DNA of 36,865 nucleotides from Bacillota bacterium. GTDB lineage: Bacteria > Bacillota > Sulfobacillia > JACIYH01. Positions 1 to 36,865 of the stretch are shown piece by piece (within the stretch, counting starts at the first letter, position 1; each line of letters opens with the position of its first letter). The stretch covers positions 1 to 36,865 of the forward strand of contig JASEFA010000015.1 of the NCBI GenBank assembly GCA_030019365.1. The letters run 5' to 3'. The translations under genes were made by a program, and so were the position numbers. The notes under the pieces were generated by a model that worked only from the letters and a program-made list of their open reading frames with translations, did no database searches and was not told where the DNA came from.

Positions 1-104
1 GCAGCCTTCACCTTCACCAGTACCTCGCCCGGACCCGGCCGGGGCACGTCCACCTCGCCCAGCTCGGCTCCCGGACCAGAGCCCAGCTTAACTATCGCTT
101 TCAT
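1..104 (-). CDS. Zinc-type medium-chain alcohol dehydrogenase, N-terminus only (runs off left edge)
   Basis: Only the first 34 or so codons are inside the window. They read [20 protein letters not shown] followed by a [15 protein letters not shown] stretch. This is the typical opening of medium-chain zinc alcohol dehydrogenases, in which a short beta strand leads to the P-x-P-x-x-x-E-V-L-V-K-V segment of the GroES-like domain. The start is ATG at 104-102, preceded by GGAGG with good spacing. It overlaps the end of the threonine aldolase gene by 17 bases, so the two are translationally coupled. That neighbour makes L-threonine 3-dehydrogenase an attractive guess, but sorbitol or other polyol dehydrogenases begin the same way and the zinc and substrate residues lie outside the window. 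Confidence 0.75.
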
Positions 105-1152
105 CGCCGCTTCCTCCCCTGCGCCACAGGCTGGATCCCACCCTGCGGACGGCCACCAGCGCCGCCTCCACGTCACGGGCGGTGACGTGCCGGTGGGTCA
201 CCATGCGTATCCGCTGGCCGAGATGCAGGCACAGGACACCTTCGCGCTCCAGGGCCCGCACCATTTCGCGGGCGGTCAGCGGAGGCGCCACCTCGAAGAA
301 AACGATGTTGGTCTGGACCTGTTCGGGCGGCAACGCCAGACGGACGAACGGCATATCGGCCATTCCCTCGGCCAAGCGGCGGGCGTTGGCGTGATCTCCG
401 GCCAGGCACTCGGGCATGGTCTGGAGCGCCACCAGCCCCGCAGCAGCCAGGATCCCCGCCTGACGCATGGATCCGCCCAGAAGATGCCGCAGCTCCCTGG
501 CCTCCCGCACGAATTCCCGGCTGCCCAGAAGAAGCGAACCCGCCGGCGCCGACAAACCTTTGGACAGGCAGCACATCAACGCATCCGCATCTCGGGCCAG
601 CCGGGCCACCGGCTCGCCCAGGGCGACAGCCGCGTTGAAGAGCCGGGCCCCGTCGAGGTACACGGGGATACCCCGCCCCCGGGCCAGTCCGGCCAGGCGA
701 GCGGTTTCCGCAGAAGACATGGCCACCCCGCCGCCGGCATTGTACGTGTTCTCCAGACACAGCAGCCGGTAGCTCGGAAAGCCGGATTCCAGTTCCCCCT
801 CCAGCTTGTCGGGGTCCATGTGTCCGTCGGGCGCGGGCACACCTCGGGCGGACACCCCGATGAACCCCGCCAGGCCGGAAAGCACTATGTGGGCATCGGG
901 GAAACAGGCCAGCCAGTCACCCGGACGCAGGAAGAGCCTCAGGGCCAGTGAGTTGGCCATCATCCCGCTGGGCACGAACAGGGCCGCCTCCTTGCCCAGG
1001 AGTTCCGCCGCCGCTTCCTCGAGGCGGGTCACGGATGAGCGATCCCCCAGGGTATCGTCACCCAGCTCCGCCTCCGCCATGGCCTTCCACATCTCGGGCG
1101 TGGGCTGCGTTACGGTATCGCTCCTCAGATCTATCCCAGCCGCCTCCGGCAC
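88..1152 (-). CDS. ltaE: Low-specificity L-threonine aldolase (PLP-dependent)
   Basis: This cytoplasmic PLP enzyme splits L-threonine or L-allo-threonine into glycine and acetaldehyde. The 354-residue product has the family layout: the opening [15 protein letters not shown], the LGDDTLGDR loop, the [12 protein letters not shown] helix of the PLP pocket, LDGAR near residues 167-170 and the PLP lysine in LSKGLSAP at about residue 198. Its length is normal for the family. I chose GTG at 1152 because GAGGAGG lies 7 bases upstream; the adjacent TTG at 1155 is the alternative. It starts 12 bases after the amidohydrolase stop and overlaps the following dehydrogenase gene by 17 bases, so it sits in an operon. 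Acetaldehyde from this reaction could feed AOR-type enzymes, two of which lie in this window; that link is inference. Confidence 0.92.
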
Positions 1153-1164
1153 CAAACCGCCTCC

Positions 1165-2379
1165 TCAAACACACGGCCAGGTGGGCAGATTGCCCCCCAG
1201 CTCGTTCCGGTATATCACCCCCGCCTTCATGACCAGGCGGGGCTCACCCAGCAGGCGCAGGTCCTCCATGGGGTTACCCATGACCAGGATGAGGTCGGCG
1301 GCCTTCCCGGGCTCCAGCGTACCCACTTCGTCCGCAACACCCAGGAGTTCGGCTGCCCACCGGGTGGCCGCCAGGATGGACTGGTACTCACCCAATCCCC
1401 TTTCGTGGAGCAGGCCGACCTCGGTTGCCACCATGCCGTGGGGGGTGAGGGTGACACCGGCATCGGTGCCCGCCGCCACCTTCACGCCCGCCGCGATGGC
1501 CATTTCGGCACTGCCCCAATGCCGGGACCTGATCTCGCGGGCCCTGGCCACTATCCAGGCCGGCACCCCTTCGCCGCGGAAAAGGTCCAGGAGGGCGAAG
1601 GAAGGGGTCAGGGTGGGCACCAGGTAAACACCCCGGTCTTTCAGGAGGCTCGTCGATGCCTCGTCCAGGAAAACCCCGTGCTCCACGCTGGCTACTCCGG
1701 CCAGGGCACAGGCACGGATCCCTTCGGCAGCCTGGGCGTGGGCCACCACCTTCCTCCCCGCCCGGGCGGCCTCCTCGACGACCACGCTCAGTTCGTCCGC
1801 GGTGAACTGCGGGCGACGGGGATGGGAGCCCCTGGTGATCACGCCACCGGTCGCCATCACCTTGATCTGATCGGCGCCGGCCTTCAGCTCGGTGCGGACC
1901 GCCTTCACCAGCTCGCGGGCATCGTCGGCCTCCCGCCCTATCAGGTGCGCATGCCCGCCGGTGGTGGTGAGGCAAAGCCCGCTCGCCAGCACCCTCGGCC
2001 CGACAGCAGCACCTCGCCCGATGCAGTCGCGGAGCAGCAGATCGATGCAGGCAGGCCCGCCGCAATCGCGCACGGTGGTAACCCCCGCCATCAGGTTCCG
2101 CAAGGCATTGGTAGCCGCGCGAGCCACGGTCGCCTCGGGCGGTTCGGCCGCCAGGGTGGCAAACGGGTCGGACCCCCCGTCCAGGCAGAGGTGAACGTGG
2201 CAGTCGATGAGGCCCGGCAGGACCGCGTATCCCGATACCTCGACCACCTGCGTCCCCGGGGGCGGTTCAAGGCCCCGCTCCACCGTGGCGATCCTGTCCC
2301 CTTCCACGAGGACGTCACCCTGAAAAGGGGTGGGAGAACAGCAATCGATTACGAGGGCATCTCTGAAGAGTACCCTCAC
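1165..2379 (-). CDS. Metal-dependent amidohydrolase (imidazolonepropionase/prolidase-like, amidohydrolase superfamily)
   Basis: The 404-residue protein has a complete amidohydrolase metal site. HVH at residues 61-63 follows the LPGLIDC strand. A likely carboxylated lysine lies at residue 173 (QIKVMATGG), with histidines near 214 (VVAHAQ) and 234 (VEHGVF) and the catalytic aspartate near 306 (AGTDAG). The N- and C-terminal beta-sandwich parts (ADLILVMGNPMEDL near the end) are also present. Relatives include Xaa-Pro or Xaa-Arg dipeptidases and imidazolonepropionase-like cyclic amidases, so the substrate is probably an amide or cyclic amide bond. The start is GTG at 2379. It lies 40 bases after the second amidohydrolase and 12 bases before threonine aldolase, in the IclR-led cluster. 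The exact substrate cannot be read from sequence. Confidence 0.85.
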   Translation of the reverse strand: MRVLFRDALVIDCCSPTPFQGDVLVEGDRIATVERGLEPPPGTQVVEVSGYAVLPGLIDCHVHLCLDGGSDPFATLAAEPPEATVARAATNALRNLMAGVTTVRDCGGPACIDLLLRDCIGRGAAVGPRVLASGLCLTTTGGHAHLIGREADDARELVKAVRTELKAGADQIKVMATGGVITRGSHPRRPQFTADELSVVVEEAARAGRKVVAHAQAAEGIRACALAGVASVEHGVFLDEASTSLLKDRGVYLVPTLTPSFALLDLFRGEGVPAWIVARAREIRSRHWGSAEMAIAAGVKVAAGTDAGVTLTPHGMVATEVGLLHERGLGEYQSILAATRWAAELLGVADEVGTLEPGKAADLILVMGNPMEDLRLLGEPRLVMKAGVIYRNELGGNLPTWPCV

Positions 2380-2419
2380 GCCTTCACCCCCCGCAGACAG
2401 ACAGACACGGCAACCCTCG

Positions 2420-3145
2420 TCAGATCAACTTGTAGATGCGGGCCAGGTTCTCCCCGAATATCAGCACCTCGGCCTCGGCCCCGAGGTTGAGGCGCCGTAT
2501 GGCCTCCACGCAGAGGTCCGGGTAAGAACCCGGTGCGTTGGAGCCGAACACCACCCTCTCCGGACCCAGCTCCTTCACGGCGAACTTGATCAGGATCGGT
2601 TCCACGCATATCAGCGTGGTCCCCAGGTAGATATTGGGGCACATCCTGGCTGCCAGGATGGCTTGGTTTTCCCGGAAACGGTATCCCATGTGGTCCATGA
2701 TGATGGGGACCTCGGGGTACCTCTGTGCCAGAGCGGCGATCTCAAGCGGGTAACAGTTGTAAGAGCCGGAGTGGATGTTGACCGGAATCCCCAGCTCGCG
2801 GGCCTTCTCCATCACCGGGTCCACAGTCGGACTCTCTACCGCGTATCCGTGAAAAGTCGGCATCAGCTTGAGGGCCTTCAGCCCCCACCGGGTGATCGCC
2901 GTCTCCAGTTCCTCAACCGCTTCCTGCCCGAAGCGGGGATTCACCTGGGCGCACCCGATGATGCGATCCTCGTACCCCCGGATCGCCTCGGCCAGCCCGC
3001 GGTTGTCGGGCCTGAAGTCGGGCGAGGGCATCAGCACCACCATGTCGATACCGGCTGCGTCCTCCATCTCGAGGATCTCCCGCGGGCCGTAGACTTTCCC
3101 GTCCAGAGGTTGCGGCGACCAGTATGCTTCGAAATCGATCTTCAC
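2420..3145 (-). CDS. Amidohydrolase_2-family TIM-barrel protein with an altered metal site
   Basis: The fold is recognisable as the amidohydrolase-related family that includes 2-pyrone-4,6-dicarboxylate lactonase and ACMSD. There are repeated beta strand/helix units, LKLMPTFHGY, IPVNIHSG (His125), IIMDHMGY (His152), and a final barrel strand RVVFGSN followed by IFGENLARIY. At 241 residues it is somewhat short. Three usual active-site positions are changed: the opening HxH is replaced by DFEAYW (Glu6 and Tyr8), and the late catalytic aspartate of the usual G-S/T-D is Asn203. His125 and His152 remain. This suggests a different metal need, decarboxylase or lactonase chemistry without the standard metal, or a non-catalytic role. 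The start is GTG at 3145 behind GGAGGAGGTC. It lies directly downstream of the IclR regulator. Confidence 0.8.
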   Translation of the reverse strand: MKIDFEAYWSPQPLDGKVYGPREILEMEDAAGIDMVVLMPSPDFRPDNRGLAEAIRGYEDRIIGCAQVNPRFGQEAVEELETAITRWGLKALKLMPTFHGYAVESPTVDPVMEKARELGIPVNIHSGSYNCYPLEIAALAQRYPEVPIIMDHMGYRFRENQAILAARMCPNIYLGTTLICVEPILIKFAVKELGPERVVFGSNAPGSYPDLCVEAIRRLNLGAEAEVLIFGENLARIYKLI

Positions 3146-3178
3146 TGACAGACCTCCTCCAACCTAGCCCGTATGCTC

Positions 3179-4000
3179 CTATCTCAAGCCGGACCGGTGA
3201 CCGAGCCGCATGGACATCCGCCTGGCGGTGTCCAGCACTACGGGCACCAGCTGGGCCAGATAGCCTGCATCCGCTTCCGAAGTGGCAGCGGTCACGCTCA
3301 CGCCCGCCACCACGCGCCCCGCCACATTTCTCACCGGGGCCCCCAGGCAGCAAATCCCCGCAGCGCTTTCCTCCAGGTCGAACGCGTACCCCTGCTCGCG
3401 AACCAAAGCCAGGTGCTCGAGGAACCGCTCCGGGTCCGTTATGGTGGCGGGCGTCCGCCGCGGAAGGCCACGGGTGGCAAGGATTTGCCTTATCTCTTCC
3501 GGGGGCATCCAGGCCACCAGGCACTTACCCAGGGCGGTCGTCTGCACGGGGGCACGCTGCCCCACGCGAGCGTGAAACACAAGACCCAGCTCGCTCCGCT
3601 TTTCGACATTCCTGATGTACAGGACCTCGCCTTTGTCGAGGATGGCCAGGTGGGCCGAGAGACCGGTCTGCTCCGCCAGCCGCTCCAGGTCGTGGGTCAG
3701 CCCCTCGATGCCGTAGTCTGTCAGGAAGAGTTCACCGAGTTCGAACATCTTGGGCCCGATGCGCCACCGCCCCGTATGTGTATTTCTCTCCAGAAAGCCC
3801 CGCATCTCCAGCGTGGCCACGAGACGATGCACCATGCTCTTATGTAGCCCCAGCGCCTCGCTCATCTCGCCCAGCCCCAACTCGGAGGCCCGCTCGTTGA
3901 ACAGCTCGAGTACCGCCAGGGCCCGATCCACCGACTGAAGCAGGAAGTAGGGGTTCTGGCGAGAACCCGACCCTTCTCTCGATACCCGGCCCCCTGCCAC
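3179..4000 (-). CDS. IclR-family transcriptional regulator
   Basis: This is a 273-residue DNA-binding regulator. An N-terminal winged helix-turn-helix starts at LLQSVDRALAVLELF, continues through LGEMSEALGLHKSMVHRLVATL and ends in the GRWRIGPKMFELG wing. It is followed by the IclR effector-binding domain, with TGLSAHLAILDKGEVLYI, PVQTTALGKCLVA and GVSVTAATSEADAGYL. The frame stays open far into the upstream flavoprotein gene, but the true start is most likely GTG at 4000: AAGGAGG at 4009-4015 sits 8 bases before it and the resulting length is normal for the family. It begins 25 bases after the flavoprotein stop and precedes two amidohydrolases and threonine aldolase. It probably controls that catabolic set or the transporter upstream. 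The ligand is unknown. Confidence 0.93.
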   Translation of the reverse strand: MAGGRVSREGSGSRQNPYFLLQSVDRALAVLELFNERASELGLGEMSEALGLHKSMVHRLVATLEMRGFLERNTHTGRWRIGPKMFELGELFLTDYGIEGLTHDLERLAEQTGLSAHLAILDKGEVLYIRNVEKRSELGLVFHARVGQRAPVQTTALGKCLVAWMPPEEIRQILATRGLPRRTPATITDPERFLEHLALVREQGYAFDLEESAAGICCLGAPVRNVAGRVVAGVSVTAATSEADAGYLAQLVPVVLDTARRMSMRLGHRSGLR

Positions 4001-4025
4001 GTTCGCGGCCTCCTTCAACAACTCT

Positions 4026-5750
4026 TCAACAACTTCCGGAGTTGCACCGGAACCTCCTCCGGAAAGGATCCCGGAATACCTCCAGAACGCCTCCCGACTT
4101 CCGCAACCCCAGCGGAACCGAGTAGCGGTCGTCGGGCTGCGGGAAGTCACTGCGGTAGTGTGAGCCCCGGCTCTCGCGCCGCTCCGAACATGCCACCAGG
4201 ATGGCCCTGGCCGCCTCGGCCAGGCTGTTGGCAGCCAGTGCGACCGTCGATGAGCCACGGGCCAGCCAGCACCTGGGATCAAACGCACCCAGCAGGCCCT
4301 CGACGGCCTGGAGGGCTGTGCCGAGGCCGGCAGCATCCCTCACCACGAGAGCAGCGCCGTCCGTCTCCCGCTTGACCCTGAGCACGACCTCACGCGGAGA
4401 AAGATGGCTGTCGACCACCACCTCGCGGAAGGGATACACGTCCAGGGTCTCGGCCGCCTCCCGCAGGAAAGTTTCGGGCGCCACCTCGTCCGTCCCGCGC
4501 GCGAACGTCGCCGCCGAACGCCCCGCCCGGTACCCGAACACCTGCGTGGCGGCGATCATATTGCCCCCCAGGCGGTCCGCCCCGTGCGGCCCGGCGGCCA
4601 CTTCGCCCGCCGCATACAGGCCGGGAACTCCCGTTGAGGTATCGGCTCCGATCACCAGCCCGCCGTTGAACGCCTGCGCAAAGGGGGCCACTATGAGGCT
4701 CTGGCGAAGGTCGATGCCCAGCCTGCTCACCCACCTGACCCAGGTCGAACTGAACCACCGCTCGTCTTCCAGCAGCGACTGCGGTAACTCCAGCAGGACC
4801 CCGCCCGACGGGAACCCCCGCCCGGCCACCATTTCCGATGCCACCGCGATGTCGACCCACCGGCTGGGCAGCCTGCTGGAGAACGGACCATGCGTGCTCC
4901 TCTCGGCAAGCACTTCCTCTGCACTGGTCCCCCGGGGAAGATAATCGTGCAGAAACTCGCGCCCCTGGACGTTGAGCATCCGGGGAACGTGGGTGAAAAC
5001 TCTCTCGGACAGCAACACCTTGGGAGCCGGGCGGGTGATGGCGAAAAGGATCTGGATGAACTCCATGTTGGCCAGCTCAGCCCCGGCATCAAGGCCCAGG
5101 ACGTACCCGTCGCCGGTCGCCTCCCCTCCGCTCAGGCCCAGGCGGTAAACCTGCGTGCCACCACCGGTGGCCAGCACGACCGCCCGTCCCTTGAGGCCCA
5201 CGATGCCTGATGGCGTAGCCGCAAGCGCTCCCACGCACCGCCCGCCGTGCTTCACGAGGCCGAAGACGTGGTGACGCTCCCGCACGAGGCAACCGGCCGA
5301 GAGCGCCCGGCCCACCAGAACCTGCCTGATTACGTCCATCCCGTGGGCCGCCATCGCCCGCGGTCTGCGCGCGAAGCACCCCACCATCCTGAGGGGTTCG
5401 GACCCGTCTGTGAGGAAGGGTATGCCATAGCTCTGCAGGTCCCGGAAGCGTACGGGAGCCTCCTCCGCGAGAATGCGGGCTAAGACGGGATCCTCCATGC
5501 CCTGGCCGGCTTCTCTGATCTCCCTGAGGTGTTCCTCGGGGCTGTCACCTTCTGCCCCGGTCAGCACCGCCTGCATCCCCCAGCCGGGGGTCTTGGGATA
5601 AAACGTGGCACCGGAGTACCCCAGGCGCCCCTTGGTGACGATGGCGGTGCGCAGGCCCGCCCCCGCCGCCTCAATGGCTGCCCTTATGCCTGCCGCTCCT
5701 CCGCCTATGATCAGGACGTCAAATGCTTCCGTGCGGTCCACTTTGAGCAA
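4026..5750 (-). CDS. FAD-dependent oxidoreductase of the FrdA/SdhA/AprA flavoprotein family
   Basis: The N-terminal dinucleotide-binding motif FDVLIIGGGAAGIRAA (GGGAAG at about residues 16-21) is followed by the GRLGYSGAT segment and the ATGGGTQVYRL strand. TSTGVPGLYAAGEVAAGPHGADRLGGN is the typical FAD-closing motif of the fumarate reductase/succinate dehydrogenase/aspartate oxidase/APS reductase group. The helical C-terminal domain carries the signature SRGSHYRSDFPQPDD at about 525-541. There is no signal peptide, so it is cytoplasmic. No iron-sulfur partner (FrdB or AprB type) or membrane anchor is encoded nearby, so electrons must come from an unlinked partner. The start is uncertain: TTG at 5750 follows a G-rich stretch and the permease stop by 4 bases, GTG at 5741 is an alternative, and an ATG at 5792 would lie inside the permease gene. 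Confidence 0.85.
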   Translation of the reverse strand: MLKVDRTEAFDVLIIGGGAAGIRAAIEAAGAGLRTAIVTKGRLGYSGATFYPKTPGWGMQAVLTGAEGDSPEEHLREIREAGQGMEDPVLARILAEEAPVRFRDLQSYGIPFLTDGSEPLRMVGCFARRPRAMAAHGMDVIRQVLVGRALSAGCLVRERHHVFGLVKHGGRCVGALAATPSGIVGLKGRAVVLATGGGTQVYRLGLSGGEATGDGYVLGLDAGAELANMEFIQILFAITRPAPKVLLSERVFTHVPRMLNVQGREFLHDYLPRGTSAEEVLAERSTHGPFSSRLPSRWVDIAVASEMVAGRGFPSGGVLLELPQSLLEDERWFSSTWVRWVSRLGIDLRQSLIVAPFAQAFNGGLVIGADTSTGVPGLYAAGEVAAGPHGADRLGGNMIAATQVFGYRAGRSAATFARGTDEVAPETFLREAAETLDVYPFREVVVDSHLSPREVVLRVKRETDGAALVVRDAAGLGTALQAVEGLLGAFDPRCWLARGSSTVALAANSLAEAARAILVACSERRESRGSHYRSDFPQPDDRYSVPLGLRKSGGVLEVFRDPFRRRFRCNSGSC

Positions 5751-5754
5751 TGTA

Positions 5755-6636
5755 CTAGGCCCCCCGGTCGTCAGCCCGAACGTCAAGTGCATCCCGCAGG
5801 CCGTCGCCCACGAAGTTGATGCTCAGCACCGACAGGGCGATCATCAGACCCGGCGGTACCCACAGCCAGGGCATGTGGCGCAGTATGGTGAGAGACTGGG
5901 CGTCTGTCAGCATGTTCCCCCAGGTGGGAATGGGGGGAGGAACGCCAACGCCGAGAAAGCTCATGGCCGACTCGATGAGGATTGCCTGTGCCACGCCCAG
6001 GGTGACGTTCACCATTATGGTCGGAACCACGTTCGGGAGCATATGGACAAAAATGGTGCGGGCATCCCGGGCACCGCAGGCCTGGGCCGCCTCAACGAAC
6101 TCCCGCGTCCTCAACGACAGAAACTCGCCGCGCACCAGACGCGCCAGGGGAGGCCACCCCACCAGCCCGATCACCAGCATCACGTTCCACAGGCTTGGCC
6201 CGACCACCGCCACCATGGTGATGAGCAACAGCAGTATGGGGAAGCTCAAAACCACATCCGCCAGCCGCATCACCACGTGATCAACCCAGCCACCGTAGTA
6301 ACCGGCAAGCACCCCCACGAATACGCCGATCACCGTGTAAATCCCTACCGCTACGATCCCCACCGATAGCGACACCCGCGCCCCGTATATCAGACGGCTC
6401 AGGACGTCGCGACCGGAGGAGTCAGCCCCCAGCCAGTACTGTCGCGACGGCGGCGACCGATAAGCACCGAGATCGACCCCGTAAGGGTCACGCGGAGCCA
6501 CCCACGGGGCGAACACCGCCAGGAAAACCAGCGTGGCCAGGATCGCGCCTCCCAGCAACGCCAACCGGTGACGCCGGAACCGGGCCCACACACCTCTGCC
6601 GCCGCGTTTCTTCGACCCGCTCGCCAAACTGCTCAC
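5755..6636 (-). CDS. Dpp/Opp-type ABC transporter permease, DppC-like (set 1)
   Basis: This integral membrane permease of about 293 residues belongs to a peptide/nickel-type uptake system. It has the N-terminal OppC segment before the first membrane helix (FRRHRLALLGGAILATLVFLAVFAPW), LGADSSGRDVLSRLIYGARVSLSVG, and the cytoplasmic EAA loop EFVEAAQACGARDARTIFVH that docks the ATPase. It ends with LSINFVGDGLRDALDVR. I place the start at GTG 6636, one base after the TAG of the DppB-like gene, because the open frame upstream lies entirely inside that gene. The flavoprotein gene follows within 4 bases. No ATPase genes (DppD/DppF) are present in this set. Confidence 0.93.
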   Translation of the reverse strand: MSSLASGSKKRGGRGVWARFRRHRLALLGGAILATLVFLAVFAPWVAPRDPYGVDLGAYRSPPSRQYWLGADSSGRDVLSRLIYGARVSLSVGIVAVGIYTVIGVFVGVLAGYYGGWVDHVVMRLADVVLSFPILLLLITMVAVVGPSLWNVMLVIGLVGWPPLARLVRGEFLSLRTREFVEAAQACGARDARTIFVHMLPNVVPTIMVNVTLGVAQAILIESAMSFLGVGVPPPIPTWGNMLTDAQSLTILRHMPWLWVPPGLMIALSVLSINFVGDGLRDALDVRADDRGA

Positions 6637-6637
6637 C

Positions 6638-7600
6638 CTACCTGTACCGGATGCGGGGATCGATGACCGAATATGCCACATCCGCCGCCAGATTGCACAG
6701 GACCACCAAAACCGCACTGATGAAATTGACGCCCATTATCGTCGAATAGTCGCGCCTGGCGATGCTCGCTATGGCAAGCGATCCCACGCCGGGCCATTGA
6801 AATATCTGTTCGGTAATAACGGCCCCGCCAAAGAGGGCGGGAATGTTCAGAGCAACGACCGTGACCACCGGGATCAGGGCATTTCGCAAGGCATGCCTGT
6901 ATATGACGACGCGTTCGTGCAGCCCCTTGGCCCGGGCGGTGCGAACAAAGTCCTGCCTGAGCACCTCCAGGAGGGAGGAACGGGTATACCGGAGGATTTG
7001 CGCTGCCTGCCCGAAACCAAGCACCGTGGCGGGTAGCACCAGGTGAAGCAGACTGTCCCACAGGCTCGGCGGAACCCCCACGGTATTCATCCCGGCGGTG
7101 GGCAGGATGTCGAGGGAAAGGGCAAAAATGTATATCAGCCCGAGTCCGAGGAAGAACGGCGGGATAGCGATGAACGCCATGCTGAACAACGTGGAGGAGT
7201 AGTCCAGAACCGAGTACTTCCTGACCGCGGAAATGATCCCTACGGGCACCCCGATTCCTGTCCCCACGACCAGGGCCGCCACCAGCAGCCGCACGGTGGC
7301 CGGAAGCCTTTCGGCTATAAGGCCAGCTACCGATTCGCCTGTGGTCAACGAGTATCCGAGATTCCCCCGAGTCAGTTCCTGCAACCAGCGCAGGTACCGC
7401 ACCGGCAAAGGCTGATCGAGACCGAGCTCGTGCCTCCGGGCCTGCAGCCACTCCTGTCCCAGCTCCGCCGCCTGCTCGGGGCTGACCATCATCATTACCG
7501 GGTCGCCGGGCGCCATATTGACGAAAACGAAGGTCAGAACGGTGATTCCGATGAGCACTGGTATGGTGATCAACAAGCGGCGGGCAAGGTAACTCGTCAA
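6638..7600 (-). CDS. Dpp/Opp-type ABC transporter permease, DppB-like (set 1)
   Basis: This membrane permease of about 320 residues begins with the characteristic YLARRLLITIPVLIGITVLTF helix and a PGDPV segment. It contains LGLDQPLPVRYLRWLQ, GNLGYSLTTGESV, and the EAA loop DFVRTARAKGLHERVVIYRH. It ends in VAYSVIDPRIRYR, the usual DppB C-terminus. TTG at 7600 is chosen because GGAGGGAG lies just upstream; the frame is open further, to 7654, but that part overlaps a strong hairpin between this gene and the binding-protein gene. It pairs with the DppC-like gene, which starts one base after its stop. The substrate is likely an oligopeptide or similar compound. Confidence 0.93.
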   Translation of the reverse strand: MTSYLARRLLITIPVLIGITVLTFVFVNMAPGDPVMMMVSPEQAAELGQEWLQARRHELGLDQPLPVRYLRWLQELTRGNLGYSLTTGESVAGLIAERLPATVRLLVAALVVGTGIGVPVGIISAVRKYSVLDYSSTLFSMAFIAIPPFFLGLGLIYIFALSLDILPTAGMNTVGVPPSLWDSLLHLVLPATVLGFGQAAQILRYTRSSLLEVLRQDFVRTARAKGLHERVVIYRHALRNALIPVVTVVALNIPALFGGAVITEQIFQWPGVGSLAIASIARRDYSTIMGVNFISAVLVVLCNLAADVAYSVIDPRIRYR

Positions 7601-7618
7601 CAGACTCCCTCCGTCGCC

Positions 7619-7650
7619 GTGGTGGCAAGGCCCTCTGGCCTTGCCACCAC
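7619..7650 (-). other. Perfect 14-bp stem-loop between binding-protein and permease genes
   Basis: GTGGTGGCAAGGCC at 7619-7632 and its exact reverse complement at 7637-7650 flank a 4-base loop. The hairpin is very stable and G+C-rich. On the transcript (minus strand) no U-run follows, so it is unlikely to be a complete intrinsic terminator. It sits in the 76-base gap after the solute-binding protein gene and just upstream of the permease ribosome binding site. In many ABC operons such hairpins protect the 3' end of the binding-protein message and lower permease expression, which is my inference here. Confidence 0.85.
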
Positions 7651-7676
7651 GCACACTTTCACTCCACCGGCCGGTA

Positions 7677-9305
7677 CTACTTGCCCTGCTCCACGATGCC
7701 CCAGTCGAAGACGTCCCACCCGAACGTATGCACCGTCCCGGGCGGCTTGCATCCGGCTACCCGCTTGTTCACAGCCCAGATCTCGTTGTTAGCCCAGAAG
7801 AACACGGTGGGCATGTCCTCGTTCAGGATGGAAGCGATCTCGTAGTATATTTGCTGCCGGGTCGCCCTGTCCGGGGTTGCACAGCCCTGCATGTAGAGAT
7901 CGTCGATGCGGGGGTTCACGTAATGAGTTCCGTTTGCCCCCTTGGGCGTGTGGTTCCACGACAGGTAATACTGCGACGACACGTGCGGCTCGGCGCCGTA
8001 GACGCCGCCGCCGAAGGACGCCAGATCCCAGTCAGTGGTCCCGGCCAGGTACATCTTCGCGAACACGGCGGCTTCAACAGGCTTGAACTCGACATTGATG
8101 CCCGCTTCCTTCAACTGCTGCTGCATCACCGGGTACGCCGCATCCCTGTCCCGGATGCCCGGGATGTAGATCCACACCAGCTTGCGGTTCGTATCCCACC
8201 TGGCCTCTTTCAGCAACTGCCTGGCCTTCTCGGGATCATATTTATAAGGGTTGAGGTTGGGGTTGACTGCCCATTCCGGCCCGATGATGGGGCTGTTCAC
8301 CACGCGACCGTGACCCTGCAGCACGGTCTTCAAAATGCCCTCGCGGTCGATGGCATACGCGAAGGCCTGCCGGATCCGCTTGTCCTGCAGGTACGGTTGC
8401 TGCAGATTGAAGCCCATCTGGAATATCCCGGCGCCCGGTACCGAGAGGACCTGTACGTGGGGGAGCGCAGCCAGCCGGCCGGCGTCAGTGGCCGATATTT
8501 TCGCGATGTCGATCTCACCCTTCTCCATCTGCGCCACAGCCACGTCCGTGGTCAGGACCTTGAAGAAAACGCGATCCAGCTTCGGCTTGCCCCGCCAGTA
8601 ATCGGGGTTCTTCACCACTTCCACATACTGGTCAGTCTCGTACTTGACGAACTTGTACGGCCCCGAGCCGATCATCTTGTCCCGGAACGTCTGGGCGTTA
8701 CCGAGCTGATCTAGGGAGGCGGATTCCAGCACGTGCTTGGGCAGAATGTACATGTCGGGAATGGCGAGTGCGAGGAATCCCACATCCGGCTTTTCCAGTT
8801 CCACCCTCACCGTGTAATCGTCCACCTTGGTGACACCTGCCACCGCGGAGGATTTGCCCTCTTTGTAGTCGGCAGATCCCTTGATCTCCGACAGTTTCCC
8901 CACCAGCCAGGAACCGGACTTGGGGTTGAGCATGACGTTGAACGTGAACACCACGTCATCGGCGGTAACAGGCTTGCCATCGTGCCACTTTGCATTCTTG
9001 GGGAGGTAGAACGTGAACACCTTCGCATCCGGCGAAACCTCGTACCGCTCGCACAGGTCGGGCACAACTTCGTACTTGTCGCTCAACCGCACGAGGTTAT
9101 TGTAAATGCTGTTGAGGACATGGCGATCCTGACCCTGCCCGGACGAACTGATGGGGTTCAAACCAGCGGGCTTCATATAGAGGTGGACGTACAGAGCCTT
9201 TTCCTTCTGCGGGGCCTGGGACTTGCCGCCGGCGCAGCCACCTGCAAACAGCGCCAGGCAGAGCACGAGGCCCACGACCCCACAAATCAGTCTCCTCTTG
9301 TTCAC
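7677..9305 (-). CDS. Family-5 (Dpp/Opp) extracellular solute-binding lipoprotein (set 1)
   Basis: The 542-residue lipoprotein captures peptide-like or nickel-type substrates outside the cell for the adjacent permeases. A basic N-terminus (MNKRR) and hydrophobic core lead to a lipobox ending at Cys24 (ALFAGGC). Family-5 hallmarks follow: LNPISSSGQGQDRHVLNSIYNNLVRL, a WHDGKPVTADDVVFTF segment, GSGPYKFVKYE, and IRQAFAYAIDRE with the downstream DPEKARQLLKEA. The start is GTG at 9305 with GGAGG 7 bases upstream. A 76-base gap holding a strong stem-loop separates it from the DppB-like gene. The ATPase components must be encoded elsewhere. Confidence 0.95.
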   Translation of the reverse strand: MNKRRLICGVVGLVLCLALFAGGCAGGKSQAPQKEKALYVHLYMKPAGLNPISSSGQGQDRHVLNSIYNNLVRLSDKYEVVPDLCERYEVSPDAKVFTFYLPKNAKWHDGKPVTADDVVFTFNVMLNPKSGSWLVGKLSEIKGSADYKEGKSSAVAGVTKVDDYTVRVELEKPDVGFLALAIPDMYILPKHVLESASLDQLGNAQTFRDKMIGSGPYKFVKYETDQYVEVVKNPDYWRGKPKLDRVFFKVLTTDVAVAQMEKGEIDIAKISATDAGRLAALPHVQVLSVPGAGIFQMGFNLQQPYLQDKRIRQAFAYAIDREGILKTVLQGHGRVVNSPIIGPEWAVNPNLNPYKYDPEKARQLLKEARWDTNRKLVWIYIPGIRDRDAAYPVMQQQLKEAGINVEFKPVEAAVFAKMYLAGTTDWDLASFGGGVYGAEPHVSSQYYLSWNHTPKGANGTHYVNPRIDDLYMQGCATPDRATRQQIYYEIASILNEDMPTVFFWANNEIWAVNKRVAGCKPPGTVHTFGWDVFDWGIVEQGK

Positions 9306-9436
9306 AGTGAAGCCTCCTTCCGGTCAGTTGCGTGTCGATGCTGTCGTGCCTCTCAATGTGTGTTTTGATACTCTACCCCCGGGCGAGACCTCCCACCTCC
9401 TCATCTCTCACACGCGGTATTCTCCGTTTCCACCCG

Positions 9437-10408
9437 TCAGGGGTTGACCAGACGGGTGATCTCCGAAAGCCACACCACGAACTCGGCCGTCACGTCTATC
9501 GCGGTATAGCGGGCACCGCCAGCGGCCGGATTCTGCCAGCTGCCGTCTGGCTGCTGGGAAGCGACCAGGTACTCGCCCACGCGGAGAGCCACCCCACGGT
9601 ACCGCTCCTCCCCGGTCAGCGAATGCATGAGAGCCGAGCCCCAGCCGACCTTCCCGCCCTGGGCCCGGCGGAACACATACTCCCCGCATCTGTCAGCGAA
9701 ATCCATGTAGGAAGCGGCAAGACGCAGGTAGTCCCGGTCGCCGGTGGCCATGTAGCAACTGGCCAGGAACCCGGCCGCAATACCCGGGATGAAGTACCAC
9801 TGCCAGTCCGCGCCAGCCTTGAGGACATAAGCGGAAGCCTGCTCGGCCGGGAACTCCGTCACCAGGCCGGAACCCTCCCGCCACACGAAGTACAGGGCCG
9901 TCTCGGGCTCCGGTTGCACCTCCCAAAGGCGCTTCAGAAATGCCGCCACCCGCAGCGCCCGGTCGATCCGGCCCGTGTACAGTGCCGCCATGCCCGCCAT
10001 GCAGGTGCACATGGTGTCCTGCCCGGGTTGCCCCGGCCGGGAGTAAAACCCGCCCGAGGGACCCTGCAACGTCTCCAGGAAATCCATGCCCCGCCGGGAA
10101 ATGTCGAAGTACCCCAGCCGGTGCGCACCGCAGACCAGCCAGGAATTGGCGTAGGGATAGATTGTTTCATGGAGTGGGCCGCGCGGGAACGGACCCAGGA
10201 AGTCACCGTTGGGAGCAAGGACGTTGGCCCTGACCCACTGGAGCAACCTGCTGGCCTCCCCCAGGTACCCGCCGGCGGCATATGCCCACGGGATTTTGTA
10301 ATACGCGCCCACTCCGTCTTCCGGGCAAACCGAGCCGTCAGCATTCTGCAAGTCCAGTAACCACCGAAGGCCCTTCTGCAGCGCTTGCTGCATCTTCCCG
10401 GCACTCAT
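9437..10408 (-). CDS. Alpha/alpha-toroid protein with QW-like repeats, function unknown
   Basis: I do not recognise an orthologous enzyme. The 323-residue protein is helical and carries three repeats of the type hydrophobic-x-x-x-LQ-x-x-DGS-aromatic: about residues 13-26 (LRWLLDLQNADGS), 109-122 (MDFLETLQGPSGGFY) and 280-291 (YLVASQQPDGSW). These resemble the QW motifs of terpenoid cyclases, protein prenyltransferase beta subunits and other alpha6/alpha6 barrels. Aromatic-rich segments such as YPYANSWLVCGAHRLGYFD and WQWYFIPGIAAGF fit a barrel lining. No signal peptide is seen. The start is ATG at 10408 behind GGGGGTG, 17 bases after the stop of AOR copy 1, so it probably shares a transcript with that enzyme. 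A carbohydrate-active or isoprenoid-handling function is possible; neither is shown. Confidence 0.7.
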   Translation of the reverse strand: MSAGKMQQALQKGLRWLLDLQNADGSVCPEDGVGAYYKIPWAYAAGGYLGEASRLLQWVRANVLAPNGDFLGPFPRGPLHETIYPYANSWLVCGAHRLGYFDISRRGMDFLETLQGPSGGFYSRPGQPGQDTMCTCMAGMAALYTGRIDRALRVAAFLKRLWEVQPEPETALYFVWREGSGLVTEFPAEQASAYVLKAGADWQWYFIPGIAAGFLASCYMATGDRDYLRLAASYMDFADRCGEYVFRRAQGGKVGWGSALMHSLTGEERYRGVALRVGEYLVASQQPDGSWQNPAAGGARYTAIDVTAEFVVWLSEITRLVNP

Positions 10409-10425
10409 ACTCGCACCCCCAGAGC

Positions 10426-12270
10426 TCAGGCACCGCACGGCAACCCCAGATCCACGAGCTTTGCCCGCGACGGACGGCCGTTCTCATCCCAGCCACGCAA
10501 CCTGTAATACTCCAGCAACGTGCTCTCAAACGGTTCGGGTACCTTGCCCGCGCGGAACCCTTCGCGGGCGGGTTCGAACATCCTGGGCGGCAGGCGGTCG
10601 TCTTTGCGCGAGATGCCGTCCCCCACGTTGATCACCCGCTGCAGGTTGAAGACGCGCTCTCCCGCACGGATGAGTTCCTCCGGGGTCATATCCCAGCCGG
10701 TGACGGCGTTGAGGGCAGCTACCGTCTCGCCCAGCCCCTGCCCCGTAGTCTGCATGAACAGGCAGCAAACGAGTGAATCCAGCACCGTGGCGTAATCCTG
10801 GAACAGCTTCGCCAGGTAAGCCTGGCCTTCCATCGAGAACCGGGCCGGGGGCTTCTCGAACCCCACTTCCGGCATCACCATCCCCGATTCCCCTCCGTGG
10901 GGGAAGCCGCGCAGGTGGCACGCGCCCCTCGTGCTGGTGGCATAGTTGATGGCCAGGCTGAAGTAGGTGCGGGGATCGTGAGCGGGAAAGTCCAGGCCCT
11001 TCACTTCCACCGTTATCGCTTCCGCGCCCTTGCCGATGGCGCGGGCCGCCGGTCGGATGCCTCTCGCAAACAGGGCCCCAAACCCCTCCCGCTTCCCTAT
11101 CTGCTCCACCAGGTGGACCAGGAAATCCCCGCTCCCCCAGGTGGCCTCCCACCCGTCCAGGTCCGCCCGCGTCACCCAGCCTTTCTCGTAGCACTCCATG
11201 GTGAATGCCACGAACGAACCCGCCGATATGGTGTCTAGCCCCAGCCTGTTGCAGAGGTCGTTCGCCCAGGCCACGGCATCGAGGTCGTCAACCATGCAGC
11301 ATGCGCCCAGCATGGCCAGGCTCTCGTACTCGGCCCCCGCACCCCCCTCGATCCGGTAGCGACCGTCGAGGTCGATGCGGCGGTGGCACCCTACCGGGCA
11401 TGAGGCGCACCGCCACGAACGCGCGCGCAGGTACTCGGTGAACCGCGGCGCCCCTATGCGGGCCGCCCCTTCGGGCCACCTGTCACCGCTCCAGTACCTG
11501 ATGGGGAGGTCCCCCGCTGCCTCACAATCGGACACAAACAGGGCAGTGCCGTGAGCGCGGCATGTGTCCCTGTTCGCACGGGCCAGCCTGGTGGAAAGCT
11601 CCCCGCGCAGCCTGCGCAGTTCCTCAGGATTGGCCACCTCCGGCCGGCGGCCTCCGGACACCACGATCGCCTTCAGGTTCTTGGCCCCCATCAGCGCCCC
11701 CAGGCCGCACCTGCCGGCGAAACTGTGCGCATCAGCGGAGATACAGGCTATGGCGACCTGCCTCTCACCCGCGGGGCCGATCGTCACCACGGATGCCCGC
11801 TCGTCCCCCACCTCCCTCCGGGCGAGCTCCACCGTCACAACGGCATCCCGTCCCCACAGAGAAGGTGCCGGCCTGATTTCGGCGCCTTCCTCCGTAACCC
11901 AGAGAAGGCTGGGGACGTCAGCCTTCCCCCTGATCACGATGCCCTCCAGGCCGGCTCCCTTGAGACGCGCCCCCCACTCCGCACCCCCCGTGCTCACGGC
12001 GAAGGTGCCCGTCAGCGGCGACTTCCCCACCACCGCCCACTTGGCGCTGCCGGGCAGCCCGGTGCCCTGGTAAGGTCCCACCGCAAAGATGAGGCAGCTG
12101 TCAGGCTCCAGGGCGCCAGCGCCGGGCGGAACCTCGTCGTACAGGATGCGCGTGCCCAGACCCGACCCGCCAACGTAAGACCGCCAGAAATCGCGACTGA
12201 ACTCACGTATCTCCGTTCCCCCTGATCCCAGGTCCACCCGCAGCACGCGGTTGAAGTAACCTGGCTGCAT
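10426..12270 (-). CDS. aor: Tungsten-type aldehyde:ferredoxin oxidoreductase, copy 1
   Basis: This cytoplasmic enzyme is expected to oxidise aldehydes to carboxylic acids (or the reverse) with ferredoxin, using a bis-pyranopterin tungsten site. The 614-residue product has the family's N-terminal GYFNRVLRVDL and the pterin-binding GLPGSAKWAVVGKSPLTGTFAVS and GRCGLGALMGAKNLKAIVV segments. The [4Fe-4S] cysteines are C288-x2-C291-x3-C295, with a fourth candidate at 502/503. The second pterin loop LGLDTISAG is also present. The three clustered cysteines fall at the same numbers as in the Pyrococcus enzyme. The start is ATG at 12270 behind GGAGG. It is a close paralogue of the gene at 18147-19985. 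A 154-base leader with tandem palindromes precedes it. No ferredoxin or cofactor-synthesis gene is adjacent. Confidence 0.95.
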   Translation of the reverse strand: MQPGYFNRVLRVDLGSGGTEIREFSRDFWRSYVGGSGLGTRILYDEVPPGAGALEPDSCLIFAVGPYQGTGLPGSAKWAVVGKSPLTGTFAVSTGGAEWGARLKGAGLEGIVIRGKADVPSLLWVTEEGAEIRPAPSLWGRDAVVTVELARREVGDERASVVTIGPAGERQVAIACISADAHSFAGRCGLGALMGAKNLKAIVVSGGRRPEVANPEELRRLRGELSTRLARANRDTCRAHGTALFVSDCEAAGDLPIRYWSGDRWPEGAARIGAPRFTEYLRARSWRCASCPVGCHRRIDLDGRYRIEGGAGAEYESLAMLGACCMVDDLDAVAWANDLCNRLGLDTISAGSFVAFTMECYEKGWVTRADLDGWEATWGSGDFLVHLVEQIGKREGFGALFARGIRPAARAIGKGAEAITVEVKGLDFPAHDPRTYFSLAINYATSTRGACHLRGFPHGGESGMVMPEVGFEKPPARFSMEGQAYLAKLFQDYATVLDSLVCCLFMQTTGQGLGETVAALNAVTGWDMTPEELIRAGERVFNLQRVINVGDGISRKDDRLPPRMFEPAREGFRAGKVPEPFESTLLEYYRLRGWDENGRPSRAKLVDLGLPCGA

Positions 12271-12314
12271 ACTCCTTCTGCCTCCCCCGGGACAACGGCC
12301 TTCACCCGATAGCG

Positions 12315-12349
12315 TCTCTGTCAGAGAGATGCCATCTCGCTCCTGGAGC
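12315..12349 (-). promoter_or_regulatory. Three tandem short palindromes in the leader of AOR copy 1
   Basis: Three perfect palindromes, each with one central base, follow one another. They are TCTCTG-T-CAGAGA (12315-12327), GAGATG-C-CATCTC (12326-12338, sharing two bases with the first) and GCTCC-T-GGAGC (12339-12349). They lie 45-80 bases upstream of the aor start, in an otherwise empty 154-base gap. As DNA they could be protein-binding half-site pairs; as RNA they could fold into three consecutive mini-hairpins with 3-base loops. Which applies is not known. Confidence 0.45.
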
Positions 12350-12424
12350 ACTAATTCGCCACATCCACGTTAAACTCCTCCCTAACCACCCATCATCTCC
12401 GCCACGCGCGGCCATACCGCCTCC

Positions 12425-13432
12425 TCACCGATAGCTGATACGCGGATCGCAGACGCTATAGAGGAGGTCGACCAGCACATTCACCAGGCTGTAGGCGAGC
12501 GCCGCAACCAGGGCAAATCCCATCATCGCCGGGAAATCGAAGGCAACCATGGCCCCGACGGCGTACCGTCCCAATCCGGGCCAGGAGAATATCGTCTCGG
12601 TCAACACCGCACCCCCGAGCAGCGAACCGTAGATGATGCCCAGCATGGTCAGGGTGGGGAGCAGTGCGTTCCTCAGTGCATGCCGGTAGATAACAAATCT
12701 CTCGCTGAGACCTTTCGCGCGTGCCGTGCGCACGTAATCCTCGCCGAGCACCTCCAACATGCTGGACCGTGCAAGCCGCAGTATCTGGCCGGCACCGCCG
12801 TATGCAAGGGCAAAACCCGGGAGGAGAAGGTGCCAGGATGCGTTGACGAACGCATCGAATCTGCCCGTCAGAACGCTGTCAACCAGGTACAACCCGGTCA
12901 GATGCCGGGGCGGGGATACTGCCAGGTCCAGCCGACCCCAGGCCGGGAACACACCGAGCTTGCCGTAGAAAACGAGGATCAACAAGAGTCCGAGCCAGAA
13001 TATGGGAGTGCAAACGCCGCCCAGGGCCAGGACTCTGGTAACATGATCGAAAACAGAATCCCGTTTTACGGCAGAGATAACCCCGGCCGGTATCCCCAGG
13101 ACTATGGTGAGGAATCCAGCCACTGTAGCCAGTTCCACTGTCGCCGGGAAGTAGCGAGCGATCTCCGCTGCGACAGGCCGTCCGGTCTGAAGCGATGTAC
13201 CCAAGTCACCCCTCAGGAGCCCCTCCACATACAGGAGGTATTGCTGCCACAAAGGCTTGTCCAGCCCCATCTTAGCCCTCAAGGCCTGGACCACTTCTTC
13301 AGGGGCAGCATCACCCGCGTACAGCCTGGCCGGGTCCACCGGGACAACCCTCGACAGGACGAACATCATCAGGGTGATTCCTATCAGCACCGGCACCAGG
13401 GCCAGAATCCTGCGTACCAAGTACCCTGCCAA
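12425..13432 (-). CDS. Dpp/Opp-type ABC transporter permease, DppB-like (set 2)
   Basis: This 335-residue membrane permease has the DppB N-terminus (YLVRRILALVPVLIGITLMMFVLSRVVPVDPARLYAG), MGLDKPLWQQYLLYVEGLLRGDLGTSL and the EAA loop DYVRTARAKGLSERFVIYRH. It closes with LVDLLYSVCDPRISYR. The start is TTG at 13432, preceded by GAAGGTG. It is the last gene of the second transporter set, which in transcription order is permease C, binding protein, permease B. That order is unusual, because B and C are normally adjacent. It follows the binding-protein stop by 39 bases. No ATPase subunits accompany the set. Confidence 0.93.
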   Translation of the reverse strand: MAGYLVRRILALVPVLIGITLMMFVLSRVVPVDPARLYAGDAAPEEVVQALRAKMGLDKPLWQQYLLYVEGLLRGDLGTSLQTGRPVAAEIARYFPATVELATVAGFLTIVLGIPAGVISAVKRDSVFDHVTRVLALGGVCTPIFWLGLLLILVFYGKLGVFPAWGRLDLAVSPPRHLTGLYLVDSVLTGRFDAFVNASWHLLLPGFALAYGGAGQILRLARSSMLEVLGEDYVRTARAKGLSERFVIYRHALRNALLPTLTMLGIIYGSLLGGAVLTETIFSWPGLGRYAVGAMVAFDFPAMMGFALVAALAYSLVNVLVDLLYSVCDPRISYR

Positions 13433-13471
13433 GTGGCACCTTCTCCCCCTCGGGAAACCGCCATCGGTTAG

Positions 13472-15040
13472 TTACTGGACATCCACACGGTACAGATCAA
13501 CCGTCCAGTACGGGATCAGTTCGTACCCCTTGACGTTTGCCCGCGCCAACTGGACGTTCTTGGTCACGAACAACCACGCCCAAGCTCCGTCGTCGGCTTC
13601 GATAGCCTGTATCTTCTTGTACAGCTGGACGCGTTCTGCAGGATCCAGGGACCGGCGGGCCTTTTCAATAAGCTCCGTGACCTCGTGATTGACGTAGGAG
13701 AGGCGCTTGGTGCCTCCGTGGTTCTCATCCCCGTGCGAGGTAACGATGTTGTCCGGGTCAGGATAAACCGGACCCCACATCCACATCGCAAACGGGATTT
13801 TCCCGCTCCTGTAAGGTTCAAGCAACGTGCCCACGTCCTGCTTGATGGGCTCAACCCTGATGCCGATCTGGGCCAGGTCGCTCTGGATCTTCACGGCCAC
13901 ATTCTCGGGAGGAATCCCGAGGCCCTTGATAGGCGCCGACTGGTAATGCATGGTTACGCTGAACCCGTCCGGATAACCGGCCTGTCGCATGAGCTCCTTT
14001 GTCTTGGCCACATCCTGCTTGACACAAAGCCCTGGGTCATAGCCCAACAAGCTCGGGGCGAGAATACCTCCCACCTGGACCGCATACGCCTTCAGCACGT
14101 TTTGTATCAGGCCGTTGTAGTCTATGGCGTATCTGACCGCCTGCCTGACCTCCTTCTTCTTGAAGGGTTCGAAGGCCAGGTTCATGGCCAGGTAGTATGG
14201 AACAGTGTCTGGCATCTCCAGCTTCTGGAACCCGCTCTTGGCGACCAGCTGCTCCACCTGATCGGGGAGAAGATCCTGAGCCACGTCTATGTCGCCCTTT
14301 TCCAGCATCGCGGCCTGGGAAGACGCTTCGGGCACGACCAGGAATACTACTTGATCGAGCTTGGGTGCTTGACCCCAGAACTTTGGGTTCCGCACCAGGA
14401 CGATCCTGTCCTTGGGCTGCCATGACTCAACCATGAAGGGGCCCGAACCGGCGCTGTGGTCCTTGAGCCACGTCTTCCCCATATCGCCGTTCTGCTCATG
14501 CTCGGCAATCACCTTGGGATCCACGACGCCAGCCACTACACTGCTCAATATAGCGAGAAGCGGTGCATACGGCTTGGCCAGGGTTATCTGGAGGGTCTGC
14601 TGGTCAACAACCTGAACTGCGTTCTCATCGATGCACTGGCTGAGCATCCAGGACGGGAACATCTTCTGCTTGATCCCGCGGAGCAGCGAATACTTAACAG
14701 CCTCAGCAGTAACAGGGTTGCCGCTCGCAAACCTGGCCGGCTCGTTGAGGTGGAAAGTCCACTTCAGCCCGTCCCCGGACACCTCCCAGCTCTTGGCGAG
14801 CCAGGGCTTGAACGAATTCGTCTTGGGATCATACTTGACAAGGCGCTCGTAAACGTTGTTTGCGACCATTAAGCCCTTGAAGTCCACTGTGTCATGAGGG
14901 TCAAGGGTCACCGCATCTGCCCCTATGGCCACCCGCAGCACCTTCGGCTTGCTCTGCGGCCCGCCTCCCTTGCACGCAGGGAGAGCCGCTATCAGAAGGA
15001 GAACCAGACAAACCGACAGGAGCACCCTTACCTTCCGCAC
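13472..15040 (-). CDS. Family-5 (Dpp/Opp) extracellular solute-binding lipoprotein (set 2)
   Basis: The lipoprotein of about 522 residues has a signal sequence RKVRVLLSVCLVLLLIAALPAC, with the lipobox ending at Cys23. Family-5 features are LRVAIGADAVTLDPHDTVD near the mature N-terminus, LKWTFHLNEPARFASGNPVTAEAVKYSL, GSGPFMVESWQPKDRIVLVRN and VRQAVRYAIDYNGL. I chose GTG at 15040 rather than the upstream GTG at 15049, because AGGAGG (15049-15054) is 8 bases from the former but overlaps the latter. It lies between the two permease genes of set 2. Its sequence differs clearly from the set 1 binding protein, so the two systems probably take different ligands. Confidence 0.94.
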   Translation of the reverse strand: MRKVRVLLSVCLVLLLIAALPACKGGGPQSKPKVLRVAIGADAVTLDPHDTVDFKGLMVANNVYERLVKYDPKTNSFKPWLAKSWEVSGDGLKWTFHLNEPARFASGNPVTAEAVKYSLLRGIKQKMFPSWMLSQCIDENAVQVVDQQTLQITLAKPYAPLLAILSSVVAGVVDPKVIAEHEQNGDMGKTWLKDHSAGSGPFMVESWQPKDRIVLVRNPKFWGQAPKLDQVVFLVVPEASSQAAMLEKGDIDVAQDLLPDQVEQLVAKSGFQKLEMPDTVPYYLAMNLAFEPFKKKEVRQAVRYAIDYNGLIQNVLKAYAVQVGGILAPSLLGYDPGLCVKQDVAKTKELMRQAGYPDGFSVTMHYQSAPIKGLGIPPENVAVKIQSDLAQIGIRVEPIKQDVGTLLEPYRSGKIPFAMWMWGPVYPDPDNIVTSHGDENHGGTKRLSYVNHEVTELIEKARRSLDPAERVQLYKKIQAIEADDGAWAWLFVTKNVQLARANVKGYELIPYWTVDLYRVDVQ

Positions 15041-15065
15041 CTCATCCACCTCCTGGTCTTGAGTA

Positions 15066-15914
15066 TCAAAGCTTCCTCAACCGAGGGTCCAGAGAATCAC
15101 GAAGCGTGTCACCCAGCAAGTTGCAGGCCAGCACCGTCAACAGGATGGCCAACCCGGGAAAGGTGGCGACCCACCATGCGTTCAGGATGTAGTTGCGGCC
15201 ACCGCTCACCATGGCGCCCCATTCAGGAGCAGGGGGTTGTATTCCAAACCCCAGGAAGCTCAGGTTGGCTGCGATCAAGATGGCCATCCCCACGTCCAGG
15301 GTAGCGCGCACAATGATTGGTGCCACACTATTGGGGAATACGTGCCTCCAGAGCACCTTCAGGGACGGTTCCCCCAGTGCTCGCGCCGCCTCCACAAACT
15401 CGCGTTCCCGAACGGAAAGCACCACACTGCGCACCAGCCTTGCGTATACCGGCCATGCTGTGGCCGCAACTGCCACCACAGTGCTGAGCAAGCCCGGTCG
15501 CATGACAGCTGCAACTGCCATGGCCAGGACCAGCTGGGGGAAAGCCAGGAACACGTCAGCCGCCCGCATCAACAACTGGTCCACGGCACCGCCCACCCAG
15601 CCCGACACAAGCCCGGCACCGGTTCCCACCGTAGAGGCGAAACTGACCGTAATCAGGCCCACGGTGAACGAGATCCGCCCGCCGTGGACTATGCGGCTGA
15701 GGACATCCCGCCCCAACTCGTCAGTTCCCAGCAAGTGCTCCCGCCCCGGGGCACGGAAGGCTTGGGCGACGTTCTGCTGGTGCGGCGGGTAAGGCGCCAC
15801 CCAGGGAGCCAGGCACGCCGACGCCACCATAACTAGGAGGAACGCGCCCGCCAGCAGCGCCGACCACTTCCTGGCCCAGAACATCCATCCCCGCCTTCCG
15901 CGCCCGCCGGCCAC
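15066..15914 (-). CDS. Dpp/Opp-type ABC transporter permease, DppC-like (set 2)
   Basis: This 282-residue membrane permease has the first transmembrane helix (WSALLAGAFLLVMVASACLAPWVAPY), GTDELGRDVLSRIVHGGRISFTVGL and LMRAADVFLAFPQLVLAM. The EAA loop EFVEAARALGEPSLKVLWRH is present, and the C-terminus is NLLGDTLRDSLDPRLRKL. All are standard for DppC/OppC proteins. The start is GTG at 15914. It comes 23 bases after the DapA-family gene and 25 bases before the binding-protein gene, so transport and metabolism genes are interleaved in one transcription unit. This suggests that the lyase or LarA acts on the imported compound. Confidence 0.93.
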   Translation of the reverse strand: MAGGRGRRGWMFWARKWSALLAGAFLLVMVASACLAPWVAPYPPHQQNVAQAFRAPGREHLLGTDELGRDVLSRIVHGGRISFTVGLITVSFASTVGTGAGLVSGWVGGAVDQLLMRAADVFLAFPQLVLAMAVAAVMRPGLLSTVVAVAATAWPVYARLVRSVVLSVREREFVEAARALGEPSLKVLWRHVFPNSVAPIIVRATLDVGMAILIAANLSFLGFGIQPPAPEWGAMVSGGRNYILNAWWVATFPGLAILLTVLACNLLGDTLRDSLDPRLRKL

Positions 15915-15937
15915 GCCCTCTCCTCACCTCCTCCGTG

Positions 15938-16912
15938 TCAGCGCGGCAATCCCATGGAACTGAGAACAGCGTGCAACTCGGCCTTTTCGTCGTCACTTAA
16001 GGGCAACACCGGCAAGCGGCACCCACCGAAATCGAAGCCGCGCCAGCGCAGTCCTTCCTTGACTATGCTGAGGAATTTAGATCCCCCACCCGTCCGCCAG
16101 CTCTCAAGGTACGGGCACAGCTTGTGGTAGAGGCTGTGCAACGGCTGCAGCCACTCGAGCGCCGCCTTGATCCCCGCGAAGTCGTTCGCCCTCACTGCCC
16201 GGTACAGCGCGAAGACAGGCTCCGGAGCATAAAGAACCACGTTGGAGAAGCAGGCCGTGCACCCCGTAACAAATGAGGACCAGCCAAAATGCAGTTCCCC
16301 GCCCATGTTGTTAATGTAGGCCACTTTCCCCTTCAGCGCCCCGCACCGCGTGTAAAACTCCTGGCCGCTCGCAGGCACATCCTTCATGGCCACGAAGTTC
16401 TCGTAGCGGGTCAATTCCAGCATCATCTCCAGGGGCATGGAAAAGTTGGTGTACACCGGGTTGTTGTAAATCATGAGCGGGAATCCATCTACCGATTCGA
16501 AAATCCTGCGATAGTGAGCAAGGACGCCGGCCGCGTCCGGAGAGCAGTAGAACGGATTGGTTATCATCGCGCAATCCGCGCCAGCATCACGCACTTCACA
16601 GACCCGCTGGATAGTCAGATGCGTAGCGGGCTCTACTGCCCCGCCCACCACGGGAGCACGACCGCGCGTCTGTTCAACTGCAGCCCCGATCACCTCAGTC
16701 CTCTCCGCGGGACTGAGGGCATAAACTTCTCCGTTGGCTCCAGCCACGAGGAATCCGGCAATGGCCCCGTCCCGGTCCTTTCCGAAAAGGAATTCGATAT
16801 ACTCCTTCAGAGGGCTGACCTCCACATGCTGCTCTTCTCCGCGAAACGGGGTCATAAGAATGGGATGAACGCCGTTGTCCATTCTCTCACGCAGTGCTGC
16901 ATAATCGGCCAC
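15938..16912 (-). CDS. DapA/N-acetylneuraminate-lyase family aldolase or dehydratase
   Basis: This 324-residue class I (Schiff-base) TIM-barrel enzyme carries the catalytic tyrosine Tyr149 in IYNNPVYTN and the Schiff-base lysine Lys177 in NFVAMKDVP. In DapA itself the substrate-binding loop is GTTGE; here it is VAGANGEVYALS, which fits a lyase or hydratase-aldolase on another 2-oxo-acid better than lysine biosynthesis. The protein is also longer than DapA (about 290 residues) and has an altered C-terminus. No other lysine-pathway gene is nearby. GTG at 16912 starts one base after the LarA stop, so the two are tightly coupled, and transporter set 2 follows. The likely role is cleavage of an imported or LarA-processed acid, with the substrate unknown. 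Confidence 0.88.
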   Translation of the reverse strand: MADYAALRERMDNGVHPILMTPFRGEEQHVEVSPLKEYIEFLFGKDRDGAIAGFLVAGANGEVYALSPAERTEVIGAAVEQTRGRAPVVGGAVEPATHLTIQRVCEVRDAGADCAMITNPFYCSPDAAGVLAHYRRIFESVDGFPLMIYNNPVYTNFSMPLEMMLELTRYENFVAMKDVPASGQEFYTRCGALKGKVAYINNMGGELHFGWSSFVTGCTACFSNVVLYAPEPVFALYRAVRANDFAGIKAALEWLQPLHSLYHKLCPYLESWRTGGGSKFLSIVKEGLRWRGFDFGGCRLPVLPLSDDEKAELHAVLSSMGLPR

Positions 16913-16913
16913 T

Positions 16914-18128
16914 TCAGTTCGCTCCTTTCTCGTTCACAACCAGCGTTAGCGCTGCTGCGCGCAGGACGATGACCCGGGCGGAATCTCCGTGCTTCGCCCG
17001 GATCTGGTCCACGATGTCGGAAACGCGCTCACCGCACCGTACGCTGTTACCGTATACCCCCTCCAGTTCCCCGCTGGTGAGCCACCGCGAATAGAAATGG
17101 ACTTCCTCCCTCGTCTGGTCGTGCAGCAATGTCGGCCGCTTGCAGTCCTCCATCAGCCCATGAAAGCCCACCCCTTCCTGACATCCTCCCAGCCATAGCA
17201 AGCTCCCTCCCCGCCTGAGGGCCAGGGCGCCCACGGAGCGGCCCTTGGCAGCCTGGTTCAAATCAATGTCGAAGGGAGCCGAATTTGCGATTACCACATC
17301 CGCCGGTACCCTCACGCGGAGGCTGTAGATGCCGCTCGCCAGCACAGCAGCGTGCCGGTGGGCCTTCACCGGATCCCCCGCCACCACGTACACGGGCAGT
17401 CCGTCCTGGTCGGGGACCAAGTTGACGACGAATTTCAGCCCCGCGAGTGCAGCAGCAGCTTCCATATCCTCCCGCACCGGGTTGGAGGTCACATTACCGT
17501 ACAACGGTCCGGTGGCGAACTTGGCAACCTCGAAGTGGTTGTGCGCGATGGACTCCAGCCCGCTGACACCCGGGAGGATGACCTTCGCGCCGCCGGCGTA
17601 ACCAGCCAGAAAGTGAGGCACGACCGACCCGACCCCGATCACGAAGTCCGCCTCAGCGATCTCCCGGTTTACCCACACAGGAGTACCGAAGGGGGTATTG
17701 CCCACCATCACCAGACTCTGGCGGTCCCGATAGTTGTGCGCGAGGCAACGCACACGATTGAGCACATCATCACCCAAAAACGCACGGATATCCTGCGCCG
17801 AGGGCACCCGATGAGTACCAACCCCGACGAGCACGGTGACGTCGCAATCCCGCACCCCCGCCGAAGCCAGTACGTTCAGCAGTGCCATTGCCACTTCTCC
17901 GGTGGGACCAGGGCGCGTGTGATCCTGCACCACTATGCACACTCGCTGCCCCGGCCGCACCATTTCCCGCAGAGGAGAGGCACCCACTGGGGACTCCAGG
18001 CACCCGACGAGATCGGGCCAGGCGAGGTCGCCACCGCCCGTAATGCCGAAGTCATGCTCTACCTGCCAGGTATCGGGGAGTTCCAGACCAACAGAAGACG
18101 ATCCGTGCCGCAACTGCAGCCGATACAC
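16914..18128 (-). CDS. larA: LarA-family nickel-pincer (NPN cofactor) 2-hydroxyacid racemase/epimerase
   Basis: LarA enzymes racemise lactate or epimerise related 2-hydroxy acids by transient hydride transfer to a nickel-pincer nucleotide. The 404-residue protein retains the essential residues seen in Lactiplantibacillus LarA. These are an Asp69-x-x-Arg72 motif (DHTRPGP), the two acid-base histidines His106 (GTHR) and His172 (PHFLAGYAGG), the cofactor-linking Lys182 (GGAKVILPG) and the nickel ligand His198 (IAHNHF). The offset of nearly all of these positions is constant, which supports activity. Cofactor-synthesis genes (larB, larC, larE) are not in the window. It lies 18 bases after AOR copy 2 and one base before the DapA-family gene. 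Physiological substrates of LarA homologues are diverse, so lactate is not assured here. Confidence 0.92.
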   Translation of the reverse strand: MYRLQLRHGSSSVGLELPDTWQVEHDFGITGGGDLAWPDLVGCLESPVGASPLREMVRPGQRVCIVVQDHTRPGPTGEVAMALLNVLASAGVRDCDVTVLVGVGTHRVPSAQDIRAFLGDDVLNRVRCLAHNYRDRQSLVMVGNTPFGTPVWVNREIAEADFVIGVGSVVPHFLAGYAGGAKVILPGVSGLESIAHNHFEVAKFATGPLYGNVTSNPVREDMEAAAALAGLKFVVNLVPDQDGLPVYVVAGDPVKAHRHAAVLASGIYSLRVRVPADVVIANSAPFDIDLNQAAKGRSVGALALRRGGSLLWLGGCQEGVGFHGLMEDCKRPTLLHDQTREEVHFYSRWLTSGELEGVYGNSVRCGERVSDIVDQIRAKHGDSARVIVLRAAALTLVVNEKGAN

Positions 18129-18146
18129 ACGGCATCCCTCCCCCGA

Positions 18147-19985
18147 TCACCCCTGCGCCAATCCGAGGCTGCGCAGGGTCGGTGGACTGGGTCTGCCGTC
18201 TTCGTCCCAACCCCGCAGGGCGTAGTACTCGAGCAGGGTCACCTCGAAGGGTTCCGGTACTTTGCCCGCGCGGAAGCCCTCTTTGGCCGCCTCGAACATC
18301 TTGGGGGGCAGGCGATCCTCTTTGCGGCTGATGCCGTCGCCGACGTTGATGAGCCGCTGCAGGTTGAATGCCCGCTCACCCACCCGCAGGAATTCCTCCG
18401 GCGTCATGTCCCAGCCCGTGATGGCGTTGATCGCGCGCGCCGTCTCCCCCAGCCCCTGGCCCGTAATCTGCATGAAGCAACAGCAAACGGCCGAGTCCAG
18501 GGCGGTTGAGTAGTCCTGGAAAAGCTTGGCCAGCTGCGCCTGACCCTCCATCGAGAACCGAACCGGCGGCTTGTCCAGGCCCACCTCCGGTAACATCATT
18601 CCGGCCTCGCCGCAATGGGGGAACCCACGCAGGTGGCAGGCACCCCTGGTGCTGGTGGCGTAATTGATGGCCAGGCTGAAGTAGGTGCGGGGATCGTGAG
18701 CGGGAAAGTCGAGCCCCTTCACCTCTACCGTGATCGCCTCTGCTCGGGGGCCGACCGCCCTGGCCGCCTCCCGGATGCCCCGGGCAAAGGTGGCCCCGAA
18801 ACCCTCGCGGCGGCCGATCTGCTCGACCAGGTGAACCAGGAAATCCCCGTTCCCCCAGGTGGCCTCCCGGCCATCCAGGTCCTCCCGGGTCAGCCAGCCC
18901 TTCTCGTAGCACTCCATGGTGAACGCCACAAAGGAGCCCGCAGATATGGTGTCGAGACCCAGCCGGTTGCAGAGGTCGTTCGCCCAGGCCACGGCATCGA
19001 GGTCATCAACCAGGCAGCATGCCCCCAGCATCCCCAGGCTTTCGTACTCGGGTCCGGCACCGCCCTGTATGCGGTACTCACCGTTGAGATCGATACGCCG
19101 GTGACAGCCTACGGGGCAGGAGTGACACGGCCAGGAGCGAGCCCGCAGGTGGTCCGTGAAACGCTGGCCGCCGATCCGGGCAGCCCCCTCCGGCCACCTG
19201 TCCCCCTGCCAGTACTTCATGGGAAGATCACCGATAGCCTCGCAGTCACTCACAATCCCTGCCGTGCCGTGGGCGTGGAAGCCGTCCCTGTTGGCCCGGG
19301 CCAGGCGCGCAGCCAGGTCCGCGCGCAGCCTTTTCAGTGCCTCGGGGTCAGCTGCTACTGCCCGCCGGCGGCCCGATACCACCACCGCTTTCAGGTTCTT
19401 GGAACCCATTACCGCCCCCAGGCCGCACCTGCCGGCGAAGCTGTGGCTGTCGGCCGCTATGCAGGCGATGGCCACCTGCCTTTCCCCGGCCTCGCCTATG
19501 GTCGCCACGGCCGCGTCCGGGTCTCCCACCTCCCTTTTCGCCAGTTCCGCCGTCTCCACCGCATCCCTGCCCCAAAGGGCGGTCGGTCTCAACTCGGCCC
19601 CGTCCTCGTTCACGTAGAGCAAAGACGGCACCTGGGCCCGCCCCTTCAGCACGATGGCCTCCAGCCCAGCGCCCTTCAGGCGAACACCCCACTCCGCTCC
19701 GCCGGTGCTCACCGCAAAGGTGCCCGTGAGGGGCGACTTGCCCACCACCGCCCACTTGGCGCTGCCGGGAAGCCCGGTGCCCTGGTAGGGACCGACGGCG
19801 AATATGAGGCAGTTGTCGGGCGAGAGAGGATCCGTACCCGGAGGCACCTCCTCGGACAGGATGCGGGTGGCCAGAGCAGACCCGCCCAGGTACTGGCGCC
19901 ACGTATCTTCCGGATAGCTGCCCACCTCGGTTCTGCCCGTGCTCAGATCGACCCAGAGGATGCGGTTGAAATAGCCCTTGGGCAC
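18147..19985 (-). CDS. aor: Tungsten-type aldehyde:ferredoxin oxidoreductase, copy 2
   Basis: The 612-residue paralogue of the gene at 10426-12270 is alike over its whole length, at both protein and DNA level. It carries the same pterin-binding segments, the [4Fe-4S] cysteines C287-x2-C290-x3-C294 (CHSCPVGC), the late cysteine cluster at 501-503 and the LGLDTISAG loop. Differences concentrate in the N-terminal 60 residues, in the stretch around residues 205-245 and at the C-terminus. The start is GTG at 19985 behind GGGGGTGA, 5 bases after the dehydrogenase stop; LarA follows in 18 bases. The context suggests aldehyde/acid chemistry linked to hydroxy-acid metabolism. Ferredoxin and cofactor genes are not adjacent. 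Confidence 0.95.
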   Translation of the reverse strand: MPKGYFNRILWVDLSTGRTEVGSYPEDTWRQYLGGSALATRILSEEVPPGTDPLSPDNCLIFAVGPYQGTGLPGSAKWAVVGKSPLTGTFAVSTGGAEWGVRLKGAGLEAIVLKGRAQVPSLLYVNEDGAELRPTALWGRDAVETAELAKREVGDPDAAVATIGEAGERQVAIACIAADSHSFAGRCGLGAVMGSKNLKAVVVSGRRRAVAADPEALKRLRADLAARLARANRDGFHAHGTAGIVSDCEAIGDLPMKYWQGDRWPEGAARIGGQRFTDHLRARSWPCHSCPVGCHRRIDLNGEYRIQGGAGPEYESLGMLGACCLVDDLDAVAWANDLCNRLGLDTISAGSFVAFTMECYEKGWLTREDLDGREATWGNGDFLVHLVEQIGRREGFGATFARGIREAARAVGPRAEAITVEVKGLDFPAHDPRTYFSLAINYATSTRGACHLRGFPHCGEAGMMLPEVGLDKPPVRFSMEGQAQLAKLFQDYSTALDSAVCCCFMQITGQGLGETARAINAITGWDMTPEEFLRVGERAFNLQRLINVGDGISRKEDRLPPKMFEAAKEGFRAGKVPEPFEVTLLEYYALRGWDEDGRPSPPTLRSLGLAQG

Positions 19986-19990
19986 CTACT

Positions 19991-21001
19991 TCACCCCCGT
20001 CTGCTAGCCGGCCAAATGGTTTGCTGGCCGGGCGAGTGGTCTGCAGCTGGCCTGTTGCCCATCGCCGGCTGGCCGTGACCGAGAAGCTTGAGCATCTTGA
20101 CCAGCATGCCGTCGCGCCAGGCCACCATATCCTGGTACGAGCGCCCTGCCGTGACCTCTTCCAGCCCGGATTCCAGACTCTCCACCGCACCATCGGGGAT
20201 CGACGTCCACGCCGACATGTCGCTCCACCACTGCTGGAAGGCAGGATGCAGATGCTCGACGAAGTGCCGGATGCCACCGGGACCCCCGCCCAGGTGGTAA
20301 ATCAGGTGCGGCCCCATCAGGGCGTACCGCAGCCCCGGGCCCGCCCAGATGGTCTTGTCGACGTCCTCCACGGAAGCAACGCCCCGGTGCACCAGGTCAA
20401 TGGCCTCGCGCCACAGGGCGGCGGTGATGCGGTTCTCCAGGTACCCCGGCACCTCACGCCGCAACACCACCGGCACCTTCCCCAAACCCTCCAGGAACCC
20501 TTTCGCCACCGCCAGCGCCTCCGGGGCGGTCCGTTCACCCGGGACGAGTTCCACGAGAGGTATCAGGTACACCGGGTTGATGGGATGGGCAATCAGGCAC
20601 CTCTCCGGGTGCCGAGTGACCTTCTGGATCTCCGTCATGAGCAGGCCCGACGAACTGCTGGCCAGAAGCGCATCGGGGGCCGCCACCCGGTCGGCAGCGG
20701 CGAACACCGACTTCTTGACGTCGTAGTCCTCCGCCACCGCCTCCTGCACGTAATCCGCACCCGCCACCGCCTCCTCCAGCGACGGTGCCAGGTTCACCGC
20801 GCGCGAAAGGCTCGCCGTAACCCCCTGCCGGGCAAGTCCTTCTCGCTCGAGGAAACCGACCGTCTCCGCCAGCCCCCCGAGCGCCGCCCGCGCGGCCGAG
20901 GGGTCAAGGTCGAAAACAGAGACCTGCAACCCCCTGCTGGCGAAGAAGGCCGTCCAGCCCCTGCCGATCACGCCCTGGCCGATGACCGCGACCTTCCCCA
21001 T
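19991..21001 (-). CDS. 3-hydroxyacyl-CoA dehydrogenase-like NAD-dependent dehydrogenase (carnitine dehydrogenase/lambda-crystallin group)
   Basis: The Rossmann motif KVAVIGQGVIGRGWTAFF (GxGxxG at residues 8-13) opens the protein. An acidic residue follows at the end of the second strand (VFDLDP), so NAD is the expected cofactor. The catalytic histidine is His139 in LIAHPINPVYLIPLVELVPG, the form typical of L-carnitine dehydrogenase and L-gulonate 3-dehydrogenase rather than strict 3-hydroxybutyryl-CoA dehydrogenase (HFFNP). The C-terminal helical dimerisation domain follows (VPGYLENRITAALWREAIDLVHRG and GPGLRYALMGPHL). It probably oxidises a free or CoA-bound 3-hydroxy acid. ATG at 21001 is preceded by AAAGGTG; GTG at 21013 is an equally plausible start. 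It precedes AOR copy 2 by 5 bases. Confidence 0.87.
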   Translation of the reverse strand: MGKVAVIGQGVIGRGWTAFFASRGLQVSVFDLDPSAARAALGGLAETVGFLEREGLARQGVTASLSRAVNLAPSLEEAVAGADYVQEAVAEDYDVKKSVFAAADRVAAPDALLASSSSGLLMTEIQKVTRHPERCLIAHPINPVYLIPLVELVPGERTAPEALAVAKGFLEGLGKVPVVLRREVPGYLENRITAALWREAIDLVHRGVASVEDVDKTIWAGPGLRYALMGPHLIYHLGGGPGGIRHFVEHLHPAFQQWWSDMSAWTSIPDGAVESLESGLEEVTAGRSYQDMVAWRDGMLVKMLKLLGHGQPAMGNRPAADHSPGQQTIWPASRRG

Positions 21002-21062
21002 CGACTTACGCACCTTTACCCCTCCCCCGGCAGGCACGCCAAACCGTCCCCCGGAAACTACG

Positions 21063-22247
21063 TCAACCCAGGAATTCCACGCACACCTGGGCCAGGATGG
21101 CGGCACCCACCGCCAGCACCTCTTCGTCCAGGTCAAAATCGGGGCTGTGCAGGGGCCGGTGGGTGCCCTTGCGCTTGTTCTGCGTGCCCAGCCAGAAGTA
21201 GCAGGACGGTACCCGCTGGGCAAAGCACGAGAAATCCTCCGAGACCATCGCCGGCGGAAGATTCCGGCAGACCCCCTGCTCGCCCAGCACCGCCGCAGCC
21301 GCCGAGGCCACCAGGTCCGCCGCGGCGGGGTCGTTCACCACCGCGGGGTAGCCCTGCTGGTACTCCACCTGAGCCCGACACCGATACACCCGGCCAACGC
21401 CCGTGGCCACCTCGCCAATCCGACGGCGCAGCAGGTCGCCCAGCGCGCCATCAAAGTAACGTGTAGTTCCTGCCAGGGTCACCTCCTCCGGAATCACGTT
21501 CGGCGACTCCCCACCGCGTACCATGCCTACGGAAAGCACCGCCGGCGCAATAGCATCCACGTTGCGGCTCACCACGCTGTCCAGGGCAACGACGGAATGG
21601 CAGGCCGCCAGCACCGCATCCGCCGCGCGGTGGGGCAGGGCACCGTGCCCGCCCCGGCCGGAAAACGTCACCCGGAAGAGGTCGGCGGCGGCCATCACCG
21701 CACCGGGGTGTACGCCCACCTTCCCGACTGCAAGGTCGGGCCAGACATGATAGCCCAACGCCAGATCGGCAGGGGGATCGTCGAGGACCCCTGCCCCCAC
21801 AAGGGCGCGCGCACCGCCGTCGGGGAGCTTCTCTTCGGCCGGCTGGAACACGAACCGGACCTCACCCCGCAGGAAGTCGCGCAACTCCCCGAGCAGAATC
21901 GCCGCCCCCACCAGCATGGCCATGTGCCCGTCGTGTCCGCAGGCGTGCATGACGCCTGGGACACGCGAACCATACTCGCGCCCCGGCACCTCGTCCACAG
22001 CCAGCGCGTCCATGTCCGAGCGCAGGACAACGACCCGCCCCCGTTCCTTGCCCCTGAGTATTCCCACCACGGCCGTTCCGGCAGGTAATGCCACGTCCAA
22101 TCCCACCTGCCGCAGGTACTCGCTTATGCGCCTGGCGGTGTTCACTTCCTCGTACCCGAGTTCCGGGTACTGGTGCAGCGTCCGCCTGAGTTCGACCAGC
22201 CGGGGCTGGAGGGCCCACGACCTCTGCAGCAACTGGTGCATCCTCAT
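21063..22247 (-). CDS. M20-family amidohydrolase (hippurate hydrolase/N-acyl-amino-acid amidohydrolase type)
   Basis: This 394-residue dinuclear metallohydrolase carries the family motifs: LHQYPELGYEE near the start, SDMDALAVDE, the metal-binding HACGHDGH (Cys103, His105) and FQPAEE (Glu138-Glu139). The ligand His167 lies in GYHVWPD, and SEDFS with a late histidine is near the C-terminus. The central lid domain includes the RGGHGALPH motif with its dimer-interface histidine. Relatives cleave N-acyl or N-aroyl amino acids, indole-acetyl conjugates or carbamoyl groups. The start is ATG at 22247 behind GGAGGAG. It is the first gene after the hairpin that follows the PucR regulator and leads block D, with the dehydrogenase gene 61 bases downstream. 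Confidence 0.93.
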   Translation of the reverse strand: MRMHQLLQRSWALQPRLVELRRTLHQYPELGYEEVNTARRISEYLRQVGLDVALPAGTAVVGILRGKERGRVVVLRSDMDALAVDEVPGREYGSRVPGVMHACGHDGHMAMLVGAAILLGELRDFLRGEVRFVFQPAEEKLPDGGARALVGAGVLDDPPADLALGYHVWPDLAVGKVGVHPGAVMAAADLFRVTFSGRGGHGALPHRAADAVLAACHSVVALDSVVSRNVDAIAPAVLSVGMVRGGESPNVIPEEVTLAGTTRYFDGALGDLLRRRIGEVATGVGRVYRCRAQVEYQQGYPAVVNDPAAADLVASAAAAVLGEQGVCRNLPPAMVSEDFSCFAQRVPSCYFWLGTQNKRKGTHRPLHSPDFDLDEEVLAVGAAILAQVCVEFLG

Positions 22248-22288
22248 CTGCTCCTCCGTCTACACCGTGCCTGACCGGCCCCAAACAC

Positions 22289-22316
22289 GGAACCCCGCCC
22301 TCACCGACGGGGTTCC
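22289..22316 (-). terminator. Candidate terminator hairpin after the PucR gene
   Basis: GGAACCCCG at 22289-22297 pairs exactly with CGGGGTTCC at 22308-22316 around a 10-base loop. It lies in the 125-base gap between the pucR-like gene and the downstream amidohydrolase gene. On the transcript only a short GUGUUUGG follows, so there is no proper U-run. It is either a weak or factor-assisted terminator or a leaky attenuator ahead of the amidohydrolase block. Confidence 0.5.
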
Positions 22317-22372
22317 ACGCCCGCGTTCGAACCACTTCCGCCAAAGACACGAAACGGCCAACCCGATATCCG

Positions 22373-24010
22373 CTAGCTGTACAAATTGTTAGCCGTCCAT
22401 AACGAAAGCGCCAATTGCAGGTTCAGGCGGTCGCGGGCCGAACTCAGCTTCACTCCGCACAGCTTTTCAATCTGCTCAAGGCGGTAACGCACGGTGCTGT
22501 GGTGAAGATAAAGTGCCTGGGCCGCTTGCCGATAGTTCCCTCCGTGCTCTAAAAAGGCACGCAGGGTGAGCAGCAGTTCGGTTCTGTGCTTGCGATCGTA
22601 TTCGAGCACGGGCCCCAACACGTCCTGTACGAACTGGACTACCTCCGGCGCGCGGAGATCCCGGACCAGACGGTGGATTCCCAGGTCGCGGAACTGCACG
22701 ACTGCGTTGCCCCCTACCATGGGGGCCAACTCCACCGCCATCACGGCCTCCCCGTAACTCTCGCGCACGCCGCGCACTCCGTGCCCTGTCCGGCCGACCC
22801 CGGCCAGAAGCTCAAGCCTGGGGTGGGCGCGACCCAGGACGCCTACGAGCCGGCGCACGTCCCGCGCCACCTGATCATCGGCGACGTCCGGTCGCTCACC
22901 GGCCGACGCCGGAAACAACACCAGGGGCCGCTCAGCATGATCGACTCCAGTCAGGCTCCGAGGCTCAAGACCGGCACCTTGCAGCAGGTCCAGGACCCTC
23001 CACGCCGGCCGCGGCATCCTCTCTTCTCCCCACCCCAGCGGTGTGGAAACCAACTTGAAGACAACGGCTGTGTAGGCTTCCGCCAGTTCCCAGCCCAGCT
23101 TCCAGGCCCTCTCGCGGGCAGTCGCCTCGGACTCAAAGTCGCCCCGCACCAGATGGTGCAGGAAGTCGTCCCGCATCGTGCGCTCGAGGTTCCTCAGGGC
23201 GCGCAGCTTCTCCACCTCAAGGGCGGCCACAGTGGCGGCGTGCTGCAGGGCGGTAATCCCCCAGGCGTCTAAAGATCCCTCCCGCTCCCAGACCACGATC
23301 CATCCTCCCTGGTGGCGACCGGTCCGGATGGGACAGACCAGACGGGGAGATGCGGTCTCGGACGAGATCCTCCGGATGCCCCCGTATCCGATGACCGGGT
23401 GGGCCTCCTCCCCCGCGCTGGCAAGCCAGGGTTCGGGCGCACCATCTCCTTCGGAATTATCACCGCTCGTGAAGACGCCTCCGGTGCACGTCTCCACCAC
23501 CAGTACCGGGTTCTTGACCAGACCAGCCAGAGCCGACGCCAACTCCTGCAGGCCCCGCCCTTCCAGCGCCAGGTCGATGAACCGGCGGTGGATCTCCCAC
23601 GACTGGGCCAGCTCGCGTGCCTGACGCCCCAGCAACTCCTGCAGGACGGCGTTTATGATGTCCTTCCACGCCAGGTCCCCGGGTAGCCTCACCACCGGCA
23701 AACACAACTGGTCGGCACAGGCCCGCACGTCCGCACCGATGGTACCCACGAATCGCTCCAGCTTTACTCCCAGCCCGGCCGCTCCCCGGCCGTGCAGGTC
23801 CCGGATAAGGGTTATCTGATCCTCCACCCCACCCTTGTACAGGAAGAGAGTGCTCAACACCAGCTCGCCGCCCCTGATGAACTGGATGCCGTCAGGGGCG
23901 TCTATCACCGTAACCGCGGAGACCTCGCGCCCAAGTCCATCGGACCCGGCCAGGACCTCGCTGCCCGCCAGCATAGGAAGAGAGAGCGCTTCCCGAACCG
24001 TGAGGGGCAT
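22373..24010 (-). CDS. PucR-family transcriptional regulator
   Basis: This 545-residue DNA-binding regulator has the three-part PucR architecture. Residues 1-125 form the PucR N-terminal domain (MPLTVREALSLPMLAGSEVLAG and RGGELVLST through LPGDLAWKDIINAVLQELL). A central GAF/GGDEF-like sensor follows (about 150-440, with FRDLGIHRLVRDL at its end). The C-terminal CdaR/PucR-type helix-turn-helix lies at about 480-540 (LRAFLEHGGNYRQAAQALYLHHSTVRYRLEQIEKLCGVKL). Such regulators control purine, 4-aminobutyrate, proline and similar nitrogen-compound catabolism. ATG at 24010 has only a weak ribosome binding site. It sits between the threonine-synthase-like gene and the M20 amidohydrolase and probably controls one of these blocks in response to a pathway intermediate. 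Confidence 0.93.
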   Translation of the reverse strand: MPLTVREALSLPMLAGSEVLAGSDGLGREVSAVTVIDAPDGIQFIRGGELVLSTLFLYKGGVEDQITLIRDLHGRGAAGLGVKLERFVGTIGADVRACADQLCLPVVRLPGDLAWKDIINAVLQELLGRQARELAQSWEIHRRFIDLALEGRGLQELASALAGLVKNPVLVVETCTGGVFTSGDNSEGDGAPEPWLASAGEEAHPVIGYGGIRRISSETASPRLVCPIRTGRHQGGWIVVWEREGSLDAWGITALQHAATVAALEVEKLRALRNLERTMRDDFLHHLVRGDFESEATARERAWKLGWELAEAYTAVVFKLVSTPLGWGEERMPRPAWRVLDLLQGAGLEPRSLTGVDHAERPLVLFPASAGERPDVADDQVARDVRRLVGVLGRAHPRLELLAGVGRTGHGVRGVRESYGEAVMAVELAPMVGGNAVVQFRDLGIHRLVRDLRAPEVVQFVQDVLGPVLEYDRKHRTELLLTLRAFLEHGGNYRQAAQALYLHHSTVRYRLEQIEKLCGVKLSSARDRLNLQLALSLWTANNLYS

Positions 24011-24029
24011 CCTATCAGCTCCAGCACAG

Positions 24030-24059
24030 GGACACCGTGTCCGGGCGCTTTGCTATATA
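24030..24059 (-). promoter_or_regulatory. Palindrome and TATATA box upstream of the PucR gene
   Basis: The 128-base gap upstream of the regulator holds the palindrome GGACAC-C-GTGTCC (24030-24042), only 20 bases before the start codon. A TATATA sequence (24054-24059), which could act as a -10 element, lies just further upstream. No good -35 box at 16-18 bases spacing is visible, so the promoter assignment is weak. A palindrome between promoter and start would suit autoregulation by the regulator. Confidence 0.3.
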
Positions 24060-24138
24060 CGTTCGGCCGGCAGCCCCAACCCTCCTCCCGGCTTACGGCG
24101 GAATCGCCGGCCCGATTATGCAAACAATCTTCCCTTCC

Positions 24139-25344
24139 CTATTCCGGCTGCGCGTCCGCCGCGAGAACCGGAAGGTCAGCCGCAACGAGGTCGGTGTACT
24201 TCAGGCCGCTGCCCGTATTGAACAGCACGATGCGCTCGCCCGCATCCACCAGCCCGGCATCCCGCAGGCGCAGCACGCCTGCCAGCGTGGCAGCCCCCTC
24301 GGGGCATATGAAGAGCCCCTCCTCTTCGGCCAGCTCCCTCATCAAGGTCAGGATCTCCCGGTCGCTCACCGCAACCGCAGTCCCGCCCGTGTCGCGGATG
24401 GCACGCAGGATGAGGAAGTCCCCCAGCGCCTTGGGCACCCGGATGCCTCCAGCCACCGTCTGCGCCCCCACGAAGAACTCCGACTCGGCCTTCCCTTCCC
24501 GGAAGGCCTTCACGATGGGGGCGCACCCCTCCGACTGCACCGCTACCAGCCGGGGACGCTTGTGACCGATCCACCCCACCCGCTCCAGCTCGTCGAACGC
24601 CTTCCACATCCCGATGAGCCCCACCCCGCCGCCGCACGGGTACAGGACGACTTCGGGCAGCTCCCACCCGAACTGCTGGGCAAGCTCCAGCCCCATCGTC
24701 TTCTTGCCCTCAATGCGGTACGGCTCCTTGAGGGTGGAAGCATCGTACCAGCCGTACCTGGAGATCCCGCGGGAGATGAACTTCCCGGCATCGGAGATAA
24801 GGCCATCGATCAGATACGTGCGCGCGCCGGCCACCACGCACTCCTTGACCGCCCCGGAAGGGGCGTCCTTAGGCATCGCCACGTGCGACCGTATCCCGGC
24901 GCGCGCCGCGTACAGCGACCACGCCCCTCCCGCATTCCCCGCAGTGGGCATGGCGATGTCGCTGGCGCCAAGCTCAAGGGCCCTCGTCACCCCAACCGCA
25001 GCACCACGGGACTTGAAGGTCCCGGTAGGATTGCGACCCTCGTCCTTCAGGTACACGCGCCCCAAGCCGCGCTTGGAACCCCACCTCCGCAGAGGCAAGA
25101 CCGGAGTCCAGCCCTCGCCCATTGAGGCGGCTCTCCCGGCATCCTCCACCGGCAGGAACTCCCGGTACCGCCACAGGGAAGCCTCCCGCCCGACCAGGTC
25201 CTCTTTCCTCACCGCCCCCTTCACCCGGTCCAGGTCATACCTGACCAGAAGCGGGCCTCCACACGAGCAGAGGTGCTGCTCGCGAAATGCGTCGTGCACC
25301 TTCCCACAACGCGCGCACTCCAGGTGTGTCATGAAACTGGCCAC
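24139..25344 (-). CDS. Threonine-synthase-like fold-type II PLP enzyme with N-terminal zinc ribbon
   Basis: An N-terminal zinc-ribbon pair (CARC at residues 10-13 and CSCGG starting at 26) is typical of the longer threonine synthase and cysteate synthase group. The PLP-binding core follows: LKDEGRNPTGTFKSRGAAVGV (PLP lysine about residue 111), PTAGNAGGAWSLYAARAGI for the cofactor ring, and CGGGVGLIGMWKAF as the phosphate loop. True threonine synthases normally have FKDRG where this has FKSRG, so the substrate may be another O-phospho- or O-acyl-hydroxy amino acid, or an amino acid undergoing elimination. GTG at 25344 is chosen because GAGGTGA lies just upstream; ATG at 25332 is possible, and the open frame further upstream lacks family similarity. 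No homoserine-pathway gene is nearby. Confidence 0.8.
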   Translation of the reverse strand: MASFMTHLECARCGKVHDAFREQHLCSCGGPLLVRYDLDRVKGAVRKEDLVGREASLWRYREFLPVEDAGRAASMGEGWTPVLPLRRWGSKRGLGRVYLKDEGRNPTGTFKSRGAAVGVTRALELGASDIAMPTAGNAGGAWSLYAARAGIRSHVAMPKDAPSGAVKECVVAGARTYLIDGLISDAGKFISRGISRYGWYDASTLKEPYRIEGKKTMGLELAQQFGWELPEVVLYPCGGGVGLIGMWKAFDELERVGWIGHKRPRLVAVQSEGCAPIVKAFREGKAESEFFVGAQTVAGGIRVPKALGDFLILRAIRDTGGTAVAVSDREILTLMRELAEEEGLFICPEGAATLAGVLRLRDAGLVDAGERIVLFNTGSGLKYTDLVAADLPVLAADAQPE

Positions 25345-25438
25345 AGTCTTCACCTCGTCACCCGGGTTGCACCCGGCAAAATCCGCGTACTTGAGGAAGG
25401 GTATTCCACTGCCCCGCCGCACCAGAAACGCTCGGCCA

Positions 25439-26797
25439 TCACCCCGGCTGGGCGCAGAACCTGCGCACCGCATTGTACAGAACGCGCACACCGAAAACCA
25501 GGTTTTCTACCGAGATACGTTCGTTGTGACCATGTACCAGTGACCCCCGGGGCGCGCAGGGATCGGGACGAATGGGCATGAAACCATATACCCTGACCCC
25601 GCTCTTCCTGCACAGGTGCTTCGCGTCCGTGCCGCCGGTCGACAGAAAGGGCACCAGCACTGCTCCGGGGTCCTCCTGAGCGATCGCGTCCGCCATGCAA
25701 CGGTACAGCTCAGAGTCGGGGTCGGCTTCCAGACCCGGGCCAGCATCCGTGACTTCCAGCTCCACTCTATCCCCGACAGAAGACAGCTCCTCACATACCC
25801 GAGCAGCGAACACATCCGGGTCAGAACCGGGTACCAGCCTGGCGTCCACCCATACGCTGGCCTCCGACGGTATAACGTTTATCTTCTCGCCAGCCCTCAG
25901 AATGGTAGGACTGAGCGTATCCCGGGTGAGAGCCCACAGCTCCTCCGCCAGGCCGTCGGGCAACAGAGATGCCTCTTCCGGGCTGACTTCGCAACCTTGG
26001 GCCAGCTTTTCAAGGACACCAGCGATCTCCGGTGGCTGCCCCGCTGCCGTGATCCGTACGAACTCCTGCACCGTGCGCGTGACCCGGGCCGGCATCCTCA
26101 TCGCACCCAAACGCTGCAACACGTGCCCCATGAGGAGCACGGAGTTGTCCGAAGCAGGCCGGGACGCGTGCCCCGCGCTGCCTCTGGCCGTCACGCGGAA
26201 GCGACACCGCCCCTTCTCGCCCACCTGACAGGTGTAGAGCTTCCGGCCGCCCAGGGCGACACCATGGCCGCCCCCCTCGTTGATCACGTGGGGGGCATCG
26301 ACCAGGTCAGGTCGATTCGACACCAGCCACCCGGCTCCCAGCCTTCCGCCCGTCTCCTCGTCAGCTGTGGCAGCCAGGATCACGTCGCGCCCCAACCTCT
26401 CACCATTGCGCCAGAGGAGCAACAGCACCATGACCTCCATAACGGTGAGGCCTTTGCAATCCAGCGCCCCCCGTCCCCAGACGTATCCCTCGGCCAGCTC
26501 ACCCGAGAACGGATCGCGCTCCCATTTGTCCCTTTCCACGCCCACCACGTCCAGATGCGACAGCAGGAGCAGCGGCTCCCCCCGCTCCCCGGAACCCAGA
26601 AGGCGGCAGGTCAGGCTACCGCGCCCCGGCTCAGGTTCCACCACCCCTGGCCTGAGCCCCTCGCGCGCCAGCAGTTCCGCCAGGCAGGAAGCCGCGGCCG
26701 TCTCGTTCCCAGGTGGATTGGTGGTGTTGATCCGGACGAGATCCTGCAGCAGGGTCGTCGCCTCTTCACCTACCGCTTCCCAGTCCACATCCCGCAT
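25439..26797 (-). CDS. M20-family metallopeptidase (ArgE/DapE/carboxypeptidase-S type)
   Basis: The 452-residue zinc hydrolase has LQDLVRINTTNPPGNE at the N-terminus and the first metal motif LSHLDVVG (His81, Asp83). The bridging aspartate follows in YVWGRGALDCKG (Asp113), and the catalytic and ligand glutamates in ATADEETGG (Glu147, Glu148). A lid domain contains SAGHASRP, and a late metal-binding region includes GGTDAKHL. NPPGNE and the length are typical of the carboxypeptidase/acylase subgroup acting on dipeptides or N-acyl amino acids. ATG at 26797 follows a GGGGGCGG stretch; an in-frame start at 26830 is possible. It lies between the unrecognised conserved gene (57 bases) and the threonine-synthase-like gene (94 bases). 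Its metal sites are intact, so it is presumably active. Confidence 0.92.
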   Translation of the reverse strand: MRDVDWEAVGEEATTLLQDLVRINTTNPPGNETAAASCLAELLAREGLRPGVVEPEPGRGSLTCRLLGSGERGEPLLLLSHLDVVGVERDKWERDPFSGELAEGYVWGRGALDCKGLTVMEVMVLLLLWRNGERLGRDVILAATADEETGGRLGAGWLVSNRPDLVDAPHVINEGGGHGVALGGRKLYTCQVGEKGRCRFRVTARGSAGHASRPASDNSVLLMGHVLQRLGAMRMPARVTRTVQEFVRITAAGQPPEIAGVLEKLAQGCEVSPEEASLLPDGLAEELWALTRDTLSPTILRAGEKINVIPSEASVWVDARLVPGSDPDVFAARVCEELSSVGDRVELEVTDAGPGLEADPDSELYRCMADAIAQEDPGAVLVPFLSTGGTDAKHLCRKSGVRVYGFMPIRPDPCAPRGSLVHGHNERISVENLVFGVRVLYNAVRRFCAQPG

Positions 26798-26854
26798 CTG
26801 ATTGCCGCCCCCAATCGAGATTTGCCGCAAAATGAACCACGTAGTGCCGGTTGC

Positions 26855-27706
26855 TCACTCCCACTTACCAAAACCTCGCTTGCCCCACTGCCTCCAGATG
26901 CACGGCCAGTGCTCCCGGCATCGCCGGTGGCCTGCCCGGCACTCCACCATGGTCGCGGGGTTGCCGCTGGTGCGCGCACCCTTGACTCCCAGCACGGCAG
27001 CTATGGCAGCCTGCACCTGCGCTTCGTCGCCCTCGGCCACCAGGGTGGTGGCCCCCTCCGCCCCGTCTATCCCTCCCCGGCCGATGACGGTGCAACGTGT
27101 CCCTGACAGCATCTCCAGGGCTTCCCTTTCCGTGACCACCTGACCGAAGACAGGCATCAGCCCGACCGGCATGCCGAGTGACCATGACGTACCCCTCATG
27201 CCGCAGCGCTGTGCGGCTTCGTCGATGGGGCCGGGGATGAGCTTCTCGAGCCCGCAGGCTACGATCACTTTGACACCCTGTGCCACCAAGCCCGCGAGTG
27301 CTCGGCCAGGATTGCCACCCAGCAGGCTGCCTGCCATCATCGCCGCCCTACCCCAGGGATCGAGGGCATTTGCCCCCAAAACCGCCACGTCTCCGGAACC
27401 GAGCGACGCCACCTCCTCTCCGAAGCGGTGATCTATGTTCCGCCAGGTACCCTTCTCCAGCAGAATGCTGTGGGGGGCCTCATGGTCCGAATGCCAGGCC
27501 GCCTTTGTCCCCCGCGGAGAAACCCGCCCGGAAATGCGGAGCGGCACCCCCACCAGCTCCTCCGCCAGGGCCGATACCGTGGTCCCTCCTTTTAGCAGGA
27601 TCTTGCCGGTTTCCAGAGAACGTCTCACATCTGGCATGGACGCGATGCCGCGCGCTATCAAGGCCTTCGCTTCCGCCACCGTCACCGTGAACTGCGCCCG
27701 GATCAC
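26855..27706 (-). CDS. Conserved protein of unknown function, possible ISOCOT-like fold
   Basis: I do not recognise an annotated family. The 283-residue protein is cytoplasmic by composition. Residues 35-50 (ILLKGGTTVSALAEEL) resemble the G-T/S-T-T-x-x-x-L-A phosphate-binding loop of DeoR sensor domains and CoA-transferase-like (ISOCOT) folds. About 60 residues later DVAVLGANALDPWGRAAM resembles the 'GAnaid' strand-loop of the same superfamily. The C-terminal 30 residues are rich in Cys, His, Trp and Arg (ECRAGHRRCREHWPCIWRQW) and could bind metal or nucleic acid. GTG at 27706 overlaps the TGA of the YheO-like regulator by 4 bases (GTGA), so the two proteins are translationally coupled and probably work together. 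The fold assignment is only inference. Confidence 0.65.
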   Translation of the reverse strand: MIRAQFTVTVAEAKALIARGIASMPDVRRSLETGKILLKGGTTVSALAEELVGVPLRISGRVSPRGTKAAWHSDHEAPHSILLEKGTWRNIDHRFGEEVASLGSGDVAVLGANALDPWGRAAMMAGSLLGGNPGRALAGLVAQGVKVIVACGLEKLIPGPIDEAAQRCGMRGTSWSLGMPVGLMPVFGQVVTEREALEMLSGTRCTVIGRGGIDGAEGATTLVAEGDEAQVQAAIAAVLGVKGARTSGNPATMVECRAGHRRCREHWPCIWRQWGKRGFGKWE

Positions 27707-28389
27707 AGGAGGTCCTCCCTCGTGGCCCGGGCTTCCTCCAGGTACGCGTACACCGTGTATCGGGAGACCCCCAGGATCGAGGCCAGATAGTCAACCGCTC
27801 CCTTAATCAGGAATGTGCCTTTCCGGTCAAGGGCCCGCACCAGTTCCACCCGCTCCGCCCGGTCTGTGCCGGAGGCCGGCTTGCCCAGTCCTTTCACCGC
27901 CCTGTCAACCAGCAGCGCGAGAACCTCCGAAACATCGGTGGGGAACGTTTCCACAGCATCCTCGTTTGCCCTCACCGGCTGAGGCTGCGCCGCGGTGAAC
28001 TGCTTCAAAGTCTCCATCAACTGTTCAAAAGCATTCACGTCAACGTTTACGCATACACAGCCTCGGATGCGACCGGCCTCATCTCGCAAGAACATGGTGG
28101 ACGACCGCAGACGCCTGCCGTCCTTCGCGCGTGTCTCATACCCGATGATGTCCGCGGCCCGGTCCCCGTATGTGCGGAGCACCTTGAGCACCAGGTCGGT
28201 GATAGGAGCACCCGGCTGGCGGCCCGTCACCTTACCTTCAATGAACACCAGGGAATGATCGGGCTCTTTCAGGTCGTGGATGACGACCTCGAACCAGGGC
28301 CCCAGAGTCTGGGCGATGCCCTTCAACACGGGGACGAGCACGGACTCCTGCGGGTTAAGTAGATCATCGACAGCCAAATCCACCCCCAC
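27703..28389 (-). CDS. YheO/DauR-type transcriptional regulator (PAS-like domain plus C-terminal HTH)
   Basis: The 228-residue protein has the YheO layout. Residues 15-120 form a PAS-like sensor (VLKGIAQTLGPWFEVVIHDLKEPDHSLVFIEG, then ITDLVLKVLRTYGD and STMFLRDEAGRIRGCVCVNVD). A linker follows, and a C-terminal helix-turn-helix at about 190-225 (GTFLIKGAVDYLASILGVSRYTVYAYLEEA). A studied relative, DauR, represses D-amino-acid catabolism genes, which fits the racemase and hydantoin-type genes next door. The GTG start at 28389 lies inside a long G run that also supplies the ribosome binding site; GTG at 28383 is an alternative. It lies 33 bases after the AroM-like gene and overlaps the next gene by 4 bases. 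Confidence 0.9.
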   Translation of the reverse strand: MGVDLAVDDLLNPQESVLVPVLKGIAQTLGPWFEVVIHDLKEPDHSLVFIEGKVTGRQPGAPITDLVLKVLRTYGDRAADIIGYETRAKDGRRLRSSTMFLRDEAGRIRGCVCVNVDVNAFEQLMETLKQFTAAQPQPVRANEDAVETFPTDVSEVLALLVDRAVKGLGKPASGTDRAERVELVRALDRKGTFLIKGAVDYLASILGVSRYTVYAYLEEARATREDLL

Positions 28390-28422
28390 CCCCCCCCACA
28401 GTGGCGTGCCTTCTGACTCGCC

Positions 28423-29100
28423 CTACGCAGAGGATGCTATTTCCTGGACGACCCGTGCCACTACCGAACGCGCCAGTACCACGGGGCCTCGGAACACCTT
28501 CCGCGCCCGGGACTTCATCTCAGAAGAGTACCCGAAGCAATTCATGAACACCAGGTCGCACCCAGCTTCCGCCAGCCTCCGGGCCGCCTCCTGGATCCTG
28601 TCCTGAGGCTCATAAGGCGAGGCGTGCATCGCTACCGCCCGCACGCCACGGCGTGCAAAGGCCGCCTGAGCTGCCGCCACCTGCTCTGGCAAAGGCACCA
28701 GCACGCCCAACAACCCATCACCGACCAGTGCTGCGACCACCGAATGGCACACATCGGACGAACGCACCAGCCTGGGCTCGCTCGCAAGCCCGGGGAAATC
28801 CCCCGTGCACATGAGCACCACCAGGTCACTGCCGCCCGCGAGCGCCTGGCGCGCCTTTTCACCGATGAGAGGAACCAGAGCCTTCTTGGCCAGCACCACC
28901 GTCCGGCCATCACGCAGGGGGGTCACGATGCGATCCTCGTCCCCTACCGGTGCCATCCCGGCGATCTCGGCCGACTCAAGACCGTCCAGGACTCCCACCT
29001 CCTGCACGGCACATTCCGTGCCCAGCAGTGCTGCGAACTCGGGCACAAGCGTGTCCGGACGCGGCGTCTGACCCACCATAAGCAAAGTTACGCGTGCCAA
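28423..29100 (-). CDS. AroM-family protein
   Basis: The protein of about 225 residues has the AroM opening VTLLMVGQTPRPDTLVPEF. It also carries LMCTGDFPG and a late GCDLVFMNCFGYSSEMK segment, with Cys in the positions that resemble the two catalytic cysteines of the Asp/Glu racemase superfamily. The biochemical role of AroM is not established; in enterobacteria it is co-transcribed with a shikimate kinase gene, but here no shikimate gene is present. TTG at 29100 is chosen because a near-perfect GGAGGTGA precedes it by 7 bases. It overlaps the racemase-like gene by 13 bases. Two adjacent genes of related fold suggest consecutive or partner functions. Confidence 0.88.
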   Translation of the reverse strand: MARVTLLMVGQTPRPDTLVPEFAALLGTECAVQEVGVLDGLESAEIAGMAPVGDEDRIVTPLRDGRTVVLAKKALVPLIGEKARQALAGGSDLVVLMCTGDFPGLASEPRLVRSSDVCHSVVAALVGDGLLGVLVPLPEQVAAAQAAFARRGVRAVAMHASPYEPQDRIQEAARRLAEAGCDLVFMNCFGYSSEMKSRARKVFRGPVVLARSVVARVVQEIASSA

Positions 29101-29756
29101 CCCCGGATCACCTCCCACAGCATCGCCCCCGCCGCCACGACCGGGTCCACCACCGGCAGAGCGAACTCAGCCTTCAGGATGGGCACTACCCCCATGCTCG
29201 ACAGCCCACAGCATCCAAACAGCATCACGTCGGCCCCGTCCCTCCCCGCCCGCTCTGCCGCCTCAAGCACGGCTGCCCTTCCCGCACCGGAAAGCAGGTC
29301 GCAAGCCGTCCGCATGCCCTGAGCTGAATAAAACCCGAGCAGCCGCCGGCCCAGGACTTCCCGTACGGGTCGCGGCACGGACCCTTCCAGCCCCAGGACA
29401 GCCACGCGTTCCCCGTGGGCGGCCGCCACCGCCGCCCCGGAAGAACCGGCCCCGACGACCGGCACGCCCACTGCTTTGCGCACCTCGGCCAGGCCCGGAT
29501 CAGCAGCGCAGGTGATCACCAGGCCATCGACCTCGGACGCCATCTCCGCTGCCAGGGCAACCACCTTTGGCACGGCGACGCCCTCGGAGGCCTCGTCGAA
29601 AATCCCCAGGGGCTGGTCGGCGATGCACCGGGACAAAGTGCGCATGCCCGGAAAAGCCGCCTCCAGGATCCTGCCATGCGCTCCCAGCACCTCCGGGTCG
29701 TCCGTGGTAAGTACCCGTATGACCCCAACCCGAACCGAGCCACCAGCGGCGGTCAC
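29088..29756 (-). CDS. Hydantoin-racemase-like protein (Asp/Glu racemase superfamily)
   Basis: The 222-residue protein has the two-cysteine active-site arrangement of cofactor-independent racemases: Cys83 in VITCAADPGLAEVR and Cys182/183 in MLFGCCGLSSMG. The rest matches the hydantoin racemase group (VGVIRVLTTDDPEVLGAHGRIL, then VPVVGAGSSGAAVAAAHG and VAVLGLE). These enzymes invert 5-substituted hydantoins or related cyclic ureides, sometimes other 2-substituted acids. The GTG start at 29756 overlaps the TGA of the upstream desulfurase-like gene by 4 bases, and the AroM-like gene overlaps its 3' end by 13 bases. This tight packing supports a shared pathway with the thiohydantoin-desulfurase-like proteins. 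Confidence 0.87.
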   Translation of the reverse strand: MTAAGGSVRVGVIRVLTTDDPEVLGAHGRILEAAFPGMRTLSRCIADQPLGIFDEASEGVAVPKVVALAAEMASEVDGLVITCAADPGLAEVRKAVGVPVVGAGSSGAAVAAAHGERVAVLGLEGSVPRPVREVLGRRLLGFYSAQGMRTACDLLSGAGRAAVLEAAERAGRDGADVMLFGCCGLSSMGVVPILKAEFALPVVDPVVAAGAMLWEVIRGWHA

Positions 29757-30901
29757 CGGCCCATCTCCCCCTTCGCCAGAACCTCTTCTATCGGCCGGTA
29801 CTGAATGTCAAACCCGAAGTGAGCCGGCCCCAGGTTATCCAATCCCTCCGGCGTGCGGTACTGGGGTCTGGCGCGCTGCCCCACCACCGCCACACGCTGG
29901 CCTGCGGCCACCTGGGGGTTGGTCAGAGGCATCCCGGCGTCGACGTCTACGATGGAGATGAGATCCGGCGCCGTGACGTAAGGCTCCTCGTCGACCCAGC
30001 TGACCAGGTTTTCGTTTTTGAACCAGATTCTGAGCGTCTGACCCGCCCACGAGTCCTCCCCGCTGATCACGTGCTCCCCCCAGAAGAAGCCATCGCGGTT
30101 TTCTCCGCTGGCCCGGGTAACTCTTCCCCGGAAGATGACCCGGCCCCCGGCGCTGGCAGCGCCCGCCTCAGCCACGTCTATGCCGCTCTTCCGCGCGTCG
30201 AGCATGGCCTTCCCCACCCGGAACGCCTCACTGAGGGTGCGCAGGACAGCAACCGCCCTGGCCTCACGCACCTTCATGAGAAAACCGGCCACGCCCGTGT
30301 GCCCGAAAGACGCCACGGCCAGGTGTCTGACCATCCGTTCTGCCATCTGCGGGCTCAGTGCCTCCCTGACCACGCACCTGTTGCCCCAGGCATCCACCGT
30401 GGCAAGGGGCCAGATCTTGCCCCCGCCCAGGCACGGCGTGGTATTCGAAAGCTCCGGGATCGCCCGCCCCGCATAGTCGGCATCCAGCACCGGAATGCCC
30501 AGGTACGATCCGGTGGTCAGGGCAACACACGTGTTGGAGGCGCCCAGTTCCGGTGGCACGATCGCGCCCACCGTGACCCCGGTGGCCGCCTCAAGTTCAC
30601 GCACTGCCTCGGCCACATGATAGTAAAACTGGTTTTCCTCGTGCATCCCCAGGTTTTCCCTGAGTTCGATCATGGCAGGTGTGGGTGCCGCCGGCGAACC
30701 GGTTCTGCTCACCCTGACGCACCACGCCTCCGCATCGACCTCCTCGGGATCTGTCCATCCCACCGTACGCTGTGCCGACAGCTCTCTCTCGATGAGCATT
30801 CTCCCCCGCCCGGGGTCGCCTCCCCCGCCCGTGGCGAAAAGGGTGAGCCCGATCAGGAAAGCCTCGATGTCTTCCGGCTCCCTCAAGAACGTGGTGGACA
30901 T
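29753..30901 (-). CDS. S-methyl-thiohydantoin desulfurase-like protein (former DUF917), copy A
   Basis: The 382-residue protein carries the family's N-terminal TGGGGDPGRGR motif (about residues 24-34) and the PPELGASNTCVAL segment. LDADYAGRAIPELSNTTPC follows (about 139-157), then the C-terminal FKNENLVSWVDEEPYVTAPDLISIVD strand pattern. It ends with the FGFDIQYRPIEEVL tail. Characterised relatives hydrolyse the C-S bond of S-methyl-thiohydantoins or act in thiohydantoin (ergothioneine-derived) breakdown. ATG at 30901 has GGGGAGG upstream. It lies 18 bases after the PotC-like permease gene and overlaps the racemase-like gene by 4 bases. A second, clearly related but diverged copy lies at 32593-33732, on the other side of the permease pair. 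Confidence 0.88.
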   Translation of the reverse strand: MSTTFLREPEDIEAFLIGLTLFATGGGGDPGRGRMLIERELSAQRTVGWTDPEEVDAEAWCVRVSRTGSPAAPTPAMIELRENLGMHEENQFYYHVAEAVRELEAATGVTVGAIVPPELGASNTCVALTTGSYLGIPVLDADYAGRAIPELSNTTPCLGGGKIWPLATVDAWGNRCVVREALSPQMAERMVRHLAVASFGHTGVAGFLMKVREARAVAVLRTLSEAFRVGKAMLDARKSGIDVAEAGAASAGGRVIFRGRVTRASGENRDGFFWGEHVISGEDSWAGQTLRIWFKNENLVSWVDEEPYVTAPDLISIVDVDAGMPLTNPQVAAGQRVAVVGQRARPQYRTPEGLDNLGPAHFGFDIQYRPIEEVLAKGEMGR

Positions 30902-30919
30902 GCTTCCTTACCTCCCCGG

Positions 30920-31726
30920 CTACTTGCCGCCCCAGTATATACTCTCGAGGCCGACGAACCTCTCGGTGACAAAGATCACAAACGCGGTCATGGCAATGGT
31001 TACGGTACCCACCGCTGCAGCGGTAGGATCGAACTGAAAACGCAAGTAGTCAAACACTTGAATCGGGAGCGTCGTCATCCCGACCCCTGAGAGCAGCAGG
31101 GAAATCGGGAACTGGTCGAATGACGTAATAAAGGAAAACATGGCCCCGGATATGAGCCCCCCTTTCACGAGGGGCAGGGTGATCCGGAGGAGCGTGGCCA
31201 CCGGGCCAGCTCCCAGGCTCCGCGCCGCCTCCTCCAGACAGCGGTCAAAGTTGTACAGTGCGGTGCTCACCGCCAGGAACACGTAAGGAATCGTAACCAG
31301 CACGTGACCCAGGAGCAGGCCAGGGTATGTCCCGCCCAGACCTATACTGTAAAAGAAGATGAGGAGGGCCGTCCCGGTCAGCATCCCCGGCAGCATCATG
31401 GGCGCCGCGTGGAAGATCCTGAGGAAGTCTCTAGCCTTCCGCGAGTGCCGGACAACGTAAAAGCTCGCCATCGTTCCGACCACAGTTGAGATGCAGGTCG
31501 CGGCCAATGCCAGCTTCAGGCTGAACACGAACGACCTGATGAACGGCTCACTCTCGAAAAACTTCCTGAACCAGCGCAATGACAGCCCCTGGGGCGGGAA
31601 CGTCAGGTACTCGCCGGCGTTGAAAGCCGCCAGCACTACGATCACTATGGGTAACAAGAGGAACACGTATATCACGGCAACAAACACGCCCAGCCCGATG
31701 CTCCGCTGCCGCCGCCTTCTCTTCAC
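30920..31726 (-). CDS. PotC-like ABC transporter permease (polyamine/iron/thiamine-type)
   Basis: This 268-residue membrane protein has an N-terminal basic stretch, then LGVFVAVIYVFLLLPIVIVVLAAFNAG and the loop LSLRWFRKFFES typical of PotC (xxLTLxWYxxLF). Further helices follow. The ATPase-contacting loop CLEEAARSLGAGPVATLLRITLP is present, and the last helices contain GTVTIAMTAFVIFVTERFVG. GTG at 31726 begins one base after the PotB-like stop. With that gene, the ATPase and the binding protein it forms a complete four-component importer. The system is split by the two desulfurase-like genes, which strongly suggests that it imports their substrate. Confidence 0.93.
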   Translation of the reverse strand: MKRRRRQRSIGLGVFVAVIYVFLLLPIVIVVLAAFNAGEYLTFPPQGLSLRWFRKFFESEPFIRSFVFSLKLALAATCISTVVGTMASFYVVRHSRKARDFLRIFHAAPMMLPGMLTGTALLIFFYSIGLGGTYPGLLLGHVLVTIPYVFLAVSTALYNFDRCLEEAARSLGAGPVATLLRITLPLVKGGLISGAMFSFITSFDQFPISLLLSGVGMTTLPIQVFDYLRFQFDPTAAAVGTVTIAMTAFVIFVTERFVGLESIYWGGK

Positions 31727-31727
31727 G

Positions 31728-32591
31728 CTACGCGAGCCCCCTCATGAGCCGATTCATCACCCGCGTGTACAGGAAGATGAGTAATCCCGAGACCGCGAAC
31801 AGAACCATAGCCAGCGCAGAACCAAACGGCCAGTTGAATATGTCCATCACCTGCTGCACCACCAGGATGGGAGTCATCATCACCTGGAATCCGCCCAGCA
31901 GCACAGGGATTGCATAGGCGCTTACCACCTGCAGGAACACCAGCAGGCTTCCCGAATACACCCCCGGCAAGCTCATGGGCAGCGTCACCCGCCAGAATGC
32001 AAGCGGAGGCGAAGCACCCAAGCTCCTGGCTGCCTGCTCGAACGCTGGGTCTATCGTCTGGATACTCCCCGTGAGGGAGAGGATCACGAACGGCAGGTTG
32101 ATGTGTACCAGTCCCAGCATAACCCCAAACGGGTTGTACATGAGGTGGTATGGTCCGGCGCCCACCCGGGTCAGCACGCTGTTGATGAGCCCGCTGTCTG
32201 CCAGGAGCACCATCCACCCGTAACACCGGATGACCACGCCCACCAGCAGCGGCGACAGGATCCCTATCGTCAGGAGCGCCTTCCACCTGGTGCGCGCCCG
32301 CGCAAGGTAATACGCGACCGGGTACCCCAGCAGCAGGCATGCCACGGTCGTGGCCACGCTGTACAACACGGTCCACCCCATGATGCGCAGGTAGTACCCA
32401 TCGCCCAGCGCCTTCGCATAGTTGGCCAGTGTGAATACCTTCTCGTACCCCGCTATTTGCCCCGGCTTGAAGAAGCTCATCGGCACCATGTAGCAGTACG
32501 GTGCGACGAGCAAGAACGATATCAGCAACACCGACGGCACGAGAAGCAGGAATGTCGTCGTCAGCACCTTCCTCCGTGCCCCGGTTGCCAA
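31728..32591 (-). CDS. PotB-like ABC transporter permease
   Basis: The permease of about 287 residues opens with a basic segment and VLTTTFLLLVPSVLLISFLLVAPYCYMVPMSFF. It then has FTLANYAKALGDGYYLRIMGWTVLYS, the usual PotB/YdcU periplasmic loop. RCYGWMVLLADSGLINSVL is characteristic of PotB permeases, and the EAA loop AFEQAARSLGASPPLAFWRVTLP is present. TTG at 32591 is preferred: it lies behind a GGGGGGAG stretch and one base after the stop of desulfurase-like copy B. ATG at 32606 would overlap that gene and has no clear ribosome binding site. The PotC-like gene starts one base after its stop. Confidence 0.93.
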   Translation of the reverse strand: MATGARRKVLTTTFLLLVPSVLLISFLLVAPYCYMVPMSFFKPGQIAGYEKVFTLANYAKALGDGYYLRIMGWTVLYSVATTVACLLLGYPVAYYLARARTRWKALLTIGILSPLLVGVVIRCYGWMVLLADSGLINSVLTRVGAGPYHLMYNPFGVMLGLVHINLPFVILSLTGSIQTIDPAFEQAARSLGASPPLAFWRVTLPMSLPGVYSGSLLVFLQVVSAYAIPVLLGGFQVMMTPILVVQQVMDIFNWPFGSALAMVLFAVSGLLIFLYTRVMNRLMRGLA

Positions 32592-32592
32592 C

Positions 32593-33732
32593 TCACTCCC
32601 CCCCATCCCCAGCCGTGTCGGATACGGGGCGGTAGTCGATATCAAAACCGTAGTGCCGCGGTCCAAGCCGCTCAATCGCCTCGGGACTCCGGTGCACCTT
32701 TCGCGCGGGTGCAACCAAAAGGGCCACGGACCGGCCAAGTTCCAGCGAGTGGTTCGGGACCGGCTCCCCGCACGAGGGATCCATTTGCATGATCAGGTCG
32801 GGGGACGTAGCCACCACCAGGTCGCCCACCCACATCACGTGGTTTTCGTTGCGGAACCAGACCCGTGCCTCCTGACCCTGCCACTCGCCGTGGCCGACGA
32901 AACGGTGATAACCCTGGTAATAGCCGTCCACAACACCCGCGTCAGTGCGGGCCAGTTCTCCTACGAACCGGACCTTTCCTCTCGTGGCCCGCGCGCCGGC
33001 ATCCACGGGATCCCTTCCGTTTTCGAGTGCCTCCCTGATCGCGCGCCCCACCTGCAGAGACTCCGACAGGGTGTCCCGGACAAGCACCCGCCTGGTGTCC
33101 CGGCCGGACAGCACGAATCCCGCCAGTGCGGTATTGCCGAACGCAGCCATGGCCAGCATCTTGCCCACCCGCTCGGCCATCCCGCAGCTTCGGGCCGCCC
33201 GCATGACCGTTATGTCCCCCCACTTGTCAACACTCACCATGGGGAGGATGGGCAGACCGTACAGGCAGGGGGTGCACTGGGCGATCTCTGGAACCGCTCG
33301 GCCCGCATAGTCGCCGTCCGCCACGAGCATCCCCAGCCTCGCTGCCGTACACAGGGGGACGGGAGTGTTCGATCCCCCCAGCTCCGGGCAGACAACGTAC
33401 TTGGGCCGGAAACCCAGCTCCTCCATGAGCACTTCGGCCGCCTTATGCATGTTGTCAGGATACGTGAAGTCAGTCAGCCCCAGGGCCAGCTTCTTCCCCT
33501 CATCTTCGGGGGTAAGGCCAGCACGGTTACCCATGAAGCTGACGCACATGGTGTAGTCGCCGTCCGGTATCGACTCGGGGTCAACCCAACCCACTGTTAA
33601 CCCGCCGGCAAGGACTTCAGCCAGCGCGCGACGTCCCTCCTCCGGGCTCCCCCCACCCCCCGTACCGAACATGGTGGCCCCTCTCACCAGGTCCTCGGCA
33701 TCCTGTTGCGAGATCAACCGGCAGTCACCCAT
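32593..33732 (-). CDS. S-methyl-thiohydantoin desulfurase-like protein (former DUF917), copy B
   Basis: The 379-residue family member carries the same landmarks as copy A: TGGGGSPEEGRR at about residues 24-35, CPELGGSNTPVPL, VADGDYAGRAVPEIAQCTPC, FRNENHVMWVGDLVVATSPDLI and the FGFDIDYRPV tail. Copies A and B differ at many positions, so they are old paralogues, perhaps two subunits or two specificities. ATG at 33732 follows a GGGAGG; ATG at 33765, overlapping the ATPase stop by 4 bases, is the alternative. It is embedded between the ATPase and permease genes of one transporter. Its role is probably hydrolysis of a thiohydantoin or hydantoin-like ring or its S-substituent, and the substrate is not known. 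Confidence 0.87.
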   Translation of the reverse strand: MGDCRLISQQDAEDLVRGATMFGTGGGGSPEEGRRALAEVLAGGLTVGWVDPESIPDGDYTMCVSFMGNRAGLTPEDEGKKLALGLTDFTYPDNMHKAAEVLMEELGFRPKYVVCPELGGSNTPVPLCTAARLGMLVADGDYAGRAVPEIAQCTPCLYGLPILPMVSVDKWGDITVMRAARSCGMAERVGKMLAMAAFGNTALAGFVLSGRDTRRVLVRDTLSESLQVGRAIREALENGRDPVDAGARATRGKVRFVGELARTDAGVVDGYYQGYHRFVGHGEWQGQEARVWFRNENHVMWVGDLVVATSPDLIMQMDPSCGEPVPNHSLELGRSVALLVAPARKVHRSPEAIERLGPRHYGFDIDYRPVSDTAGDGGE

Positions 33733-33761
33733 GGTAAAACGCCTCCCGTTCAACTCCGGGG

Positions 33762-34838
33762 TCATGCGGGTATGAGCCAGGCGGAGGAAGGTGAAAAGGA
33801 CAGATCCACTTCAGCACCCAACTCCAGTATCTCGACGGGGCTTCCCTGCACCCGCAGTACGGAACCATCCCCCACCTCCACCCGATAGTCAACGGTGTTA
33901 CCCAGGAACGCGCCTTCCCTCACCACGCCCCTCATCACATTGCGACCGGGAACAGCTCGCCCGGCTGACCCCGCCCTGTGCAGGGACAGAGCCTCAGGCC
34001 GCACGGTGAGAACCACCCGGTCGCCGACCGCCAGGCCCCTGCTCTCGGCACACTCCACGAGACCCACAGAAGTTTCCACCCTGCAGCCCGCCTGCAATAC
34101 CTCGCGGACCGTCCCCGTCAGGAAATTCGCAAGCCCGATGAACTGCGCAACCTCGGCGGACGCAGGGTGGCGGTAGACTTCCACCGGCGCGTCCACCTGT
34201 GCGAGACGGCCGGCAAACATCACCGCCACCCGATCCGCCAGGACCATGGCTTCCGCCTGGTCGTGCGTGACGTATACTGTCGTTATGCGGACACTCTTCT
34301 GCAGGGAGCGGATGTAGAACCGCATTTCCTCCCTGAGCTTGGCATCCAGGTTAGCCAGGGGCTCGTCCAGAAGCAGGAGAGAAGGCGAAACTACCAGGGC
34401 CCGGGCCAGGGCAACGCGCTGCTGCTGGCCGCCGCTGAGCTGGCGGGGGTACCGTCTTTCCACCCCACTCAGTCCCACGCGTTCGAGCACCTCGAACACG
34501 CGGCGATCTGTTTCTGCCTTCGAGTGTCGGCGCAGCCGGAGACCGAAGGCGATGTTCTCGTACACCGTCATGTGGGGGAACAGCGCATAATTCTGGAACA
34601 CCATACCGATGTTCCGCTGGTCAGGAGGGAGCATGGTGACCCTTCTGTCCCCGAAGAAAACGTCGCCCTCGTCCGGCAGTTCAAACCCTGAGATGCACCG
34701 GAGCGTGGTCGTTTTGCCGCACCCGCTTGGCCCAAGCAGGGCCAGCAACTCCCCGTCACCCACGGACAGGTCGAGGCTGTCCATTGCCGTAATAATGCCG
34801 AACCGCTTCGTCAGCCCGACCAGCCGTAGCTCCGCCAC
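33762..34838 (-). CDS. PotA-like ABC transporter ATPase with C-terminal TOBE domain
   Basis: This 358-residue cytoplasmic ATPase energises the Pot-type importer. It has Walker A GPSGCGKTT (36-44), Q-loop MVFQNYALFPHMTV, signature LSGGQQQRVALARAL (134-148), Walker B LLLLDEPLANLD (154-165) and H-loop VTHDQ. The C-terminal TOBE/regulatory domain (about 235-358) contains VVLTVRPEALSL. Subunit length and the GRLAQVDAPVEVYRHPAS segment fit the spermidine/putrescine, iron and thiamine importer subfamily. I chose GTG at 34838 because GGGAGG lies 9 bases before it but directly abuts the upstream GTG at 34847. It follows the binding protein by 28 bases. Confidence 0.94.
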   Translation of the reverse strand: MAELRLVGLTKRFGIITAMDSLDLSVGDGELLALLGPSGCGKTTTLRCISGFELPDEGDVFFGDRRVTMLPPDQRNIGMVFQNYALFPHMTVYENIAFGLRLRRHSKAETDRRVFEVLERVGLSGVERRYPRQLSGGQQQRVALARALVVSPSLLLLDEPLANLDAKLREEMRFYIRSLQKSVRITTVYVTHDQAEAMVLADRVAVMFAGRLAQVDAPVEVYRHPASAEVAQFIGLANFLTGTVREVLQAGCRVETSVGLVECAESRGLAVGDRVVLTVRPEALSLHRAGSAGRAVPGRNVMRGVVREGAFLGNTVDYRVEVGDGSVLRVQGSPVEILELGAEVDLSFSPSSAWLIPA

Positions 34839-34866
34839 TGGCCTCACCCTCCCACCAGACCCCGGC

Positions 34867-35946
34867 CTACCGGGTGAATTCCTTGTTCCACTTTTCGGTG
34901 AGGGACTGCTTCTCCCGGTTCACCCACTCCCAATCCCAGGTGAGGATGGTGCTGATCTTGTCGCCGTGGATGGGAATGTCCGCCTGCAGTTCCGGAGGCA
35001 CAGCCACCTTCGTGTTGGCGGGTGTTACGAAGAACTTCTTCATCCACTTCTCCTGCAAGTCACGCCGCAGGTTGTAATCGATCCAGGCATATGCCAGATC
35101 CTTCACCTTGCTCCCCTTCGTGACGTTGAAGTCCTGCTCGAACATGAACACGCCCTCGGCGGGCGCCACCCACGCGATGGGCAGCCCCTGGCGCCGCAGC
35201 CGGGCCACCGCGGGGGCGTCAAGGATCCCGATGTCAATCTCCCCCTGGGAGAGCAGCTTCTCCATGTCGCCCGAGAAGTCGGTCTGCTTGAACGGCTTGA
35301 GCTTCTTGATTTCCTCCAGCGCCGCATCAATCTTGTATTGGTCTCCGGTGAACACCTTGGCCACGAGCAACACAAACATCATGCCGGCAGAATTCGTAAT
35401 GGTGTACAACCCGAGCCTGCCATTGTACTCGGGCTTCCACAGATCCTTCCAACTGGTAGGCTGATTCTTGATGCGGTCCGTGCGGTAAGCAATCCCAATG
35501 GGTTGGACGAGGCCCAGCACACCGTTATCGTCCTTGTTGCGCAGCAACGGGTGCACATCCTTCAGACTGGGGACCTTATCTGGCGGCAGCGGAACAAAGA
35601 AGCCTTCCGCCCGCTCCTGGCTGGCCCAGATCTCATTGGTCATCACCACGTCGTAAGGCGGGTTGTCCACTCCTGCCGCACGCAGCTTCGCCAGCCAGTC
35701 CTTGGCCAGCCCCACCGCCAGCTCAACCTTGCAGTTGTACTCCTTCTCGAACCCTGGGATGACCTCCGACCGGAAGAACTCCTCGAACGCGCCACCATAG
35801 CTGGTCACCACCACCTTGCGCGGTGGCTGCTGCTGGCCGCCCTGGCCTTGCTGCTTAGCGCACCCGGTGGCCAGGACAAGCAGACTGCAGGCCAACAGCA
35901 GAGCCACCACCCGGTCCCGAAGCCGACGACCACGCCTCCCGTTCAT
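34867..35946 (-). CDS. PotD-like extracellular solute-binding lipoprotein
   Basis: The 359-residue binding lipoprotein has a basic N-terminus MNGRRGRRLRDR and hydrophobic core, with a lipobox ending at Cys29 (LATGC). A Gln/Gly-rich linker follows, then VVVTSYGGAFEEFFRSEVIPGFEKEY, the usual opening of PotD/AfuA/ThiB-type proteins. GIAYRTDRIKNQPTSWKDLWKPEYNGRLGLY and AWIDYNLRRDLQEKWMK further support this family. Ligands of the family include polyamines, thiamine, iron complexes and small cationic or zwitterionic organic compounds. ATG at 35946 is preceded by GGAGG and AGAGGGAG sequences. It follows ridA by 55 bases and precedes the ATPase by 28 bases. Confidence 0.93.
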   Translation of the reverse strand: MNGRRGRRLRDRVVALLLACSLLVLATGCAKQQGQGGQQQPPRKVVVTSYGGAFEEFFRSEVIPGFEKEYNCKVELAVGLAKDWLAKLRAAGVDNPPYDVVMTNEIWASQERAEGFFVPLPPDKVPSLKDVHPLLRNKDDNGVLGLVQPIGIAYRTDRIKNQPTSWKDLWKPEYNGRLGLYTITNSAGMMFVLLVAKVFTGDQYKIDAALEEIKKLKPFKQTDFSGDMEKLLSQGEIDIGILDAPAVARLRRQGLPIAWVAPAEGVFMFEQDFNVTKGSKVKDLAYAWIDYNLRRDLQEKWMKKFFVTPANTKVAVPPELQADIPIHGDKISTILTWDWEWVNREKQSLTEKWNKEFTR

Positions 35947-36001
35947 GTCTCCCTCTTCCTCCCTCCGTGCAGGAATCCACCTGGCACGTTTCTGCCAAAC
36001 C

Positions 36002-36391
36002 CTAGCTCTGACTCTCAGCGGCGATGGCCTCGATCTCCACCAGAGCACCCTTGGGCAGGGCTTTCACCGCCACTGCGGACCTGGCGGGCGGAACGGAACC
36101 GACGAACCCGGCATATACCTCATTTACAGCCGCAAAGTCCCCCAGGTCCTGCAAAAACACCGTCGTCTTGACCACGTTATCCATCGACATGCCCTGGGAA
36201 AGCAGTATGGCAGAAAGGTTTCTCAGCGCCTGTTGGGCCTGCTCGGCCGCTGTAGTCCCCACTACCTGGCCGGTAGCCGGATCAAGGGGAAGTTGCCCCG
36301 ACAGGAACACGAAGGAACCTGCTCGGATGGCCTGAGAATAGGGTCCGATCGCCGCAGGCGCCTGAGAACATTGAACCGAGACCTTACCCAT
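36002..36391 (-). CDS. ridA: RidA-family (YjgF/UK114) enamine/imine deaminase
   Basis: The 129-residue cytoplasmic protein has the full RidA signature: APAAIGPYSQAIRAGSFVFLSGQLPLDP, the trimer-forming LSAILLSQGMSMDNVVKTTVFLQDL, and the active-site PPARSAVAVKALPKGALVEIEAIA. Arg104 binds the carboxylate and Glu119/Glu121 take part in deamination. RidA hydrolyses reactive 2-aminoacrylate-type enamines produced by PLP enzymes. Clustered relatives may work on pathway-specific imines or carbamates. ATG at 36391 follows GGGAGG by 9 bases. It is probably the first gene of block B, since the 263-base region upstream is the longest gap in the window and is A+T-rich near the gene. Confidence 0.95.
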   Translation of the reverse strand: MGKVSVQCSQAPAAIGPYSQAIRAGSFVFLSGQLPLDPATGQVVGTTAAEQAQQALRNLSAILLSQGMSMDNVVKTTVFLQDLGDFAAVNEVYAGFVGSVPPARSAVAVKALPKGALVEIEAIAAESQS

Positions 36392-36654
36392 TCAGTACGA
36401 CCTCCCGACGCGGTGAGTGTTCATCTCTTGTAATACGATATGACCACAAAAAATCCTGCTCGCCGGCAAATTTATTTTTGCCACCCAATATATCATTGAG
36501 TCCGTAGAGCACTAAGACTGCAGCCCGCACGACCCCGTTGCAGCCGGCGACCAGCCATTCTGTCTGCACCCACGTTGAATCGGCTCCCGGAGCGCATGTC
36601 GCCCACATTGCCTGGAGACCCTGAACCGGCGGCAGGTACCGGACTATCTCTGGG
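36392..36654 (-). promoter_or_regulatory. 263-base intergenic region upstream of ridA, probable promoter region of block B
   Basis: This is the longest gap in the window and contains an A+T-rich stretch (about 36410-36500) that stands out from the G+C-rich surroundings. An 18-base palindrome, GGCAAA-N6-TTTGCC (36465-36482), lies about 75-90 bases upstream of the ridA start and is a good operator candidate. I could not identify a convincing -35/-10 pair. A 74-codon open frame across the region shows no family similarity, and I regard it as noncoding. Confidence 0.4.
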
Positions 36655-36865
36655 CTACACAGTGGAAACCGCGCCGGGAAAGCCGATGCAGGAAAGGAAT
36701 AACTCCTGATACCCGGGCAGGGTCATCAGTTCCAGGTAGCCGGCGGAGCGCGCCAGCCGGGCAGCCTCGGGGCGCTCACTCTCGGAGACAAGGGCCAGGC
36801 AGGCTCCCACGCCCGCCGCATTCCCCACCGGCTCAAACCTCTCCCGGGGCAACCGCGGAAACATG
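36655..36865 (-). CDS. C-terminus of an ASKHA-domain protein (RamA/corrinoid-activating type), runs off right edge
   Basis: Only the last 70 or so codons are in the window. The pattern RFEPVGNAAGVGACLALVS, then RPEAARLARSAGYLELMTLPGYQELFLSCIGFP, matches the C-terminal end of the ASKHA/DUF4445 ATPase domain. That domain occurs in RamA-type proteins, which use ATP to reduce corrinoid proteins from the Co(II) state. The N-terminal ferredoxin domain expected for this family would lie outside the window. The visible ATG near 36864 is almost certainly internal. The gene ends 263 bases before ridA, so it may belong to a preceding transcription unit that handles methyl transfer or corrinoid chemistry. 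Confidence 0.75.
   Translation of the reverse strand, partial: MFPRLPRERFEPVGNAAGVGACLALVSESERPEAARLARSAGYLELMTLPGYQELFLSCIGFPGAVSTV

Follow-up and report, generated by a model that had tools for sequence, protein, structure and literature searches.

Gene run from PucR to AOR1

The window analysed here, a stretch of 36,865 nucleotides, is contig 15 (36.9 kb) of a 27-contig Bacillota genome of 2.94 Mb in total. On its reverse strand a co-directional run of genes leads from a PucR-family regulator to a tungsten-type aldehyde:ferredoxin oxidoreductase (AOR), which is present in two copies (Table 1). Functions throughout were assigned from homology and gene order.

Table 1 Genes of the run, listed from the regulator downstream
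Feature	Coordinates	Strand	Profile matches
Transcription regulator of the PucR family, heading the run	22373..24010	-	PF07905, PF13556
M20 amidohydrolase (hippuricase/aminoacylase type)	21063..22247	-	PF01546; TIGR01891, 353 bits (cut-off 153.75)
NAD-dependent 3HCDH-family dehydrogenase, lambda-crystallin/carnitine-dehydrogenase type	19991..21001 (start ATG at 21001)	-	PF02737 (173 bits), PF00725
AOR copy 2 (AOR2), tungsten-type aldehyde:ferredoxin oxidoreductase	18147..19985	-	PF01314 (404 bits), PF02730 (229 bits)
Divergent LarA-family protein, predicted NPN-dependent 2-hydroxy-acid isomerase; C-terminal domain shortened	16914..18128	-	PF09861 Lar_N (190 bits)
DapA-family (Schiff-base class I) lyase, outside tested subfamilies	15938..16912	-	PF00701 (120 bits)
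OppC/NikC-type ABC importer permease	15066..15914	-	PF00528, PF12911; Opp2C, 304 bits (cut-off 300)
Solute-binding protein (SBP), family 5	13472..15049	-	PF00496 (302 bits)
OppB/DppB-type ABC importer permease	12425..13432	-	PF00528, PF19300
AOR copy 1 (AOR1)	10426..12351 (likely start ATG 12270)	-	PF02730, PF01314

The recomputed gaps are 61 nt (M20 to dehydrogenase), 5 nt (dehydrogenase to AOR2), 18 nt (AOR2 to LarA) and 1 nt (LarA to lyase) in the upstream part, followed by 23 nt (lyase to OppC), 16 nt (OppC to SBP), 39 nt (SBP to OppB) and 73 nt (OppB to AOR1). The last gap widens to about 154 nt if AOR1 starts at ATG 12270, which is preceded by a good ribosome site. Most starts in the run follow purine-rich ribosome sites, and no promoter or terminator match beyond chance was found inside it. 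An earlier, sequence-only reading of this DNA had given the gaps of 5, 18 and 1 nt exactly; the range to which it assigned the finding (16912-19985) omits the lyase itself (15938-16912). The spacing and shared direction thus mark a genuine tight run, which extends past the genes noted earlier up to PucR and M20. The importer genes (OppC-SBP-OppB) directly follow the lyase, as had also been read, and the whole run from PucR to AOR1 is a probable operon, presumably read as a single transcript. Over 9 kb separate AOR1 from a threonine-type aldolase gene further downstream (88-1155), which is found beyond another importer and regulator. The window is abundant in amino-acid catabolic genes.

LarA-family protein, lyase and dehydrogenase

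The best curated family for the LarA-family protein is the LarAH6 malate racemase (NF052593), at 281 bits where the cut-off is 500, and the lactate racemase model NF033504 gives 233 bits against 460; Lar_N is its only Pfam match. Aligned with other LarA proteins (86 sequences in all), it keeps the catalytic and NPN-binding residues D69, R72, H106, H172, K182, H198, Q292 and K295. It belongs to the LarA superfamily by Lar_N and by equivalents of the catalytic D72, H108, H174 and K298 and the NPN-binding R75, K184 and H200 (LarA numbering). The earlier statement that all nickel-pincer catalytic residues are kept holds for the eight listed, but two other features depart from it. Asn291 occupies the position of LarA Tyr294, and the alpha-14 specificity stretch has 21 residues versus 42-50 in nearly all other aligned proteins. 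In LarA, Tyr294 bonds the substrate 2-OH and stabilises the cofactor, and the Isosphaera LarA lost the cofactor when this Tyr was changed to Ala (PMC11851776). The alpha-14 specificity residue is W358 in LarA, K351 in Mar2 and N348 in GntE2 (PMC7583248). After the second catalytic His, the window protein has Phe-Leu where Mar2 has Tyr-Lys. No frameshift was found in the tail, and the other reading frames do not hold the missing segment. A structure model was confident in the core and poor at 316-367, with Mar2 and LarA as best structural matches, and a tree separated the protein, which has a long branch, from the LarAH6 clade. A distant LarA in another genome (G154) is shortened in a comparable way and carries Gln at the Tyr294 position.

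Lactate racemase identity was rejected by score, by Asn291 in place of Tyr294 and by the missing alpha-14 segment with the Trp358 site, in agreement with the earlier expectation that this protein falls outside the strict lactate racemases. LarAH6 malate racemase identity was rejected by score, by the Phe-Leu loop without Lys, by the missing alpha-14 segment and by tree position. From these residues and scores, we predict that the protein is very probably an NPN enzyme, though Asn291 leaves doubt, and we classify it as a non-lactate-racemase whose substrate is not readable from known signatures. Genes for NPN are present in the same genome: LarC (428 bits) and LarE (311 bits) are together on contig 5, with an open frame between larE and larC recognised by eye as LarB-like.

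The lyase keeps the Schiff-base K177 (in VAMKD) and Y149 (in IYNNP) of class I DapA-family enzymes. Its motif GANGE replaces G(S/T)TGE, and Tyr154 sits at the position of DHDPS Arg138. It scores below every NCBIfam cut-off, with the PRK03620/KdgD subfamily model best (112 bits against 278). A role in lysine biosynthesis (dapA/DHDPS) was rejected because Arg138 is absent and the score for the 4-hydroxy-tetrahydrodipicolinate synthase model TIGR00674 (106 bits) is below its cut-off of 206. Searches of about 550 class and phylum genomes found no orthologue, and identity never exceeded 31%. Hydroxyproline deaminases are 25-30% identical to the lyase and not close, with no firm tree placement.

The nearest solved structures to the dehydrogenase are the lambda-crystallins 3f3s and 3ado. 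It has the 3HCDH domains and the pair formed by the His of HPINP and the Glu of VELV. Its nearest NCBIfam models, one for 3-hydroxyacyl-CoA and two for carnitine dehydrogenase, all score below cut-off (best equivalog 267 bits versus 347). Plasmid homologues (about 43% identity) are often beside 3-keto-5-aminohexanoate-type cleavage enzymes. Lambda-crystallin is L-gulonate 3-dehydrogenase, and relatives of the dehydrogenase oxidise the beta carbon of their substrates (carnitine, L-gulonate at C3, 3-hydroxyacyl-CoA).

The AOR clade and its partner genes

AOR1 and AOR2 are 79% identical and pair in the tree at 100/100. AOR2 carries the AFOR_N and AFOR_C domains that place it in the family, CxxCxxxC at residue 287 and a late Cys near 501. 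By family membership, we predict a tungsten-bispterin cofactor and reduced ferredoxin as product. To our knowledge, many AORs have no known physiological substrate. The window AORs group at 99/97 with those of G450 (62% identity), G264 (59%) and G199 (57%), and this group joins, at 100/100, a sister clade from G017, G054, G037, G015, G173 and G216.

Homologues of the window PucR (31-36%) head the clusters in G199 and G450, and M20 homologues are present in both (48% and 41%). The gene order is PucR, M20, ABC importer, MttB, threonine-type aldolase, AOR and MoaD-like in G199, and PucR, M20, TRAP, E1 alpha and E1 beta (pyruvate-dehydrogenase type), AOR and MoaD-like in G450; open reading frames in these and other related loci were called by length only. 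PucR and M20 are therefore recurring AOR partners, with variable enzymes between. Neither is present at the G264 AOR locus. In the window the dehydrogenase occupies the middle position, and LarA and the lyase come after the AOR. This PucR-M20-AOR core, common to two of the nearest AORs, was missing from the sequence-only reading.

In four genomes of the sister clade (G017, G054, G037 and G015) the AOR gene is directly beside a DapA-family gene. Assumed gene densities put the chance of finding the two side by side on one strand at roughly 1e-4 per AOR. In G017 nothing beyond the pair was seen. The other three clusters also hold AcnX and/or Pro_racemase-family genes (Pfam) and FAD oxidases, and from the AcnX and Pro_racemase matches and the gene order we assign them to hydroxyproline catabolism. 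In the hydroxyproline pathway, a deaminase of the DHDPS superfamily yields alpha-ketoglutarate semialdehyde, which is normally oxidised by an aldehyde dehydrogenase (PMC4113996). No aldehyde dehydrogenase was detected in the AOR-DapA stretches by tblastn with one such probe, for which the positive control was the probe's own source locus. Because the expected enzyme was not found beside the deaminase and the AOR, we suggest that the AOR replaces the semialdehyde dehydrogenase in these clusters. An AOR of a different clade lies beside the same kind of deaminase in the same arrangement in G302, so the AOR-deaminase pairing arose more than once. No paper joining AOR with hydroxyproline or alpha-ketoglutarate semialdehyde was found in a literature search whose scope took in few subscription journals. 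Among the window genes scanned, proline racemase, AcnX and DAO genes are absent, and a hydroxyproline pathway was rejected for the window.

The conserved association anticipated by the sequence-only reading was found for gene pairs and not for the full set. The four-gene set (dehydrogenase, AOR, LarA and lyase) was found in no other genome among those searched; the lyase search covered about 550 of 97,973 genomes, and one pattern-based LarA scan was run on a wider collection. The set may well be present in further genomes. No LarA above 42% identity was found in 200 relatives, and the wider scan returned five LarAs, all distant and without an AOR or lyase next to them. Plasmid searches gave a lyase match at about 29% and LarA matches at 36% at most, and viral contigs gave no match. 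LarA and AOR also lie next to each other on one strand in three other genomes: the gap is 18 nt in G197 and about 465 nt in G017, both with a LarAH6-type protein, and 365 nt in G216, whose LarA is of the lactate racemase type. Pairs within 500 nt occur at 2 of about 118 LarA loci in relatives, 80 of them read with wide flanks, versus a rough expectation of 0.07-0.14 under assumed AOR densities. These LarAs belong to other LarA subfamilies, and the AORs mostly to other subfamilies too, so the LarA-AOR pairing recurs rather than being inherited as a single block.

Proposed pathway and comparison with known systems

We tentatively interpret the run as a PucR-headed catabolic operon that would convert a hydroxy acid to an aldehyde through LarA, the dehydrogenase and the lyase, with final oxidation by the AOR, a reading that we rate at close to an even chance. 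The Opp-type importer would take up a carboxylate, which may arrive bound as an amide or peptide and be opened by the M20 enzyme. The LarA-like NPN enzyme would invert or epimerise the C2 hydroxyl, and the NAD-dependent dehydrogenase would oxidise a hydroxyl. The DapA-type enzyme would form a lysine Schiff base with the keto acid and then, by retro-aldol cleavage, dehydration or deamination, release an aldehyde or semialdehyde, which the AOR would oxidise to an acid with production of reduced ferredoxin. The order of the early steps and the electron acceptor are our proposals. The substrate would be a 2-hydroxy acid, and by curated models and signature residues not lactate or malate; pantothenate or pantoate was considered as a candidate, given M20 and a bulky 2-hydroxy acid.

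The best-supported step of this scheme is from the lyase through the aldehyde to the AOR, because the wider AOR clade repeatedly partners DapA-family genes and other possible aldehyde sources. The earlier steps are plausible. Of the hydroxy-acid scheme in the sequence-only reading, the lyase-AOR coupling thus recurs elsewhere, but the linear order of LarA, dehydrogenase and lyase is doubtful, since the dehydrogenase family acts on beta-hydroxy substrates whereas LarA and the lyase need alpha-hydroxy or alpha-keto acids. The dehydrogenase would fit a malate-like acid, in which a single hydroxyl is in the alpha position relative to one carboxylate and in the beta position relative to the second, or a 2,3-dihydroxy acid.

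A doubtful alternative, though the strongest of those weighed, is that the genes form a salvage kit and not a linear chain. The lyase and AOR would be one module, and LarA and the dehydrogenase would convert the same nutrient separately, for example a 2,3-dihydroxy acid on which LarA sets C2 and the dehydrogenase oxidises C3. The range of the dehydrogenase family, whose substrates are beta-hydroxy acids and include 2,3-dihydroxy ones, is consistent with this, as is the retention of PucR-M20-AOR around changing intervening enzymes in the near AOR relatives; however, the very short spacing that links the dehydrogenase to AOR, LarA and the lyase suggests a single, closely balanced unit. An improbable reading is that the cluster breaks down amino acids bound as amides or in peptides. 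The AOR would then oxidise an aldehyde from the lyase or the threonine-type aldolase, and the part of LarA would be limited to recycling a side product, a 2-hydroxy acid. Both the window and G199 do combine PucR and M20 with a threonine-type aldolase and an AOR, and amino-acid catabolic genes abound in the window, but the aldolase is far from AOR1, behind the second importer and regulator. Least probable is an altered or idle LarA, either because it is an NPN enzyme other than a racemase or because the protein has degenerated, with no epimerisation step in either case, to which Asn at the Tyr294 site, the loss of NPN in Isosphaera Y294A (PMC11851776), the short alpha-14 stretch and the low model confidence at 316-367 would point, but all catalytic and NPN-binding residues are kept in an open frame and the G154 protein has a comparable short form.

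Under the preferred reading, that of the catabolic operon, the genes could be part of a new anaerobic pathway, a broader proposal that we hold with less confidence. An NPN-dependent isomerase of an undescribed LarA group, a beta-hydroxy-type dehydrogenase and a DapA-family lyase would yield an aldehyde from a 2-hydroxy acid, and the dedicated AOR clade would serve as a general, exchangeable ferredoxin-linked end module, accepting the alpha-ketoglutarate semialdehyde of hydroxyproline breakdown, the acetaldehyde derived from threonine and the aldehyde of this locus. The recurring AOR partners suggest candidate substrates for the clade: alpha-ketoglutarate semialdehyde, aldehydes from threonine-type aldolases and the lyase product. 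The window LarA lies outside every curated group compared and is without the known specificity element, and its substrate would extend nickel-pincer cofactor chemistry.

The window LarA shares its fold and its catalytic and nickel-pincer residues with Mar2, the LarAH6 malate racemase, and with further LarA families, but it has the Phe-Leu loop, an Ala at the alpha-11 position and Asn in place of Tyr294, and its alpha-14 segment is deleted. The dehydrogenase has the family, NAD site and His-Glu pair of lambda-crystallin and L-carnitine dehydrogenase, yet falls under every equivalog cut-off. The lyase has the Schiff-base Lys and Tyr of KdgD, KDG-type and DHDPS members of the DapA family, from which it differs by its PRK03620 score, the lack of Arg138 and the GANGE motif. 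As in the hydroxyproline pathway, a DapA-family enzyme would make a semialdehyde for the next enzyme to oxidise, a role that an AOR seems to fill in related genomes; unlike that pathway, the window group is without proline racemase, AcnX and DAO, and its lyase has the low identity to those deaminases given above. The window AORs share both domains and the cysteine motif with the AOR, FOR and GAPOR family but match no curated equivalog, and they fall in a separate clade associated with PucR-M20 or hydroxyproline clusters.

Further AOR, LarA and catabolic genes

The source genome of the window (G000) carries three more AOR genes and a truncated LarA frame, apparently a remnant. Within the window, the 333-residue protein had no above-threshold Pfam match and bears a weak likeness to cyclase or glycosidase repeats. 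Upstream lies a second amino-acid-type catabolic block (28423-33765).

Features in the window, the source genome and G154
Feature	Location	Remark
333-residue protein	window 9437-10438	overlaps AOR1 end by 13 nt
PucR, M20 amidohydrolase	window 21063-24010	
AroM, Asp/Glu racemase, two S-Me-THD-like genes, ABC permeases	window 28423-33765	
Three more AOR genes in a row	G000:C2:69000-84000 (L197)	other clades
Truncated LarA open frame	G000:C10:13736-14068 (L195)	about 175 residues
Distant LarA (29%)	L206 (G154) 9491-10981	

LarA contexts and forms

At L049 (G188) and L054 (G011), LarA genes adjoin genes that by visual inspection resemble UxaA/altronate dehydratase and homocitrate synthase; the G188 context also includes PucR, M20 and a second LarA. 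The L206 LarA lies in a sugar-importer-like context, has Gln at the place of Tyr294 and a C-terminal segment shortened similarly to that of the window LarA, and may represent a short-tailed LarA group.

Partners of AOR

Among the AORs most closely related to the window copies, two, at L230 (G450) and L157 (G199), likewise have PucR and M20 amidohydrolase genes alongside them, and the enzymes between these and AOR differ among the three loci. A DapA-family deaminase directly adjoins an AOR gene at L155 (G054), L156 (G037), L158 (G017), L163 (G015) and L192 (G302), with a hydroxyproline-type cluster as the setting in four of the five. This pairing arises independently in two AOR clades. We infer that AOR occupies the place of alpha-ketoglutarate semialdehyde dehydrogenase in the hydroxyproline-type clusters.
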